From Pararhizobium capsulatum DSM 1112 (lineage in GTDB: Bacteria; Pseudomonadota; Alphaproteobacteria; Rhizobiales; Rhizobiaceae), in contig NZ_JAUSVF010000001.1 of the NCBI RefSeq assembly GCF_030814475.1, positions 3,230,001 to 3,294,000 of the forward strand: a stretch of DNA of 64,000 nucleotides, in the 5' to 3' direction. The notes below the pieces were generated by a model. It searched no databases and was not told where the DNA came from. It saw only the letters and a list, made by a program, of their open reading frames with translations. The position numbers and the translations under genes were made by a program. Shown in pieces: positions 1 to 64,000 of this stretch. Every line of letters starts with the position of its first letter. Positions within the stretch are counted from its first letter, which is position 1.

Positions 1-529
1 CGAGGACAACGGCTCCTATCTCGAACACCTGCTGATCGGCGGTGAGCTGGATGTCGCCGTCATGGTCATCTCCAACCTGCGCGATCGCATGGCGCTGCAG
101 GCCGAGATCATCGAAACCTCGCCTTATCGCCTCTGGTTGCCCCTCGGGCATCCTCTGGTATCGGCCGATATCATCTCGGTTGCCGATATCGCCAAGGAGC
201 CGTTGATCATGCTCACGGTCGATGAAATCGAGGAAAACACCGGCAAGCTCTTGAGCGCGCTCGGCGCCCGCCCCCATGTCGCCTTCCGAACCCGCTCGGT
301 GGAAGCCGTGCGCAGTCTCGTCGCCACCGGTGCCGGTATCGCGCTGCTACCCGATCTCGTCTACCGCCCCTGGTCGCTGGAAGGCGACCGGATCGAAAGC
401 CGCGATGTCTCCGGCGCTCTGCCGGTCGTGCAGGTTGGCATGGTCTGGCGCAAAGGCTCCGGACTGCCGCAATCGGCGAAGGATTTCATCGGGGTTGCCG
501 AGGCGTTGAGGAGCGGAAGAAACCGGTAA
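1..529 (+). CDS. LysR-family transcriptional regulator, C-terminal part (5' truncated by window edge)
   Basis: The reading frame is open from base 2 to the stop at 527-529. It encodes about 175 residues of an effector-binding domain: a strand reading ELDVAVMV, an LPLGHPL segment, the hinge-type run LVATGAGIALLPDLV, and a helical end. This is the periplasmic-binding-like C-terminal domain of LysR regulators; the helix-turn-helix lies outside the window. An internal ATG at 62 is not the true start. The gene points towards the putrescine-type transporter operon that follows, separated by 127 bp holding a perfect palindrome with a T-N11-A core, so it probably controls that operon. The effector cannot be told from sequence. 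Confidence 0.85.
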   Translation, partial: EDNGSYLEHLLIGGELDVAVMVISNLRDRMALQAEIIETSPYRLWLPLGHPLVSADIISVADIAKEPLIMLTVDEIEENTGKLLSALGARPHVAFRTRSVEAVRSLVATGAGIALLPDLVYRPWSLEGDRIESRDVSGALPVVQVGMVWRKGSGLPQSAKDFIGVAEALRSGRNR

Positions 530-536
530 ATTCGAC

Positions 537-559
537 TGATATCGGAAATTCCGATATCA
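537..559. promoter_or_regulatory. Perfect 23-bp palindrome, probable LysR-type operator
   Basis: The half-site TGATATCGGAA is repeated exactly as its reverse complement around one central A. The inner part has the T-N11-A spacing typical of LysR boxes (T at 542, A at 554). It lies just after the LysR stop and 98 bp before the ydcS-like start. No T-run follows, so a terminator is less likely than an operator. Confidence 0.6.
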
Positions 560-656
560 CCTTTCTGATTAATGAATTTGCGAATGCGCCAAAACCAAGG
601 CACCTTTTCATCCGGGAACAATACCGCCTTGAAGCGGACAAACCGGGAGACTGAAA

Positions 657-1817
657 ATGAAGCGTCACCTTCATTCGTGCACTGCGCTTGCCCTGTCCTT
701 CACCTTTACCGCCCATGCCTTTGCCCAGGAGCCGCTGAAAGAGATCGGCGCTGGAGAAGGCGAAGTTTCGATCGTTGCCTGGGCCGGTTACATCGAGCGC
801 GGCGAAACTGACAAGAACTACGACTGGGTCACTTCCTTCGAGAAGGAAACCGGCTGCAAGGTCAGCGTGAAGACGGCCGCCACCTCGGATGAAATGGTCG
901 CTTTGATGAACGAAGGCGGCTTCGATCTGGTCACCGCCTCAGGTGACGCATCGCTGCGCCTGATTGCCGGCAAGCGCGTCCAGCCGATCAACACTGACCT
1001 GATCCCGAGCTTCAAGACCGTTGATGAGCGCCTGCAGAGCGCGCCCTGGAACACCGTCAAAGGCGTGCATTACGGCGTCCCCTATCTCTGGGGGCCGAAC
1101 GTCCTGATGTATAACACCGAAGCCTTCAAGGGCGAAGCGCCCAAGAGCTGGAACGTCGTCTTCGAAGAAATGACCCTGCCGGACGGTAAGTCCAACAAGG
1201 GCCGCATCCAGGCCTATGACGGCCCGATCCACGTCGCCGACGCCGCCCTCTACCTCAAGGCCCACAAGCCGGAACTCGGCATCAAGGACCCCTACGAGCT
1301 GAACGAAGACCAGTACAAGGCAGCCCTCGATCTGCTCCGTGTCCAGCGCACGCTCGTCGGCCGCTACTGGCACGATGCCATGATCCAGATCGACGACTTC
1401 AAGAACGAAGGCGTCGTCGCCTCCGGCTCCTGGCCCTTCCAGGTCAACCTGATGCAGGCCGAAAAGCTGCCGATCGCCTCGACCTTCCCGGAAGAGGGCG
1501 TCACCGGCTGGTCGGATACGACCATGCTGCATGCCGAAAGCGCCCATCCAAACTGCGCCTACAAATGGATGGAGCATTCGCTCTCGGCCAAGGTGCAAGG
1601 CGACGCTGCTGCCTGGTTCGGCGCGGTTCCATCCGTCCCTGCTGCCTGCAAGGGCAATGAACTGCTGACCGACGCAGGTTGCTCCACCAACGGCTTCGAC
1701 AACTTCGACAAGATCAGCTTCTGGAAGACCCCGACGTCGAAGTGCGAAAGCCAGGGCGAGTGCGTGCCCTATCACCGTTGGGTTTCGGACTATATCGGCG
1801 TGATCGGCGGCCGGTAA
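657..1817 (+). CDS. ydcS: Putrescine/spermidine-type ABC transporter substrate-binding protein (YdcS-like)
   Basis: This is a 386-residue periplasmic binding protein of the PotD/PotF superfamily. Residues 1-23 form a signal peptide ending in AFA, with cleavage before Q24. The mature protein starts with VSIVAWAGYIE, typical of polyamine binders, and has YGVPYLWGPNVLMYNT, which lines the ligand pocket in this family. The start is supported by GGGAGAC upstream. It heads an SBP-ATPase-permease-permease-aldehyde dehydrogenase operon, the same gene order as E. coli ydcSTUV-ydcW, which is the main reason for the name. Ligand inferred: putrescine or a related amine. Confidence 0.82.
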   Translation: MKRHLHSCTALALSFTFTAHAFAQEPLKEIGAGEGEVSIVAWAGYIERGETDKNYDWVTSFEKETGCKVSVKTAATSDEMVALMNEGGFDLVTASGDASLRLIAGKRVQPINTDLIPSFKTVDERLQSAPWNTVKGVHYGVPYLWGPNVLMYNTEAFKGEAPKSWNVVFEEMTLPDGKSNKGRIQAYDGPIHVADAALYLKAHKPELGIKDPYELNEDQYKAALDLLRVQRTLVGRYWHDAMIQIDDFKNEGVVASGSWPFQVNLMQAEKLPIASTFPEEGVTGWSDTTMLHAESAHPNCAYKWMEHSLSAKVQGDAAAWFGAVPSVPAACKGNELLTDAGCSTNGFDNFDKISFWKTPTSKCESQGECVPYHRWVSDYIGVIGGR

Positions 1818-1846
1818 GTCCGGTAGCTTTTAAACCTGAAAGAATG

Positions 1847-1973
1847 CCCTCACCCTAACCCTCTCCCCCAAAACGAGGAGAGGGGACGACAGAGTATGCC
1901 GCTTGTCCCTTCTCCCCGTTTACGGGGAGAAGGTGCCCGCCCTTCTTCTCTAAAAGGAGGGCGGATGAAGGGC
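1847..1973. repeat. RIME-like palindromic mosaic element (copy 1)
   Basis: An intergenic composite of hairpins. The left part contains CCCTCACCCTAACCCTCTCC, followed by CTTCTCCCCGTTTACGGGGAGAAGG and a GGGCGGATGAAGGG end (pieces given separately). It matches the other RIME-like copies in the window. Its right end includes AAAGGAGGGCGGATG, which imitates a ribosome binding site and start codon for the next gene. Confidence 0.75.
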
Positions 1974-1997
1974 AACAAACCGAATTCCGGAGCACCC

Positions 1998-2992
<995 letters not shown>

Positions 2993-2996
<4 letters not shown>

Positions 2997-3943
2997 GCGC
3001 CGCAGCCCATCAATCCATCCTGCCGGAACGATCAGGTTTTACCCGGCGTCTCTCGGATTTTCTCTGGCGGCATCCGCATGTTCTGCTCGCCATCCTGCTC
3101 GGGCCGCCAGTCCTCTGGCTCGGCATCATCTATCTCGGTTCGCTGTTTGCCCTGCTCCTGCAGAGCTTCTTCTCGATCGATGATTTCTCGGGCCTCATCA
3201 ACTACGAGTTCACGCTCGCGACCTACAAGCAACTGCTGATCCCGGCCAATTTCGACATCATCCTGCGCACCGTCGTCATGGCGGCGCTGGTGACGCTCGC
3301 TTCCGCTATCATCGCCTTCCCGATCGCTTATTACGCCGCGCGTTATGCCAGGGGAAAATGGAAGGCGATCTTCTATCTCGGTGTCATGCTGCCGCTATGG
3401 TCGAGCTATCTGGTCAAGATCTATGCCTGGAAGCTGATCCTCGCCAAGGAAGGCATCGTCACCTGGGCGCTCGCCAAGCTGCATCTGCTCTGGGTTCTCG
3501 ACGCCTGGCTTTCGCTTCCGATCGTCGGCGGCAACTCGCTGTCGATCAGCTACACCGGCACCTTCATCGTCTTCATCTATGTCTGGATGCCCTTCATGAT
3601 CCTGCCGATCCAGGCGTCGCTGGAGCGCGTACCCGGCAACCTCATCGAAGCTTCCGCCGATCTCGGCGGCAATCCGGCCCAGACTTTCCGCCATGTGCTG
3701 TTTCCACTGGCGCTGCCGGGCATCGTCGCCGGCTCAATCTTCACCTTCTCGCTGACGCTTGGCGATTACATCATCCCGCAGGTCATCGGCTCTTCTCGAC
3801 TGTTCATCGGCCAGGCGGTCTATGCCCAGCAGGGCACGGCCGGCAACATCCCGCTCGCCGCCGCCTTCACCGTCGTCCCGATCGTCATCATGGGGCTTTA
3901 CCTCTGGATGGCAAAACGCATGGGGGCCTTCGATGCGCTCTGA
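2993..3943 (+). CDS. ydcU: ABC transporter permease, polyamine type (YdcU/PotB-like)
   Basis: A 316-residue inner-membrane permease with about six hydrophobic segments; the first runs [19 protein letters not shown]. The cytoplasmic EAA loop that docks the ATPase appears as [27 protein letters not shown]. The start overlaps the ATPase stop by four bases (ATGA), implying translational coupling. It pairs with the permease that follows to form the heterodimeric channel. Confidence 0.88.
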
Positions 3944-4745
3944 CCGCTCCTCCGCTCCGCTCGCCCTGAAGATCGCCGCCGGTGCCGGCCTCGCCTTCCT
4001 GCATGTGCCGATCCTGCTCATCTTCCTCTATGCCTTCACGACGGAGGAAAAGAGCTACCAGTTCCCGCCGCCGGGCCTGACGCTGCAATGGTTTGCCGTC
4101 ACCTGGAACCGGCCGGATGTCTGGGCTGCCCTCTCGCTCTCGGTGAAGGTCGCCAGCATCGCGACCGCCATCGCGCTGGTGCTCGGCACGCTCTGCGCCG
4201 CCGCCGTCAGCCAGACGCGCTTCTTCGGCCGCGAAACGATCTCGCTGCTCGTCATCCTGCCAATCGCGCTGCCCGGCATCATCACCGGCATTGCGCTGCG
4301 ATCGGCCTTCTCGATGGCCGATATCCCGTTTTCGTTCTGGACCATCGTCCTCGGCCACGCCACCTTCTGCGTCGTCGTTGTCTACAACAATGCCGTCGCC
4401 CGCTTCCGCCGCGTCTCCGGCTCGCTGATCGAAGCTTCGATGGATCTCGGCGCCGATGGCTTCCAGACCTTCCGCCACATCATCCTGCCGAATATCGGCA
4501 CGGCCCTCTTGGCCGGCGGCATGCTCGCCTTCGCGCTATCCTTCGACGAGGTCATCGTCACGACCTTCACCGGCGGTCAGCAATCCACCCTGCCGATCTG
4601 GATGCTCGAAGAGCTGATCCGCCCGCGCCAGCGCCCCGTGACGAACGTGGTCGCCATGGTGGTCGTGCTCGTCACCTTCCTGCCGATCCTGGCGGCCTAT
4701 TACCTCACCCGCGACGGCGACCAGATCGCCGGCGCCGGCAAATAA
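3933..4745 (+). CDS. ydcV: ABC transporter permease, polyamine type (YdcV/PotC-like)
   Basis: The second permease, 270 residues, with about six membrane segments and the EAA loop [25 protein letters not shown]. The start at 3933 ([13 protein letters not shown]) overlaps the upstream permease by 11 bases. The frame is open further upstream, but those codons fall inside the previous gene. Only 15 bases separate the stop from patD, so the whole set is one transcription unit. Confidence 0.88.
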
Positions 4746-4760
4746 CCAAGGGAGACACAC

Positions 4761-6188
4761 ATGGATACCGAACTCCTGATCGGCTCGCGCTTCGAAGCAG
4801 GCACCGAAGCCGAGGAACAGATCCTCAACCCGCGCACCGGCGGCAAGATCATCGATCTGCCGGAGGCATCATACGCGCAGATCGAAGCGGCGGTTGCCGC
4901 AGCCGAGAAAGCCTTCGACAGCTGGGCGACGACCACGCCGGCCGAACGCTCCGGCTACCTCCTGAAGATCGCCGACGCCATCGAAAGCGAAGCCGATGCC
5001 TTCGCAGCGCTCGAGGCGCTCAACTGTGGCAAGCCGATCAACGCCGTGCGCAATGACGAGCTGCCGGCGATCGTCGACTGCTGGCGCTTCTTCGCGGGCG
5101 CCATCCGCTCCATGCACGCGCCGGTCGCGGGCGAATATCTCGCAGGCCATACCTCGATGATCCGCCGCGATCCGGTCGGCATCATCGGCTCGATCGCGCC
5201 GTGGAACTATCCGCTGATGATGATGGCCTGGAAGCTGGCGCCCGCGATTGCCGGCGGCAACACGGTCGTCTTCAAGCCCTCCGAACAGACGCCGCTTACC
5301 GCCTTGAAGATGGCGAAGCTGCTTGCAGGCATCCTGCCGGAAGGCGTCGTCAACATCATCCTCGGCCGTGGCGAGACTGTCGGCAATGCCCTGATCAACC
5401 ATCCGAAGATCGGGATGGTCTCGATCACCGGCGACATCGCCACCGGCAAGAAGGTGCTTGCCGCCGCCGCGAAGACGGTAAAGCGCACCCATCTCGAACT
5501 CGGCGGCAAGGCTCCGGTCATCGTCTATGACGACGCCGACCTCGAAGCCGTGGTCGCCGGCATCCGCACCTTCGGCTATTACAATGCCGGTCAGGACTGC
5601 ACCGCCGCCTGCCGCATCTACGCGCAGGATGGCATCTACGAGAAGCTGGTCGCCGACCTCTCCTCCGCTGTCTCGACCATCAAGTACAACCTCGCCGACG
5701 ACACCGAAAACGAGATCGGCCCGCTGATCTCCAAGCGCCAGCGCGACCGTGTCGCAAGCTTCGTCGAGCGCGCCACCGAGCAGAAGCACATCGAGATCGC
5801 CACCGGCGGCGCGCTAGGCAGCAAGGACGGCTTCTACTTCCAGCCGACCGTGGTTGCCGGCGCGACCCAGGACGACGAGATCGTTCGCCGGGAAGTCTTC
5901 GGGCCGGTCGTCTCCGTCACCCGTTTCAAGGAAGATGGCGAAGCCGTCCGCTGGGCGAACGACAGCGACTACGGCCTTGCCTCTTCCGTCTGGACCAAGG
6001 ACATCTCCAAGGCGATGAAGGCGGCTTCCCGCCTGCAATATGGCTGCACCTGGATCAACACCCACTTCATGCTGACCAACGAGATGCCCCATGGCGGCGT
6101 CAAGCAATCCGGCTACGGCAAGGACATGTCGATCTACGCGCTGGAGGACTACACCGCCGTTCGCCACATCATGATCAATCACGGCTGA
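4761..6188 (+). CDS. patD: Gamma-aminobutyraldehyde dehydrogenase (aldehyde dehydrogenase superfamily)
   Basis: A 475-residue NAD(P)-dependent aldehyde dehydrogenase of normal length. Visible parts are the Rossmann segment IAPWNYPL, the SITGD turn, the catalytic glutamate in LELGGK, the nucleophilic cysteine in GQDCTA and the PHGG-x-K-x-SGYGKD C-terminal motif. It closely resembles E. coli PatD/YdcW and sits in the same place, behind a ydcSTUV-like transporter. The expected reaction is oxidation of 4-aminobutanal, made from putrescine, to GABA in the cytoplasm. Betaine-aldehyde or other aminoaldehyde activity is possible. AAGGGAG lies upstream of the ATG. Confidence 0.88.
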
Positions 6189-6244
6189 TGGTTTTGATCC
6201 CCCGGGCGACGGTTTCGGGGATTTTTCTGAGGATGCCCTGCTTA

Positions 6245-6276
6245 CTCCCTCTTCTCCCAGTCGGCAGAAGAGGGAG
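6245..6276. repeat. Degenerate RIME-like hairpin (copy 2)
   Basis: An 11-bp inverted repeat, CTCCCTCTTCT against its reverse complement, with a 10-nt loop, about 55 bp after patD. The arms match one hairpin of the larger RIME-like elements in the window. It may serve as a transcription end, but no T-run follows. Confidence 0.6.
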
Positions 6277-6331
6277 GCCAGCGGCCCAACGCCACCGGAA
6301 ACGAAACGGATTGATTTCGCCCCTGAATTCT

Positions 6332-6346
6332 TGATAAAGGCAATCA
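6332..6346. promoter_or_regulatory. Candidate iron-responsive operator (TGA-N9-TCA, RirA-type)
   Basis: TGA, nine bases, then TCA, in the 75 bp upstream of fhuF. Rhizobial iron-responsive operators bound by RirA have this form. The motif is short and could occur by chance; the support is its place ahead of two iron-siderophore genes. Confidence 0.4.
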
Positions 6347-6361
6347 TCTTTTTATCTCGAA

Positions 6362-6392
6362 CGAACAGCTGACCGCAGGCGGCAGCTGTTCG
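6362..6392 (+). promoter_or_regulatory. Perfect hairpin immediately upstream of fhuF start
   Basis: A 10-bp perfect inverted repeat, CGAACAGCTG, an 11-nt loop, then CAGCTGTTCG, ends 14 bases before the GTG at 6407. In RNA it would fold next to the ribosome binding region. It could be an operator or a translational control hairpin; no T-run follows. Confidence 0.5.
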
Positions 6393-6406
6393 AATCCGGT
6401 GGCGCA

Positions 6407-7171
6407 GTGAGCATCGCTTCTTCACACGACATGAAAAACGCATTCGGGCCGTCCAGCCTGAAGGCGGTTTTTGCTGGCGAGCACGCCTGGTGCGGCGAGA
6501 AGATGATGCTCTCGGAGGAGCTGGAAGGCGCGACGACGCTGACAGAATTCTTCTCCTCCGGGGCATTTACAAAAGCGCTGGACGCCTATGCCGCCGACAA
6601 GGATGGCGCAGACCGCCGCGCCATTGCTTCTATGTGGTCGCTCTACTATTTCTCGGCACTCACCATTCCCTATATCGTCGCCCGCCGCTTCCATCAGGAA
6701 CTGCCCGTCGATATGGCAGCCATGTCGATCGCGCTTGGCGAGGATGGATTGCCCCGCGCCTTTGGTCTGCCCGGTGAAGGTTCATGGCACGAAGGAAGCG
6801 ATGATGATCTCCTGTCCTTCGTCGCCCCGTTGGTGCGCGATCATCTGACCGTGATCGTCCAGCATTTGAAGGCCCATTGCGGCATCGCTCCGAGACTTGC
6901 CTGGAACAATGCCGCCGTTTACATCGACTACGCCTTCAATGCCACGGCGCGCGGCGAAGCTTCTGACGCGAGCAAGTGGGCCTCAAAGGCGCTTTTCGAA
7001 GAGCAATTCCTTCCAGACGGAACGCTTAATCCCTTCCGTAATTGTTTGCGCCATGAAGCTCATGGCGAACAGACGATCTGCCGTCGGAAGGTTTGCTGCC
7101 TGCGCTACAGGCTGCCGGGCATTCCGAGCTGCGGCGAGCTGTGCGCTCTTCCCGAACAAAGAAAGCAGTAA
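6407..7171 (+). CDS. fhuF: Siderophore-iron reductase FhuF family protein
   Basis: A 254-residue cytoplasmic protein whose last 30 residues carry the FhuF-type [2Fe-2S] site: CC, ten residues (LRYRLPGIPS), C, then GEL and C. FhuF proteins reduce ferric siderophores to release iron. The spacing CC-X10-C-X3-C differs from the CC-X10-C-X2-C described for E. coli FhuF. The start is a GTG; an ATG at 6431 (MKNAFGP) is a credible alternative. The next gene begins two bases after the stop and encodes an iron-siderophore binding protein, so the two form one iron-acquisition operon. Confidence 0.83.
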   Translation: MSIASSHDMKNAFGPSSLKAVFAGEHAWCGEKMMLSEELEGATTLTEFFSSGAFTKALDAYAADKDGADRRAIASMWSLYYFSALTIPYIVARRFHQELPVDMAAMSIALGEDGLPRAFGLPGEGSWHEGSDDDLLSFVAPLVRDHLTVIVQHLKAHCGIAPRLAWNNAAVYIDYAFNATARGEASDASKWASKALFEEQFLPDGTLNPFRNCLRHEAHGEQTICRRKVCCLRYRLPGIPSCGELCALPEQRKQ

Positions 7172-7172
7172 G

Positions 7173-8279
7173 GTGATCCGTTTCCTCGTTGTCTTCGTCG
7201 CCCTTCTCCTGGGGTTTGCATCGCCATCGCTCGCTGACGGTCGATGGCCGCTGACCGTAACCGATGCCATGGGCCGAAGCGTGACCATCAAGGCCAAGCC
7301 CAAGGCAATCCTGCTGGGCAGTGGCTTCAATCTGATCGCCCTGTCGTTGATCGATCCCGATCCCGTGAGCCTGCTTGCTGGCTGGTCCGGCGACATGAAG
7401 GGCGACAACCCGGAGATCTACACGGATTTCGTCGAAAAATTTCCGAAGCTCGCGGATGTGCCGATCATCGGTAACGGCACCGGCGAAGGGCTTTCGATGG
7501 AAACCATCCTGACGCTGAACGCCGATCTCGCGATCATGGCCAACTGGCAGGCCGAGACCGAGCTTGGCAAGCGCGCGATGGAATATATGGAAAGCACCGG
7601 CGTACCCGTCGTCGTCGTCGACTTCAACAGCGACGCACTAAGGAACACGCCAGACAATATGCGCCTTCTCGGCCGTATCCTTGAGCGCGACGAGCAGGCC
7701 AATGCGTTTGCCGATTTCTACGAGCAGCATCTGAAGACGATAACAGACCGCGTGGCCGCCCATCCCGAGCCCGGCCCCACCGTGCTGATGGACGCCTTCC
7801 CGAACCCGGATCGCTGCTGCTACGCCTATGGCGTCGGCGGCCTCGGCGAATTCATCGCCATCACCGGCAGCCGCAACATCGCCGACAAGAACCTGCCACG
7901 CCAGGGTGGCACTGTCAGCAGCGAATTCCTGATCGGCGCTGATCCGGAAGTCTATATCGCGACGGCCTCGCCAGGCGGTACCTACAGCGTGTTCTCGGTC
8001 GGCCCGGGGGTCGATCCGGAAGAAGCTCGCCGTACGTTGGGAGAGGCGGTGAAGAACCCCATCCTCGCCAATCTCAAGGGCGTGCAAGAAGGCCGCGTGC
8101 ACGGGCTGTGGAATTTCTTCAACGCAGTTCCGCTAAACATCCTCGCGGCCGAGGCCTTTGCCCATTGGCTGCGACCGGACATTTTCGCCGATGTCGATCC
8201 GGATGACAGCTTGAAAGAAATCAACGAGCGCTTTGCCGCGGTTCCTTTTCGCGGCGCTTATTGGATCAGCCTGAAGTGA
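7173..8279 (+). CDS. Iron-siderophore ABC transporter substrate-binding protein
   Basis: A 368-residue class III (FecB/FhuD-like, Peripla_BP_2) binding protein. I chose the GTG at 7173 because it gives a clean signal peptide (MIRFLVVFVALLLGF, cleavage near SLADG); the frame is open back to 6897 but that part overlaps fhuF. Typical features are the start TVTDAMGRSVTI, the segment LNADLAIMANWQ and a long helix linking the lobes. No permease or ATPase lies next to it, so its membrane partner must be elsewhere. It is coupled to fhuF. Confidence 0.8.
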   Translation: MIRFLVVFVALLLGFASPSLADGRWPLTVTDAMGRSVTIKAKPKAILLGSGFNLIALSLIDPDPVSLLAGWSGDMKGDNPEIYTDFVEKFPKLADVPIIGNGTGEGLSMETILTLNADLAIMANWQAETELGKRAMEYMESTGVPVVVVDFNSDALRNTPDNMRLLGRILERDEQANAFADFYEQHLKTITDRVAAHPEPGPTVLMDAFPNPDRCCYAYGVGGLGEFIAITGSRNIADKNLPRQGGTVSSEFLIGADPEVYIATASPGGTYSVFSVGPGVDPEEARRTLGEAVKNPILANLKGVQEGRVHGLWNFFNAVPLNILAAEAFAHWLRPDIFADVDPDDSLKEINERFAAVPFRGAYWISLK

Positions 8280-8283
8280 ATGC

Positions 8284-8311
8284 AAAAAGGCGACCGGGAA
8301 ACCCGATCGCC
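8284..8311 (-). terminator. Intrinsic terminator of the DUF892 gene
   Basis: Read on the minus strand, GGCGATCGGG, loop TTT, CCCGGTCGCC and then TTTTT: a 10-bp stem with one G-T wobble plus a T-run, 43 bp past the stop of the DUF892 gene and directly after the convergent binding-protein gene. Confidence 0.75.
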
Positions 8312-8354
8312 CATTGTTGCGCCCACACACCGAGGTGGCGGAGGCACATACAGG

Positions 8355-8855
8355 TCAAGCGGCCTTCTTGAGGGCCGTTGCGTTGACCGATGTTTCTGCA
8401 AGCGCCGTCAGATCATGGTCGGTCTTGCCTTCCTGCTGCAGAGTTTCGTCAAGCAGCTTGACCGCGTCGTTGAGGCCAAGCATTGCAGCCCACGTCTTCA
8501 GCGTGCCATAGCGGGCCATCTCGTAGTGCTCGACAGCCTGAGCCGTGGCCAAGAGACCGGCGTCGATTGCCGGCGAGCCTGCGAATTCTTCCAGGATTTC
8601 CTCGCCTTCCTCGACAATGCCGTCGATAGCGGGACATGTCTTGCCGACCGCGCGCTTGCCGAAGATTTCAAAGACCTGCTGCAGGCGCTCCAGCTGGCCT
8701 TCGGTCTCCTCGCGGTGCTTCTCGAAGGCTGCCTTCAGCTTCGGGCTCTGCGCGCCCTTGGCCATCTTCGGCAATGTCTTCAGGATCTTGCGCTCGGCAT
8801 AATAGACGTCCTTGAGCATGTCGTAAAACAGATCTTCCAAACCCTTCTGGGCCAT
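8355..8855 (-). CDS. DUF892 ferritin-like protein (YciE/YciF family)
   Basis: A 166-residue, mostly helical protein with the family's opening GLEDLFYDMLKDVYYAERKILK, a four-helix ferritin-like bundle, and glutamates and histidines spaced as possible metal ligands (EKHREETEGQLERL, AVEHYEMARYG). YciE/YciF proteins are linked to osmotic or general stress; their biochemical role is not settled. The start at 8855 follows AGGAGGACAACGG, a strong ribosome binding site, although the frame is open back to 8972. It is a single-gene unit with its own terminator. Confidence 0.85.
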   Translation of the reverse strand: MAQKGLEDLFYDMLKDVYYAERKILKTLPKMAKGAQSPKLKAAFEKHREETEGQLERLQQVFEIFGKRAVGKTCPAIDGIVEEGEEILEEFAGSPAIDAGLLATAQAVEHYEMARYGTLKTWAAMLGLNDAVKLLDETLQQEGKTDHDLTALAETSVNATALKKAA

Positions 8856-9013
8856 ATCCGTTGTCCTCCTAATGGTCACGGTGTCGATCATCGACTGACA
8901 GACAACGGCATGGGCTGGACATTGTTCCTGCGCGAAGCGAAATCGTTGATAGCCTTGATGCATGGCTTCCATCGCCCGGCCCTGCTCCCTATATTGCGCA
9001 GGGAGGCTTTTGA

Positions 9014-9532
9014 ATGATCTGGATAATTCCTGCGCTGGCGGGCATTCTCATTGTGTATTTCGCCATGCGCTCGTCGCGGTTCCGGCGGTTCGCCGAACCG
9101 GTACTCAGCGTATTTGTGGCGATCGGTCTCATGGTCGCGTTCGTGATCTGGCTGACAGACGACAACAGCAATTCGGCATCTAAGCCAACGACGGAACGGC
9201 CCGCTCCCCTCATCACGCCGGAGCAACTGGTTTTGGAAGGCCTCGGCTTCGAGCGCAACGGCACCGACCTGAGCTTCCGGGCCACAGGCTCCGTCCGCAA
9301 CACCAGCGGCGCCTTCCTCGATTATTTCAAGCTGACGGCCATCCTCGAAGATTGTGCAGAAACCCCGTGCCGCCTGATCGGCGAGGACACCGCGCTTATT
9401 CTTGCGCGCGTACCCCCGGGAGAAAGCCAGTCAATCAGCACCTTCTTCACGTTTCCGAACCGGCTCGGACCAATCCTGCGCACACCGCGCTGGACGACGC
9501 GGATCGACAGCGTATCAGGGCACAATCTGTAG
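9014..9532 (+). CDS. Small two-helix membrane protein of unknown function
   Basis: A 172-residue protein that I do not recognise. Two hydrophobic helices lie at about residues 1-17 and 28-46; the rest is a predicted periplasmic domain with beta-like pattern (FRATGSVRNTSGAFLDYFKLTAIL) and a cysteine pair, CAETPC. The domain recalls small immunoglobulin-like or FxLYD-type domains, a weak resemblance. GGGAGG lies just upstream of the ATG. It is divergent from the DUF892 gene and convergent with the Rieske gene. Confidence 0.7.
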   Translation: MIWIIPALAGILIVYFAMRSSRFRRFAEPVLSVFVAIGLMVAFVIWLTDDNSNSASKPTTERPAPLITPEQLVLEGLGFERNGTDLSFRATGSVRNTSGAFLDYFKLTAILEDCAETPCRLIGEDTALILARVPPGESQSISTFFTFPNRLGPILRTPRWTTRIDSVSGHNL

Positions 9533-9555
9533 GCTGATCCTCACTCACCCGGGCA

Positions 9556-10782
9556 TCAAACCGGGCGGCTGATCTCGTCGAGATACCAGTTGATGTAGCG
9601 CAACTCGTTCTGCTCCATCGGCGCGATCGGGCCGGGCACGAAGAAATTCGAGCGCACGCCACGCGAGGTGTGCTCGATAATAGCCTTGTCCTCGTCGGTC
9701 GTCACGGTCCAGAGCCATTTCAGCTTGTCGAGATCGTAATCCCGGCCCTCTTCCGCCTCGCCGTTGACGAGCCAGATCAGCTCCATCTCGCAGGCTTCCG
9801 GCCCCCTGGGCACGAAGCGGTAGATCATGCCATGATCGGGATAGCACACGAGGAATGACGTGCCGCCGAGGTGGACGGAGGTCACCCCGCCATCGAATTC
9901 GGAAAAACGGCCCATCAGCATGCTGAGCGGCGAGCCGTCCTGGCTGCCGGTCTTCACGCCGTCATAGAGGGCGTAGCGGAAGGCATGGATGGTTTCCCGG
10001 CCATTTTCCGAGGTCTGCCAGTGATCACCAGAGCCGACCTCGATACCGAGCGCACAGGTACGCTCCTCCATCGCCGCATTCAGCGCCTCGATCATATGGA
10101 GCGGCTGTTCCAGCGCGTGGGTCTGCGAATATTCCGGGTGGGCCGGGCCGCAATGGTAGCACTCGACGTAGTTTTCGACGGCAAGCTTCCAGTTGGCATC
10201 GACCGGATAGGACTGGCGATAGGCGACCTTGGCATTCGCCCAGCCATATTGTCCGCAGGTGGCATGCAGCAGGTTTTCCACCTCGGAGAAATCGAGCGGA
10301 GTCTCGGCAAAGGAGATGAAGATCAGCCCTTCGACGACGCGGACATGCAGCTTCTTCAGCCCATGGTCTTCGCGCTTGAAATCCTTCGGCATCAGCCTCG
10401 CCGCCTTGAGCGCGCCGTCATTGCCATAGGTCCAGGCGTGATAGGGACAGACGAACATGCGGGCATTGCCCTTGTCCTTCGTGCAGACTTCAGCGCCGCG
10501 GTGACGACAGACATTCAGCATCGCATGGATCGAGCCATCGGCATGGCGGGTGACGATCACCTGCTCGGAGGCCATGCGGAAAACTTCGAAGTCATTGACC
10601 TTCGGGATGACGCTCTCATGGGCGACGCAGTGCCAGTGGCGAAAGAACACGCGCTCCAGATCGCGGGCGTAAATCTCGGGATCGAGATAGAACGGCCGCG
10701 TGAGGCCATGGCCGGGCTTGTGGGCGGCAACGAGCTGATCGATGCGGTCGCCTTTGGCGATTTCCTGCGTGGGCGCGAGCAT
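9556..10782 (-). CDS. Rieske non-heme iron oxygenase, glycine betaine/carnitine monooxygenase-like (GbcA/CntA type)
   Basis: A 408-residue oxygenase subunit. The Rieske [2Fe-2S] ligands are C92, H94, C112 and H115 (CRH, then CPYH). The mononuclear iron site includes H210 and H215 in ECYHCGPAH. The carboxylate bridging the two metal centres is E207, as in carnitine monooxygenase CntA, rather than the aspartate of ring-hydroxylating dioxygenases. This suggests hydroxylation of an N-methyl group of a quaternary amine. Two FAD-GcvT dehydrogenases lie upstream on the same strand, so glycine betaine to dimethylglycine is my best guess; stachydrine is an alternative. No reductase gene is nearby. The start at 10782 follows GGAGA; earlier in-frame codons lie in a repeat. 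Confidence 0.82.
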   Translation of the reverse strand: MLAPTQEIAKGDRIDQLVAAHKPGHGLTRPFYLDPEIYARDLERVFFRHWHCVAHESVIPKVNDFEVFRMASEQVIVTRHADGSIHAMLNVCRHRGAEVCTKDKGNARMFVCPYHAWTYGNDGALKAARLMPKDFKREDHGLKKLHVRVVEGLIFISFAETPLDFSEVENLLHATCGQYGWANAKVAYRQSYPVDANWKLAVENYVECYHCGPAHPEYSQTHALEQPLHMIEALNAAMEERTCALGIEVGSGDHWQTSENGRETIHAFRYALYDGVKTGSQDGSPLSMLMGRFSEFDGGVTSVHLGGTSFLVCYPDHGMIYRFVPRGPEACEMELIWLVNGEAEEGRDYDLDKLKWLWTVTTDEDKAIIEHTSRGVRSNFFVPGPIAPMEQNELRYINWYLDEISRPV

Positions 10783-10860
10783 GTGACGTCTCCAAGATAT
10801 CACCGGAAAATCCGCGTTCCGGCTCGCGCATGTTTGTTTGCGGCAGAGTTTGCCGCGCAT

Positions 10861-10993
10861 TCCCTCTTCTCCCCAGCGGGGAGAAGGTGGCGCGTAGCGC
10901 CGGATGAGGGGGACGGCTGGCTCCGAATGTGCCGCAAAGACCCCCTCATCGCCTCGCATACGCTCGGCACTTCTCCCCGCTGGGGAGAAGAGG
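10861..10993. repeat. RIME-like palindromic mosaic element (copy 3)
   Basis: A full-length composite: CCCTCTTCTCCCC with its inverted partner, the linker GGTGGCGCGTAGCGCCGGAT, then GAGGGGG, a middle spacer, CCCCCTCATCGCC and a second CTTCTCCCC hairpin ending GGGGAGAAGAGG. It occupies most of the 215 bp between the Rieske gene and the preceding dehydrogenase gene. Confidence 0.85.
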
Positions 10994-10997
10994 TCCC

Positions 10998-13448
10998 TTA
11001 CGCCCGCACCCGCTCCGCCTTTGGATCATACATCGGCGCAAGCGAGGCCTCTGCCTTCACCCTGACCCCGGCAATCTCGATCTCGTAGCTCGAGCCCAGC
11101 ACATCCGCCTCGCTCTCACCCGCGCAGGGCACATAGCCCATCCCGATCGCACCGCCGAGGAAATGGCCGTAATTACCCGAGGTGATGGTCGAAACGATCT
11201 TGCCATCGCGCACCAGCGCCTCGTTGTGGAAAAGCAATGGCTCGGGATCGGCAAGCTTGAACTGCAACATGCGCCGCTTCAGCCCCTCCTCCTGTTTCCG
11301 CAGCACCGCATCACGGCCGGCGAATTCGCCCTTCTTCGTGCGCACCGCAAAGCCGAGGCCGGCTTCCAGTACATGGTCCTCATCGGTAATGTCATGGCCG
11401 AAATGGCGGAAGGCCTTTTCGATGCGGCAGCTATCGAGGGTGTGCAGGCCGCAGAGCTTCAGGCCGACATCCGCGCCCGCGGCTTCCAGCGCCTCGAAGA
11501 CATGCGCCGTCTGCTCGGTTGAGACATAAAGCTCCCAGCCAAGCTCCCCGACATAGGTGACGCGATGGGCGCGGGCGAGCCCCATGCCGATCTCGATTTC
11601 CCGCGCTGTCGCAAAGGGGTGATGCGCATTGGAAAAGTCGTTGGGGCTCACCTTCTGCATCAGGTCGCGCGCCTTCGGCCCCATGACGCAGAGCACGCTT
11701 TCCGCCGCCGTGACATCAGTGATGACGACGAACTCATCGGCCAAATGCTTGCGCAACCAGGCAAGATCACGCTGCAGCGTCGCGCCGGGCACGACGAGGA
11801 AGAAGGCGGTTTCGGAAAGCCGCGTCACCGTCAGGTCGCTCTCGATGCCACCGCGATCGTTAAGCATCTGGGTGTAGACAATCTTGCCGGGGGCGACATC
11901 CATCTGGTTGGCGCAAAGCCTTTGCAGGAAGGCCAGTGCATCGCGGCCTTCGACGCGGATCTTGCCGAAGGAGGTCATATCGAAAAGGCCGACGCCATTG
12001 CGAACGGCCAAGTGCTCTTCTTTCTGGTTCTCGAACCAGTTCTGCCGCTTCCACGAATAGCGGTATTCCTGCTCTTGGCCCTCTTTCGCAAACCAGTTGG
12101 CACGCTCCCAGCCGGCGACTTCGCCAAAGACAGCACCGCGCGCCTTCAGGTGCTCATGCAGCGGCGAGCGGCGCACGCCGCGGGCCGTCGCCATCTGGCG
12201 ATACGGGAAATGATCGGCATAGAGCAGGCCGAGCGTTTCGGAAACGCGGTCCTTGAGATAGGCCCGGTTCTTCTGGAACGGCTGTGCGCGGCGGATATCG
12301 ACTTCCCAGAGATCGAACGGCGGTTCGCCATCGTTCATCCACTGCGCCAGCGCCATGCCGGCACCGCCGGAAGAGACGATGCCGATCGAATTGTAGCCGG
12401 CAGCGACCCAGTAGCCCTTCAATTCCGGCGCTTCACCGAGATAGTAGCGGTCATCCGGCGTAAAGCTTTCGGGGCCGTTGAAGAAGGTGTGGATACCAGC
12501 AGTTTCCAGCATCGGCATGCGGTTGATGGCGTTTTCGAGAATCGGCTGGAAATGATCGAAATCCTCCGGCAACTGGTCGAAGCAGAAATCTTCTCGGATG
12601 CCGTCCATGCCCCAGGGCTTGGCCTTCAACTCGAAGGCTCCGATCAGCATCTTGCCGGCATCTTCCTTGTAATAGGTGCATTCGTCCGGCACGCGCAGTA
12701 CCGGCAGCCGCTGCAGGTTCGGGATCGGCTCGGTGACGATGTAGAAATGCTCGCAGGCATGCAGCGGCAGGGTAACACCGGACATATCTGCCAGCGTGCG
12801 GCCCCACATGCCTGCGGCATTGACGACGTTTTCGGTCTCGATCGTAAACGTCTCGCCGTTCTGTTCGCAGGTGACGCCCGTCACGCGGCCATCCCTGGTG
12901 ACGACGGAAGTAACTTTGACGTTTTCGAGGATCGTCGCGCCGTTCTGCCGCGCGCCCTTGGCAAGCGCCATGGCGATGTTGGCGGGATCACACTGGCCAT
13001 CGAGCGGCAGATGCACCGCCGCCTTCACATCCGCCGTGTTGAGATGCGGATACATCCCCTTGACTTCCTCGACAGTGATTTCGCGCACATCGACGCCAAA
13101 GGCACGGGCAAGCGAGGCCTGACGATAAATCTCCTCCCTGCGCTCCTCCGTCAGCGCCACAGTCATCGAACCGCACTGGCGCATGCCAGTGCCGATGCCG
13201 GTCTCGGCTTCGAGCTTGGTGTAGAGATCGGCGGAATATTTGGCGAGCCGCGTCATGTTCTGCGACGCCCGCAGCTGGCCGATCAGGCCAGCCGCATGCC
13301 ATGTGGTGCCGGACGTGAGCTGCTTGCGCTCCAGCAGCACCACATCGGTCCAGCCAAGTTTCGCCAGATGATAGGCGACCGAACAGCCTGAAACGCCGCC
13401 GCCGATGATGACGGCCCGTGCTTTCGAGGGGATGGGCTTAGCACTCAT
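10998..13448 (-). CDS. FAD-dependent dimethylglycine/sarcosine dehydrogenase-like protein with GcvT domain (paralogue A)
   Basis: An 816-residue two-part enzyme. The N-terminal DAO-type FAD domain has IIGGGVSGCS (about 14-23) and the motif TSGTTWHAAGL, whose H51 matches the histidine that binds FAD covalently in mammalian dimethylglycine dehydrogenase. From about residue 440 it is GcvT-like and should bind tetrahydrofolate and capture the methylene group. Known relatives demethylate dimethylglycine or sarcosine. Its start overlaps the stop of its paralogue by four bases (ATGA), so they are cotranscribed. Which paralogue uses which substrate cannot be read from the sequence. Confidence 0.85.
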   Translation of the reverse strand: MSAKPIPSKARAVIIGGGVSGCSVAYHLAKLGWTDVVLLERKQLTSGTTWHAAGLIGQLRASQNMTRLAKYSADLYTKLEAETGIGTGMRQCGSMTVALTEERREEIYRQASLARAFGVDVREITVEEVKGMYPHLNTADVKAAVHLPLDGQCDPANIAMALAKGARQNGATILENVKVTSVVTRDGRVTGVTCEQNGETFTIETENVVNAAGMWGRTLADMSGVTLPLHACEHFYIVTEPIPNLQRLPVLRVPDECTYYKEDAGKMLIGAFELKAKPWGMDGIREDFCFDQLPEDFDHFQPILENAINRMPMLETAGIHTFFNGPESFTPDDRYYLGEAPELKGYWVAAGYNSIGIVSSGGAGMALAQWMNDGEPPFDLWEVDIRRAQPFQKNRAYLKDRVSETLGLLYADHFPYRQMATARGVRRSPLHEHLKARGAVFGEVAGWERANWFAKEGQEQEYRYSWKRQNWFENQKEEHLAVRNGVGLFDMTSFGKIRVEGRDALAFLQRLCANQMDVAPGKIVYTQMLNDRGGIESDLTVTRLSETAFFLVVPGATLQRDLAWLRKHLADEFVVITDVTAAESVLCVMGPKARDLMQKVSPNDFSNAHHPFATAREIEIGMGLARAHRVTYVGELGWELYVSTEQTAHVFEALEAAGADVGLKLCGLHTLDSCRIEKAFRHFGHDITDEDHVLEAGLGFAVRTKKGEFAGRDAVLRKQEEGLKRRMLQFKLADPEPLLFHNEALVRDGKIVSTITSGNYGHFLGGAIGMGYVPCAGESEADVLGSSYEIEIAGVRVKAEASLAPMYDPKAERVRA

Positions 13449-15895
13449 GCACGCAGTCTTTCATTGTTGGGATCGAAAAGCGGGCCGTCCGGCTGGACGG
13501 TCGCCTTGAAACGGTCACCGTAGATTTCGACCTCGATTTCCGTGCCGGGTGCTGTGAGATCGGCCCGGAGCATGCCAAGTGCGATGGACTTGTCGACGCG
13601 GTAACCCCAGTTGCCCGAGGTCGTTTCGCCAACGACTTGGCCAGCATGCCAGAGCGTCGACATATAGGGCGCATCACACTCGCCGGCTTCAACCGTCAGC
13701 ATCACGAAGCGCTTGGAAACACCGTGCTGCTTCTCGCGCTCCAGCGCCGCCTTGCCCCTGAAGTCCGGCTTGCCCCAATCGACGAAGCGTTCGAGCCCCC
13801 CCTGCAGGATGGTGTAGTCGGTTGAAAGATCGCCTTTCCAGGCGCGGTAGCCCTTTTCGATGCGCAGACTGTCCAGCGCCTCCATGCCGAAGGGCTTCAG
13901 GCCATGCTTCTGTCCGGCCGCCCAGACGGCATCGAAGATGGTGGCGGTATCATCAACCTTGGTGTGGATTTCCCAGCCGAGTTCGCCGGCGAAGGAAACC
14001 CGCACCAGTTGGCACCAGCGGCCGGCGATCTGGCAGCTCTGGTGGGTGAGCCAGCCCTTCTGCAGATCGGCATCGCTGACTTCGGCAAGGATTTCGCGAG
14101 ACTTCGGACCCGACAGAATCTGGCAGGAGAAATTGTCGGTCACGTCATCAATGGTAAAGGCGGCACCAGCCGGCAGATACTTCTTCAGCCATTCGAGGTC
14201 ATGCCACTGCGCGGTCGCCGCAGTGATCAGGAAGAAGAAATCCTCGTCCAGCATCATGACCGACATTTCGGTGACGATCCGGCCCTTGTCGTCTGAGAAA
14301 TAAGCCAGACCGATGCGGCCGGGCTTCGGCACCTTGCCGGTCGTCAGCGACAACAGCCATGCAGTCGCACCTTCGCCCTTGATGCGGTAACGCGAGAAAC
14401 CGGGCAGATCGAGGATACCGGCAGCCTCGTTGACGGCGCGACATTCCTCCTCGATACGTGGCCGCCAAGGCCCTTCGCGGTTCCAGGTCTGCGTTGATTC
14501 CTCCGACAACTCGTCGCCGGGCTTGGCATACCAGTTGGCGCGCTCCCAGCCGTTGTAAGGCTTGAACTGGCCACCCAGCGCCTTGATCCGGTCGTGGATC
14601 GGCGACAGCTTCCGGTCGCGACCTGCCGGCCAAGCATGTTTCGGGAAGTGCATCGCATATTCATGGCCGTAGATTTCCATGCCTTTGGCGATGCAATAGT
14701 CCTGATCCGAGGCGAACGAGGTAAAGCGGCGCGGATCGCAGGACCACATGTCCCACTCCGTCTCGCCCTCCGTCACCCATTCCGCCAGCACCTTGCCGGC
14801 GCCGCCGGCCTGACAGATGCCGAAGGTGAAGACGCAGGCCTCGAAGGCATTCGGCACGCCCGGCATCGGGCCGATCAGCGGGTTGCCGTCAGGCGCATAG
14901 GGGATCGGGCCGTTGATCATGCGCGACAGGCCGGCGGTGCCAAGGATCGGCACGCGCTCGACCGAGTCGTTCAGATACCATTCGAGGCGATCAAGATCGT
15001 CAGGGAAAAGCTGGAACGAGAAATCGTCCGGCATCGGATCATCCGGCGTTACCCAATGCGCCTTGCAATTGCGCTCATAGGGGCCGAGGTTCATGCCGGT
15101 CTTTTCCTGGCGCAGATAGTAGGAACTATCGACATCGCGCAGCAGCGGCAGCTTGTGGCCGGCTTCCTTCGACCAAGCCGCAAGCTCGGGAATTTCCTCG
15201 AACAGAATATATTGATGGCTCATCACCATCATCGGCACATCGCGGCCGAACCATTTGCCGACTTCGCGGGCATAATAGCCGGCGGCGTTGACGACCTTCT
15301 CGCAGCGGATTTCGCCCTGCGGCGTTGAGATCACCCACTCGTCGCCTTCCCGGCGTGCGCCGGTGGCGGGACAGAAGCGGAAAATCTTGGCGCCCATGTC
15401 GCGTGCACCCTTGGCCAGCGCCTGTGTCAACTGCGCCGGATCGATATCGCCGTCATAGGGATCGTAAAGAGCACCGGTCAGGTCGTGGGTTTCAAGGAAG
15501 GGATATTTTCCGCTGATCTCATCCGGCGAGAGGATGTCGAGATCCATGCCCTGATAGCGGCCCATCCCGACGACGCGCTTGAACTCCTGCAGCCGCTCCT
15601 TCGAATGGCCAAGCCGGATCGAGCCGGTGACATGGTAGTTCATGGGATAATCGACCAGCGCACCCAGTTCACGGTAGAGCGAGGCAGAATAGCGCTGCAT
15701 GTTCATGATCGACCAGGAAGACGAGAAAGTCGGCACGTTGCCGGCCGCGTGCCAGGTCGATCCGGCCGTCAGCTCGTTCTTTTCCAGAAGCACGCAATCC
15801 GTCCATCCGGCCTTGGCCAGATGATAAAGCGCGGATGCGCCGACAGCACCTCCCCCGATGATGACAACACGAGCATGAGACGGCAATTGCGACAT
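13445..15895 (-). CDS. FAD-dependent dimethylglycine/sarcosine dehydrogenase-like protein with GcvT domain (paralogue B)
   Basis: First gene of the minus-strand operon, 816 residues, by chance the same length as its neighbour but clearly diverged. The FAD domain has VIIGGGAVGAS and TAGSTWHAAGN, with the probable FAD-linking histidine H49. A central FAD-oxidoreductase middle domain is followed by GcvT N- and C-terminal folate-binding regions (GRIGLAYFSDDKGRIVTEMS, GELGWEIH). Together with paralogue A and the Rieske enzyme it would strip methyl groups one after another as one-carbon units on tetrahydrofolate. Start codon is an ATG after AACAAGGGAACAG. A palindromic LysR box lies 76 bp upstream. 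Confidence 0.85.
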   Translation of the reverse strand: MSQLPSHARVVIIGGGAVGASALYHLAKAGWTDCVLLEKNELTAGSTWHAAGNVPTFSSSWSIMNMQRYSASLYRELGALVDYPMNYHVTGSIRLGHSKERLQEFKRVVGMGRYQGMDLDILSPDEISGKYPFLETHDLTGALYDPYDGDIDPAQLTQALAKGARDMGAKIFRFCPATGARREGDEWVISTPQGEIRCEKVVNAAGYYAREVGKWFGRDVPMMVMSHQYILFEEIPELAAWSKEAGHKLPLLRDVDSSYYLRQEKTGMNLGPYERNCKAHWVTPDDPMPDDFSFQLFPDDLDRLEWYLNDSVERVPILGTAGLSRMINGPIPYAPDGNPLIGPMPGVPNAFEACVFTFGICQAGGAGKVLAEWVTEGETEWDMWSCDPRRFTSFASDQDYCIAKGMEIYGHEYAMHFPKHAWPAGRDRKLSPIHDRIKALGGQFKPYNGWERANWYAKPGDELSEESTQTWNREGPWRPRIEEECRAVNEAAGILDLPGFSRYRIKGEGATAWLLSLTTGKVPKPGRIGLAYFSDDKGRIVTEMSVMMLDEDFFFLITAATAQWHDLEWLKKYLPAGAAFTIDDVTDNFSCQILSGPKSREILAEVSDADLQKGWLTHQSCQIAGRWCQLVRVSFAGELGWEIHTKVDDTATIFDAVWAAGQKHGLKPFGMEALDSLRIEKGYRAWKGDLSTDYTILQGGLERFVDWGKPDFRGKAALEREKQHGVSKRFVMLTVEAGECDAPYMSTLWHAGQVVGETTSGNWGYRVDKSIALGMLRADLTAPGTEIEVEIYGDRFKATVQPDGPLFDPNNERLRA

Positions 15896-15970
15896 ATCTG
15901 TTCCCTTGTTTTGCCAAGAGTTTTGACAACGAAAGAGAGGAGCATCAAGCGGCAGAACTCCGCTTTATTG

Positions 15971-15985
15971 ATCGAAAAATTCGAT
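15971..15985. promoter_or_regulatory. LysR-type operator (T-N11-A palindrome) in divergent promoter region
   Basis: ATCGAA, AAA, TTCGAT: a perfect 6-bp inverted repeat with T-N11-A spacing, 45 bp ahead of the LysR gene and 76 bp ahead of the divergent dehydrogenase operon. This is the normal place for a LysR regulator to control its own gene and the divergent operon. Confidence 0.6.
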
Positions 15986-16029
15986 TAGATTGAAAAAGAA
16001 GAAAGCCGCGAAATTCGGACTCAGAGCCT

Positions 16030-16905
16030 ATGCAGATCGACCTCATCGAAACCTTCCTCGACCTGATGGAAACCCGCAGCTTTAACCGCACGGCGGAGCG
16101 ACTGAACATCACGCAATCCACCGTCTCCCACCGCGTCAAGGCGCTGGAAGCACAGTTCAACCGTAAGCTCTTCACTCGCAACAAAGGCGGCACCGCCCCC
16201 ACCGCGTCGGGCCTGCGCTTCCTCGATCACGCCAAGGCGCTGCAACACCAGTGGCACGAAGCAACCCGCGCTGTGGAAAGTGCAGGCACCTACGAGCGCT
16301 CGATGCGTCTCGGCATCCAGCACGATGTGTCAGAGATTTTCGCAGGTGCGTGGTTGTCTGCGATCCGCACCGAACTGCCGGGCACCTCGATCTACATGGA
16401 GGCCGATTATTCCAACCAGATGAACCGTGATCTCGCCGCAGGCGATCTCGACCTCGCCATTCTCTACACGCCCCATTACCTGCCGGATCTTCACTATGAA
16501 AGGATCGGCGAACTGCATTACCGGCTGATCAGTACCACCGCGCGCAAAGTCGCAGATATTGACCCTCTGACCTATATCCAGGCCGTCTATTCCCCCGCCT
16601 TCGACCGGGCTCACAGGCTCGCCCTGCCCCATCTGTCTTCGGCTCCCCTCGCCTCAGGGCAAAACATGGCGATGTCAGGCCTTTTGAAAAAACTCGGCGG
16701 TGCGGCCTATGTCGAGCAGGCAACCGCCACGGCGTTGGTTGCAGCGGGTGCGGCCCAAACCGTCGAAGACGCCGTGCCGATCGTTCAGACAGTCTACGGG
16801 GCAACCAGTGTCCGTAGCCGGCACGCCCACCAGCATCGGCGGATCATCGGCGTCATGGAGGCGCTTCTCGCATCCGAGACGAGCGCTTCAACAGGAGTGT
16901 CGTAA
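16030..16905 (+). CDS. LysR-family transcriptional regulator of the N-demethylation operon (inferred)
   Basis: A 291-residue regulator. The helix-turn-helix is in residues 1-60 (ETRSFNRTAERLNITQSTVSHRVKALE), followed by the effector-binding domain. It has a shorter C-terminal half than usual and ends in a variable tail. It is transcribed away from the dehydrogenase/Rieske operon across 134 bp that contain a perfect T-N11-A palindrome, so it probably senses a methylated amine and controls that operon. The effector is not known. Confidence 0.85.
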   Translation: MQIDLIETFLDLMETRSFNRTAERLNITQSTVSHRVKALEAQFNRKLFTRNKGGTAPTASGLRFLDHAKALQHQWHEATRAVESAGTYERSMRLGIQHDVSEIFAGAWLSAIRTELPGTSIYMEADYSNQMNRDLAAGDLDLAILYTPHYLPDLHYERIGELHYRLISTTARKVADIDPLTYIQAVYSPAFDRAHRLALPHLSSAPLASGQNMAMSGLLKKLGGAAYVEQATATALVAAGAAQTVEDAVPIVQTVYGATSVRSRHAHQHRRIIGVMEALLASETSASTGVS

Positions 16906-16925
16906 CAGCGGCTCAGCCCTGTCGA

Positions 16926-18692
16926 TCAGGCCTCGACCATGAAGGCACCCTGCTTGGCCTCGATCAGAACATCCAGCATGTCTTCCGACGAGATCGGATA
17001 GGCGATGGCATAGCCCTGCAGCACATCGCATCCGAGCCGCGTCAGCAGTTTCGCATGCTCCAGCGTTTCCACACCTTCAGCAACAACTTCAATGCCGAGA
17101 GCCTTGGCGATATCGACGATCGAGCGTAACAGGCGCTTTTGTTCTCGGGAGGTTGTAATCGGCATGACCAGCCGCCGATCGATCTTCAACCGGTGCGGCT
17201 TGAGCTTCATAAGGCCGATGATCGAGGCATGGCCGGAGCCGAAATCATCCACCTCGATATCGATGAACATGGATTTCAGCGCCGAGACGTTGGCCATCAT
17301 GCCGTCTTCGATTTCATCCAGAAAAATGGTTTCGAGAAGTTCGAAGGAAAGCGTGCCGGGCTCGATATCGAGCTGCTTCAGATCCGAGATAAGGGACGGA
17401 TCTGAAAGGCGCGCAGCCGAGACATTGACGGCCACCTTGGGAGCACGCACGCCGTTTCTCGTCCAGGATTTACGATCGTGCAGCGTCTGCCTCAGGATCG
17501 CAGCGTCAAGCAAATCCAGCATCCCAAGGCTCGCCGCAACGCCCAGAAATTCAGCAGGAGAAAGCAGGCCACGCTTCGGATGCCGCCAGCGGGCAAGCGC
17601 CTCAACCCCGATGATCTTGCGGGTACGGGCATCGACCTGCGCCTGATAAAAAGGCACGAACTCGCCGCGCTCCAGACCGCGCACGAACTGATCGGCCAGC
17701 CGCCGCTCGCTGTTGATCTGCGCTTTCATCTGCGCAGAGAAGAAATCTGCGCGGTTGCGGCCGCTCTTCTTGGCGCGCATCAGGGCGATGTCGGATTCGA
17801 CAAGCAGGTTGGCGATCTTGCCCGCATTGGCACAGGCAACACCGATCGAAGCCGTTACGCCGATCATGCCTTCGCTATGCCAGACCGGGCGTTTCAAACT
17901 TTCGAGCAGCTGCTCCGCCAACTTGCGCAAGTAATCGATGGACAGAAAATTGCCGAGGATGATGGCGAATTCGTCCCCCCCGATGCGTGCCAGAAAGGCC
18001 CCTGCTGGAAGGCGCTCTCCGATGGCGGCTGCCGTCGCTTTCAGCAGCCGATCGCCCACATCATGCCCGACGACATCATTGACCATGGCGAAGCGATCGA
18101 GACCAATATGAAACAGTGCAAGCTTGTCGATATCCGGGGAGGTGGAAAGCTCCGCAAGTCGGCGATCGAAAAAACGACGATTGGGCAATCCGGTCAAATA
18201 ATCATGCGCGGCGGCGTGCTCGATGCGCGCCGTGGTCTCTTCAAGCGCCTGAGCCCGCTTTTCGGCAATTTGCTGCTGCTCGCCCAGCTCCCGATTGAGA
18301 AGCACGTCGGCGGTGACATCCCATTCAGCCCCGATGAAGGTGCCGGTTCCGTTTTCTTCGAAATACCGCGCCCGCGAGCGGAGATAGCGCACCTCGCCAT
18401 CCGGCAACAGGATACGATATTCGGAAGAGTAATCGTCCTTGCACCGGACGGCATCCGCAAAATCAGCCTTGGCCCCCGCGAGATCGTCGGGATGAATGGC
18501 ATTGCTCCAGAGGGAAGAATCGACAACGCCGCCGGGATGAGAGCGACCGTAGATCTCGTACATCCGCTCATCCCAGGTCAGCACATCCGTCGAAAGCTCG
18601 TGCTCCCATACGCCGATCTGCGAGGCATCAAGCGCAAGCTCGAGCCTTCGAACGATATTCTGGAACTCCTGTTCGGATCGTACCGGTTTCAT
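16926..18692 (-). CDS. PAS-GGDEF-EAL protein, cyclic-di-GMP turnover
   Basis: A 588-residue protein with a PAS sensor domain (about 15-130), a GGDEF diguanylate cyclase domain (about 160-320) and an EAL phosphodiesterase domain (about 335-580). The active site reads IGGDEF and is intact; there is no RxxD inhibitory site where it would be expected. The EAL domain keeps the EAL, NVS, ELLE, VDDFG, KID and AEGVE motifs, so both activities are possible. No membrane helix is seen, so it is probably cytoplasmic. It ends 21 bp from the convergent LysR stop and is unrelated to its neighbours. Confidence 0.9.
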   Translation of the reverse strand: MKPVRSEQEFQNIVRRLELALDASQIGVWEHELSTDVLTWDERMYEIYGRSHPGGVVDSSLWSNAIHPDDLAGAKADFADAVRCKDDYSSEYRILLPDGEVRYLRSRARYFEENGTGTFIGAEWDVTADVLLNRELGEQQQIAEKRAQALEETTARIEHAAAHDYLTGLPNRRFFDRRLAELSTSPDIDKLALFHIGLDRFAMVNDVVGHDVGDRLLKATAAAIGERLPAGAFLARIGGDEFAIILGNFLSIDYLRKLAEQLLESLKRPVWHSEGMIGVTASIGVACANAGKIANLLVESDIALMRAKKSGRNRADFFSAQMKAQINSERRLADQFVRGLERGEFVPFYQAQVDARTRKIIGVEALARWRHPKRGLLSPAEFLGVAASLGMLDLLDAAILRQTLHDRKSWTRNGVRAPKVAVNVSAARLSDPSLISDLKQLDIEPGTLSFELLETIFLDEIEDGMMANVSALKSMFIDIEVDDFGSGHASIIGLMKLKPHRLKIDRRLVMPITTSREQKRLLRSIVDIAKALGIEVVAEGVETLEHAKLLTRLGCDVLQGYAIAYPISSEDMLDVLIEAKQGAFMVEA

Positions 18693-19105
18693 TGCTGTCT
18701 CTAGGTGATCGCATTGGGCCTATAACGGTGAAGCCCACACCTGTTCGCAATGCCTGCGCAGTCGTAACATTCCGCTCCCGCCGACCATAAACAGCGGACA
18801 CAAGCATTTCTTTCCGGATAGTAAGCGCGAGACGCCGGTCACACAACTTCTGCATAGTAAAAACGTTAGTACTTTGTTTCCCCGCACCTGAAGGCACGAT
18901 GCAAAGCCTTCGACTGGCCGAAACTTCACGAATCAGAATGATCGATGATCACGTCATTTCATCCAAGGCGCAGGTTTGGAGCGTGAATAGGGACTGGGTC
19001 ACTGCACCTGTCGGGCGAACATTTCTGCGGCAGCTCGATCCGCGACTTTGGCGAGATCGCTGGAGCGACATTCGCCAAAGCACTGCTAGAACTGCGCAGC
19101 CTGCG
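18693..19105. other. Intergenic stretch with no recognisable feature
   Basis: About 410 bp upstream of the GGDEF-EAL gene and downstream of the minus-strand glycoamylase gene. It should contain the GGDEF-EAL promoter. I saw no convincing gene, repeat or terminator. A plus-strand frame begins at 18899 but has no ribosome binding site and runs into the antisense of the glycoamylase gene. Confidence 0.5.
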
Positions 19106-20395
19106 TTAAAGCCACCCGCCCGAAAAACCCGCCCGTTTCAGCCCGCGACGGATCACCGGCGTATGACGCATCAGCTCCCAGATAAGCCCGCTACGGGAAT
19201 TCTCGATCATCATCACCAGAATACCCTGATCGAGGCCGACGCTGCGGTCATTGAGCCAACCCTCCTCCGTCTCACCCCGGATGCTCGGATTGAAGCTGCC
19301 GAGAAAACGGCCATCCGTCAATACGTTGGGATAGGTACACAGGATGTGACGAACGGCCGACATGGCAAGCCTCGGTTCAAAGGCAATACAGGCCAACGAA
19401 GCCCAAGGCGCAACCGTCCCGTCATCCGGCCCAAATGGAGCGCCGCGGGCAGCATAGCCCGCGAATTGCTGGCGCCTGCCATCCAGGAGCTTGCGTGACC
19501 GCTCAGGGCCATCGCAGGCCGTCAACCCCCACAGATCGGGGCCATAACCGGTGAATCCGCCGGGGTTCTTGATCGCATATTCGCGCTGTACGGCAATGGC
19601 GCGCCGGGTGTTTTCGAAATAATCGCTGTCTTTTTCCGCAATCGCCTCGTCGCAAATGCCGCGAAAATCGATCCAGCCATGGGAGAAGAGATGGATGAAG
19701 AGCGGGCCGGCATAAAGATACGGCTGCTCGCCCGCCATCATCCAGTCGAACTTGCCAGTGAAGGCCTTGTAGCTTTCTGCCGGCACGGGATAGGAGGGGG
19801 ACGCGAGCGCCAGCACATAGAGAATGATTGCCTCGCTATACCCCTCCCAGCGATAGGGTAAAAATCCGCTGCGTGGCTTCCAACCCAGGGAAAGTGCGTC
19901 TGCCTCATCAAGCGCCCACGCCCAGTTGGCGCGCGCATAGAGCATGGCAGCCAGAGAGCGAATCTCGTTTTCCACCGGGTTTTCTTCGGCGAAATAAGCC
20001 GCGGCGGTCAGCACTCCGGCAAGAAGGAGCGCACTGTCGATCAGGGACAGCTCGCAGCGCCAGGTACGTTTACCTGTCTCCATGTCCAGGAAGTGATAGT
20101 AGAGGCCTTTGTAGCCCGTCGCATCCTTGTCACGGCTCTGGTTGCTTTCTGCGAGAAACCGAAGCAGCGTCACCGTCCGTTCGGCAGCCTGCGTCCGGCT
20201 GATCCAGCTACGCTCCACGCCAATCGGATAACAGGAAAGCCCGAAACCCGTGGCGGCAATACTCGACGGCGCACCAGGCAGCGACGTGTCCGCAATCAGG
20301 CCCGTGCGCGGATTGGCAAAATCGACAAAATAGTCAAATGCAGATCTTTGGAGACGATCCAAAACGGACGTATCCGTATCACCTTTTAATAACAT
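19106..20395 (-). CDS. Glycoamylase-domain (GH144-like) protein
   Basis: A 429-residue protein whose sequence follows the glycoamylase family pattern: an early RSAFDYFVDFANPRTGLIAD, an alpha/alpha-barrel with many aromatics (GYKGLYYHFLD, LPYRWEGYSEAIILYVLAL, GWIDFRGIC) and a C-terminal DQGILVMMIENSRSGLIW. GH144 members cut beta-1,2-glucans, a polymer rhizobia make in cyclic form, so a role in glucan turnover is plausible but inferred. No clear signal peptide is seen, which would suit a cytoplasmic enzyme. GGAGAAG lies upstream of the ATG. Confidence 0.78.
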   Translation of the reverse strand: MLLKGDTDTSVLDRLQRSAFDYFVDFANPRTGLIADTSLPGAPSSIAATGFGLSCYPIGVERSWISRTQAAERTVTLLRFLAESNQSRDKDATGYKGLYYHFLDMETGKRTWRCELSLIDSALLLAGVLTAAAYFAEENPVENEIRSLAAMLYARANWAWALDEADALSLGWKPRSGFLPYRWEGYSEAIILYVLALASPSYPVPAESYKAFTGKFDWMMAGEQPYLYAGPLFIHLFSHGWIDFRGICDEAIAEKDSDYFENTRRAIAVQREYAIKNPGGFTGYGPDLWGLTACDGPERSRKLLDGRRQQFAGYAARGAPFGPDDGTVAPWASLACIAFEPRLAMSAVRHILCTYPNVLTDGRFLGSFNPSIRGETEEGWLNDRSVGLDQGILVMMIENSRSGLIWELMRHTPVIRRGLKRAGFSGGWL

Positions 20396-20551
20396 TCAAT
20401 AACTTCTCCGGTGATGTAAAGATCACCACAGGTTGGGCGTATGATCAAATCACCGATTGTTGAACACAAAACCGTTTGAAATCGTCGCCTTAACCCTTGT
20501 CCATGCTAAACTCCGCACTAATCACCCAGTACAACGTGATTGGACGACAGG

Positions 20552-21346
20552 ATGCTTGCGACACTTGTCTTGCTTCTAGGCCTTTCAGGCGCGACCGTTC
20601 CGGTTGCCTCGGGCGATAACCAGGTCGACGTTGAACTGGTCCTTGCCGTCGATATGTCGGGCTCCATGGATACGGAGGAAGCGGAGATACAACGTTCCGG
20701 CTATGTCGAGGCGATAAGCCATCCTGATTTTATCAACGCCGTGCGGGCCGGCATGCTGGGGCGAGTCGCCATCAGCTATTTCGAATGGGCCGGAAGTGTC
20801 AACGAAACCTCGCTGGTGGACTGGCGGCTGATCGAGAGCGACGAGGATGCCGCTGCATTTGCGAACGCCATCGCTTCCCGTCCGATAGCAACGCGCCGCG
20901 GCACCTCCATCTCCAAGGCGCTTTTCTTTGGAACGCGCCTGATCGAAACCAATAGCTATGACGGCCTGCGGCAGGTCATCGATGTCTCCGGCGACGGCCC
21001 GAACAACATGGGTCCGCCAGTTGCACCCGCACGCGACACGGCGGTCAAGGCCGGCATCGTCGTCAATGGCCTCGCCATCCTCGTTCGCCCTTCCATGTCT
21101 GCCGGTCCACTCGACACCTACTATGCCGATTGCGTCATCGGCGGCGCTGGTTCCTTCGTCGTGCCGGTGCATCGCCGGGACGATTTTGCCGTCGCCATCC
21201 GCCAGAAATTGGTGATGGAGATCACCCGTCGCAATTCGCCCGCCCGTATCATACCGACAGCAGGCGGCATCATGAGTGACTGCATGATCGGCGAGAAGCT
21301 GCGCCCTCGCTACTTCGATCGCTTCTACCAAGAACTTGACCGATAA
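20552..21346 (+). CDS. DUF1194 family protein with von Willebrand factor A fold
   Basis: A secreted or periplasmic protein of about 264 residues. I set the start at the ATG 20552 (MLATLVLLLGLSGATV, a signal peptide); a TTG four codons earlier is possible. The metal-binding MIDAS-type motif is DMSGSM, and the family pattern continues with ISYFEWAG, RRGTSISKAL and VIDVSGDGPNN. DUF1194 proteins are common in Rhizobiales and of unknown role. It is divergent from the glycoamylase gene across about 150 bp. Confidence 0.82.
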   Translation: MLATLVLLLGLSGATVPVASGDNQVDVELVLAVDMSGSMDTEEAEIQRSGYVEAISHPDFINAVRAGMLGRVAISYFEWAGSVNETSLVDWRLIESDEDAAAFANAIASRPIATRRGTSISKALFFGTRLIETNSYDGLRQVIDVSGDGPNNMGPPVAPARDTAVKAGIVVNGLAILVRPSMSAGPLDTYYADCVIGGAGSFVVPVHRRDDFAVAIRQKLVMEITRRNSPARIIPTAGGIMSDCMIGEKLRPRYFDRFYQELDR

Positions 21347-21454
21347 AGTCGGAAGCCATTCCCTTCCTGCACGTTCCAAACCAAGCGGCTCCATCGCTTA
21401 CAAAGCCTTGCCCTATCGCAAGCTATTCCTTTTCATAAAAAAATATGCTTTTAT

Positions 21455-21468
21455 TGAATGAACGTTCA
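21455..21468. promoter_or_regulatory. TetR-type operator, site 1 of 3
   Basis: TGAATGAACGTTCA, 20 bp ahead of the Rieske oxygenase start. The same 14-bp pattern, TGAATG-NN-C-R-TTCA, recurs at 24457-24470 and 31035-31048, each in the promoter region of a transcription unit of this cluster. Confidence 0.7.
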
Positions 21469-21487
21469 GCAAAATAAGGGGCGACAA

Positions 21488-22687
21488 ATGAACGAGATGA
21501 TCCGTGATATCCGCATTCCCGAGAGCTGGGATCGGCGCGGCCTGCCCGGCTGGTGCTATCACAGCAACGCCCTGCTGGAGCTCGAAAAACAACATGTTTT
21601 CCGCGAATACTGGCAGATCGCCTGCCATGTCTCCGACATCCCCGAACCCGGCAATTACATCGCCATGGACGTGGTCGGCGAGCGGGCGCTGATCTTGCGC
21701 GGTCAGGACGGCAGCGTGCGCGGTTTCCACAACATCTGCCGCCATCGCGGCTCGCGGCTGGTGGCCGACGACAAAGGCACCTGCCGCAACGCGCTGGTCT
21801 GTCCTTTCCACGGCTGGGTCTACAATCTCGACGGCACGCTCAGGGGCGCCGCCCGCCCCCGCTCCTTCCCCCCGCTCGACAGGCAAGAGTTCGGCCTCGT
21901 GCCGCTGGAAACCGAAATCTGGATGGGCTTCGTCTTCATCCGCTTCGCCAAGGGTCCACAACCCTCCGTCGCCGAACAGATGCAACCCTTTGCCGAAGAG
22001 CTTGGTCAATACAGCACCGAAACCATGGTGCCTGCCGGTTCGATCTGGACCCAGATCTCGCCGGTCAACTGGAAGTCCGTGCGCGACGTCGACAACGAAG
22101 GCTATCATGTCGCCATGGCCCATCCGGCCCTGCAGGATCTCTACGGCTCGACCTACTACGACGAACCCTTCGTCGGCGGCCTCTGCCGCTCGTTTGCGAG
22201 CTACAATCCCCATGCCGGCCGCCGCTGGAGCGTGCGGAATTATGTGGCAGTCGCGCCGGAGGCGACGCATCTGCCGGAAAGCCTGCGCAAGGCCTGGATC
22301 TATTACGGCCTGTTCCCCAACGCCGTGATCGCCGTGACGCCTGAAACCGTGCAGTTCTATCAGGAATTCCCGCTCTCGACCGGCCAGACCCTGCTGCGTG
22401 GCGGCGTCTATCGCCACGCGGCGGAAACCCGCGCGCAACGCGCCGCCCGTTATCTCGCCTACCGCATCGACCGCGATACACAGGCAGAAGACGTGCAACT
22501 GACTGTCTGGTCCAACGAGGCGATGACCTCGAAGGCCTTCCACGGATTCTACCTGTCCGACTTGGAATACGGCGTGCGCACTCATCACAACCATCTGCGC
22601 GACGTGCTGCCGGTGATGACGCTCGATCAGGCACCGGACGAAGAACGGATCGGTGCGGTTAATGCTGAAATGCGGACGAAATGGTGA
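21488..22687 (+). CDS. Rieske non-heme iron oxygenase subunit of the TetR-regulated cluster
   Basis: A 399-residue oxygenase. The Rieske ligands are C84, H86, C105 and H108 (CRH, CPFH). The catalytic domain has NEGYHVAMAH, with E204 at the position of the CntA bridging glutamate and H207 and H212 as iron ligands. Like the first Rieske enzyme in the window it resembles quaternary-amine monooxygenases more than aromatic dioxygenases. I chose the ATG at 21488 because AAGGGG stands seven bases before it; an ATG at 21458 lies inside the operator. No ferredoxin or reductase gene is present nearby. It lies 292 bp from the convergent aminotransferase gene. The substrate is unknown. Confidence 0.82.
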   Translation: MNEMIRDIRIPESWDRRGLPGWCYHSNALLELEKQHVFREYWQIACHVSDIPEPGNYIAMDVVGERALILRGQDGSVRGFHNICRHRGSRLVADDKGTCRNALVCPFHGWVYNLDGTLRGAARPRSFPPLDRQEFGLVPLETEIWMGFVFIRFAKGPQPSVAEQMQPFAEELGQYSTETMVPAGSIWTQISPVNWKSVRDVDNEGYHVAMAHPALQDLYGSTYYDEPFVGGLCRSFASYNPHAGRRWSVRNYVAVAPEATHLPESLRKAWIYYGLFPNAVIAVTPETVQFYQEFPLSTGQTLLRGGVYRHAAETRAQRAARYLAYRIDRDTQAEDVQLTVWSNEAMTSKAFHGFYLSDLEYGVRTHHNHLRDVLPVMTLDQAPDEERIGAVNAEMRTKW

Positions 22688-22734
22688 GCACCCGGGGGCG
22701 CTCTGCTTCTTTGAGGGTTAGCAAAATGGCTTTC

Positions 22735-22811
22735 GTCATCCTCGGCCTTGAGCCGAGGATCCAAACCTGAAGCTGCGGCATGGATGGTCGGGTCGAGCCC
22801 GACCATGACGA
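22735..22811. repeat. Palindromic repeat of a third family (two-hairpin intergenic element)
   Basis: Two hairpins: CCTCGGCCTTGAGCCGAGG at 22740-22758 and a second of ATGGTCGGG with its inverted partner at 22784-22806, between the convergent Rieske and aminotransferase genes. Elements beginning GTCATCCTCGG and ending in a similar hairpin are widespread in alphaproteobacterial intergenic DNA. Nothing else is seen between 22688 and 22979. Confidence 0.65.
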
Positions 22812-22979
22812 CTGAGAGTTCGCCGTAACTATCATGTTAAATTCGCCCTCGGATCATCCTGCCCTTGACTGATGAAACAGCCGGCAATCTCTCCACCAAG
22901 AAGAGAGGGCCGGTCGCCCGGCCCTCAGGTCCGGATGCGACCAGGGAACTGGATCGCATCCATTTTCAGAAACGCTACC

Positions 22980-24389
22980 TCAACCTTTCCACAATCCCTC
23001 ACGCACCAGTTCGTCCATGGTGCGGCGGATGCTGGTGTGGAGGATGTCGGTCATCGTGTCGATCTGCGGCCGCTCGATCGTCAGCGGCGGTGACATAACG
23101 CACATATTGATCAATGGCCGCACCAGAAGCCCCAGTTCCTGGCAATGGGCGTCGATGCGCTTGCCGACTTCCAGATCGAGCGTCAGCGGATTGTTGCTGA
23201 CCCGGTCGGCGACGCATTCGATGCAGGCCATCAGCCCAAGCCCGCGGACTTCACCAACCAGCGGCAACTCCTCCAGCCGTTTCAGGCTCGATTGGAAATA
23301 GTCAGAGACGTCGCGTGCATGGGCGAGCAAACCGCCTTCGAGGATATCGAGGTTCTTCAGGGCAACCGCGCAGCCGATCGGATGGCTGGAATAGGTCAAA
23401 CCATGGGCAAACATCGCCTCGGAGTGATTGGACCGGCGCAAATCCTCCAAAAGCTGCGCCGAAATCATGACGCCACCAAGCGGGAAATAACCCGACGTCA
23501 CACCCTTGGCGAAGGTGATCATGTCCGGCTCGATGCCAAACACCTCCTGCGAGGCGAAGACGGAGCCAAGACGCCCGAAAGCCGTCACCACCTCGTCGGC
23601 GATGAAGAGAATATCGTTTTCGCTGCAAAGCGCCCGCATGCGGCTGAGGTAGCCATACGGCGGCACGATGACGCCGCCGGAAGCCATGACCGGCTCGGCG
23701 ATGAAGGCGCCGATTCGCTCCGCTCCACGGTTGGCGATGACATCGCGGAATTCCTCGACCAGCATGTCGCAGAACTGTGCCTCATCCATGCCTGCCGGAC
23801 GGCGAAAAGGATTGGGACAAGTAAGCTTGATCACCTGATCGCTGGCGCTGTCCATCCAGTCGTGATCGCGCGGGCGGCCGTTGAGCGAGGCGGAGAGATA
23901 GGTCGAGCCGTGATAGCCGCCCTGACGGGAGACGATCAGCTTTTTCTCCGGCCGCCCGCGCACATTGTTGGCGAACTGCATGAAGCGCAGCGCCGTCTCG
24001 ACAGCCGAGGAACCGCCGGTGGTGTAGAAGACATGAGAGAGATCGCCCGGCGCATGGCCGGCAAGCCGGGCCGAGAGCGTCACTGACGGCTCGTTCATCG
24101 TGTACCACGGCGAATTGTAGGAAAGCTCCATCGCCTGTTCGTAGAGCACGTCAGCCAGCTCCTTGCGCCGATGCCCGGCATTGACGCACCACATGCCGGC
24201 CGGGCCATCGATCAGCTTGCGCCCCTCGCCGTCGATCACGTAGATGCCCTCACCGGACCGAATGCCGCCGCGCGCTTCGGCACCGATCTCGCCCGCCACC
24301 GGCCAGGGCTGAACCAGATGCTGACGCGCAAGCGCCGTCATCTCACCTTGCGCCAAAACCTCTGCCGCCTCTTCCCGCTTCGCCGCCAT
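22980..24389 (-). CDS. Class III aminotransferase (omega-amino acid/diamine:pyruvate type)
   Basis: A 469-residue PLP enzyme. The segment TFAKGVTSGY carries the PLP lysine; IADEVVTAFGRLG and GGSSAVETALRF are family signatures, and the N-terminal GMWCVNAGHRRKEL loop is typical of omega-aminotransferases acting on beta-alanine, putrescine, taurine or similar. The start at 24389 (MAAKREE) follows GGAGG at eight bases; the ATG at 24404 would consume that site. Operator site 2 lies 68 bp upstream, so it belongs to the TetR regulon. The amine donor is not known. Confidence 0.87.
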   Translation of the reverse strand: MAAKREEAAEVLAQGEMTALARQHLVQPWPVAGEIGAEARGGIRSGEGIYVIDGEGRKLIDGPAGMWCVNAGHRRKELADVLYEQAMELSYNSPWYTMNEPSVTLSARLAGHAPGDLSHVFYTTGGSSAVETALRFMQFANNVRGRPEKKLIVSRQGGYHGSTYLSASLNGRPRDHDWMDSASDQVIKLTCPNPFRRPAGMDEAQFCDMLVEEFRDVIANRGAERIGAFIAEPVMASGGVIVPPYGYLSRMRALCSENDILFIADEVVTAFGRLGSVFASQEVFGIEPDMITFAKGVTSGYFPLGGVMISAQLLEDLRRSNHSEAMFAHGLTYSSHPIGCAVALKNLDILEGGLLAHARDVSDYFQSSLKRLEELPLVGEVRGLGLMACIECVADRVSNNPLTLDLEVGKRIDAHCQELGLLVRPLINMCVMSPPLTIERPQIDTMTDILHTSIRRTMDELVREGLWKG

Positions 24390-24456
24390 GAAAACGACCT
24401 CCATTAAATATAAAACGGCACAATCAACTGATTATTTGTATAAAATTTCATTATTC

Positions 24457-24470
24457 TGAATGTCCGTTCA
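24457..24470. promoter_or_regulatory. TetR-type operator, site 2 of 3
   Basis: TGAATGTCCGTTCA, in an AT-rich stretch between the aminotransferase (minus) and the ABC permease-ATPase genes (plus). It could control both directions. Confidence 0.7.
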
Positions 24471-24647
24471 ATCAATATTGACAGAAAAAACACTTGCTTT
24501 CAATCCGGTTTTGCGCACATTCTGTGAAACGGGAACAAAACGGGCAAACAACGCCCATGGGTGGATGGCATGGAACAAAGCCTGCTTTTCGACTGTCGAA
24601 GCACGCTTGATGCGAACTGGATCATGAGTCGCGAGGATGCGGCGACC

Positions 24648-24777
24648 TCCCTCTTCTCCCCGGCGGGGAGAAGGTGGCGGAGAGCGCCGGATGAGGGGGC
24701 GACTGGCTCGGAATTCGCGGCGAAGCCCCCCTCATCTGCCCTGCAAGCATCTTCTCCCCGCTGGGGAGAAGAGGGAG
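24648..24777. repeat. RIME-like palindromic mosaic element (copy 4)
   Basis: A full-length element, TCCCTCTTCTCCCCGGCGGG at the left and CTTCTCCCCGCTGGGGAGAA at the right, with the GGCGGAGAGCGCCGGAT linker. It lies 50 bp before the first permease gene and after operator site 2. An 89-codon frame (24561-24830) runs through it and ends overlapping the permease start; I treat this as an effect of the element being free of stops. Confidence 0.85.
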
Positions 24778-24826
24778 CCAGCCTCGTCTCAACAGGCTAC
24801 ACCTTCGCCAATGCAAGGTGCCGCCT

Positions 24827-25741
24827 ATGACGGCGCTCCCGGCATCGACGATCGCAGAGCCCGATGGCCCGGCCCGCGCGCGCTGGGCGGACAGCGACGA
24901 AGCCAAGGGGCTGATGCTGGTCTCGCCCACTTTACTATACGCGCTTGCCCTGCTCCTGCTGCCGATCCTGATCGTCTTCGCCTACAGTTTCTGGTCCCAG
25001 GACTACCTGACGATCGACCGGACCTTCACGCTGGCCAACTACCGCACCGCGCTGGGCGAGCCGATCTACCAGGACCTGCTCTGGCGCTCGCTGACCATCT
25101 CGCTTGTCGTCAGCGTGATCACCGTCACGGTCTCCTACCCCATCGCCTGGTTCATCTCCTTCCATGGCGGCATTCACAAGAACCTCTGGCTGTTCCTGAT
25201 CACCGTGCCCTGCTGGACGAGCTATCTGCTGCGCGTGATGTCGTGGAAGGTGATCCTCGGCTATCAGGGCGTCCTCAACACCGGCCTGATGTCGACCGGG
25301 CTGATCGACAAGCCGGTGACCTCGCTGCTCTATAATTCCAATGCCGTCGTCATCACGCTGGTCCATAGCTGGGCGGCCTTCGCCATCCTGCCGATCTTCG
25401 TGTCGCTGGAAAAGATCGACCGCTCGCTGATCGAGGCCGCACACGATCTTGGCGACAACAAGTTCCGAAGCTTCCTGCGCGTCACCCTGCCGCTGTCGCT
25501 GCCCGGCGTCATCTCCGCCTTCCTGATCGTGATAATCCCGACGGTCGGCGATTATGTGACGCCGAAGCTCGTTGGCGGCAAGGACGGGGTGATGATCGCA
25601 ACCGCCATTCAGGCCCAGTTCGGCAAGGGAGCCAACTGGCCGCTAGGTGCCGCCCTTTCCGTCACGACGATGGTGATCGTCTCGGCCATGGCCGGCGCTG
25701 TGGTGCTGGCGCTCAAATTTTTCGTGAGGCGCATTCGATGA
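24827..25741 (+). CDS. ABC transporter permease of the TetR-regulated cluster (PotB-like)
   Basis: A 304-residue inner-membrane permease with about six helices; the first is LYALALLLLPILIVFAYSF and the EAA loop is LIEAAHDLGDNKFRSFLRV. AAGG stands eight bases before the ATG at 24827; a GTG at 24818 is the alternative. It starts a permease-permease-ATPase run whose substrate-binding protein lies 3.3 kb away on the other strand (29052-30125). Its stop overlaps the next start (ATGA). Confidence 0.87.
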   Translation: MTALPASTIAEPDGPARARWADSDEAKGLMLVSPTLLYALALLLLPILIVFAYSFWSQDYLTIDRTFTLANYRTALGEPIYQDLLWRSLTISLVVSVITVTVSYPIAWFISFHGGIHKNLWLFLITVPCWTSYLLRVMSWKVILGYQGVLNTGLMSTGLIDKPVTSLLYNSNAVVITLVHSWAAFAILPIFVSLEKIDRSLIEAAHDLGDNKFRSFLRVTLPLSLPGVISAFLIVIIPTVGDYVTPKLVGGKDGVMIATAIQAQFGKGANWPLGAALSVTTMVIVSAMAGAVVLALKFFVRRIR

Positions 25742-26547
25742 GCGGACGTCACGGCATCGCAAAATCCCGATGGCTGCCGGCCTATGTCGGCCTGTATCTG
25801 GCGTTCCTCTATCTGCCGATCCTGCTGCTGCCGATCTTCTCCTTCAACAATGCGGCAGCCACCACCTTCCCGCTCGCGGGCTTCACGCTCAAATGGTACG
25901 CCTCGCTGTGGAGCAACACGGTGATGCTGGAGGCGGCGCGCAACAGCCTGTTCGTGGGCGTTTGTGTTGCCATACTGTCTACCAGCCTCGGCATCTGCGC
26001 CGCCCGCGCAATCACCCGCTACCGGTTTCGCGGACGCGAGGCGGCAAATGGCCTCTTGATGGCGCCGCTGTTCCTGCCGGAAATCATCGTCGCCGTATCG
26101 CTGCTGATGATCATCCTGCAGATCGGCATCGAACTGTCGCTGGCCACCGTCATCTTCGGCCAGACCGTCTTCTGCCTGCCCTATGCGATGTCGGTGCTGA
26201 CCTCCGGCTTCGAAGGTTTTGACAGAAGCCTTGAGGAAGCTTCGCTCGACCTCGGCGAAACCGCCTTCGGCACCTTTCGCCGGGTGACGCTGCCGGTGGT
26301 AGCTCCTGCCATCGTCTCCAGCCTGCTCGTCTCCTTCACGATTTCGCTGGACGAGTTCATCCTTGCCTTCTTCCTCTCGGGCACCGAGCCGACGCTTCCG
26401 GTCTATATCTGGGGCCAGCTGCGCTTTGCCGCCAAGCTGCCGGGCGTGCTGGCGCTCGGTAGCATCATGATCGCGCTTTCCATTACGCTTTTGACGGTGG
26501 CCGAAATCATTCGCCGCCGCGCCGAGCGTCGCATCCAAGGAGCATAG
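25738..26547 (+). CDS. ABC transporter permease of the TetR-regulated cluster (PotC-like)
   Basis: A 269-residue permease with about six membrane helices (YVGLYLAFLYLPILLLPIFSF first) and the EAA loop LEEASLDLGETAFGTFRRV. It overlaps the upstream permease by four bases and is followed by the ATPase after four. It is the second half of the channel of an amine-type importer. Confidence 0.87.
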   Translation: MSGRHGIAKSRWLPAYVGLYLAFLYLPILLLPIFSFNNAAATTFPLAGFTLKWYASLWSNTVMLEAARNSLFVGVCVAILSTSLGICAARAITRYRFRGREAANGLLMAPLFLPEIIVAVSLLMIILQIGIELSLATVIFGQTVFCLPYAMSVLTSGFEGFDRSLEEASLDLGETAFGTFRRVTLPVVAPAIVSSLLVSFTISLDEFILAFFLSGTEPTLPVYIWGQLRFAAKLPGVLALGSIMIALSITLLTVAEIIRRRAERRIQGA

Positions 26548-26551
26548 GCCC

Positions 26552-27634
26552 ATGGCTGAAATGATCTCGATCCGCTCCGTCAGCCGCAACTACGGCATCT
26601 ACAAAGCTCTCGACGAGGTCTCGCTGGATATCGGCGCGGGCGAATTCTTCTCGCTTCTCGGCCCCTCCGGTTGCGGCAAGACTACCCTGCTGCGCTCGAT
26701 CGCCGGCTTCGACACACCGACATCAGGCGATATCCGCATCGATGGCCACTCCGTGATCGGCACACCACCGAACCGGCGCCCCACCAACATGGTTTTCCAG
26801 AACTACGCGATCTTCCCGCATCTGAACGTCGAGGAAAACGTCGCCTACGGCTTGAAGCGGTTGAAGCTCGATGCTTCCGAAGAGCGCCGCCGGGTCGGCG
26901 ATGCGCTCGATCAGGTCCGGCTCGGCGCGCTCGGCAAACGTGGGGCGAACGAGCTTTCCGGCGGTCAGCGGCAGCGCGTGGCGCTGGCGCGTGCGCTTGT
27001 GATGCGGCCGAAGGTGCTGCTGCTGGACGAACCCCTCTCGGCGCTCGACAAGAAGCTGCGCGAGGAAATGCAGGTCGAGCTTCGCTCGCTGCAGAAGGCG
27101 GTCGGCATCACTTTCATCCTCGTCACGCACGATCAGTATGAAGCGCTCGGCCTCTCCGACCGTATCGCCGTGATGTTCGGCGGACGTATCGCGCAGGTGG
27201 CAACGCCCAAGGATATCTATCAGCATCCGCTGACCCGCGAAGTCGCCGATTTCCTCGGAGGCATGAACTTCATGAAGGCTCGCATCACGGGCGAAAGCGC
27301 CGGTGAACTTTCCGTCGAAACCCAGCGCTTCGGCAGCGTCCGGGTCGCCAAGCCGCTCGGCTTTGCCGCCCGCGACGGCCACGCCACCCTCGGCATCCGC
27401 CCGGAGCGGCTGCGCGTTCTATGGGACGACACCAATGCCAATCATTCCCTGCAGGGACAGGTGGTCGACCGGCATTATTTTGGCGAAATCACCCACCTGA
27501 TCGTCGACGTGCCCGGCATGGAAAAGCCGCTCTCGGTCTCGGAAACCAACAATTTCGGCGCCGATGATATTCCGGTCGGCGCGCCGATCCGGCTGGCTTA
27601 CGATCCAGATGCGCTGGTGGCGCTGCGCGGCTGA
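26552..27634 (+). CDS. ABC transporter ATP-binding protein of the TetR-regulated cluster (PotA-like)
   Basis: A 360-residue ATPase with Walker A GPSGCGKTT, Q-loop FQNYAIFPH, signature LSGGQRQRVALARAL, Walker B LLLDEPLSALD and H-loop VTHDQYE, followed by a TOBE domain (LGIRPERLRV). It energises the two permeases before it. The last 37 bases overlap the 3' end of the convergent amine oxidase gene, an unusually deep convergent overlap. Confidence 0.88.
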   Translation: MAEMISIRSVSRNYGIYKALDEVSLDIGAGEFFSLLGPSGCGKTTLLRSIAGFDTPTSGDIRIDGHSVIGTPPNRRPTNMVFQNYAIFPHLNVEENVAYGLKRLKLDASEERRRVGDALDQVRLGALGKRGANELSGGQRQRVALARALVMRPKVLLLDEPLSALDKKLREEMQVELRSLQKAVGITFILVTHDQYEALGLSDRIAVMFGGRIAQVATPKDIYQHPLTREVADFLGGMNFMKARITGESAGELSVETQRFGSVRVAKPLGFAARDGHATLGIRPERLRVLWDDTNANHSLQGQVVDRHYFGEITHLIVDVPGMEKPLSVSETNNFGADDIPVGAPIRLAYDPDALVALRG

Positions 27635-29055
27635 GTAATGATGCGCTGCGCCACCGCGCGTCCCGCCGTGATCGCGCCTTCGATATAGCCGGGAAAAAAC
27701 GGCGAGAGTTCCGAGCAGGCAAAGTGGATTGTCCCCGCGCCGCGCCTCAGGATATCTTCAGCGTCATAGGCCGCCATATCGAGGATGACGTCGCTATAGC
27801 CGCCGCCACTCCAGCGGTCGTCCGTCCAGTCCCGCAGGATGGTTTCCAGCGGCTTGCAGGCTTCCGGGCCAAGGGCGTCGGAAAGTCGCGAAAGCACGTT
27901 TTCAAGCACCGCAGCCTCGCTGTTTTCGGTGACGGCACCGCTTGCTCCCTCTTCTCCCCAGCGGGGAGAAGGTGCCCGAAGGGCGGATGAGGGGGCGGCT
28001 GGCTCTGAATTCGCGGCCCCCTCATCGCCTCGCATCCGCTCGGCACTTCTCCCCGCTGGGGAGAAGAGGGAATTTGCCGTTCCTTTTCCACCCCACTCAA
28101 CCGCCAGTGGCCCGCCGATGAAGACGACGAGCAGAGCATCATCACCACTGCTGATATCGCAGGCGAAAAGGCCCTTTACATCGCGCCACATCACCATGCC
28201 GCTCAGATCGTCATCCCGCCAAAAACGCCGATCATAACGGAAGCAAATCTTGATGACCGTGCCGCTCGCCCAGGCATCGAGAGCGGCCGAAACGTCAGAC
28301 GGAAGCCGCGGCGAGATCGAAATTCGCCGCGCCATCACCGGCGGCACCGCCAGAAGAACCTGTTCAGCATGGAACCTCTTGCCGCCCGCCTCGATGCTCA
28401 CGCCATCGGCCGCGACGGAAACCGCTTCCACCGGCGTAGACAGTAGCAACCGCTCTCCCAGATCGGCCGCCATCGCCTCGGCAAGCGAATGGGTGCTGCC
28501 CTCCAGATAATATTGCAGCTCCGAAACCGTCGTCTCCAACCGCCGGTCGTTGTCGATGTAATACCAGAGCGGCAATTCCTCAGCCGGCCGGCACCAGAGA
28601 CCATGGATCATTGCGCGGAAACCGGCCTTGGCATCGTCGGCCTCCGGCCGCCGGGCCAGCCAGTCCGCGACGGAAAGCCCGGCAATAACGGGATCACGCG
28701 GATCAATGGCATTGGCGCGGCCGCGCAATCCCTCCACGCCCTCGTGAAACCGAAACGCCTCGCGCTGCGGCAAGGCCGGCCGCAGAACAAGCTTTCCCTC
28801 GTCCGGTATCGACACCAGCGGCCGACCGTAGCGGCGCGCAAGCTCCATGACCGCAGGCATATCCTCGCTGATGAACTGGCCTCCGGCATCGATCCGCCGG
28901 CCATTGGCAAAATCCGCCGGCTCTACACGTCCGCCGGGACGATCACGCGCCTCGAGCACGAGAACGCGCAATCCCGCATCGATCAGCGCATGGGCGGCCG
29001 CGAGGCCGGAAAAACCGGCCCCGACAACCACAACATCGATATCGTCTGCGCTCAA
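27598..29055 (-). CDS. FAD-dependent amine oxidase carrying an in-frame RIME-like insertion
   Basis: A 485-residue flavin amine oxidase (monoamine oxidase-like). The N-terminal FAD motif is VVVVGAGFSGLAAA, followed by EARDRPGGRV; the C-terminal end has the usual HFACSELSPFFPGYIEGAITAGRAVA, which closes the FAD site. Residues about 328-371 (SLFSPAGR to RWGEEGAS) are encoded by a RIME-like repeat lying in frame between strands of the substrate domain. This segment is not part of the family, so activity is uncertain. The start overlaps the stop of the binding-protein gene by four bases. The likely role is oxidation of an amine brought in by the cluster transporter. Confidence 0.82.
   Translation of the reverse strand: MSADDIDVVVVGAGFSGLAAAHALIDAGLRVLVLEARDRPGGRVEPADFANGRRIDAGGQFISEDMPAVMELARRYGRPLVSIPDEGKLVLRPALPQREAFRFHEGVEGLRGRANAIDPRDPVIAGLSVADWLARRPEADDAKAGFRAMIHGLWCRPAEELPLWYYIDNDRRLETTVSELQYYLEGSTHSLAEAMAADLGERLLLSTPVEAVSVAADGVSIEAGGKRFHAEQVLLAVPPVMARRISISPRLPSDVSAALDAWASGTVIKICFRYDRRFWRDDDLSGMVMWRDVKGLFACDISSGDDALLVVFIGGPLAVEWGGKGTANSLFSPAGRSAERMRGDEGAANSEPAAPSSALRAPSPRWGEEGASGAVTENSEAAVLENVLSRLSDALGPEACKPLETILRDWTDDRWSGGGYSDVILDMAAYDAEDILRRGAGTIHFACSELSPFFPGYIEGAITAGRAVAQRIITQPRSATSASGS
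27946..28071. repeat. RIME-like element inserted inside the amine oxidase gene (copy 5)
   Basis: 126 bp, exactly 42 codons, from TCCCTCTTCTCCCCAGCGGG to GCTGGGGAGAAGAGGGA. It has the same architecture as copies 3, 4 and 8 but lies within a gene. It keeps the reading frame open on the minus strand. Confidence 0.85.
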
Positions 29056-30125
29056 TAGCCCGCCTTTATCTTCTCGAATTCAGCAATCATCTTCTGCCGC
29101 AATTCCGTCGGCATCGGTGACTGGAAGAGCGTGTTGCCGAGGAACTTGTCAACATCGGCATAGCCCTTGTCGGCAAGGATCGTCGGATCGACCGCCGCCA
29201 TGCCCTTGGCATTGGCATGGCCATAGCCCCAGTTTTCGACCATATAGGCGGAGATCGCGGGATCGGTGACGGCGTTCAGATAGGCATACTGCTTTTCCTC
29301 GCCGCCTTCCCCACCCTTCAGCCGCACATAGCCGCAAACCCAGGTGGACAGCCCTTCTGTCGTATCCTTCTTGATTGCAGCAGGAATGCCATCCGCTTGT
29401 AGCGTCGTCACCGTCTCGTTCCAGGCCCAGGCGAGATCGACTTCGCCGCTCGCCATCGCCTGGCTGACCTCGGTGTTGTCCGTCCAGTAAAGACGCACGT
29501 TCTTGTGCACCTCGCGCAGGAAGTCGGAGGCCGCCTTGAACTGCGCATCGGTCATCGTCGTCCAGTCCTTGACGCCGGTCGCAAGGCTTGCCAGCGCATA
29601 GGCATCATCGACATTGTCGCCGATGGAAACGCGGTCCTTGAATTTCGGATCGGCAAAGGCCTTGAGCGAGGTGATCTCCTCCGGCTTCACTGTGTCGGTG
29701 CGATAGGTCAGAACCGTGTTGCCCCACTCAAAGGGAAGCAGCCACGCGGTTCCGTCCTCGGAGGTCATCAGGCCCTTCATGCCGGCGATGCCCGGCAGGA
29801 TATCCTTCCAGGCATTCAGCTTCGACGTATCCAGGGGCTCCAGCATGCCGGCGTCGCGCCACTTGGCGACACTCTGCGAACAGGGATGAGCAAGATCGGC
29901 CTTGAAGCCGGAGCGCAGCTTCTGGAACGCCTCTTCCTCGTCGCCGAAGAAGGCGAAATCCGGCTCGACGCCGTATTTTTCCGTATAGGCGGGGTGGAAG
30001 GCCGGGTCTTCATAACCCGACCAGTCGAAGACGGTGATGTTGTCCGCCGCGAATGCCGCGCTGCTTGCAAGGGAGGCGAGCAAGGCCGCCAGAAGGGTCC
30101 GTCCGATAAGTCTCTTTGCCGTCAT
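29052..30125 (-). CDS. Polyamine-type ABC substrate-binding protein of the TetR-regulated cluster
   Basis: A 357-residue PotD-like periplasmic protein with a signal peptide in residues 1-26 (cleavage after AAFA). The mature start ITVFDWSGYEDPAF, the phrase AWLLPFEWGNTVLTYRTD and the WTDN segment are typical of polyamine or opine binders. It is encoded between the TetR gene and the amine oxidase on the minus strand, apart from its presumed permeases and ATPase (24827-27634). Ligand unknown, probably a cationic amine. Confidence 0.86.
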   Translation of the reverse strand: MTAKRLIGRTLLAALLASLASSAAFAADNITVFDWSGYEDPAFHPAYTEKYGVEPDFAFFGDEEEAFQKLRSGFKADLAHPCSQSVAKWRDAGMLEPLDTSKLNAWKDILPGIAGMKGLMTSEDGTAWLLPFEWGNTVLTYRTDTVKPEEITSLKAFADPKFKDRVSIGDNVDDAYALASLATGVKDWTTMTDAQFKAASDFLREVHKNVRLYWTDNTEVSQAMASGEVDLAWAWNETVTTLQADGIPAAIKKDTTEGLSTWVCGYVRLKGGEGGEEKQYAYLNAVTDPAISAYMVENWGYGHANAKGMAAVDPTILADKGYADVDKFLGNTLFQSPMPTELRQKMIAEFEKIKAGY

Positions 30126-30152
30126 GCCATTCTCCCTCTTTTTGTCGGGCCG

Positions 30153-30860
30153 CTATTTTTTCGGCCCCTCGTAGGTCATGTGTTTCGGGAAGGCCGAAAC
30201 CAGATGTTCGATCGCCGCCGCGTGGGCTTTCTCACGGGTCAACCCGTCACCCATCATCAGCCGCAGCCACAGGCCCTCCATCATCGCGCAAAGCGCCAGC
30301 GCCATGCCCTCCGGCTCATAGCCGTAGCCGGCCTCGGCCTTCAGGTCGGAGCAGAGGCTGACGAAGGTTTCCTGATACTTGACGTCACGCGCGCCGCAGA
30401 GCGCCTGATAGGTCGGCCGCGATTTCGCCTCGCCCCAGAAGGCGCACCAAGCCGCGAGCTTGCGCTTCGTGCAGATTTTCCGGTCAAAATCGGCCGCGAC
30501 CAGCGCCCAGAGCTTTGAAGCAGCCGCCGCATCGGCCTTCTCATAGGCCGCATTCCAGTGGGCGGCGTATTCGTCGGCCATGAACTGCAGCGTGGCGATG
30601 AGCAGGTTTTCCTTGCTCTCGAAATGGAAGTTGACGATGCCGCGCGATAGGCCGGCTCCGTCAGCGACGTCCGCAAGCGTGGTTTCAGCATAACCGCGCT
30701 TGGCGAGCGAATCGATCGTCGCTTCCACGAGCTGCTGGCGGCGGGTTTCCTTGGACGCCTTGCGTCCACGCCGATCGGCGTCGGTCGTTTCGGATGCAAC
30801 CGCACCCGTCTTCACTTTCAATGCCATCGATCTGCCCTTGAGGCCGAGACGCAGGCTCAT
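30153..30860 (-). CDS. TetR-family regulator, BetI-like
   Basis: A 235-residue repressor. The helix-turn-helix region reads TTLADVADGAGLSRGIVNFHFESKENLL, and the rest resembles the ligand-binding domain of BetI, the choline-responsive repressor. A start at 30827 (MALKVK) is also possible; both have acceptable ribosome sites. It heads the minus-strand unit TetR-SBP-amine oxidase, and operator site 3 lies 175 bp upstream, shared with the divergent oxidoreductase genes, so it is probably autoregulated. The inducer is likely a cluster substrate. Confidence 0.87.
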   Translation of the reverse strand: MSLRLGLKGRSMALKVKTGAVASETTDADRRGRKASKETRRQQLVEATIDSLAKRGYAETTLADVADGAGLSRGIVNFHFESKENLLIATLQFMADEYAAHWNAAYEKADAAAASKLWALVAADFDRKICTKRKLAAWCAFWGEAKSRPTYQALCGARDVKYQETFVSLCSDLKAEAGYGYEPEGMALALCAMMEGLWLRLMMGDGLTREKAHAAAIEHLVSAFPKHMTYEGPKK

Positions 30861-31034
30861 GAGGCCGCTCCCGCCGGTTTTTCACCGCGCAGATGAGTGG
30901 GACAATGCTCGCCGCTGTCAAGAACCTTGCGTCCCGTCTCGATCATGAAATCTCCAGCTTTTCCATCCTGCCTCGCCCTGCCGGGATGACAAGAGAAATC
31001 CTATCGCATAATCAGGCAATTGCAACATACTTGC

Positions 31035-31048
31035 TGAATGATCATTCA
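31035..31048. promoter_or_regulatory. TetR-type operator, site 3 of 3
   Basis: TGAATGATCATTCA, a perfect 14-bp palindrome between the divergent TetR gene and the FAD oxidoreductase gene, 61 bp ahead of the latter. It is the most symmetric of the three sites. Confidence 0.75.
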
Positions 31049-31108
31049 ATATATCTGGACAACATTCTGCTTTTCATGTCAGTTTTCTCGTCAACAAGGG
31101 GAGACAGC

Positions 31109-32728
31109 ATGAAAAAATACGACGTTGTCATGATCGGCGGCGGACACAACGGGCTCGTTGCGGCCTGCTATCTCCAGCGCGCCGGGCTCGATGTGATCGT
31201 GCTGGAAAAGAACGACTGGGTGGGTGGCGCCGCCACCAGCCGCGAGCTGACGCCCGGCTATCTTTATTCCAACTGTTCCTACGTCTGTTCGCTGTTCCGG
31301 CCCGAGATCATGCGCGATCTGGAATTGCCGAAACACGGGCTGCAGATCATCGCCTATGAGGGCGGCGCAGTCTTCACCCGCGACGGCGATTATCTCGCCT
31401 CCTACCGCGATCACGACAGCCACCGCCGCGAATTCGCCCGCTATTCCAAGCGTGATGCGGAAGCCTATGAGCGCTACGCCCGCGATGTCACCCGCCAGTG
31501 CCGCTTCATCCAGCCGCTACTGATGCGCACCGCGCCCGATCCTTTCGGTTTTCGCCCGCGCGATATCTCCGAACTGCTTTATCTCGGCAAGAAATTCGGC
31601 GAATTCAGCCCGCATGAGATGGCTGAGACCCTGCGCTTCTGGACCATGTCGATCTCCGACTTTCTCGACGAATATTTCGAGACCGACGTGATCAAGGCCT
31701 ATCTGGCGCTCTCCGGCATCATCGGCACCGCGCTCGGGCCGATGTCGCCCGGCACGGCCTATGTGCTGCTGCATCACTATATGGGCGAAGTGGACGGCTC
31801 TGTCGGCGCCTGGGGCTATGCACGCGGCGGCATGGGCGCGGTGACACAGGCGCTCGCCAGTTCCTTCAAGGCCTCCGGCGGCACGATCCGCACCGGGGCC
31901 GATGTGGACAAGGTGATGACGCGTGGCGGCAAAGCCTCCGGCGTCGTTCTGGTTGACGGCGAGGAAGTGCGCGGAAAACTCGTCGTCTCCAATGCCGACG
32001 TGAAACGCACCTTCCTGAAGCTGGTCGACGAGGATGCCCTGCCGGAGGATTTCGTCCACCGGGTCAAGCACTTCAAGATGCGCGGCTCCTCCGGCAAGCT
32101 CAACATTGCGCTCGACAGCCTGCCCGAGTTCCCTGCCCTGCCCGACAGTTCCTCCTGCATTCGCGGCGACATGCACTTCACGGACTCGATCGAGCGCATG
32201 GAGCGCGCCTATGACGACTGGAAGGACGGGCGCTGGTCGGCCGATCCCTTCGTCGACATGGTGATCCCGACGACGCTCGACCCGACCATGGCTTCGCCCG
32301 GAAAACATTTCATGAGCTGCTTCGTGCAATACTGTCCGCCCAAGGTCGAGGGTCGCGACTGGACGGATGCCGACCGCGACGCCTTTGCCGAAACGGTCGT
32401 CAGCCAAATCGCCGAATATTCGCCGGGCTTCCGCGACCGGATCGTGCACATGGAAGTGCGCACCCCGCGCGAGATCGAAAACGAGGTGGGCCTGACGGAG
32501 GGCAACATCTTCCAGGGCGAACTCACCTTCGACCAGCTGCTCTTCAACCGGCCGGTGCCCGGCTATGCGCAATATCGAAGCCCGATCGATGGCCTTTATA
32601 TGTGCGGCTCCTCGACCCATCCGGGAGGCGGGGTCATGGGCGCCCCCGGCCGCAACGCCGCCGCCGAAATCCTGCGCGACCTGAAACGACCCAACGAGTT
32701 GATGAGCAAAGCCCATGACGTCATTTGA
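31109..32728 (+). CDS. Phytoene desaturase-fold FAD oxidoreductase 1
   Basis: A 539-residue NAD(P)/FAD-dependent oxidoreductase. FAD binding is seen at VVMIGGGHNGLVAACYL and EKNDWVGGAATS, and the C-terminal flavin loop is GLYMCGSSTHPGGGVMGAPGRNAA. The family includes carotenoid desaturases and retinol saturases, but in catabolic clusters the substrate is usually not known. I set the start at 31109 behind AAGGGGAGAC; the frame is open to 30893, through the operator. It overlaps the next gene, a related enzyme, by 14 bases; the pair may work as a complex or in successive steps. Confidence 0.83.
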   Translation: MKKYDVVMIGGGHNGLVAACYLQRAGLDVIVLEKNDWVGGAATSRELTPGYLYSNCSYVCSLFRPEIMRDLELPKHGLQIIAYEGGAVFTRDGDYLASYRDHDSHRREFARYSKRDAEAYERYARDVTRQCRFIQPLLMRTAPDPFGFRPRDISELLYLGKKFGEFSPHEMAETLRFWTMSISDFLDEYFETDVIKAYLALSGIIGTALGPMSPGTAYVLLHHYMGEVDGSVGAWGYARGGMGAVTQALASSFKASGGTIRTGADVDKVMTRGGKASGVVLVDGEEVRGKLVVSNADVKRTFLKLVDEDALPEDFVHRVKHFKMRGSSGKLNIALDSLPEFPALPDSSSCIRGDMHFTDSIERMERAYDDWKDGRWSADPFVDMVIPTTLDPTMASPGKHFMSCFVQYCPPKVEGRDWTDADRDAFAETVVSQIAEYSPGFRDRIVHMEVRTPREIENEVGLTEGNIFQGELTFDQLLFNRPVPGYAQYRSPIDGLYMCGSSTHPGGGVMGAPGRNAAAEILRDLKRPNELMSKAHDVI

Positions 32729-34295
32729 TCCCGCCTCGAAGGCCTACGATGCCATCGTCATCGGCGCCGGCCACAACGGCCTTGCCGCCGCCGCCAAGCT
32801 CGGCGCCAGCGGCCGCAAGGTGCTGGTGCTGGAAGCCGCAAACGAACCCGGCGGCGCCACGCGCGGCCGCGAATTCGCCCCCGGCTTCCGCTCCGCCGGC
32901 CTCGCCCACCTGATCAACCGGCTCGACCCGGATGTCGCCCGCGATCTCGGCATCTCGCTTGTCGCAAAACCGGGCTCCGCCATGCCCACGGCCATCCTCG
33001 ACGGCGACAGGCAGCCGGTCGTCCTGCACGGCGCCTATGGCGAGACGATCGACGGCGTCACACCTGAAGAAGCCACCGCCTTCAACCGCATGCGCGACAA
33101 GCTGATCTTCCAGGCAGGCATTCTCAAGCGCTTCCTGCGCCGCGCGCCGCCGCAACTCGGGGCCATCGGCATGGCCGATCTCGCCAGCTTCGCCTCCGCC
33201 GGCTTCTGCCTGATCCGCAAGGGTCGCAGCGAAGGCCGCGATTTCCTGCGCATGCTGCTGATGAACGTCGCCGATGTCGCCGACGAATACCTGACCGACG
33301 ACCGGCTGAAGGCGCTCGTCGCCTTCGACGCGACGCTCGGCATCCACCTTGGCCCGCGCTCGCCGACCTCCCTGCTCGGCCTCTACTATCGCCTGACCGG
33401 CGAAGTCGCCGGTCGGACCGGCGGCCAGTTCATTCCCGAGGGCGGCATGGCTGCCGTTGCTCCTGCCTTCGTCAAGGCTGCGGAAAAGGTGGGGGTAACC
33501 ATCCGCTGCGGCACGCGCGTCGGCCGCATCCTTGCCGATCGCGGCAGGGCATCCGGCGTGGTGCTGACCGACGGCGCGGAGATCGCCGCCCCCGTCATCG
33601 TTGCCGCCGTGCATCCGCAGACGGCATTCCTCCAGCTCGTCGATCCCGCCGAAAGCAGCACCGGCTTCGTACGCTCGCTCAAGAACCTGCGCACATCCGG
33701 CAATGTCGCCAAGCTCGACCTTGCGCTGGACCGTGCACCAAATTTCCTCAACCTGCGCTCATCCGACCATTCCGGCCGGATCGTGCTTGCCCGCTCGATG
33801 GAGCATGTGGAGCGCGCCTTCAACCCGGCGAAATATGGCGAATTCTCCACCGATCCGGTGATGGAGATCGTGCTGCCGAGCCTTGCCGATGGCTCGCTCG
33901 CCCCTTCCGGCGCCTGCACCCTTTCGGCCCTTGTGCAATATGCGCCGCACAAGCTGAAAATGGGCTGGGAGGCCGGCAAGCCGCTTTTCCTGAAGATTAT
34001 CCTCGACATCCTGGAACGGCATGCACCGGGCATATCAAAGTCAATCGTTGCAGCGGAGCTCCGCACGCCCGCCGATATCGAAGCGGAATACAATCTGCCC
34101 GGCGGCCATTGGCATCACGGCGAGTTGCAGGCCGATCAACTGCTGATCAACCGGCCGACCGGTGCCGCCTCCGGCTATAAGACGCCGATCGAGGGGCTTT
34201 ATCTCGCCAGTGCCGGCGCGCATCCGGGCGGCGGAATTTCCGGCCTGCCCGGCTGGAACGCGGCACGCCACATTCTTTCGGGAGCACGGTCATGA
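32715..34295 (+). CDS. Phytoene desaturase-fold FAD oxidoreductase 2
   Basis: A 526-residue relative of the preceding protein: FAD motif AIVIGAGHNGLAAAAKL, then EAANEPGGATRG, and the C-terminal GLYLASAGAHPGGGISGLPGWNAAR. The middle parts differ clearly, so this is an old duplication. The ATG lies within the end of the upstream gene, and its own stop overlaps the GcvT-like start by four bases, making a tightly coupled three-gene unit. Confidence 0.83.
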   Translation: MTSFDPASKAYDAIVIGAGHNGLAAAAKLGASGRKVLVLEAANEPGGATRGREFAPGFRSAGLAHLINRLDPDVARDLGISLVAKPGSAMPTAILDGDRQPVVLHGAYGETIDGVTPEEATAFNRMRDKLIFQAGILKRFLRRAPPQLGAIGMADLASFASAGFCLIRKGRSEGRDFLRMLLMNVADVADEYLTDDRLKALVAFDATLGIHLGPRSPTSLLGLYYRLTGEVAGRTGGQFIPEGGMAAVAPAFVKAAEKVGVTIRCGTRVGRILADRGRASGVVLTDGAEIAAPVIVAAVHPQTAFLQLVDPAESSTGFVRSLKNLRTSGNVAKLDLALDRAPNFLNLRSSDHSGRIVLARSMEHVERAFNPAKYGEFSTDPVMEIVLPSLADGSLAPSGACTLSALVQYAPHKLKMGWEAGKPLFLKIILDILERHAPGISKSIVAAELRTPADIEAEYNLPGGHWHHGELQADQLLINRPTGAASGYKTPIEGLYLASAGAHPGGGISGLPGWNAARHILSGARS

Positions 34296-35530
34296 ATGCG
34301 ATGACATCACCTCTGAACGCAACCGACGGCCGCCGGGCCGCCCGCAGTCACATCCATACGCCACGGCTCGAAACACCGTTCCATCCACGTTTAGCCGCGC
34401 TCAGCGAAACCAGCGACTGGTACAGCTGGGCCGGCTACAAGGCGCCGCATACGCTGTTCGACGAGGAACTCGAATATTTCGCGATCCGCTCCACGTCCGC
34501 GCTCTTCGATATCTCGCCCATGGTGAAATACCGCATCGCCGGGCCGGATGCGGAACGCTATCTCAACCGCCTGACGCTGCGCGATGTACGGAAGCTCGGC
34601 ATCAACCGGGTGCACTACACCGCCTGGTGCGACGATCACGGCCATGTACTGGATGACGGCACGCTGTTCCGGCTCGGGGAAAACACGTTTCGTCTCTGCT
34701 GCCAGGAGCGGCATCTGCCGTGGCTGCTCGACAGCGCCTTCGGCTTCTCCGTTGACATCCACGAGGAAACGGAAGAAATCGCCGGACTTGCACTGCAGGG
34801 GCCAACCAGTTGCTCCACACTACTTGCTGCCGGCTTTTCCGGCGTCGAGCGGCTGAAGCCTTTCGATATCGCGAGCGTCCCGCATGAGACGGGAACGGTC
34901 ACCATCTCCCGCACCGGCTTCACCGGCGATCTCGGCTACGAGATTTTCGTGCCCCGCGCGCTGGCCCTGTCTCTTTGGGATCGGCTGTGGCAGGCGGGTC
35001 AGCCGCATGGCATCCGGGCGATCGGTTACGCCGCGCTCAACACGGCACGCATCGAGGCGGGCTTCATCGTTGCCAATACCGATTTCATCACGGCCGAAGG
35101 TGCACTCCGGGCCGACCGGGTTCGCATGCCGGATGAAGTGGGTCTCGACTGGCTCGTCGATGCCGACAAGCCCAGTTTCAACGGACGTAAAGCGATACTT
35201 GAAGCACGGCGGAATCAAACTCTGAAGCACATCCTCGTCGGCCTTGAAATCGAAGGGAATATTCCGGCCGAACACGCGCTGGTCTATCACGGAAAGAAGC
35301 GCGAAGCCGGCCTCGTGACGGCCGCGATCTGGTCGCCGACCGCCAAGCGCAACATCGCCATTGCGACGCTGGACCGCCCCTACGGCGTCAAGTTCACCGA
35401 CGATCTCTGGGTGGAAATCTATGCCCTGCGGGAGCTGCGATACCAGAAGATGATGAAGCGTGCCCGCATCGTGCCCCGCCCCTTCGTCAAGCTCGCCCGC
35501 CGCACGACGACCCCGCCGGGCAGTTTCTGA
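34292..35530 (+). CDS. Stand-alone GcvT-like aminomethyltransferase (folate-dependent demethylase)
   Basis: A 412-residue protein with the GcvT N-domain (LFDISPMVKYRIAGPDAERYLNRL, then SRTGFTGDLGYEIFVP) and the C-terminal barrel (HILVGLEIEGNIPAEHALVYH). These bind tetrahydrofolate and accept one-carbon units. No glycine-cleavage partners (GcvP, GcvH) are present, so it is more likely a demethylase or methylene acceptor for the oxidoreductases before it than part of the glycine cleavage system. Coupled by ATGA to the oxidoreductase gene. Confidence 0.84.
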   Translation: MNAMTSPLNATDGRRAARSHIHTPRLETPFHPRLAALSETSDWYSWAGYKAPHTLFDEELEYFAIRSTSALFDISPMVKYRIAGPDAERYLNRLTLRDVRKLGINRVHYTAWCDDHGHVLDDGTLFRLGENTFRLCCQERHLPWLLDSAFGFSVDIHEETEEIAGLALQGPTSCSTLLAAGFSGVERLKPFDIASVPHETGTVTISRTGFTGDLGYEIFVPRALALSLWDRLWQAGQPHGIRAIGYAALNTARIEAGFIVANTDFITAEGALRADRVRMPDEVGLDWLVDADKPSFNGRKAILEARRNQTLKHILVGLEIEGNIPAEHALVYHGKKREAGLVTAAIWSPTAKRNIAIATLDRPYGVKFTDDLWVEIYALRELRYQKMMKRARIVPRPFVKLARRTTTPPGSF

Positions 35531-35537
35531 CGCTCCC

Positions 35538-35801
35538 ATGGACGAGGGAGCACGCGAGAACTGGGCACTGATCCACACGCCCCCCGGCATCGAATGGTCC
35601 GGCCGCGCCCGCTATGCGGCGGCCATGTATTTCTTCCAGAAGGGCGAGATGGCAGCCGACGTGCTGGAGGTCTACCGCATCTGTTCGCGGCTCGATGGGG
35701 AGGATCCGCTGGATGTGCTGTGGCGATGGCGGATCGGGGCGGAGTGGGTTGAGCGGATGGAACGAGTTCGTCGCGAGATACCCCCCTCTGTCACTTCGTG
35801 A
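35538..35801 (+). CDS. 87-residue protein of unknown function downstream of the GcvT-like gene
   Basis: It starts seven bases after the GcvT-like stop. The core is acidic and aromatic: ENWALIHTPPGIEWSGRAR, a likely helix YAAAMYFFQKGEMAADVLEVYRIC (given in parts: YAAAMYFF, then QKGEMAADVLEVYRIC), and LDVLWRWRIGAEW. The last seven or so residues and the stop codon come from a palindromic repeat, so the original C-terminus may have been lost. I do not recognise the family. Position suggests an accessory subunit of the oxidoreductase/GcvT unit. Confidence 0.65.
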   Translation: MDEGARENWALIHTPPGIEWSGRARYAAAMYFFQKGEMAADVLEVYRICSRLDGEDPLDVLWRWRIGAEWVERMERVRREIPPSVTS

Positions 35802-35951
35802 CATCTCCCCCCTTAAGGGGGAGATCAGATGCGGCAACTTTTGCGCCTCACGTCACCATCGGCATTTGTGGAGATCGTTGTCTAACGCGAGAGATGCAGC
35901 TCGGCCCAATCTCCCCCTTGAGAAGGAGATTTCACGAAGTGACTGAGGGGG
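35781..35951. repeat. Inverted pair of second-family palindromes (CCCCCTCTGTCACTTCGTGA type)
   Basis: The left copy (35781-35826) reads CCCCCCTCTGTCACTTCGTG then ACATCTCCCCCCTTAAGGGGG. The right copy (35909-35951) is its diverged inverse, ATCTCCCCCTTGAGAAGGAG, then CACGAAGTGACTGAGGGGG. About 80 bp lie between. A third copy is at 58695-58739. The left copy ends the 87-residue gene. Confidence 0.75.
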
Positions 35952-35983
35952 TGCTTCCACAGAGAAGAGTTAGCGAGCGACCA

Positions 35984-36715
35984 TCACTCCGGCGCAAACA
36001 CACTCATCGCTCCCGTATAATTCTTCGGCAGCGGCGAGGCATAAGACCCACGCTTGCTGGTGGTCAGTTTTTGAGCGATCAGCGCCTCCGCCTGTTTGAT
36101 AGCAGCCGAAACACCATCGATGACCGGGACATGATAAGCCTGCTGCAGTGCATAGGCGAGATCGGCCATGCCGGCGCAGCCGAGGACGATCGCCTCGGCA
36201 CCGTCTTCCTCCAGCGCCCGCTCGATCTGCCGGCGTAGCTTGTCGAGAGCGCCGGAGCCTTCATCCTCGAGCTCCAACACCGGAATATCGGCAGCGCGTA
36301 CCTTCACCCGATGGCCGAGGCCGTAGCGAGCGGCGAGGTCCTCGATCAGCACGCGTGAACGCTCCAGCGTCGTCACCACGGTAAAGCGTTGCGCCAGAAA
36401 ACCGGCCGTCACCAACGCACTCTCGCAGATGCCAACGATAGGTATACCGGCCATGGCGCGGGCGGCGTCGAGGCCGGTGTCATCGAAGCAGGCGATAATG
36501 GCCGCCTGCGCGCCCGCCGCCTCCCCCTTGCGGATTTCATCGAGCAGGCCGGGCAGCGCCAGCGCGCCGTCGTAATGCCCCTCGATGGATGCCGGTCCCA
36601 TGAGCGATGTCGCCGCCTCGATTTCGGTCATGGGACCGGCGACCGCGCGCGCTGCCACGGCGGCCTTTTCTGTCATTGAGCGGGTCGTGTTCGGATTGAC
36701 GAGAAGAATGCGCAT
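35984..36715 (-). CDS. Hydantoin/Asp-Glu racemase family enzyme
   Basis: A 243-residue protein with MRILLVNPNTTRSMTEKA at the start, the family signature, and the two catalytic cysteines in IACFDDTGL and LGCAGMADL. Members racemise hydantoins or allantoin, or isomerise amino acids and maleate. It follows a GntR-regulated ABC transporter on the same strand, after a large hairpin, so it may process the imported compound. The exact substrate is not readable. The ribosome site is weak and overlapped by a short inverted repeat. Confidence 0.82.
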   Translation of the reverse strand: MRILLVNPNTTRSMTEKAAVAARAVAGPMTEIEAATSLMGPASIEGHYDGALALPGLLDEIRKGEAAGAQAAIIACFDDTGLDAARAMAGIPIVGICESALVTAGFLAQRFTVVTTLERSRVLIEDLAARYGLGHRVKVRAADIPVLELEDEGSGALDKLRRQIERALEEDGAEAIVLGCAGMADLAYALQQAYHVPVIDGVSAAIKQAEALIAQKLTTSKRGSYASPLPKNYTGAMSVFAPE

Positions 36716-36718
36716 GAA

Positions 36719-36736
36719 ACTCTCTAGAGTTTGGCA
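36719..36736. promoter_or_regulatory. Small dyad over the racemase ribosome binding region
   Basis: AAACTCTCTAGAGTTT sits 3-18 bases ahead of the racemase start. The words CAAACTCTAGAG seen on either strand here also end the large hairpin 80 bp upstream, so the two could pair or be bound by one regulator. Confidence 0.4.
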
Positions 36737-36779
36737 GGTGGAAACCGGTTATCCCGAAAAGACAAACGGAAAAGAAATG

Positions 36780-36816
36780 AGAGTTTGTCTGGTTCAGAAT
36801 GAACCTGACAAACTCT
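36780..36816 (-). terminator. Large hairpin at end of ABC transporter operon
   Basis: Arms of 17 bp (AGAGTTTGTCTGGTTCA and its near-perfect inverse, one mismatch) around GAA. It begins at the permease stop codon. On the minus strand the next bases are CATTTCTTTTCCGTTTGTC, T-rich but not a clean run, so it may be a partial terminator or an mRNA-stabilising hairpin between transporter and racemase. Confidence 0.6.
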
Positions 36817-37636
36817 AGAGGAGCCGGGCTTGGCGGCGGCGCAGATAGTAGATCGTGCCGAGCGTGCCCAGGATGATGGAGAAGGAGAAGAGCGTCGTCA
36901 CCGTGCCCAGCGCATAAAGCACCGGCGTCGTGACGTTGGTGGTCATGCCGTAGATTTCCAGCGGCAGGGTATTGTAGGTGCCGGACGTCATCAGCGTGCG
37001 GGCGAACTCGTCATAGGACAGCGTAAAGCCGAACAGGCCGACACCGACAAGGCTCGGCGCAATCATCGGCAGGAGCACATGACGGAATGTCTGCCAGGAG
37101 GTGGCGCCGAGATCACGAGCGGCTTCCTCATAGGCCGGCGAGAACCGGTTGAAGACGGCAAACATGATCAGCACGCCGAAGGGCAGCGTCCAGGTGAGAT
37201 GCGCGCCGAAAGCGGAGGAATACCAGGCCGGCTTCAGGCCGAGTTGCTGGAAGACGACGCCGATGCCGAGCGAGATGATGATCGAGGGCACCACGAGACT
37301 TGCGACCGAAAGATAGAACAGCACGGTTGCGCCGCGGAACTTGCGGCGGAAGGCAAGCCCGGCCAGCAGCGCCACCACGACGTTGACGATCATCACCATC
37401 AGGCCGAGCGTGAAGGAACGCTTGAACGAAGCGCCGAAATCGCCCACCGCCTGCTGTTCGAACAGGTTGAAGAACCAGTGCACGGAAACGCCATTCAGCG
37501 GGAAGGTCAGGCCGCCATCCGGTCCCTGGAAGGAGAGGATGAAGACGGCAGACAGTGGGCCGTAGAGGAACAGCACGAAGAGCGTGAAGAACGCCGCCAG
37601 CACGTAGAATTCGATGGTTCGTTTCTCGTGGGACAT
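36815..37636 (-). CDS. ABC transporter permease (PotC-like), GntR-controlled transporter
   Basis: A 273-residue permease with about six helices (FYVLAAFFTLFVLFLYG first) and the EAA loop YEEAARDLGATSWQTFRHV. It is the last transporter gene of the ATPase-SBP-permease-permease operon. The stop codon is part of a large hairpin. Confidence 0.86.
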   Translation of the reverse strand: MSHEKRTIEFYVLAAFFTLFVLFLYGPLSAVFILSFQGPDGGLTFPLNGVSVHWFFNLFEQQAVGDFGASFKRSFTLGLMVMIVNVVVALLAGLAFRRKFRGATVLFYLSVASLVVPSIIISLGIGVVFQQLGLKPAWYSSAFGAHLTWTLPFGVLIMFAVFNRFSPAYEEAARDLGATSWQTFRHVLLPMIAPSLVGVGLFGFTLSYDEFARTLMTSGTYNTLPLEIYGMTTNVTTPVLYALGTVTTLFSFSIILGTLGTIYYLRRRQARLL

Positions 37637-37640
37637 GGCC

Positions 37641-38561
37641 TTACAGCTCCTTGCGGATATCGACGACGCGCAGGATTGCGGCGACCATCAGGAGGACGAC
37701 GACCAGCAGCACGACGGCATTGGCGGCAGCAGCCGGATATTGCAGTAGCGACATCTGGTTCTTCATCATCAGCGCGACCGACGCGCTTTGCCCGCCGGAC
37801 ATGACCTGCACGGTCGAGAAGTCGGCCATGACGAGGGTGACGACGAAGATCGAGCCGATGGCCATGCCGGGCTTGGCGAGCGGAATGATCACGTTCCAGA
37901 GGATCTGCCAGCCGGTGGCGCCTGCATCGCGCGCGGCCTCGATCAACGACTTGTCGATACGCATCAGCGTGTTGAAGATCGGCGTGACCATGAACAGCGT
38001 GTTCAAATGCACCATCGCAAGGATCACGGCGAAATCGGAATAGAGCAGCCATTCGATCGGCTGCGGGATGACGCCCATCTCGATCAGCGTCGTGTTGACC
38101 AGACCGTTGCGGCCGAGCACGGGGATCCACGAGATCATGCGGATGATGTTGGAGGTCAGGAACGGTACGGTGCAGACGAGGAACAGCACCATCTGCATGG
38201 TCGTCGTGCGGATGTGAAAGGCGAGAAAATAGGCGACCCAGAAGCCGATCGCGAGCGTCAGCGCCCAGACGATGGCCGTGTATTTCAGCGTATTGAGATA
38301 GGTTTTCCAGGTGACCCACGATCCCAGCGTATCGGTGTAGTTCATGGTCAGGAAATCGGGGTAGAGACCGGCGAAATCATAGTCCCAGAAGCTGACGATG
38401 ATGATCGTCAGGATCGGCAGCACGAAGAAGAAACCGAGGATCAGCACCAGCGGGATCGCCTGCAGATAGGAGGCGATGGTGGCGGCGAAGCTGCCGAGAC
38501 GCTCGGCGATTGCCGGCTTCGGTTGCACTGTGCTGCTATCTTCCGCTGTCATGGCTGCCAC
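37641..38561 (-). CDS. ABC transporter permease (PotB-like), GntR-controlled transporter
   Basis: A 306-residue permease with about six helices (IPLVLILGFFFVLPILTIIIV first) and the EAA loop LIEAARDAGATGWQILWNVIIP. It lies four bases upstream of its partner permease. A start three codons later, at the second methionine (38552), is also possible. A RIME-like element separates it from the binding-protein gene. Confidence 0.86.
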   Translation of the reverse strand: MAAMTAEDSSTVQPKPAIAERLGSFAATIASYLQAIPLVLILGFFFVLPILTIIIVSFWDYDFAGLYPDFLTMNYTDTLGSWVTWKTYLNTLKYTAIVWALTLAIGFWVAYFLAFHIRTTTMQMVLFLVCTVPFLTSNIIRMISWIPVLGRNGLVNTTLIEMGVIPQPIEWLLYSDFAVILAMVHLNTLFMVTPIFNTLMRIDKSLIEAARDAGATGWQILWNVIIPLAKPGMAIGSIFVVTLVMADFSTVQVMSGGQSASVALMMKNQMSLLQYPAAAANAVVLLVVVLLMVAAILRVVDIRKEL

Positions 38562-38601
38562 GGGCCTGTCTCCGTTTCGACATTTGTTCGTGGAGGGAAA
38601 T

Positions 38602-38730
38602 GCCCCTCATCCGCCCCTCCTTGTTTGCGAAGAAGGGCGGGCACCTTCTCCCGCTGGCGGGGAGAAGGAATTGCGGCAACCTCTGTCATCCCCTCCCCCC
38701 ACGTGCGGGGAGAGGGTTAGGGTGAGGGGC
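38602..38730. repeat. RIME-like palindromic mosaic element (copy 6)
   Basis: It fills the gap between binding-protein and permease genes: CCCCTCATCCGCCCCTCC, then CTTCTCCCGCTGGCGGGGAG, then CCCACGTGCGGGGAGAGGG and GTGAGGGG. It lies within an operon and could lower expression of the permeases or stabilise the upstream mRNA. Confidence 0.75.
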
Positions 38731-38738
38731 TGATTTCC

Positions 38739-40031
38739 TTACGCAGCGATGAACTCGTTCCAGCGCTTGACCATGTAGCGGTCCTCGTCCATCACCGAGT
38801 TCCAGCACGCGACCTTGCCCATGCGTTCCTGGAAGGAGCCGCCGTCGCGGACTGCGCCGGCCTTCTCCATGACCTTGCCTTCCGGGGACATGATGTCGCC
38901 GGTCGCGGCCTTGCCTTCGATCCAGTAGCCCCACTCGTCGGCCGACATGAATTCCTTGGCGGTGTCCATGGCTGCGGAGTAGTAGCCCTGGCGGTTGAGG
39001 TAGCCGCCGACCCAGCCGGATGTGTACCAGTTGATGTACTCATAGGCTGCGTCGAGCTGTGCGCCTTCGAGGTGCGCGGCCAGACCGAGACCGCCGCCCC
39101 ACGAGCGGTAGCCTTCCTTGAGCGGCTGGTATTTGCAGGCGATGCCCTTGGAGCGGACGGCGGCAACAGCCGGCGACCACATGGACTGGATGACGACTTC
39201 GCCCGATGCCATCAGGTTGACGGACTCGTCGAAGGACTTCCAGAAGGCGCGGAACTGGCCGTCCTGCTTGGCCTTGATGAGGAAGTCGATGGTTGCATCG
39301 ATTTCTTCCTTGGTCATGTTGCCCTTGTCGGCATACTTGATGTTGCCCATGGCTTCCATGATCATCGCGGCATCCATGATGCCGATCGACGGGATGTTGA
39401 GGATCGAGGTCTTGCCCTTGAAGGCCGGATCCATGATATCGGCCCAGGAGGTGATCTCGCGGCCGACGAGGTCCGGACGGATGCCAAGCGTGTCAGCATT
39501 GTAGATCGTCGGAACCATGGTGAAGAACTGGGTTTCGCCCTTGGCAAAGGTCTTGTCGCCGATTGCTTCGACGTAGCCGACGGTATGCGGTGCGGTGCCC
39601 TGGGCGATGACGCTGTCCGGCGTCAGCTTGCCGGTTTTGAACAGCGGTACGATCTTGTCGTAGTACTTCAGCTTCTTGATATCCATCGGCTGGATGACGC
39701 CGGCCGGGAAGACCTTCTTCAGGATCCAGTATTCGATGTCGGCGATGTCGTAGCTGTCCGGCTGGGTGACGGCGCGCTGGGCGGCGGCATCGCTATCGGT
39801 CGCGGTCATCTCAAGCGTGATGCCGAGGTCGGCCTTGCACTTCTCGGCGATGGCGTTGATGTTGGAAACGCCGGTGCCAAACTGGCGCAGCGTGATCGGG
39901 TTCTGCGCCCAGATGGTCGGGAAACCGGTGATGGCGCCCGAGCCGACGATGGCGCCGGCGGCTGCCGCGCCTGTCTTCAGGAGCGAACGGCGGGAAATGC
40001 CCGTCGTAGTGGTCTTCTTTTCAGTGGTCAT
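38739..40031 (-). CDS. Tat-exported polyamine-type ABC substrate-binding protein
   Basis: A 430-residue periplasmic binding protein with a twin-arginine signal (ISRRSLLKTGAAAAGAIVG) ending near residue 42, followed by PITLRQFGTGVSNINAIAEK. It is longer than PotD and closer to the YnjB/extracellular solute-binding group of polyamine or opine transporters. Export by Tat implies folding before translocation. Ligand unknown; a racemase-family enzyme at the end of the locus hints at a cyclic amide or amino acid. Confidence 0.84.
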   Translation of the reverse strand: MTTEKKTTTTGISRRSLLKTGAAAAGAIVGSGAITGFPTIWAQNPITLRQFGTGVSNINAIAEKCKADLGITLEMTATDSDAAAQRAVTQPDSYDIADIEYWILKKVFPAGVIQPMDIKKLKYYDKIVPLFKTGKLTPDSVIAQGTAPHTVGYVEAIGDKTFAKGETQFFTMVPTIYNADTLGIRPDLVGREITSWADIMDPAFKGKTSILNIPSIGIMDAAMIMEAMGNIKYADKGNMTKEEIDATIDFLIKAKQDGQFRAFWKSFDESVNLMASGEVVIQSMWSPAVAAVRSKGIACKYQPLKEGYRSWGGGLGLAAHLEGAQLDAAYEYINWYTSGWVGGYLNRQGYYSAAMDTAKEFMSADEWGYWIEGKAATGDIMSPEGKVMEKAGAVRDGGSFQERMGKVACWNSVMDEDRYMVKRWNEFIAA

Positions 40032-40065
40032 TCTCTTGTTCCCTCTTGTTGATATTAGAGATTGA

Positions 40066-41151
40066 TCAGGCAGCCATGCGGCCCAGCAGGACAGCGTCCT
40101 CCAGGCCCCAACTCAGAGACACCGCGTCTCCAACCGAGACGGGTTTTGCGAAATAATCGGCATCCGTGGCGATGACGGTGAAGTCGTCGCTGCCGGCGCC
40201 GATGACGGTGATCTTCACGGAGGAGCCCCGGTATTCGATGTTGGAAACGACGCCGTTGAAGCCGAGTGTCTTGTCGGAAGCATCGGCCAGGCGCACGCGA
40301 TCGGTGCGAATGCCGATATCGATGGGAACGCCGGGCTCGGAGGAACCGGCGACCTTGAAGGTCTGCCCCTCCGCCACTTCGAGCGTCACCGTGCCATCGG
40401 CACTTTCGACGGTCCGCCCAGTCAGGACGTTATGGTCGCCCATGAAGCGGGCAACGAAAGCCGTTGCCGGGCGCTCGAAGACCTCGCGCGGCGATGCCGC
40501 CTGCTCGATCTTGCCGTCGTTCATGATGACGATGATATCGGCGAGCGCCATCGCCTCTTCCTGGCTATGGGTAACGTGGACGAAGGTGATGCCGAGGGTC
40601 TTCTGCAGCTTCTTCAACTCGGCACGCATGCGGATCTTGAGGAACGGATCGAGCGCGGAAAGCGGCTCGTCAAGCAGCAGCGCTTCCGGATCGGTGATAA
40701 GTGCGCGTGCAAGCGCCACGCGCTGCTGCTGGCCGCCGGAAAGCTGGGCTGGACGACGGTTGGCATAGGGCTCCATCTGCATCAGCTTCAACATGTCGAG
40801 CGCTTTCGCCCGGCGCTCTTCCTTCTCGACGCCCTTCATCTTCAGGCTGAAGGCGACATTGTCGATGAGGTCGAGATGGGGAAACAGGGCGTAGGACTGG
40901 AACATCATCGCCGTGCCGCGCTTGGCTGGCGGAAAGTCAGTAACAACGGTGTTGCCGAGGCGGATATCGCCGGACGAAATGCTTTCGTGGCCGGCAATCA
41001 TCCGCAGCGTCGAGGTCTTGCCGCAGCCGGAGGGGCCAAGGAAGCAGCAGTAGCTGCCGGAGGGTATTTTCAGGCTGATGGAATGAACGGCAGTTGTGCT
41101 GCCATAGACCTTGGAAACGGATACGATATCGATTTCAGCGGCTTTGGACAT
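40066..41151 (-). CDS. ABC transporter ATP-binding protein, GntR-controlled transporter
   Basis: A 361-residue ATPase with Walker A GPSGCGKTS, Q-loop FQSYALFPH, signature LSGGQQQRVALARAL, Walker B LLLDEPLSALD and a TOBE domain (IGIRTDRVRL). There are two adjacent ATGs, at 41154 and 41151; GGGGA suits the second better. First gene of the minus-strand operon, divergent from the GntR gene. Confidence 0.87.
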   Translation of the reverse strand: MSKAAEIDIVSVSKVYGSTTAVHSISLKIPSGSYCCFLGPSGCGKTSTLRMIAGHESISSGDIRLGNTVVTDFPPAKRGTAMMFQSYALFPHLDLIDNVAFSLKMKGVEKEERRAKALDMLKLMQMEPYANRRPAQLSGGQQQRVALARALITDPEALLLDEPLSALDPFLKIRMRAELKKLQKTLGITFVHVTHSQEEAMALADIIVIMNDGKIEQAASPREVFERPATAFVARFMGDHNVLTGRTVESADGTVTLEVAEGQTFKVAGSSEPGVPIDIGIRTDRVRLADASDKTLGFNGVVSNIEYRGSSVKITVIGAGSDDFTVIATDADYFAKPVSVGDAVSLSWGLEDAVLLGRMAA

Positions 41152-41320
41152 CATGTCTCCCCTGTGACAGGATAGACGATGCATTCGCCGTGCCAGATGG
41201 ATTTTCTGTTGTTAAGCCATTGAATAAACATAAATTTCTAAAATTTCAATTTTGCCTCAATTTTCAACGCCACATCGAATTGCCCATAAAATAGCCTTTT
41301 GTGCCCAATCAAAGCAAAAG

Positions 41321-41332
41321 ATCGTATACAAT
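41321..41332. promoter_or_regulatory. Candidate GntR (FCD) operator
   Basis: ATCGTATACAAT, one mismatch from the symmetric ATTGTATACAAT form common for GntR regulators of the FCD group. It lies 86 bp upstream of the GntR gene in the divergent promoter region with the ABC transporter. Confidence 0.45.
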
Positions 41333-41417
41333 TTGATCAGGCGATTTCCGACGATTTTGAGTTAACTTCGGCGTTGAAGCGCTATACACTTGCGGGCAGC
41401 GTGTTAAGAGTTCCACC

Positions 41418-42113
41418 ATGACGATCGCCGCAACTGATCCCATCGATGTCGACAGCCAATACATCCGCGAAGCCATTCGCGATGCGATTGTCGATCGTCG
41501 GCTCGCACCCGGCACCAAACTTTCGGAAGCCGATGTCGGCGCTCTTTTCAACGTCAGCCGGACCCTCGTGCGCGGCGCGCTGCAGGCCCTGTCCTATGAG
41601 GGGCTGGTGAATGTCGAAAAGAACCGCGGCGCCTTCGTGGCAAACCCCTCGCCCGAAGAGGCACGGCAGATTTTCGCCACCCGCCGGATGCTCGAGCCGG
41701 GTGTGCTCATGGAAGCAGCGCGGCACATCACGCCGTCCGACATCCAGCATCTGAAACAGCTGCTGATGGAAGAACGCCGCCTGATGGGTGAACGCGGCCA
41801 GTCAGCTCGTCGGGCCGAAATCAAGGCATCCGGTGATTTTCACCTGATGCTGGCTTCCTTGACGAACAATGCCGTGCTCCAGCGCTTCATGGATGAACTT
41901 GTGGCGCGCTCGTCGCTGGTCATCGCGCTCTATGGCCAATCGGCGATTTCAAGCTGCGGCCACCATGAACACGAGGACATTCTCGAAGCCATCGAGAAAA
42001 AAGACCTCGATCGTGCCTGCAAGCTTATGCTGCACCATATCGATCACATCGAGGCCGACCTCGATCTGCGCGCGGAAAAAGACTCAGAACTCAAGGAAGC
42101 CTTTCGCCTCTGA
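41418..42113 (+). CDS. GntR-family regulator (FCD subgroup)
   Basis: A 231-residue regulator: winged helix (residues about 12-75, IREAIRDAIVDRRLAPGTKLSEADVG, in parts) with LVRGALQALSYEGLVN as recognition region, then an FCD all-helical ligand domain with the metal-ligand type residues HLMLA and HEHEDILEAIE. It is divergent from the transporter operon across 266 bp, so it most probably represses that operon until a substrate is present. Confidence 0.86.
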   Translation: MTIAATDPIDVDSQYIREAIRDAIVDRRLAPGTKLSEADVGALFNVSRTLVRGALQALSYEGLVNVEKNRGAFVANPSPEEARQIFATRRMLEPGVLMEAARHITPSDIQHLKQLLMEERRLMGERGQSARRAEIKASGDFHLMLASLTNNAVLQRFMDELVARSSLVIALYGQSAISSCGHHEHEDILEAIEKKDLDRACKLMLHHIDHIEADLDLRAEKDSELKEAFRL

Positions 42114-42127
42114 GCGTGATCGGGCAA

Positions 42128-42367
42128 TCAGCCTTCCATTCGCTTGGCTTCGAGTACCATCTTTACACCGACCACCATGATCGCGCCGTAGAGAACAATC
42201 CCCAGCAGAAATCGTGCAGGGGCCGCATCGAACGAGAGCGGCACGTCAGGATTGTAGCCAAGGCCGATGATGCCGCCAATGTCGTTGGTAGCGAGGCCAA
42301 GGAACAGATAGAGCCCGTTGACGACAATGAATATCCAGCCGAGCCAGAGCTTGCGGTTCTTCGACAT
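42128..42367 (-). CDS. Small two-helix membrane protein of unknown function
   Basis: A 79-residue protein with helices at about 6-28 (LWLGWIFIVVNGLYLFLGL) and 48-70 (FLLGIVLYGAIMVVGVKMVL) joined by a short loop. I do not recognise a family. GGAGGCAGC upstream of the ATG supports translation. It is convergent with the GntR gene. Confidence 0.6.
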   Translation of the reverse strand: MSKNRKLWLGWIFIVVNGLYLFLGLATNDIGGIIGLGYNPDVPLSFDAAPARFLLGIVLYGAIMVVGVKMVLEAKRMEG

Positions 42368-42483
42368 GCTGCCTCCGTTGATCTTGCCCGCGAGTGCGCC
42401 AATCCGCCTCCGCCAAAGATAACGTGTGCAGGCATAACGTTATTCAGAACATTCGAAATTAACCGGAAAAGAATGTAAAGTCA

Positions 42484-42783
42484 GTGGGGGAACCTTCCCT
42501 CATCTGCAGCGTTTCCTCGCCGCAATTTCAATACGCATGCGAGGACGAGTTGAGTTACAAACCCTTCCCCACCCCTGTCAGGGTCATCAAACAAAGCCAG
42601 CAGAACATCATTGCAAGTGCCTGGGACGCCGTGGAATTCCTCCGCCGTTGGCCGGGCAAGCGCGACAACGCCTATCGGCGCGCACTGCAACACTGCCTCG
42701 ACGCACTCGATGGCATCCGCAGCGCCAAGGCTGCCTGCGCCTCTTTCGTGACCGCCGCCCGCCAGGCCGGCATTCTGGCCTGA
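42484..42783 (+). CDS. DUF982 protein
   Basis: A short protein (up to 99 residues) with the pattern of DUF982, a family abundant in Rhizobiales: FPTPVRVI, IIASAWDAVEFLRRWPGKRDNAYRRALQHCLDAL (in parts), and ASFVTAARQAGI. The role is unknown. The frame starts at a GTG with poor context; a TTG at 42550 (SYKPFPTPV) behind GAGGACGAG may be the real start. Confidence 0.65.
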   Translation: MGEPSLICSVSSPQFQYACEDELSYKPFPTPVRVIKQSQQNIIASAWDAVEFLRRWPGKRDNAYRRALQHCLDALDGIRSAKAACASFVTAARQAGILA

Positions 42784-42823
42784 GCCCTCGCTGCATCGCC
42801 CTCCTCCCCAGCGGTGCAGCCTT

Positions 42824-43765
42824 TCAGCCATTCGGCCTCTTTGTCTCGGACGACACTTCGCGCGCTGCCTCACGAATGGTCTGCATCAGGATTTGCTGCG
42901 GCATTGAGGGCACGGAATCCGTGCGCACCGTCAATCCCACCGGCCCCCGCGTCTCAACGGTATCAATAGGCAAGGCTTCCAGAATCCCGTCTTCGATATC
43001 GGTCGCAACCACCCCAGCTGAGATGATCCAGATCGCGTCGCTGCGCCGGACAAAGGCGCGGCCGAACGAGTCGGAGACGGTCTCAATCTGGTTAGCCAGC
43101 CCGGCGATGCCATTGGCGATCAGGAACCGCTCGACGAATGGCCGGATGATCGAGCCGCGCGTCGGCATCAGCACCGTATAGTTTCCGAGATCGCCGAAGG
43201 TCGACCCCCCGCTTTTCAACAGCGGATGCCCCTTGCGCACAACGAACACTACCTGCTCCGAATAGAGATGCTCGAAGGAGAAGCCCGTCATCTGTTCGGG
43301 CGCGGCAAGCCGGCCGACGACGAGATCGAGATCGCCAATCCTGAGCTGCTCCAGCAGCACGGCATTTTCCCCCGTGACGATCTTGATGCGGCTGCCGGTT
43401 TCCTCCGAGAGAAACTGGACCATCGCCCGCGGCATGATGCGCGTCGAAACAGTCGGCAACGCCCCGACCCTGACTGGCGGCCCATCCCCCGAACGCTCCT
43501 GCGATACGGAATCAATCCCCTGACGGATGGCCGTCAGAGCCGCGCCCGCATGGCGAAGGAACGCCTCTCCGTAGCGGGTGATCTTGATGCCGCGCCCCTC
43601 GCGCTCGAAGACGGCAACGCCCAGAACTTCTTCCAGCTCGCGGATGGTCTTGGTCACGGCCGGCTGGCTGACATGCAGCAGTTCCGCCGCCTTCATCACG
43701 CTGCGCTGGCGTGCGACCTCGACAAATGTCTGAAGATGGCGAAACTTCACACGACTATCGACCAT
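42824..43765 (-). CDS. pcaQ: LysR-type regulator PcaQ of the pca operon
   Basis: A 313-residue LysR regulator: the N-terminal MVDSRVKFRHLQTFVEVARQ and helix-turn-helix LLHVSQPAVTKTIRELE match PcaQ of Agrobacterium and Sinorhizobium, and it is divergent from pcaDCHGB. PcaQ activates the operon in response to beta-carboxymuconate-type intermediates. The ATG at 43765 is preferred over the GTG at 43771. A PcaQ-type box lies between the genes. Confidence 0.9.
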   Translation of the reverse strand: MVDSRVKFRHLQTFVEVARQRSVMKAAELLHVSQPAVTKTIRELEEVLGVAVFEREGRGIKITRYGEAFLRHAGAALTAIRQGIDSVSQERSGDGPPVRVGALPTVSTRIMPRAMVQFLSEETGSRIKIVTGENAVLLEQLRIGDLDLVVGRLAAPEQMTGFSFEHLYSEQVVFVVRKGHPLLKSGGSTFGDLGNYTVLMPTRGSIIRPFVERFLIANGIAGLANQIETVSDSFGRAFVRRSDAIWIISAGVVATDIEDGILEALPIDTVETRGPVGLTVRTDSVPSMPQQILMQTIREAAREVSSETKRPNG

Positions 43766-43771
43766 TGACAC

Positions 43772-43787
43772 ATAACCCCGGAGTTAA
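43772..43787. promoter_or_regulatory. PcaQ binding box
   Basis: ATAACC, CCGG, AGTTAA: one base away from the ATAACC-N4-GGTTAA site described for PcaQ. It lies 7 bp from the pcaQ start and 67 bp from the pcaD start. Confidence 0.7.
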
Positions 43788-43795
43788 CGATATCC

Positions 43796-43814
43796 GGTAA
43801 AATGTCATTTTACC
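43796..43814. promoter_or_regulatory. Perfect 19-bp palindrome in the pca promoter
   Basis: GGTAAAATG, T, CATTTTACC: nine-bp perfect arms, 40 bp ahead of pcaD and separate from the PcaQ box. It could bind a second regulator or overlap the promoter. Confidence 0.5.
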
Positions 43815-43854
43815 TAACCAAATTAAAGTTCCAATTTGGCTTCGGAGGAAATTC

Positions 43855-44652
43855 ATGCAGTTCGCCTGTATCAACGATATCGCCATGCACTACCAGGTGA
43901 TCGGCGCCACCGGCGACAAGCCGGTGCTGGTGTTTTCCAATTCGCTCGGCACGGATTTCCGCATCTGGCGCGACGTGATTGTGCGTCTGGCCGGCGACTT
44001 CGCCATCCTGCTTTACGACAAGCGCGGCCATGGGCTTTCCGATGTCGGCGACGCCCCCTATTCCATCGATCTCCACGTGTCGGATCTGGCGGGACTGCTC
44101 GATTTCCTGTCCGTGAAGAGCGCCGTCATCTGCGGCCTTTCGGTTGGCGGGCAGATTGCGCAGGGGCTCTATGCTACCCGGCCGGACCTCGTTCGTGCGC
44201 TGATCCTCTGCGACACCGCCCACAAGATCGGCACGCCCGAAATGTGGAACGCCCGCATCGCCGCGGTCGAAGCCAATGGTATCGCCAGCCTTGCCGATAG
44301 CGTTCTGGAACGCTGGTTCACGCCAGCCTTCCGGCGCCCGGAAAACGTCGCCTTTCCGGGCTATCGCAATATGCTGACCCGCCAGCCGGTCGCCGGCTAC
44401 ACCGGCACCTGCGCCTCCGTACGCGATGCCGACTTTACCGAAGCGGCAAAAAGAATTTCCGTACCGACGATCTGCATCGTCGGCGATCAGGACGGCTCGA
44501 CGCCGCCCGATCTCGTCTTGTCGACCGCGCGCCTCATTCCCGGCGCGCGCTATGAAGTGATCAAGGACGCCGGCCATATCCCCTGCGTCGAGCAACCGGA
44601 GGCGCTGACAGCCATTCTGCGCGCCTTCATCGATACATTGGAGCCAGCCTGA
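43855..44652 (+). CDS. pcaD: 3-oxoadipate enol-lactonase
   Basis: A 265-residue alpha/beta hydrolase. The nucleophile elbow is GLSVGGQ (serine), with an aspartate in the VGDQDGSTP segment and a histidine in DAGHIPCVE. It hydrolyses 3-oxoadipate enol-lactone to 3-oxoadipate, the last step of the branch encoded here. GGAGG lies upstream. First gene of the pcaDCHGB operon. Confidence 0.92.
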   Translation: MQFACINDIAMHYQVIGATGDKPVLVFSNSLGTDFRIWRDVIVRLAGDFAILLYDKRGHGLSDVGDAPYSIDLHVSDLAGLLDFLSVKSAVICGLSVGGQIAQGLYATRPDLVRALILCDTAHKIGTPEMWNARIAAVEANGIASLADSVLERWFTPAFRRPENVAFPGYRNMLTRQPVAGYTGTCASVRDADFTEAAKRISVPTICIVGDQDGSTPPDLVLSTARLIPGARYEVIKDAGHIPCVEQPEALTAILRAFIDTLEPA

Positions 44653-45056
44653 TGACCGATACGCCTCCTCCTTCCGAGCGTTATGCCCAGGGGCTCAAGA
44701 CCCGCCGCGCCGTGCTAGGTGACCGCCATGTCGACAAGGCATTGGCGAAAACCACCGATTTCGACCAGCCGTTCCAGGAACTGATTACCGAAACGGCCTG
44801 GGGCAATGTCTGGTCGCGCTCCAATTGGACCAAGCGCGAACGCTCCATGGTGACGATCGCGCTCCTCGCGGCACTCGGCCATGACGAGGAAGTGGCCATG
44901 CACGTCCGCGCCACCCTCAACACCGGCGCAACCCGGGATGACATTCGCGAAGCGCTGCTGCATGTGGCAATCTATGCCGGCGTGCCCGCCGCAAACCGTG
45001 CGATCAAGATTGCCAAGCACGTTTTCGAAGAGATCGACGCAGAACAGGCCGCATGA
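44652..45056 (+). CDS. pcaC: 4-carboxymuconolactone decarboxylase
   Basis: A 134-residue CMD-family protein. The family core is WGNVWSRSNWTKRERSMVTIAL, here written as WGNVWSR and TKRERSMVTIALLAALG, followed by HVRATLNTGATRDDIREALLH. It decarboxylates 4-carboxymuconolactone to the enol-lactone. Its ATG overlaps the pcaD stop by one base. Confidence 0.92.
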   Translation: MTDTPPPSERYAQGLKTRRAVLGDRHVDKALAKTTDFDQPFQELITETAWGNVWSRSNWTKRERSMVTIALLAALGHDEEVAMHVRATLNTGATRDDIREALLHVAIYAGVPAANRAIKIAKHVFEEIDAEQAA

Positions 45057-45065
45057 GGCAGGACC

Positions 45066-45815
45066 ATGACTGAGTTTTCCAACAAAAAACCCGAGACCGG
45101 CGCCTTTTTCCAGCGAGACCGGGCGTGGCACGCGCCGGGGCTCACCCCCGGTTACAAGACTTCCGTACTGCGCTCTCCGCAAAAGGCGCTGCTCTCCCTC
45201 GATGGCACGATTTCCGAGATCACCGGCCCGGTCTTCGGCCATTCGATGCTGGGCGAACTGGACAACGACCTGATCCACAACTTCGCCAAATCCGGCGAAA
45301 GCGCGATCGGCGAGCGCATCATCGTGCATGGCCGTGTGCTGGACGAGCGTGCCCGCCCCGTTCCCGGTGCGCTGCTGGAATTCTGGCAGGCCAATGCCGG
45401 CGGTCGCTATCGCCACAAAAAAGAGACCTACCTTGCGCCGCTCGATTCCAATTTCGGCGGCTGTGGCCGCACGATCACCGACGAGGATGGCTTCTACAGC
45501 TTCCGCACTATCAAGCCCGGCCCCTACCCCTGGCCGAACGGCGTCAACGACTGGCGTCCGGCCCATATCCATTTCTCGGTTTTCGGCCATGGCTTTGCCC
45601 AGCGGCTGATCACCCAGATGTATTTCGAGGGCGACCCGATGATCTGGAAATGTCCGATTGTCGCCACCATCCCGGACCGCGCAGCCATCGAGCAACTGAT
45701 CGCGCCGCTCGACTGGGCGAATACGATCCCCATGGATGCCCGTGCCTACAAGTTCGATATCGTGCTGCGCGGGCGCCGCTCGACGTTGTTTGAAAACCGC
45801 ATGGAGGGCAACTGA
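45066..45815 (+). CDS. pcaH: Protocatechuate 3,4-dioxygenase beta subunit
   Basis: A 249-residue intradiol dioxygenase subunit. The iron ligands are two tyrosines (one in [10 protein letters not shown], one in GPYPWPNG) and two histidines in WRPAHIHF, as usual for the catalytic beta subunit. It cleaves protocatechuate to 3-carboxy-cis,cis-muconate. It overlaps pcaG by one base. Confidence 0.94.
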
Positions 45816-46429
45816 TGGTCCAGTCGCTCGGATATCTCAAGGAAACCCCGTCGCAAACGGCAGGCCCCTACGTGCACATCGGCTGCACGCCGAATTTCGC
45901 CGGCATCGGCGGTGTCTATGAGACCGATCTCGGCACCAGCATGGTCAACGAACGCACGCTCGGCGACCGTATCACCGTCACCGGCCGCATTATCGACGGC
46001 GCCGGCAGTCCGCTGAAGGACGCGCTGGTGGAGATCTGGCAGGCCGATGCTGCCGGGCTCTACAACAGCCCCGCGGAAATGCGCGGCACCGCCGATCCGA
46101 ACTTCGCCGGTTGGGGGCGTTGCCCCTCGAATGGGGAGACCGGTGTCTACACGTTCGACACGATCAAGCCCGGCCGCGTTCCCTTCAAGGACGGTCGCAA
46201 GATGGCGCCGCACATCACCTTCTGGATCGTGGCGCGCGGCATCAATATCGGCCTGCACACCCGCATGTATTTCCCCGAGCACGTCGAGGCCAACGCCGCG
46301 GACCCGCTGTTGATGCGGATCGAACATCGCCACCGCGTCCTGACCATGGTGGCAACCCGCGAAGGCTCGGTCTATAACTTCGATATCCATCTCCAGGGGG
46401 AGAAGGAGACCGTGTTCCTCGATATCTGA
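45815..46429 (+). CDS. pcaG: Protocatechuate 3,4-dioxygenase alpha subunit
   Basis: A 204-residue subunit with the alpha-type start TPSQTAGPYVHIG and segment APHITFWIVARGINIGLHTRMYF (in parts: APHITFWIVARG, INIGLHTRMYF). It lacks the complete iron ligand set and pairs with PcaH. ATG overlaps the pcaH stop. Confidence 0.94.
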   Translation: MVQSLGYLKETPSQTAGPYVHIGCTPNFAGIGGVYETDLGTSMVNERTLGDRITVTGRIIDGAGSPLKDALVEIWQADAAGLYNSPAEMRGTADPNFAGWGRCPSNGETGVYTFDTIKPGRVPFKDGRKMAPHITFWIVARGINIGLHTRMYFPEHVEANAADPLLMRIEHRHRVLTMVATREGSVYNFDIHLQGEKETVFLDI

Positions 46430-46437
46430 GTGCTGGC

Positions 46438-47484
46438 ATGACCGTTTCCGTTTTCGACCATCCTTATCTTTCCGGCCTACTCGGTGATGAGGAGATCGGC
46501 GCCCAGTTTACCGCCGAGGGCGATATTGCCGCCATGCTCGCCTTCGAGGCGGCGCTTGCCAGGGCCGAGGCCGGCTGCGGTCTCGTCCCGCCGGAGGCAG
46601 CAGCACGAATCCTGGACGTCTGCGCCACCTTCCGCCCGGACGTTGCCAGCCTTCGCAAGGCGACGGGCACCGATGGCGTCGTCATCCCGGACCTCGTACG
46701 GCAATTGCGCGACGCTATCGGCGGTGATGCGGCCAAAAGCCTGCATCTCGGCGCCACCAGCCAGGATGTGATCGACACGAGCCTGATGCTGCGGCTGAAG
46801 AAAATCTGCTTTATTCTGGGTGCACGTCTTTACGCGATCACCCGAAGCCTCGACGGGCTTGATGCGCAGTTCGGCAAAAGCCCGCTGATGGGCCATACCC
46901 GCATGCAGGCGGCAATCCCGATCACGGTTTCCAACAGGCTCACCGCCTGGAAATCTCCGCTCGTTGAGTATGGCGAACGGCTGATGCAGCAGCGCTTTCC
47001 GCTGCAATTCGGCGGCGCTGCCGGCACGCTCGACAAGCTGTACGACAAGGCGGCCATGGTGCGTGCCGCGCTGGCGGCCGATCTCGGTCTGACCGACCAG
47101 CCGCAATGGCAGAGCCAGCGCCTTCCCATTGTCGATATCGCAAACCTCTTCTCGCTGATCACCGGCAGCCTCGGAAAGTTCGGGCAGGATATCGCTCTCC
47201 TCGCCCAGGGCGGAACAGAAATCAAACTCCGGGGCGGCGGCGGCTCCTCGGCAATGGCGCACAAGCAGAACCCCGTTGCGGCCGAAACGCTAATGGCGCT
47301 CGCACGCTTCAACGCCACCCAGATCGCCGGCATTCATCAGTCGATTGTACACGAGCAAGAACGCTCTGGCGCCGCTTGGACACTGGAATGGATGCTCCTT
47401 CCGCCGATGGCGATGGCGGCCGGAACATCCCTCAAGCTCGCGCAGCAACTCGCTGAAAATATTGTCAGTCTGGGCGGAAGCTGA
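46438..47484 (+). CDS. pcaB: 3-carboxy-cis,cis-muconate cycloisomerase
   Basis: A 348-residue fumarase/aspartase-superfamily enzyme with the signature GGSSAMAHKQNPV and the segment HLGATSQDVIDT. It converts 3-carboxymuconate to 4-carboxymuconolactone. It is shorter than many PcaB proteins (about 450), as in other rhizobia. The pcaIJF genes for the final thiolytic steps are not in the window. Confidence 0.92.
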   Translation: MTVSVFDHPYLSGLLGDEEIGAQFTAEGDIAAMLAFEAALARAEAGCGLVPPEAAARILDVCATFRPDVASLRKATGTDGVVIPDLVRQLRDAIGGDAAKSLHLGATSQDVIDTSLMLRLKKICFILGARLYAITRSLDGLDAQFGKSPLMGHTRMQAAIPITVSNRLTAWKSPLVEYGERLMQQRFPLQFGGAAGTLDKLYDKAAMVRAALAADLGLTDQPQWQSQRLPIVDIANLFSLITGSLGKFGQDIALLAQGGTEIKLRGGGGSSAMAHKQNPVAAETLMALARFNATQIAGIHQSIVHEQERSGAAWTLEWMLLPPMAMAAGTSLKLAQQLAENIVSLGGS

Positions 47485-47572
47485 AATCGACACTCTTGCC
47501 GTCACAAGGGTTGACGAAACGTCGGAGCAGAGCCGAAAGATAGGCTCAACCAACAAGAGACGAATCGTTGAC

Positions 47573-48064
47573 ATGCGCGACCCCTTCTCCAATCCCTTCC
47601 CCACCATCGATACCGACCGCCGCGAAATCTGGGACATGCTGGTGACCCGCGACATCGGCGCTTTTCTTGCCGCCGACTGGAGCCAAGTTGCCGACGATTT
47701 CATCGAAACCGGTTTCGTCGGCATCAACGGCAATCGCGCCGACAATCCCGACCGCTGGACGCTCGCCTTCCCCGATCTGGCCTCTTACCGCGACGAATGG
47801 CTCCGCCAGGCGCAGGATTTTGCCAAGGAGAGTTTTGCCGAAGACCCGCGCACCGCGATCTTCACCACCACCAATCTCACAGAGATCGAAATTCTCGGCG
47901 ACACAGCACTGGTGCGCAAGAAGTTCGACGGCAGCATCCTGAAGGCGGATGGCACCCGCGACATCATGCAGTGGCAGACGCTCTACACCTGCAGGCGCCA
48001 CGACGGCCGCTGGAAGATCGCGGGCTTCACCGGCTATCTGCCAAACCCGATGGGCACGGCCTGA
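47573..48064 (+). CDS. SnoaL/NTF2-like protein
   Basis: A 163-residue protein with the alpha+beta pattern of the NTF2/SnoaL fold: ADWSQVADDFIETGFVGING, DLASYRDEWLRQAQDFAKE, then the strands IEILGDTALVRKKFDGS and WQTLYTCRRHDGRWKIAGFTGYLP (in parts). These are often small hydrolases, isomerases or binding proteins. It lies 88 bp after pcaB and 11 bp before the MlrC gene, so it belongs with the latter. Function unknown. Confidence 0.65.
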   Translation: MRDPFSNPFPTIDTDRREIWDMLVTRDIGAFLAADWSQVADDFIETGFVGINGNRADNPDRWTLAFPDLASYRDEWLRQAQDFAKESFAEDPRTAIFTTTNLTEIEILGDTALVRKKFDGSILKADGTRDIMQWQTLYTCRRHDGRWKIAGFTGYLPNPMGTA

Positions 48065-48075
48065 CGGAGACGATC

Positions 48076-49533
48076 ATGCGGCTGTTTACTGCGGCGCTTG
48101 CGACCGAGACCAACACTTTTTCGCCGATCGCCATCGACATCAAAGCCTTCGAGGCCTCGCTCTACGCGCCGCCAGGCACGCATCCGGAGACACCGACGCT
48201 TTGCACCGCACCGATCACAGTCGGCCGCCGGTTGGCGAGGGAGCAAGGCTTCACCCTGATCGAGGGCACCGCCGCCTGGGCCGATCCTGCCGGTCTCATC
48301 AATCGGCAGACCTATGAGCGTCTGCGCGACGAAATCCTCGGCCAGCTTCAGGCCGCAATGCCAGTCGACGGCGTCGTGCTCGGTCTGCACGGCGCGATGG
48401 TCGCGGATGGATACGAGGACCCGGAAGGAGACCTACTGCAGCGCATCCGCACGATCGTTGGCCCGGATACGCTCGTCTGCGCTTCGCTTGATCCGCACAG
48501 CCACCTGACGAAGAAACGTGTCGGCGCCTCGACCTTCCTCCTCGCCTTCAAGGAATTCCCCCATACGGATTTCGTGGCCCGCGCCGAAGATCTCTGGCGG
48601 ATCGTGCTCGACACCCTTGCGAGCAAGGTGCGGCCGGTCATGTCTGTGTTCGATTGCCGGATGATCGACGTGTTTCCGACCTCTCGCCAGCCAATGCGCG
48701 GCTTCGTCGATCGGATGATGGCGATGGAAGCTGATGATCCCGATATCCTCTCGCTCTCGGTCATCCACGGCTTCATGGCCGGTGACGTGCCGGAAATGGG
48801 CACTAAGATCATCTGCGTGACCAACGACCGACCTGAGAAGGGCGCTCAGATTGCCGAGACGCTGGGCATGGAATTGTTCTCGCACCGCGGCACCTTCTTT
48901 CCATCCCAGTTGGACGAGAAGCAAGCCGTCGTTCAGGCCATGGCAGCGGAAACGGGTCCGGTAGTCATTGCCGATGTCTGGGACAATCCGGGCGGCGGTA
49001 CCGCAGGCGATGCGACCGTCATTCTCGCGGAGCTGATGAAGCGGGGTGCCACAGGCGTCGCCGTCGGCACGATCTGGGATCCGGTGGCGGTGCAAATCTG
49101 CATGGCGGCCGGCGAAGGCGCTCACATCCCGCTCCGCTTCGGCGCCAAGTCTGCGCCGGGCACGGGTGCTCCGATCGATGGACATGTAACCGTGGTCACG
49201 CTCGTCAAAAACTCCGAGATGGATTTTGGCGAAAGCCGCGTGCCCTTCGGTGATGCCGCCCATATCCGTCTCGATGGGATCGACATCATCCTGAACTCGA
49301 CGCGGGCCCAGAGTTTCGACCCCAGCCTGTTTGCCGCCCTTGGCATCGACCCGACCAAGTGCCGGATCCTGCTGATCAAATCGACCAACCACTTCCACGC
49401 GTCTTTCTCGAAGATCGCTACGGAAATCATCTATTGTTCGGCCGGCACGCCTTATCCGAACGACCCAGCCCGCACGGCCTACCGCCACGCGCCGGAGAAC
49501 ATCTGGCCAAGGGTGGAAAATTCGCACGCCTAA
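48076..49533 (+). CDS. M81/MlrC-family metallopeptidase
   Basis: A 485-residue protein beginning MRLFTAALATETNTFSP, the family signature. The metal-ligand histidines fit LGLHGAMVADGYEDPEGDL and SLDPHSHLT. MlrC is the last enzyme of microcystin breakdown, but most homologues sit in amino-acid or amine catabolic clusters with unknown substrates. It follows the SnoaL-like gene by 11 bases. The frame is open further upstream (47797), inside the previous gene. Confidence 0.82.
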   Translation: MRLFTAALATETNTFSPIAIDIKAFEASLYAPPGTHPETPTLCTAPITVGRRLAREQGFTLIEGTAAWADPAGLINRQTYERLRDEILGQLQAAMPVDGVVLGLHGAMVADGYEDPEGDLLQRIRTIVGPDTLVCASLDPHSHLTKKRVGASTFLLAFKEFPHTDFVARAEDLWRIVLDTLASKVRPVMSVFDCRMIDVFPTSRQPMRGFVDRMMAMEADDPDILSLSVIHGFMAGDVPEMGTKIICVTNDRPEKGAQIAETLGMELFSHRGTFFPSQLDEKQAVVQAMAAETGPVVIADVWDNPGGGTAGDATVILAELMKRGATGVAVGTIWDPVAVQICMAAGEGAHIPLRFGAKSAPGTGAPIDGHVTVVTLVKNSEMDFGESRVPFGDAAHIRLDGIDIILNSTRAQSFDPSLFAALGIDPTKCRILLIKSTNHFHASFSKIATEIIYCSAGTPYPNDPARTAYRHAPENIWPRVENSHA

Positions 49534-49569
49534 AGCGCCTGATGCAGCCGGATTTATCGGGTGGGATTT

Positions 49570-49596
49570 ATCGGGGCTGACGACATCAGCCCCGAT
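49570..49596. terminator. Bidirectional terminator-like hairpin
   Basis: ATCGGGGCTGA, loop CGACA, TCAGCCCCGAT: an 11-bp perfect stem between the convergent mlrC-like and DEAD-box genes. On the minus strand it is followed by AAATCCCACC and on the plus by GACCAAGG, so there is no clean T-run. Confidence 0.6.
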
Positions 49597-49605
49597 GACC
49601 AAGGC

Positions 49606-51618
49606 TTAGCCGTTGGCCTTTTTCTTGAACTTCTTCTTCGGCTTCACGCCGTCGCCATCGACTTTTTCGAAGGCCGGCTTTTCAGATGCTGGCTTCTCAA
49701 ACTTCGGCTTGTCGAACTTGGGCTTATCGAACTTTGGCTTGTCAAACTTCGGCTTGTCGAAAGCGGGCTTGCCGGATTTCGGTCCGTCGAACTTCGGCTT
49801 TTCGAACTTCGGCTTGCCCGGCTTGCCGGTCCAGGGCTTGTCGTCGCGCTTTTCAAACGGGCGGCTGTCGCTTGCGGCGCGCTCCGGACGATCGCCGTAG
49901 CTGCGCTTCGGCTTGCCCTCACTCTTCCAATCAGGCTTCGGCTTGCGATCGCCATAATCGCCACGCGGTGCTGCGGAGAAATTTGGAGCGCCATCGAGTT
50001 CGCGGATAGTGATGCCCTTTTCGAGCATCTTCTTCGGGCCGACGGCCTCAAGGAAGCGTTCCGACCAGTCGCTGGCGATTTCGACGAAGGTCTCGTCCTG
50101 CTGCATCTTGATTGCGCCGATCTCCTGCTTGGTGATCTTGCCGATGCGGCAGAGCATCGGGATCAGCCAGCGGGGTTCGACATTCTGCTTGCGGCCGGCA
50201 GACAGCGACAGCCAGACGGAATCGCCGAATTCGCTGCGCGGCGCACGCGGCGCGCTCTCAGGCCGGTCACCGCGCGGCTGACGGTCACCCGTCGGCTGGA
50301 AGGACGGCGTGTCCAGAAGATCTTCCGGGGCGGAGCGGTTGGCGCGGGTCATGCGCACGAGCGCCGCAGCCACCTGTTCGGCACCGAACTTTTCGAGCAG
50401 CGCCTTGACGAGGATCTGTTCTTCCTCACGCGGCGCCTCGGCAAAGGACGGATCGGAAAGCAGCCGCTCATCATCGCGTGCACTGACCTCATCGGCGCCC
50501 GGCGGCTTTGCCCAGACGGCCTCGATATTGGCTTCACGCAGCAGGCGTTCACCCTTGCGGCGAGCACTGAAGGGGACGATCAGGGCGCTGATGCCCTTGT
50601 TGCCGGCGCGGCCGGTGCGGCCGCTGCGGTGAAGCAGCGTGTCGGAATTGGTCGGCAGGTCCGCATGAATGACCAGCTCGAGGCCCGGCAGGTCGATACC
50701 ACGAGCGGCAACGTCGGTCGCGATACAAACGCGGGCACGGCCGTCGCGCATGGCCTGCAGCGCATGGGTGCGTTCGTTCTGGCTGAGCTCGCCAGACAGC
50801 GCAACGACCGAGAAGCCGCGGTTGTTGAAGCGTGCTGTCAGATGGTTGACGGCGGCGCGGGTTGAGCAGAACACGATGGCATTACGCGCTTCGTAGTAGC
50901 GCAGTACGTTGATAATAGCATTTTCCCGGTCTGCCGGAGCAACGGTCAAGGCGCGGTATTCAATATCGACATGCTGCTTCTGCTCGGACTGCGTCGTGAT
51001 GCGCACGGCATCGCGCTGATAGCTCTTGGCAAGATTGGCGATGCTGCGCGGCACGGTCGCCGAAAACATCAGCGTACGACGGCTCTCTGGCGCGCTTTCC
51101 AGGATGAATTCCAGATCTTCGCGGAAACCGAGGTCGAGCATCTCGTCGGCTTCATCGAGCACGGCGGCCTTGAGAACCGTCATATCAAGTGCGGCGCGGC
51201 GAATGTGATCGCAGATGCGGCCGGGCGTGCCGACGACGATGTGGGCGCCACGCTCCAGCACACGGCGCTCGGAGCGAATGTCCATGCCGCCAACGCAGGA
51301 CGCGACGACCGCGCCCGTCAGCTCGTAGAGCCATTCCAGCTCGCGCTTGACTTGAAGGGCCAGTTCGCGCGTCGGCGCCACGACAAGCGCCAGAGGCGCA
51401 CCGGCGCGGCCGAAGCGATCGGCGCCATCCAGCAGGGTCGAGGCGAGCGCGAGGCCGAAGGCAACAGTCTTGCCGGAGCCCGTCTGGGCCGAAACCAGCG
51501 CATCGCGGCCTTCGAGTTCCGTTGCAATCACGGCCTGCTGCACGGGGGTCAGGTCGGTATAGCCGCGCTTGCTCAACGCCTCTGCGATCGCCGGAGCGAC
51601 GCCTGCAAATTCTGTCAT
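49606..51618 (-). CDS. DEAD-box RNA helicase with DbpA-like domain and repetitive basic tail
   Basis: A 670-residue helicase. Motifs seen: Q motif, Walker A SAQTGSGKT, DEAD in VLDEADEML, SAT in MFSATVP, and HRSGRTGRAG. A DbpA-type RNA-binding domain follows (DSVWLSLSAGRKQNVEPRWL, in the 470-570 region). The last 100 residues are a lysine-rich tail with a KFDKP/KFEKP repeat. Such CsdA/DeaD-like proteins unwind RNA in ribosome assembly and cold. The start at 51618 (MTEFAGVAPAIAEAL) is chosen over the open frame to 51699. Confidence 0.9.
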   Translation of the reverse strand: MTEFAGVAPAIAEALSKRGYTDLTPVQQAVIATELEGRDALVSAQTGSGKTVAFGLALASTLLDGADRFGRAGAPLALVVAPTRELALQVKRELEWLYELTGAVVASCVGGMDIRSERRVLERGAHIVVGTPGRICDHIRRAALDMTVLKAAVLDEADEMLDLGFREDLEFILESAPESRRTLMFSATVPRSIANLAKSYQRDAVRITTQSEQKQHVDIEYRALTVAPADRENAIINVLRYYEARNAIVFCSTRAAVNHLTARFNNRGFSVVALSGELSQNERTHALQAMRDGRARVCIATDVAARGIDLPGLELVIHADLPTNSDTLLHRSGRTGRAGNKGISALIVPFSARRKGERLLREANIEAVWAKPPGADEVSARDDERLLSDPSFAEAPREEEQILVKALLEKFGAEQVAAALVRMTRANRSAPEDLLDTPSFQPTGDRQPRGDRPESAPRAPRSEFGDSVWLSLSAGRKQNVEPRWLIPMLCRIGKITKQEIGAIKMQQDETFVEIASDWSERFLEAVGPKKMLEKGITIRELDGAPNFSAAPRGDYGDRKPKPDWKSEGKPKRSYGDRPERAASDSRPFEKRDDKPWTGKPGKPKFEKPKFDGPKSGKPAFDKPKFDKPKFDKPKFDKPKFEKPASEKPAFEKVDGDGVKPKKKFKKKANG
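49676..49815. repeat. 15-bp tandem repeats encoding KPKFD/KPKFE units
   Basis: Within the DEAD-box gene, units such as GAACTTGGGCTTATC, GAACTTTGGCTTGTC and AAACTTCGGCTTGTC (plus strand) repeat about eight times with drift, encoding five-residue units on the minus strand. The count is likely to vary between strains. Confidence 0.75.
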
Positions 51619-51780
51619 GTATTTATCTTTCGCAATTCGGAGTGCGTGCGTGCCCGTGTTGGGAAAGCAGGGCACAAAATATCCGCAGCCATACGTCATG
51701 GCCGATCATTGCGCGCTCATACTGCTTCTGCGGCGAAATGTACAGAGTAAGGGTCGTGGTTCACGAATTCAGAGCCAGCC

Positions 51781-51833
51781 GCCCCTCATCTAGCCTTACA
51801 GGCCACCTTTTCCCGTTGGGGAGAAAAGGGAGC
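51781..51833. repeat. RIME-like half element (copy 7)
   Basis: CCCCTCATCTAGCCTTACAGG, a hairpin CTTTTCCCGTTGGGGAGAAAAGG (given in parts), then GAGC, after the P-type ATPase stop. Only one of the two hairpins is present. Confidence 0.6.
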
Positions 51834-51838
51834 AAGCC

Positions 51839-54115
51839 TCACGCCGACTTCCCCACCGACAGCAGCCGCAACGCATTCATCGTGACCAGAACGGTCGCCC
51901 CGGTATCGGCGAGGATAGCTGGCCAGAGGCCGGTCACGCCAAGGATGGTTGTGACGAGAAAGACCGCCTTCAGCCCGAGCGCGATGATGATGTTCTGCCG
52001 GATGTTGCGCATGGTGCGGTTGGACAGATCGATCATCCCGGCAACATCGGATACCCGGCCGTGCAGCACCGCAGCGTCAGCCGTTTCGAGCGCGACATCG
52101 GTGCCGCCGCCCATGGCGATGCCGATATCGGCGGCTGCCAATGCCGGCGCGTCATTGATACCGTCGCCGACTTTTGCAACCGTCAGTCCCGCTTTCTGCA
52201 ATTCACCGACGATACGCTGCTTGTCCTGCGGCAGAAGGTCGGCGCGGACCTCGATACCCAGCTGTTTGCCGATGGCTTGCGCTGTGCGTGCATTGTCGCC
52301 GGTCAACATAACCGTGCGGATACCGCGAGACGCCAGCTTTTCGAGACCGACCTTGGCATCGGCGCGCGGCTCGTCGCGCATGGCCAGTGCCCCGGCAATC
52401 ACACCATCGACGATCAACACGGACACGGTCTTGCCCTCGCCGTTCAGCACCGCGACGCGTTCGCTCTGCTCCGGCGTCAGCACAACTTGATCCCCGGCCG
52501 CTTTCGGCGATGCCAGCAGAACCTCGCGACCATTGACCTTGCCGGCCACCCCCTTGCCGCCCAGCGCTCGCGCATCCGTAACCTGCGGAATATCGATCCC
52601 GGCATCGCTCACCTTTGCAAGAATGGCCTTGGCGAGCGGATGGCTCGATCCCATTTCCAGCGCTGCCGAGAGTTTCAAAACCTCGCCCTCGGACATGGAA
52701 AATGCCACGATATCCGTCACCTTCGGCTTGCCTTCGGTCAGCGTTCCAGTCTTGTCGAAAGCGACAGCTGTCACCTTGCCCAGGCCTTCCAGCACGACTC
52801 CGCCCTTCAACAACAGGCCACGGCGGGCGCCGGAGGCGAGGCTGGCGGCAATCGCGGCCGGCGTGGAAATGACCAGCGCGCAGGGGCAGCCGATCAGCAG
52901 GACGGCGAGACCTTTATAGACCCATTCGCTCCAGCTGCCGCCTGCAACCAGCGGCGGCAGGATCGCCACGAGCGCCGCGACCACGACAACACCCGGTGTG
53001 TAATAACGGGAGAAACGATCGATGAAACGCTCGGTTGGCGCCTTGCTCTCCTGCGCTTCCTCGACGAGACGCACGACGCGGGCGATCGTGTTGTCGGCAG
53101 CCTCCGCGGTGACCTCAAGACGAAGGGCGGCCTCGCCATTGACTGTGCCGGCAAAAACCTCCGCGCCGACCACCTTGCGCACCGGTATGCTCTCACCGGT
53201 GACCGGGGATTCGTCGATAGTGCTTTCGCCGGAAAGAATGGTACCGTCGGCCGGAATGCGATCCCCCGGCCGGACAAGGATTATGTTGCCAATCGCAAGG
53301 CTATCGGCTGGCACCTCCTGCGTGCGGCCATCCTTTTCCAGAAGCGCGGTCTTCGGCACTAGTGCCGCGAGCGACTGAATGCTCGCCCGCGCCCGGCCGG
53401 CCGCGACACCTTCCAGCAGCTCACCAACGAGAAACAAGACGACAACCACCGCCGCTTCCTCGGTTGCATAGATAATGACCGCACCGACTGCGGCGATGGT
53501 CATCAGCATCTCGATGGAGAACGGCGTACCCGCAAAAGCCGCCATGACGGCGCGCCGGGCGATGGGCACGAGACCGACGAGCATGGCGAGCGTGAAAAGC
53601 CACATCTCCGCGCCCGGAATCAGCTTTCCGAGAGCATAGGCGACGACGAGAGCCGCCGTGCTGGCGATGGTCAGGCGACCCTTGGCTGATTTCCACCAGG
53701 GACCGGATGTCGGCCCGCGATCGTGGCCATGCAGGCCGGCCACAGCGGCGTCCTCCGCGTCATGGCGATGGGAAACGGTGTGCTCACCCTCGCCATGGCC
53801 GTGATCGTGCCTGGGGTGATCATCGTGGCTGTGATCATGACCAGCGTGGCAGCCGCCCCCATGCCCAGCATCCGCAACCGGTGCCGGCTTCGCTGCCCTT
53901 GGGGCAAGCGCGGTCTTGTAGCCTAGGCCGCTCACCTTCCTGGCAACCATATCCGCAAATCCGTCAGCCTCCGCGTGGCGCACGGTCATCGTGCCCATCG
54001 CCACCGAAACCGAGACCTCTTCTACGCCCGCGACACGTCTCACGGCCGTATCGATCTTGGTGGCGCAGGAGGCGCAATCCATGCCCTCGACGCGGAAACG
54101 TGTTTCGACTGTCAT
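51839..54115 (-). CDS. zntA: Zn2+/Cd2+/Pb2+-exporting P1B-type ATPase
   Basis: A 758-residue pump. The N-terminal HMA domain has GMDCASC (residues 9-15), followed by a histidine-rich linker (GHGGGCHAGHDHSHDDHPRH, in part). It has eight membrane helices, CPC in IGCPCALV (about residue 408), the phosphorylated aspartate in FDKTGTLTEG (about 452) and GDGINDAPAL. The features match Zn/Cd pumps rather than copper ones. Exports metals from the cytoplasm. A MerR-type promoter lies upstream; no MerR gene is adjacent. AAGGATGAGCT before the ATG. Confidence 0.92.
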   Translation of the reverse strand: MTVETRFRVEGMDCASCATKIDTAVRRVAGVEEVSVSVAMGTMTVRHAEADGFADMVARKVSGLGYKTALAPRAAKPAPVADAGHGGGCHAGHDHSHDDHPRHDHGHGEGEHTVSHRHDAEDAAVAGLHGHDRGPTSGPWWKSAKGRLTIASTAALVVAYALGKLIPGAEMWLFTLAMLVGLVPIARRAVMAAFAGTPFSIEMLMTIAAVGAVIIYATEEAAVVVVLFLVGELLEGVAAGRARASIQSLAALVPKTALLEKDGRTQEVPADSLAIGNIILVRPGDRIPADGTILSGESTIDESPVTGESIPVRKVVGAEVFAGTVNGEAALRLEVTAEAADNTIARVVRLVEEAQESKAPTERFIDRFSRYYTPGVVVVAALVAILPPLVAGGSWSEWVYKGLAVLLIGCPCALVISTPAAIAASLASGARRGLLLKGGVVLEGLGKVTAVAFDKTGTLTEGKPKVTDIVAFSMSEGEVLKLSAALEMGSSHPLAKAILAKVSDAGIDIPQVTDARALGGKGVAGKVNGREVLLASPKAAGDQVVLTPEQSERVAVLNGEGKTVSVLIVDGVIAGALAMRDEPRADAKVGLEKLASRGIRTVMLTGDNARTAQAIGKQLGIEVRADLLPQDKQRIVGELQKAGLTVAKVGDGINDAPALAAADIGIAMGGGTDVALETADAAVLHGRVSDVAGMIDLSNRTMRNIRQNIIIALGLKAVFLVTTILGVTGLWPAILADTGATVLVTMNALRLLSVGKSA

Positions 54116-54142
54116 AGCTCATCCTTCTCAACTCTTTGCCCC

Positions 54143-54173
54143 AATCTAGGACCTCTAGTAACTAGAGCTGCAA
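54143..54173 (-). promoter_or_regulatory. MerR-family promoter of zntA (19-bp spacer, palindromic operator)
   Basis: On the minus strand: -35 TTGCAG (54168-54173), 19-bp spacer and -10 TAGATT (54143-54148). The spacer holds the dyad CTCTAGTTACTAGAG (54153-54167), typical of ZntR/CadR/PbrR sites; the extra-long spacer is the usual mark of MerR-activated promoters. Confidence 0.75.
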
Positions 54174-54290
54174 GCCCCCTTTTCCGCTTTTGCCGATCGT
54201 TTATTTGCGGCTCTTGGAAACTTCGCCATTGCTCTTTAGACTTCTCCCTGCGGCCTAGCCGCCAGGAAGCGGAGGAGGAGCCGGCATTCC

Positions 54291-56114
54291 GTGACAATTC
54301 GTAAAGGCTTGGCGTTCAGCCTTCTTCCCCTCGCCGTCATCGTGCTGATCTATCAGGGCAGCGTGCTGGCCACGCGCAACTATATGGACGAGGCCTCGTT
54401 GCAGGCGAGCTCGGCGCTGAGGCTCGCTGTCTCCGCACTGAGCGGCCATCTCAGCCGCTACGAGCCCTTGCCCGCGCTCATCGCCGACCATGACGACATC
54501 AAGAGCTTGATCGAAAGACCCGGTGACGCCGAGCTTCGTGCTGCCGCCAACATCTACCTCAAGGAGATCAATACCCTCCTCGAATCCTCGGATATCTATG
54601 TGATGACACTGGATGGCGAAACCATCGCCGCCAGCAATTATGATGGCCCCGCCAGTTTCGTTGGCCAGAATTTCAGCTATCGACCGTATTTCCAGGAGGC
54701 GGCCAAGGGTCTGCAATCACGGTTCTACGCGCTCGGCACCACCTCCCTGAAACGCGGTTACTATTTTAGCTCGCCGATCATCATCGACAATGCGGTGCGC
54801 GGCGTAATCGTCTTCAAGGTCGATATCGATTCGATCGAATCGTCGTGGCAGGGCGGCGAATACAAGATCTTTGTCAGTGATCCCGAGGGCATCATCTTCA
54901 TGACCGGCAGCCCGGAATGGCTCTATTCCGGCATACTGCCCTTGAGCCCCGAGCGGCTTTCGCGCACGCAAGGGTCGCGGCGCTACGCTGAGGCCGTGCT
55001 GAAGCCGCTGCCCTATCGCGAGAGTATTGAGGACGGCCACAAGCTCTTCACCATCTCCTCGCCCGGCGGCACGCGCGAATATATGGCGCTGTCGCAATAT
55101 GTACCCGATGCCGACTGGACTGTGAACGTGCTGATGGACACGGCCTCCGTCCGCAGCCAGGCGCGCACGGTGCTGGTCGCCGTGGTGCTGTTCTTCTGCC
55201 TTGCCGGGCTTGCACTTGCCATTCTCATGCAACGGCGGGCGCGCGCCGAAGAGCGATTGCGCATGCAGGTCGAGGCGCGCAACGAACTGGAACACCGCGT
55301 CGAGGAGCGCACCGCCGATCTCGCCCGCGTCAACCAGCGCATCGAGCTGGAAATCGCAGAACGCCGCCTCACTGAACTGGAGCTGCGCAAGACCCAGGGC
55401 GACCTCATCCAGGCCGGCAAGCTCGCCGGCCTCGGCCAGATGTCGGCGGCTCTCTCGCATGAATTCAACCAGCCGCTCGCCGCTGCCAAGACCTATGCCG
55501 ACAGCGCCGCGATGCTGATCGACCGTGACCGTGTCGCGGAGGCGCGCGACAACGTGCGGCGCATTTCAGCGTTGATCGATCGGATGGCGTCGATTTCCAA
55601 ACACTTGCGCAACTTCGCCCGCAAGCCCAACGAGAAGCTGGGGCCGGTCGCGCTGGATGCCGTCATCGAGGATACGCTGGAGATCGTCTCCGCACGGCTG
55701 AAGCTTGCCGGCGCAACCGTCGAGGTCGCCCCCTCTCCTTCGGGCTGGACCGTCCGGGCCGGCTCCGTGCGCCTGCAACAGGTGCTGGTCAATATCCTCA
55801 CCAACGCCGCCGATGCGATCGAGGGATTGGATGACCGGCGCATCCTTCTGGCGATCGCGGAAGATACCGGCAAGGTGGTCATCACTGTTCGCGATCATGG
55901 CGCGGGGGTGCCAACGGCGATCGCGGAGCGGATCTTCGATCCGTTCTACACCACCAAGGACGTCGGCAAAGGGCTGGGGCTCGGGCTCTCCATCTCCTAC
56001 AATATCGTCAAGGATTTCTGCGGCAGTCTTTCCGTCACCAATGCCCCGGACGGCGGCGCCGTCTTCCGGCTGGAGCTTGAAGCGACCAGTGGGCTGGAGG
56101 ATGCGGCAGAATGA
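54291..56114 (+). CDS. dctB: DctB-like sensor histidine kinase
   Basis: A 607-residue membrane kinase. A first helix (LLPLAVIVLIYQGSVLA) and a second (TVLVAVVLFFCLAGLALAILM) flank a large periplasmic dCache-type sensor domain. A coiled coil follows, then the H box LSHEFNQPLAAAK, N box, and G boxes GAGVP and GKGLGLGLSIS. The architecture matches DctB, which senses C4-dicarboxylates. Downstream TctC/TctA genes suggest a tricarboxylate as the signal here. It begins with GTG behind GGAGGAGGAG. Coupled to the regulator by ATGA. Confidence 0.85.
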   Translation: MTIRKGLAFSLLPLAVIVLIYQGSVLATRNYMDEASLQASSALRLAVSALSGHLSRYEPLPALIADHDDIKSLIERPGDAELRAAANIYLKEINTLLESSDIYVMTLDGETIAASNYDGPASFVGQNFSYRPYFQEAAKGLQSRFYALGTTSLKRGYYFSSPIIIDNAVRGVIVFKVDIDSIESSWQGGEYKIFVSDPEGIIFMTGSPEWLYSGILPLSPERLSRTQGSRRYAEAVLKPLPYRESIEDGHKLFTISSPGGTREYMALSQYVPDADWTVNVLMDTASVRSQARTVLVAVVLFFCLAGLALAILMQRRARAEERLRMQVEARNELEHRVEERTADLARVNQRIELEIAERRLTELELRKTQGDLIQAGKLAGLGQMSAALSHEFNQPLAAAKTYADSAAMLIDRDRVAEARDNVRRISALIDRMASISKHLRNFARKPNEKLGPVALDAVIEDTLEIVSARLKLAGATVEVAPSPSGWTVRAGSVRLQQVLVNILTNAADAIEGLDDRRILLAIAEDTGKVVITVRDHGAGVPTAIAERIFDPFYTTKDVGKGLGLGLSISYNIVKDFCGSLSVTNAPDGGAVFRLELEATSGLEDAAE

Positions 56115-57466
56115 GCAACGCCCGCGTACTTCTGGTCGATGACGAAGAGGAAATGCGTCGATCGAGCGCCCAGGCGCTCGAACTCTTCGACCTCGACGTC
56201 GATACCTTTGCCAGCGCCGACCGGGTGCTGGAACTGGTCGGCTACGGCTTCGATGGCGTCGTCCTCAGCGATATCCGCATGCCCGGCATGGACGGCATGA
56301 CCCTGCTCGGCCGCATTCGCGAGATGGATGCGGAAATCCCTGTCATCCTCGTCACCGGCCATGGCGATGTGCAGCTTGCCGTCAAGGCGATGCGCGCCGG
56401 CGCCTATGATTTCCTCGAAAAACCCTTCACGGTCGAGCATCTGGCCGCCATCGTGCGCCGCGCGCTCGACCGGCGCAGCCTCGTGCTGGAAAACCGCCGC
56501 CTGCGCGCCATCGCGGGCAAGCGCGACGACATCGAGGCAAGGCTTCCCGGACGCACGCAGATCATGGTCGATCTGCGCTATCGTCTGAGGGCCATCGGCG
56601 CCACCGATGCCGATACGCTGATCATCGGCGAAACCGGCGTCGGCAAGGAAGTCGTCGCCCGCGCGCTTCACGACATCAGCACCCGCGCAAACCGGCCGCT
56701 GATTGCCATCAACTGTGCGGCGCTGCCGGAAAACCTGATCGAGAGCGAGCTTTTCGGCCACGAGGCCGGCGCCTTTCCCGGCGCACTGCGCGCTCGCTAC
56801 GGCAAGTTCGAACATGCCCGCGGCGGCACGATCCTGCTCGACGAGATCGGCTCCATGCCCTTCGACCTGCAGGCGAAATTCCTGCGCGTGCTGCAGGAAC
56901 GGGTCATCACCCGCCTTGGCTCAAACGAGCCCGTGCCGCTCGATGTGCGCTTCATCGCCACCAGCAAGGTCGATCTCGAAGCCGAGGTCAATGCCGGCCG
57001 TTTCCGTGCCGACCTGCTCTACCGGCTGAATGTCGCGACGCTGACGGTCCCCGCCCTCGCCCAGCGCGCCACCGATATTCCCCTGCTTTTCCTGCAGCTG
57101 GTGCGCGAAGCCGCCGCCCGTTATGGCCGCGCCGATATGGATGTGCCGCCGGAGCTGATTACCGAAATCGCAGGCCGGAGCTGGCCGGGCAATGTACGCG
57201 AATTGCGCAATGCCGCAGACCGGCTCGTGCTCGGCCTCGACACCAGACCGGAGGAACAGCAGGCATCTCCCGAATCCCAGAAACTCGCGGACAAGGTGGC
57301 CGCCTATGAGCGTGGCATCATCGCCGGCGCGATCTCCGCCCATGGCGGCAGCCTCAGGCCCGTCTACGAACAGCTCGGAATCTCCCGCAAGACTCTCTAT
57401 GAAAAGATGCAGAAATACGGGCTTGACCGCAAAAACCAGTCTCCCGACGACGACGACGCCGGCTGA
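56111..57466 (+). CDS. dctD: DctD-like sigma54-dependent response regulator with GAFPGA in place of GAFTGA
   Basis: A 451-residue regulator: receiver domain with phosphorylated D54 (VLSDIRMPGMDG), AAA+ domain with Walker A GETGVGKE (173-180) and Walker B ILLDEIGS, and a C-terminal Fis-type helix-turn-helix (LGISRKTLYEKMQ). The loop that contacts sigma54 reads GAFPGA (220-225) instead of the GAFTGA of most family members. It should activate the downstream tct genes, whose upstream region has a matching palindrome and an imperfect sigma54 promoter. Confidence 0.85.
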   Translation: MSNARVLLVDDEEEMRRSSAQALELFDLDVDTFASADRVLELVGYGFDGVVLSDIRMPGMDGMTLLGRIREMDAEIPVILVTGHGDVQLAVKAMRAGAYDFLEKPFTVEHLAAIVRRALDRRSLVLENRRLRAIAGKRDDIEARLPGRTQIMVDLRYRLRAIGATDADTLIIGETGVGKEVVARALHDISTRANRPLIAINCAALPENLIESELFGHEAGAFPGALRARYGKFEHARGGTILLDEIGSMPFDLQAKFLRVLQERVITRLGSNEPVPLDVRFIATSKVDLEAEVNAGRFRADLLYRLNVATLTVPALAQRATDIPLLFLQLVREAAARYGRADMDVPPELITEIAGRSWPGNVRELRNAADRLVLGLDTRPEEQQASPESQKLADKVAAYERGIIAGAISAHGGSLRPVYEQLGISRKTLYEKMQKYGLDRKNQSPDDDDAG

Positions 57467-57476
57467 TATCGCTATC

Positions 57477-57498
57477 GATGGGTGGATTTCCACCCATC
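57477..57498. promoter_or_regulatory. Perfect 22-bp palindrome, candidate DctD enhancer site
   Basis: GATGGGTGGA, TT, TCCACCCATC: 10-bp perfect arms starting 11 bases after the regulator stop. No T-run follows, so it is probably a binding site. A further CACCCAT half-site lies at 57523-57529. Confidence 0.55.
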
Positions 57499-57519
57499 AT
57501 CAGGGCCGTTTGTTCCCGA

Positions 57520-57535
57520 TGTCACCCATGTTGCG
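57520..57535 (+). promoter_or_regulatory. Imperfect sigma54-type promoter ahead of tctC
   Basis: TGTCAC, CCATG, TTGCG: the spacing and TTGC half match the sigma54 consensus TGGCAC-N5-TTGC, but the key -24 GG is GT. It is 22 bp after the palindrome and about 140 bp ahead of tctC. Confidence 0.35.
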
Positions 57536-57676
57536 CCGCACGCATACAGAAATTCTCTCTCTCCCCGTAGTCAACCGCTTGCCCGATGCCCCGTGAGCGC
57601 CACTCTTGATGCCTCCGGGACCGTCGCGGGAGGAGCTGCGTCGGACTGGCCTATATTTCATCCGGGAGGGACTTCG

Positions 57677-58660
57677 ATGAAAATCCTGAAAACCATGCTT
57701 GGAATGACGGCTGCTGCTGCCGTTTCGCTTCTTTCAACAGCCACTTTCGCCCAGACCTATCCGGAACGCACCATCACCATGGTCGTGCCGTTCGCTGCCG
57801 GTGGCCCGACCGATACGGTTGCGCGCCTCGTGGCGGAATCGATGTCCAAGGATCTAGGCCAGCAGATCGTCGTTGAAAACGTCGGCGGCGCCGGCGGAAC
57901 GCTTGGTGCCGGCCGCGTCGCCCAGTCCGATCCCGATGGCTACACCATTCTTCTGCATCACATCGGCATGGCGACATCAGCGACGCTCTACCGCAAGCTG
58001 GCCTACGACACGCTGAACGCCTTCGAATATGTCGGCCTCGTCACTGACGTTCCGATGACCATCGTCGCCCGCAAGGATTTCGAACCCACCGATCTCAAGG
58101 GTCTGGTCGAATACGTGAAGGCCAACAAGGACACCGTGACCGTGGCCAATGCCGGCATCGGCGCCGCCTCGCATCTGTGCGGCATGATGTTCATGAGCGC
58201 CATCCAGACACCGCTCGTCACCGTTCCCTACAAGGGAACCGGCCCGGCGATGACCGATTTGCTCGGCGGACAGGTGGATATCATGTGCGACCAGACGACC
58301 AACACCACCAAGCAGATCCAGGGCGGTACCATCAAGGCCTATGCCGTAACCTCACCCGAGCGGCTTCCCGTTTTGCCGGACGTTCCGACCGCAGTTGAAG
58401 GTGGCCTTGCCGATTTCACCGTCGGCATCTGGCACGGCGTCTATGCCCCGAAGGGCACGCCTGCAGAAGTAACGGAGCGCCTCTCGAAGTCGCTGCAGGT
58501 TGCGCTCAAGGACAAGAACGTCATCGATCGCTTTGCCGAACTCGGAACCATTCCCTCATCGGAAGCCGATGCCACCCCGGCAGCACTCAAGGCCAAGCTC
58601 GAAAGTGAAATCACACGGTGGAAGCCGGTGATCGAGGCAGCGGGTCAGTACGCTGACTGA
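57677..58660 (+). CDS. tctC: Tripartite tricarboxylate transporter substrate-binding protein TctC (first copy)
   Basis: A 327-residue periplasmic binder with signal peptide (residues 1-23, cleavage after TFA) and the family opening YPERTITMVVPFAAGGPTDT (in part), then the Bug-type VVENVGGAGG loop. It delivers a carboxylate to TctAB. The start at 57677 follows GGGAGGG. It is 187 bp before tctB, with a palindromic repeat between them. Confidence 0.88.
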   Translation: MKILKTMLGMTAAAAVSLLSTATFAQTYPERTITMVVPFAAGGPTDTVARLVAESMSKDLGQQIVVENVGGAGGTLGAGRVAQSDPDGYTILLHHIGMATSATLYRKLAYDTLNAFEYVGLVTDVPMTIVARKDFEPTDLKGLVEYVKANKDTVTVANAGIGAASHLCGMMFMSAIQTPLVTVPYKGTGPAMTDLLGGQVDIMCDQTTNTTKQIQGGTIKAYAVTSPERLPVLPDVPTAVEGGLADFTVGIWHGVYAPKGTPAEVTERLSKSLQVALKDKNVIDRFAELGTIPSSEADATPAALKAKLESEITRWKPVIEAAGQYAD

Positions 58661-58694
58661 GGTGCCGGGTCATTTGCTGCGACGTGCGGCAATA

Positions 58695-58739
58695 CCCCCC
58701 TCTGTCACTGCGTGACATCTCCCCCTCGAGGGGGAGATC
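58695..58739. repeat. Second-family palindrome, third copy
   Basis: CCCCCCTCTGTCACTGCGTG, then ACATCTCCCCCTCGAGGGGG and GAGATC, between tctC and tctB. It matches the left copy at 35781 over nearly its full length. Confidence 0.75.
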
Positions 58740-58847
58740 GGGAGCGAAAAGCGGGCGTCGTGCCGGTGACCCAATGCAATTTTCAGGGCGCCCACCGCAA
58801 GCCAGCCAAACAGTCGCCGATAGAAAACCGAACTCTCGGGGGAAACC

Positions 58848-59309
58848 ATGAAATCATTGACATTCGACAGCACCAACGCGCTCTGCGGCGCTGTCTTCGT
58901 CGCATTGGGCGGCTTCTTCACCTATCAAAGCCTGACCCTTGAACTGGGCACAGCGCTCCGCATGGGGCCGGGTTATTTCCCGCTGGTTCTCGCCATCGTC
59001 CTGGTCCTGCTGGGTGTGATCATCCTGGTCCAGGCAACCCGCGTCGAGGGCGAGCCCATCGGACCTATCGCCGTGCGCGGTATGCTCTTCATCCTGCCGG
59101 CGCCAATCTTCTTCGGGCTGACGGTTCGTGGCCTCGGCTTCTTCGTAGCACTGTTCTTCACGGCGCTGATTGCCGCCTTCGCATCACAGCGCATGAAACC
59201 GCTAATGGCCATCCTGCTGGCAATCGGCATCACCATTTTCTCGGTCGCGGTCTTCAGCTACGCACTCGGCCTGCCATTCGAGCGCTATGGCCCCTGGATC
59301 CGGTTCTAG
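58848..59309 (+). CDS. tctB: Tripartite tricarboxylate transporter small membrane subunit TctB
   Basis: A 153-residue membrane protein with four helices (ALCGAVFVALGGFFTYQSL, YFPLVLAIVLVLLGVIILV, then two more) and the conserved GPGYFP turn. It forms the membrane part with TctA. GGGGGAAACC lies before the ATG. Confidence 0.88.
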   Translation: MKSLTFDSTNALCGAVFVALGGFFTYQSLTLELGTALRMGPGYFPLVLAIVLVLLGVIILVQATRVEGEPIGPIAVRGMLFILPAPIFFGLTVRGLGFFVALFFTALIAAFASQRMKPLMAILLAIGITIFSVAVFSYALGLPFERYGPWIRF

Positions 59310-59319
59310 GAGGCGCGTC

Positions 59320-60825
59320 ATGGATCTTTTCAGCAATCTCGCTCTCGGTTTTTCCACGGCCGCCTCGCCGGAAAACCTTCTCTTCTGCCTGATCGGCGTG
59401 CTGCTCGGCACCCTGATCGGCGTGCTGCCCGGCATCGGCGCCACCGCCACCATCGCCATGCTGCTGCCGATCACCTTCCAGCTGGAACCGGTTTCCTCGC
59501 TGATCATGCTCGCCGGCATTTATTACGGCGCGCAGTATGGAGGCTCGACCACCGCCATCCTCATCAACATGCCCGGCGAATCCTCCTCGGCCGTGACCGC
59601 CATCGACGGCTACCAGATGGCCCGCAAGGGCCGTGCCGGTGCCGCGCTTTCGATCGCGGCGCTCGGCTCCTTCTTCGCCGGCACAGTCTCGACCTTCCTC
59701 GTCGCGATCTTCGCCATCCCGCTCACCGGCATTGCGCTGAAGTTCGGCGCTGCCGAATATTTCTCGTTGATGATCGTTGGCCTGGTCTCTTCGGTGGCTC
59801 TGGCCCACGGTTCGATCATCAAAGCCTTAGCGATGGTGGCGCTCGGCCTGCTGCTTGGCCTTGTCGGCACCGATATCTACACCGGCACGCCGCGCTTCAC
59901 GCTCGGAATTCGCGAATATGCCGACGGATTGAACTTCGTCGCCGTCGCGGTCGGCGTCTTCGGCGTCGCGGAAATCCTGCGCAACCTTGAAGGCGAAAAG
60001 ACCCGAACGGTGCTGATGGCCAAGGTCAGCGGTCTCTGGCCGACGCGTGAGGATTTTCGCGCCATGGTCGCCCCCGTTCTGCGCGGCACGGCCATCGGCT
60101 CGGCACTCGGCATCCTGCCCGGTGGCGGCGCGATCCTCGCGGCCTTTGCATCCTACACGGTTGAAAAGCGCATCTCGAAAACCCCGCAGGAATTCGGCCA
60201 CGGCGCCATCGCCGGTGTCGCGGGTCCGGAATCGGCTAACAATGCCGGTGCCCAGACTTCGTTCATCCCGCTTCTGACGCTTGGCATTCCTGCCAATCCC
60301 GTGATGGCGCTGATGGTCGGCGCGATGATCATCCAGGGCATCGTGCCCGGCCCGAATGTCGCCGCCGAACAGCCGGCCCTCTTCTGGGGCATCATCGCCT
60401 CGATGTGGATCGGCAACCTGATGCTGGTGGTGTTGAACCTGCCGCTGATCGGGCTCTGGGTGAAGCTGCTCACCATCCCCTACTACGTGCTGTTCCCGAT
60501 CATCATGGCGTTCTGCGCAATCGGGGTCTACAGCGTCAACTCCAACGTCTACGACCTCTATGCCGTCGCCTTCTTCGGCCTTGGCGGCTATCTGCTGACG
60601 AAGCTGCGCTGCGAGCCGGCGCCCTTGCTTCTGGGCTTCGTACTTGGACCCTTGCTTGAGGAAAATCTGCGCCGCGCCATGATCCTCTCGCGTGGTGATC
60701 CGACTACCTTCGTGACCCGGCCAATCAGCGCCGTCCTGCTGGTTCTGGCGTTTGCCGTGCTCGTCGTCGTCTTCCTGCCCTCGATCAAGGCCAAGCGCGA
60801 GGAGGTTTTCCAGGAAGAGGATTGA
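59320..60825 (+). CDS. tctA: Tripartite tricarboxylate transporter large permease TctA
   Basis: A 501-residue permease with about 12 helices. The family motifs GVLPGIGATATIAMLLP and YYGAQYGGSTTAILINMPGE (in part) are present. The start at 59320 follows AGGAGG. The transporter is driven by the proton or sodium gradient and moves citrate or a similar acid. Confidence 0.9.
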   Translation: MDLFSNLALGFSTAASPENLLFCLIGVLLGTLIGVLPGIGATATIAMLLPITFQLEPVSSLIMLAGIYYGAQYGGSTTAILINMPGESSSAVTAIDGYQMARKGRAGAALSIAALGSFFAGTVSTFLVAIFAIPLTGIALKFGAAEYFSLMIVGLVSSVALAHGSIIKALAMVALGLLLGLVGTDIYTGTPRFTLGIREYADGLNFVAVAVGVFGVAEILRNLEGEKTRTVLMAKVSGLWPTREDFRAMVAPVLRGTAIGSALGILPGGGAILAAFASYTVEKRISKTPQEFGHGAIAGVAGPESANNAGAQTSFIPLLTLGIPANPVMALMVGAMIIQGIVPGPNVAAEQPALFWGIIASMWIGNLMLVVLNLPLIGLWVKLLTIPYYVLFPIIMAFCAIGVYSVNSNVYDLYAVAFFGLGGYLLTKLRCEPAPLLLGFVLGPLLEENLRRAMILSRGDPTTFVTRPISAVLLVLAFAVLVVVFLPSIKAKREEVFQEED

Positions 60826-60839
60826 ACCCGGAACTATGG

Positions 60840-60870
60840 GATCGGGCGGCAGAGGATACGTCGCCCGATC
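60840..60870 (+). promoter_or_regulatory. Intercistronic hairpin between tctA and second tctC
   Basis: GATCGGGCG, a 13-nt loop, CGCCCGATC, perfect 9-bp stem in the 71-bp gap. No T-run follows. It may protect or cut the mRNA so that the binding protein is made in larger amounts. Confidence 0.5.
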
Positions 60871-60896
60871 TAGATTCAATCAAGGAGGAGATGAGA

Positions 60897-61889
60897 ATGA
60901 CACTATCGAACATCACACGCCGCGCGGTGCTTGCCGCCGGGGCCGCCTTCACGGCGGCATTTGCCTTTGCGGGAGCAGCCGTCGCGGCCGATTTCCCCGA
61001 CCGGCAGATCACCATGGTCGTACCCTTCGCGGCTGGCGGTTCCACCGACGTCGTTGCCCGCATCATCGCCCAGAAAATGTCGGAAGACTTGGGCCAGCAG
61101 GTCATCGTCCAGAACGTCGCCGGCGCCGGTGGCAATCTCGGTGCCGATAATGTCGCGCGCGCCGAGCCGGACGGTTACACCATCCTGATGGGCACGGTCG
61201 CCACCCATGCGCTGAACCCGCTGATCCTGAAATCGACGCCCTATGATGCCGAGAAGGATTTCGCACCGATCTCGCTCCTTGTCGTCGTGCCCAACGTTCT
61301 GGTCGTCAACCCGGAACTGCCAGTGAAGAACGTCGAGGAGTTGCTTGCGCTGCTGAAGGCAAATCCCGGCAAATACAGCTACGCCTCGTCCGGCAACGGC
61401 ACGCCGCTTCACCTCTCGGGCGAGCTGTTCAAGTCGATGGCCGGCGTCGATATGGAGCATATCCCCTACAAGGGATCCGGCCCGGCACTGAACGACGTCA
61501 TCGGCAACCAGGTACCGATCATGTTCGACAACCTGCCCTCATCCTCCGGCCATATCAAATCCGGCACGCTAAGGGCTCTTGCCGTCACGACAAAGGAACG
61601 TGCCGCCTCGTTCCCGGATATCCCGACCATCGCCGAATCCGGCATTCCGGGCTACGAAACCTATACATGGAACGCACTCTTTGCCCCCGCTGGCACGCCG
61701 CCGGAGGTGATCGCGCGGTTGAATGAATCTGCAAAGAAAACGCTTGCCGATCCGGCCGTCGCCGAACGCATGAAGGAATTCAGCGCAACGATCGTTGCCT
61801 CAAGCCCCGAGGAACTGGCTGCTCACGTCAAGGCCGAGATCGCCAAATGGACGCCGGTCGTCAAGGACGCGAAAATTCAGCTGGATTGA
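60897..61889 (+). CDS. tctC: Tripartite tricarboxylate transporter substrate-binding protein TctC (second copy)
   Basis: A 330-residue periplasmic binder of the same family as the first TctC but clearly diverged. The signal peptide includes TRRAVLAAGAAFTAAFAFAG (twin arginine possible), then FPDRQITMVVPFAAGGSTDV (in part). Two ATGs six bases apart; AAGGAGG favours 60897. Two binding proteins around one TctBA pair suggest two ligands for one channel. Confidence 0.87.
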   Translation: MTLSNITRRAVLAAGAAFTAAFAFAGAAVAADFPDRQITMVVPFAAGGSTDVVARIIAQKMSEDLGQQVIVQNVAGAGGNLGADNVARAEPDGYTILMGTVATHALNPLILKSTPYDAEKDFAPISLLVVVPNVLVVNPELPVKNVEELLALLKANPGKYSYASSGNGTPLHLSGELFKSMAGVDMEHIPYKGSGPALNDVIGNQVPIMFDNLPSSSGHIKSGTLRALAVTTKERAASFPDIPTIAESGIPGYETYTWNALFAPAGTPPEVIARLNESAKKTLADPAVAERMKEFSATIVASSPEELAAHVKAEIAKWTPVVKDAKIQLD

Positions 61890-61893
61890 GTTC

Positions 61894-62020
61894 TTCTTCT
61901 CCCCCGCGGGGAGAAGATGCCCGAAGGGCAGATGAGGGGGGTGGTGCGGCACACTCGGAGCCAATCACCCTCATCCGGCCCTGCGGGCCACCTTCTCCCC
62001 GCTGGGGAAAAGAGGGAGAG
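61894..62020. repeat. RIME-like palindromic mosaic element (copy 8)
   Basis: CTTCTCCCCCGCGGGGAGAA, GATGCCCGAAGGGCAGATGA, then TCATCCGGCCCTGCGGGCC and CTTCTCCCCGCTGGGGAAAA. It separates the convergent second tctC and thiY genes. Confidence 0.85.
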
Positions 62021-62044
62021 TGCCGCGTCCATAAATTTCGCAGA

Positions 62045-62995
62045 CTATTTTCCCACCTGCACCGCAATCTCCTCCACAGCCGGCGCCTTCTCGATCAGCC
62101 CCATCTCCTGCAAAAACCCGCCAAAACGCGCGTACCGCCCAACATCCAGCGCTGCAGGACGCTTGGCAAAACGTGGCAACGTATCGAAGAAAGCCTGCCG
62201 GTTCAGCGCGTTGTCGAGATCGGGATAGGCCTTGACGAACAGCGCCCAGGCCTCGTCGGGATGGTTGGTCATGAAGATCGCCGCATCCTCCACCGCATGA
62301 AGAAAGCGCGGCAACCGGGCATCATCCGCCAGGTCCTTCCGTGTGACAAAGACCAGCTCGTCATAGGCCGGCACACCATGCTCTTCCGGAAAGAACGCCC
62401 TTCCCTGATGGCCCTCGATCCTCATCTGCGTCAGTTCGAAATTGCGGAAGCCACCGAGCGTCGCATCGACATTGCCTGCAATCAGCGAAGGCGAGAGCGA
62501 AAAGTTGACGTTGATCAGTTCCACATCGTCCTTCGTCAGCCCCTCCGAAGCAAGCATGCGGGCAAGCATCGCATCCTCGAAACCGGAAACGGAAAAGCCG
62601 ATCTTCTTGCCCTTCAGGTCCTTCAGGCTCTTGATCGGCCCATCGGCCAATACGGTCACCGTATTCAGTGGCGTTTCGACTAAGGTTCCGAAGCGCACGA
62701 GCGGCAGGCCGGCGGCATGATCGAGGTAGAGGTTGGGCTGGTAGTGGATGCCGATATCCGCCTGTCCCGCCGAGACGAGCCGCGGCACGGCGGATGGGTC
62801 TGCCGGTGGAATGAGCTCGACCTCAAGCCCTTCGCGGGCAAAAAGGCCGCGTTGCTCGGCGATCACCATCGGCGCGTGATCGGGGTTCACGAACCATTCG
62901 AGCAGCACGGTCAACCGGTCCGCGGCTGACGCCGGCATGGGTAGACTGGCGAGGACGGACAGGCCAGCAAGGGTGCAGAAAAGAATGCGTTTCAT
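62045..62995 (-). CDS. thiY: ABC transporter substrate-binding protein for a thiamine pyrimidine precursor (ThiY-like)
   Basis: A 316-residue periplasmic binder of the NMT1/THI5-like type. The signal peptide is residues 1-24 (MKRILFCTLAGLSVLASLPM, in part), and the mature start TVLLEWFVNPDHAPMVIAE matches HMP-precursor binders. The start at 62995 fits the signal peptide; the frame is open to 63055. It follows thiX by two bases and lies downstream of a TPP riboswitch. Confidence 0.85.
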   Translation of the reverse strand: MKRILFCTLAGLSVLASLPMPASAADRLTVLLEWFVNPDHAPMVIAEQRGLFAREGLEVELIPPADPSAVPRLVSAGQADIGIHYQPNLYLDHAAGLPLVRFGTLVETPLNTVTVLADGPIKSLKDLKGKKIGFSVSGFEDAMLARMLASEGLTKDDVELINVNFSLSPSLIAGNVDATLGGFRNFELTQMRIEGHQGRAFFPEEHGVPAYDELVFVTRKDLADDARLPRFLHAVEDAAIFMTNHPDEAWALFVKAYPDLDNALNRQAFFDTLPRFAKRPAALDVGRYARFGGFLQEMGLIEKAPAVEEIAVQVGK

Positions 62996-62997
62996 GT

Positions 62998-63777
62998 TTA
63001 GATGGATCTCCGGGATGATTTCGGGAAGCAAGCGGGTTCGGCCTCGCGTGCCCAAGGCACGAGGCTGGCGGTCAGGCGATCAACCATCAGCCTGAGGACA
63101 ACAGCGAAAACGGCGAGGATTGCCATGGCGGCAAAGACGGTGTCGGTCTGCATGCGGGCATTGGCCTGCACCATGACGAAGCCGAGGCCGGCGGAGGCGC
63201 CCACCCACTCGCCGACGACAGCACCGAGCGGTGCCAGGGGGGCAGCGACCCGCAGGCCGGAAATCAGGCTGGGCAAAGCCAGCGGCGCGCGCACGCGGAC
63301 AAGCGCCTGCCAGTGGCTGGCCTGCGTCAGCGAAACGGCGTCGAGAATGTCGCTGTTGGTACGGCGCAGGCCGTCTCCGAAGGCGGAGGCTACGGGAAAG
63401 AAGATGATGATCGTCGTCATCGCCACCTTCGACGCCATGCCGAACCCAAACCAGAGCACCAGGAGTGGTGCCAGCACGAAGACCGGCAGCGCCTGCAGCA
63501 CCACGACCATCGGCCAAACCAATCGGCCCGCACGCGGAAAGGCGGCGATCGCAAAGGCCGTGGCCACTCCAAACAGCGAGCCGAGCGCAAGCCCCACGAG
63601 GATTTCCGACAGGGTGACGAAGCCGTGTCGCATCAGGAAGCCCGGCTGGTGCAGGAACGCTTGAGTGGTCTCCACCGGTGAAGGGAGAATGTAATGGGGC
63701 GGCGCCAAAGCCATCACGCCCAGTTGCCAGACGGCAACCAGCGCGGCGACTCCGCCAAAAGCATGGGAAAGGCGCAT
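62998..63777 (-). CDS. thiX: ABC transporter permease for thiamine precursor (ThiX-like)
   Basis: A 259-residue permease of the NitT/TauT type with about six helices (GVAALVAVWQLGVMALAPP first) and the docking loop LDAVSLTQASHWQALVRVRAPLA. Its ATG has no good ribosome site of its own and lies six bases after the stop of a 26-codon frame, so it is probably translated by coupling. No ATPase gene is seen between it and the riboswitch. Confidence 0.85.
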   Translation of the reverse strand: MRLSHAFGGVAALVAVWQLGVMALAPPHYILPSPVETTQAFLHQPGFLMRHGFVTLSEILVGLALGSLFGVATAFAIAAFPRAGRLVWPMVVVLQALPVFVLAPLLVLWFGFGMASKVAMTTIIIFFPVASAFGDGLRRTNSDILDAVSLTQASHWQALVRVRAPLALPSLISGLRVAAPLAPLGAVVGEWVGASAGLGFVMVQANARMQTDTVFAAMAILAVFAVVLRLMVDRLTASLVPWAREAEPACFPKSSRRSI

Positions 63778-63783
63778 CGCCGG

Positions 63784-63864
63784 TCAGCCCGGACGGCGCA
63801 GTAAAATCCGGCTTTGGGCGATGGGTGGCGTGTGCCGGTCGCGAGACAAGGAAATAGCTGTCAT
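63784..63864 (-). pseudogene. 26-codon frame, probable internal-deletion remnant of the thiZ ATPase gene
   Basis: It starts at the place where thiZ would begin, behind GGAG at eight bases. The product begins MTAISL, like many ATPase subunits, and ends RDRHTPPIAQSRILLRRPG, which recalls the usual ATPase C-terminus (RPRDR followed by a short helix). The Walker and signature regions are absent. This fits a deletion joining both ends, or a short leader peptide. I favour the former with moderate confidence. Confidence 0.45.
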
Positions 63865-63869
63865 CGATC

Positions 63870-63886
63870 GATCTCCAGAGGAGATC
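63870..63886 (-). promoter_or_regulatory. Hairpin hiding the ribosome binding site (riboswitch expression platform)
   Basis: On the minus strand, GATCTCC, TCT, GGAGATC: a perfect 7-bp stem that pairs away the GGAG of the 26-codon frame. It lies downstream of the TPP aptamer, as expected for translational control. Confidence 0.55.
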
Positions 63887-63929
63887 CAGGTGAAGCGGAG
63901 AAGAGAATGGGTTGCCTGCCGGCCCCTGT

Positions 63930-64000
63930 TTCCGTTCCTACGCCGGCATGACCCGGATCAGGTTCAAGGGTCCGGCTCACCGCCATCTCAGCATCATTCG
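63930..64000 (-). ncRNA. TPP riboswitch (THI element), 5' part cut by window edge
   Basis: On the minus strand: CTGAGA, a GGCGGTGAGCCGGACCC arm, then TTGAACCTGATCCGGGTCAT and GCCGGCGTAGGAA, which is the conserved thiamine-pyrophosphate aptamer core. The 5' strand of the aptamer lies past base 64000. It controls the thiXY genes. Confidence 0.9.

Follow-up and report, generated by a model that had tools for sequence, protein, structure and literature searches.

The described systems that come closest to the locus considered here concern regulation, N-methyl oxidation, folate-dependent demethylation and amine import. BetI regulons have a local regulator that combines a TetR_N domain with a BetI-type C-terminal domain, and short palindromes in divergent promoter regions; in the available part of PMC12442346 the BetI1 box of Ruegeria pomeroyi is given as ATTGACG*CGTCAAT. 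Among the group V Rieske oxygenases, carnitine monooxygenase CntA holds the quaternary ammonium group with the aromatic residue Y203, according to the available part of PMC7948474, and carries a cysteine pair, C206 and C209, according to that of PMC10952381. The folate-dependent demethylases (TMAO demethylase, dimethylglycine oxidase and GcvT) have the GCV_T domain in common, and the spermidine/putrescine importer PotABCD consists of two permeases, an ATPase and the binding protein PotD.

How does the locus compare? The window, that is the whole stretch of 64,000 nucleotides from Pararhizobium capsulatum DSM 1112 that was analysed (contig NZ_JAUSVF010000001.1, positions 3,230,001 to 3,294,000), contains a gene cluster that shares features with each of these systems and differs from each of them. 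We propose, with a probability of roughly 0.83, that one dedicated TetR-family regulator, encoded at 30153..30860 on the minus strand, controls a three-site regulon of five units. These jointly controlled units would be 1) a Rieske non-heme iron oxygenase (21488..22687, plus strand); 2) a class III aminotransferase (22980..24383, minus strand, start at 24383 or 24404); 3) a PotB-like ABC permease 1 (24818..25741), a PotC-like permease 2 (25738..26547) and a PotA-like ATPase (26552..27634), all on the plus strand; 4) two CrtO-like FAD-dependent oxidoreductases, FADox1 (31109..32728) and FADox2 (32715..34295), with a GcvT-like folate-binding enzyme (34292..35530), also on the plus strand; and 5) the TetR gene itself with a PotD-like periplasmic binding protein (29052..30125) and a flavin amine oxidase (27598..29055, carrying an in-frame repeat-element insertion), all on the minus strand and accompanied in many relatives by a methyltransferase. 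Co-transcription within the units is probable, judging from spacing and strand.

The regulator passes the Pfam cut-off for the TetR_N domain (46.5 bits vs 24), has a BetI-type C-terminal domain as found in BetI regulons, and shows the helix region GLSRGIVNFHF from residue 70. Its scores lie below both BetI cut-offs (118.6 of 201.3 bits for TIGR03384 and 110.8 of 118 bits for PRK00767). By its domains and scores the protein is BetI-like and not BetI; the earlier note had called it BetI-like, which holds, but not in the sense of membership in either BetI family. The operators also differ from those of BetI regulons in letters and spacing, and the regulated units are devoid of bet genes. A search of the window for the bet box returned one match with 3 mismatches at 62019, none closer and none in the cluster.

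What could such a regulon be for? There is about an even chance that the cluster serves import and oxidative N-demethylation of an N-methylated cationic amine. The ABC system would import the amine, the Rieske and FAD enzymes would oxidise its N-methyl groups, the GcvT-like enzyme would pass the one-carbon unit to tetrahydrofolate and the aminotransferase would take off an amino group. The Rieske protein has CntA as nearest solved relative (129 bits) and keeps the bridging glutamate, Glu204 aligning with E205 of CntA; of the 62 aligned Rieske sequences, that of the window included, the 58 that share the DNEGYH block have a glutamate there. It differs from CntA in that the counterpart of Tyr203 is Asp202, though another aromatic residue could serve, and in that the Cys206-Cys209 pair is absent, Gly205 and Val208 standing there (the aligned deposited chain is the C209A form). 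In comparison with the model of glycine betaine monooxygenase GbcA (NF058607) it reaches 133.5 of the 670 bits required. The GcvT-like protein scores above the GCV_T domain cut-off and has its best solved match in the folate domain of TMAO demethylase (185 bits). Unlike the known folate-dependent demethylases, it is a stand-alone protein of 412 aa encoded beside two CrtO-like flavoproteins, and it remains below every equivalog cut-off (200.5 of 300 bits for PRK00389, 152.1 of 235.85 for TIGR00528 and 260 of 1100 for NF053776). The flavoproteins in turn do not reach the 1000 bits set for the CrtO beta-carotene ketolase (NF045689), FADox1 scoring 310 and FADox2 198.9. An idea relating FADox1 to PYROXD2 and methyllysine was set aside and carries no weight as evidence.

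The importer has the composition of PotABCD, with subunits that fall under the equivalog cut-offs (permease 1 for PotB, permease 2 for PotC, the ATPase for PotA). Moreover, the residues E36, D168, E171 and D257 of PotD, which we take to be its acidic ligand-binding residues, are replaced in three of four cases in the binding protein (E36 to G, D168 to N and D257 to C, with D at E171), whereas W34, Y37, W229 and W255, aromatic residues whose roles we likewise assume, are kept; the positions were counted by hand on the alignment. Taken together, the GcvT-like match, the Rieske residues and the PotD-like pocket suggest that the substrate is not spermidine but another cationic amine, probably N-methylated. 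Two observations count against the pathway: no reductase partner for the Rieske enzyme was identified, and the methyltransferase in the clusters of many relatives is unexplained by plain demethylation.

With somewhat less than an even chance, the TetR operators are real and the compound degraded is a polyamine-like or ring-containing amine, including one of the homarine type, attacked by ring or side-chain oxidation. This would fit transporter subunits that are closest to PotABCD, an aminotransferase for which the PDB contains omega-amine and polyamine relatives, and a Rieske enzyme that is without the CntA tyrosine and cysteine pair known from the available parts of PMC7948474 and PMC10952381. 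The aminotransferase itself scores above the curated cut-off of the PRK07036 family (NF005447, 696 bits vs 618). A homarine pathway, mentioned with reference to PMC13236597 in the available part of PMC13390433, is a candidate identity of the cluster. However, a GcvT-like protein whose nearest solved relative is the folate domain of a demethylase, and a pocket in which three of the four PotD acids are replaced while four aromatic residues of presumed function are kept, speak against such a substrate.

The earlier note had claimed three 14-bp operators at 21455, 24457 and 31035, each in the promoter region of a different unit, and both parts of the claim are confirmed, the sites as exact sites and their placement by the positions of the gene starts. 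Operator 1 (TGAATGAACGTTCA, 21455-21468) is situated 5' of the Rieske gene and begins 33 bp before position 21488, where translation probably starts; another in-frame ATG, at 21458, falls inside the site. Operator 2 (TGAATGTCCGTTCA, 24457-24470) occupies the aminotransferase/ABC permease divide, flanked by the starts of the aminotransferase (24383 or 24404, minus strand) and of permease 1 (24818, plus strand). Operator 3 (TGAATGATCATTCA, 31035-31048) is found in the TetR/FAD oxidoreductase divide and begins 74 bp 5' of the FADox1 start (31109, plus strand). The unit of TetR, binding protein and amine oxidase has no nearer site than this one, at 175 bp from the TetR start (30860, minus strand), a distance that we count against the proposal. 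Perfect palindromic symmetry is confined to site 3; the other two sites read TGAATG..CGTTCA, with one asymmetric pair each.

In the window TGAAYRNNYRTTCA matches exactly sites 1-3, as compared to a mean of 0.03 in 100 shuffles, none of which had three or more. Since tolerating as many as 3 mismatches to the pattern of the earlier note brings no enrichment (55 in the window vs 81 expected), the exact sites alone carry the signal. Throughout the host genome (6,477,857 bases or 6.48 Mb in 7 contigs) TGAAYGNNCRTTCA occurs in 3 places, which are the three sites, and the reversed-pattern control in 1; the many unrelated matches that were named earlier as speaking against a regulon did not turn up. 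When one mismatch is allowed the numbers rise to 32 and, for the control, 18, and degenerate matches are thus mostly background. With TGAAYRNNYRTTCA the genome gives 6 matches (control 2); the three extra ones lie within open reading frames and were set aside. Of these reading frames one resembles an ABC permease and another a Crp-like regulator, as read from their translations. A promoter scan was no better than shuffles, with 3 found vs 2.1 expected.

Are the sites kept in relatives? Scanning genome contigs with the TetR protein as query yielded 80 loci, which are the nearer relatives as the best 80 of 236 were retained, and which come from Rhizobium, Shinella, Ensifer, Mesorhizobium, others and a few Rhodobacteraceae. 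According to tblastn annotation with the proteins of the window, most of them contain this gene set in the order seen here or in another one, and a few hold only part of it (for example L047 and L061). For each gene the best pattern match within 370 bases around the start was taken and counted if it had at most one mismatch; a gene entered the count only if it passed an identity threshold and its upstream stretch was inside the locus, resulting in 32 to 77 of the 80 loci for cluster genes, 80 for TetR and 19 for a neighbouring vWA gene. Under these rules all 77 FADox1 orthologs and all 46 Rieske orthologs are preceded by a site, as are 67 of 68 aminotransferase genes and 64 of 65 genes for permease 1, all counted across loci that are related and hence not independent. 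The Rieske site begins 29-34 bp before the estimated start in all 46 cases, and placement holds also where gene order differs. Around the TetR start a site was found in 21 of 80 loci. None of six control genes of the cluster has a site in the same 80 loci (0/390, made up of FADox2 0/77, GcvT 0/76, permease 2 0/66, ATPase 0/66, amine oxidase 0/32 and binding protein 0/73), nor does the vWA gene (0/19), and of 4000 random 370-base stretches of the loci, which may overlap true sites, 195 contained a match. In most one-mismatch cases the sixth base is A instead of G or the ninth is T instead of C; the consensus therefore becomes TGAAYRNNYRTTCA, which corrects the operator pattern proposed earlier while leaving its exact sites intact.

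Site 3 is located as originally described, but the view of a simple TetR/oxidoreductase divide lacked a gene. In 55 of the 80 loci a SAM methyltransferase gene separates FADox1 from TetR; it has the orientation of TetR and lies behind site 3. It was not found in the other 25, three of which (L047, L055 and L061) yielded no FADox1-TetR gap. The host gene is a deletion remnant, which together with its upstream region covers 30862..31034 on the minus strand and has suffered an internal loss of about 720 bp relative to L004. Elsewhere in the host genome only distant methyltransferases are found, the best of which reaches 38% along a portion of the protein. For the version encoded in L017, the closest proteins with a solved structure are phosphoethanolamine N-methyltransferases.

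If the neighbouring TetR acts at these sites, they would be expected to follow its presence and its recognition helix. Among 101 genomes of the host's family, the TetR is found at E <= 1e-40 in 24. These contain 57 strict sites, of which 42, distributed over 21 of the 24 genomes, fall within 25 kb of the TetR gene; the 77 family genomes without it contain 48 strict sites, about 0.6 per genome. Addition of more distant loci gave 111 loci, 109 with a TetR homologue, after exclusion of 8 of 117 TetR matches that were second, weaker homologues in loci counted already (L045, L046, L060, L062, L100, L116, L118 and L128). Of the 97 loci whose helix reads SRGIVNF(H/Y)F, 92 have a relaxed site within 11 kb, as does 1 of the 12 with other helices, compared to none in the same loci for the reversed pattern; the Fisher value of 1.3e-10 for helix against site is a guide only, the loci being related. 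The lone other-helix locus with a site, L114 (GMSSGIVNFHF, one site), is counted against the rule. So are two of the five SRG-helix loci without a site (L047, L116, L117, L120 and L123), namely L116, which holds FADox1, and L117, which holds the aminotransferase; L123 is a contig of only 4 kb. L111 and L112, which keep FADox1 and have no TetR match, contain no site.

Other helices may go with other operators. No TGAAYRNNYRTTCA-type site is present in L085, L102 and L126, which have an SHG helix and a Rieske ortholog of 58-61% identity, or in L086 and L113, which have the helix SQGVAVFYF. In an exploratory search L086 and L113 were found to share TTTGAGCGCTCAAA in the TetR/FADox1 divide, and the SHG-helix loci L102, L103 and L129 a palindrome TTGACT-N4-AGTCAA just 5' of TetR, with one mismatch each in L103 and L129. 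As L102 and L086 gave the first sighting, only L103, L113 and L129 represent tests of these alternative palindromes; the SHG-helix loci L085 and L126 have neither type, which counts against the proposal. Moreover, L084 contains two strict sites 10 kb apart in an acyl-CoA type gene cluster with a different TetR (genes read from translations), so the motif alone cannot name its regulator.

This last point bears on the possibility that the sites are real operators bound by the true BetI or a second BetI-like protein, alone or jointly with the neighbouring TetR. The host genome does encode, elsewhere, a BetI that exceeds the cut-off with 237.4 bits and the second BetI-like protein, which scores 162.3 bits, and in L084 the same motif class accompanies another TetR. 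We nevertheless regard such an arrangement as unlikely, as the sites track the helix of the neighbouring TetR, the TetR-less FADox1 loci L111 and L112 are site-free, and the BetI1 box in the available part of PMC12442346 differs in letters and spacing and is absent from the cluster. That the sites are chance palindromes or conserved promoter elements with no dedicated regulator is highly improbable, for although the 48 palindromes in 77 TetR-less genomes indicate some background, here three sites fall within 10 kb with none elsewhere in the genome, three promoter regions are conserved against 0/390 at controls, and the sites covary with the helix. One dedicated TetR thus remains the preferred reading: the earlier prediction of a single TetR protein serving the three sites has gained support, and, because the sites keep their places, are unique in the genome and follow the recognition helix, we now infer it with strength. 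The TetR, presumably as a dimer, would bind the palindrome TGAAYRNNYRTTCA in the three promoter regions and most likely represses the units, rather than activating them, until the substrate or an intermediate of the pathway, as putative inducer, releases it.

The comparison thus supports well a local TetR regulon that would be new as a regulon and familiar in kind; the literature matches listed, with subscription papers largely outside their scope, contain no description of the regulon, the gene set or the motif. More tentatively, and with rather less than even confidence in the combination, Rhizobiaceae, Mesorhizobium and some Rhodobacteraceae may possess an undescribed route that takes N-methyl groups to folate from a cationic amine through a Rieske enzyme with Asp where CntA has its tyrosine, a pair of CrtO-like flavoenzymes and a GcvT-like protein that stands alone, controlled by a TetR family whose operator changed as its recognition helix did (TGAAYRNNYRTTCA for SRG, TTGACT-N4-AGTCAA for some of the SHG loci, and TTTGAGCGCTCAAA for SQG). 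For the host, a mixture of genes on both strands becomes a single testable pathway whose regulator is named and whose operator is unique in the genome. The regulator could be used as a sensor for a compound that many plant- and soil-associated Alphaproteobacteria would import, and the helix-operator pairs across relatives offer a compact data set on shifts in TetR specificity.

The window carries a palindromic repeat some 130 bp long, whose copy at 27940-28080 constitutes an in-frame insertion in the amine oxidase gene; at this position a gap of at least 30 residues is found in all 32 homologous stretches of the amine oxidase that were compared. Relatives of this repeat lie at 24640-24788, where the copy separates the predicted operator at 24457-24470 from the first ABC permease gene, and at 10859-10993, 61895-62025 and 51764-51837. 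A remnant of a SAM methyltransferase gene occupies 30862-31034, lacking about 720 bp relative to the related locus L004, and among the TetR loci of the best 80 of 236 relatives this gene is intact in 55.

Next to the GcvT-like gene, a further ABC importer is encoded by a cluster that includes a racemase-like gene (35984-41184); no predicted operator was found near these genes, and their orthologs adjoin the amine cluster in few loci only (e.g., L004, L005, L007, L026, L027 and L057). Eight relatives' loci, mostly named Mesorhizobium, carry a tandem pair of binding-protein genes behind the TetR gene (L066, L071, L074, L075, L078, L081, L082, L083).

Two strict matches to the predicted operator, 10 kb apart (2438-2451 and 12266-12279), were found in L084, in an acyl-CoA type gene cluster of another family member with a different TetR, a cluster from which the amine genes are absent. 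The plasmid cluster of Fuscovulum ytuae (L085), with two consecutive Rieske genes (16284-18634), encodes a TetR with an SHG recognition helix and holds no such site. Where the TetR has another recognition helix, different palindromes were observed close to its gene, TTTGAGCGCTCAAA in L086 and L113 and the TTGACT-N4-AGTCAA type in L102, L103 and L129, these alternative palindromes being located at 11915-11928 and 20404-20419 (L086), 9142-9155 (L113), 9763-9778 (L102), 10359-10374 (L103) and 9577-9592 (L129).
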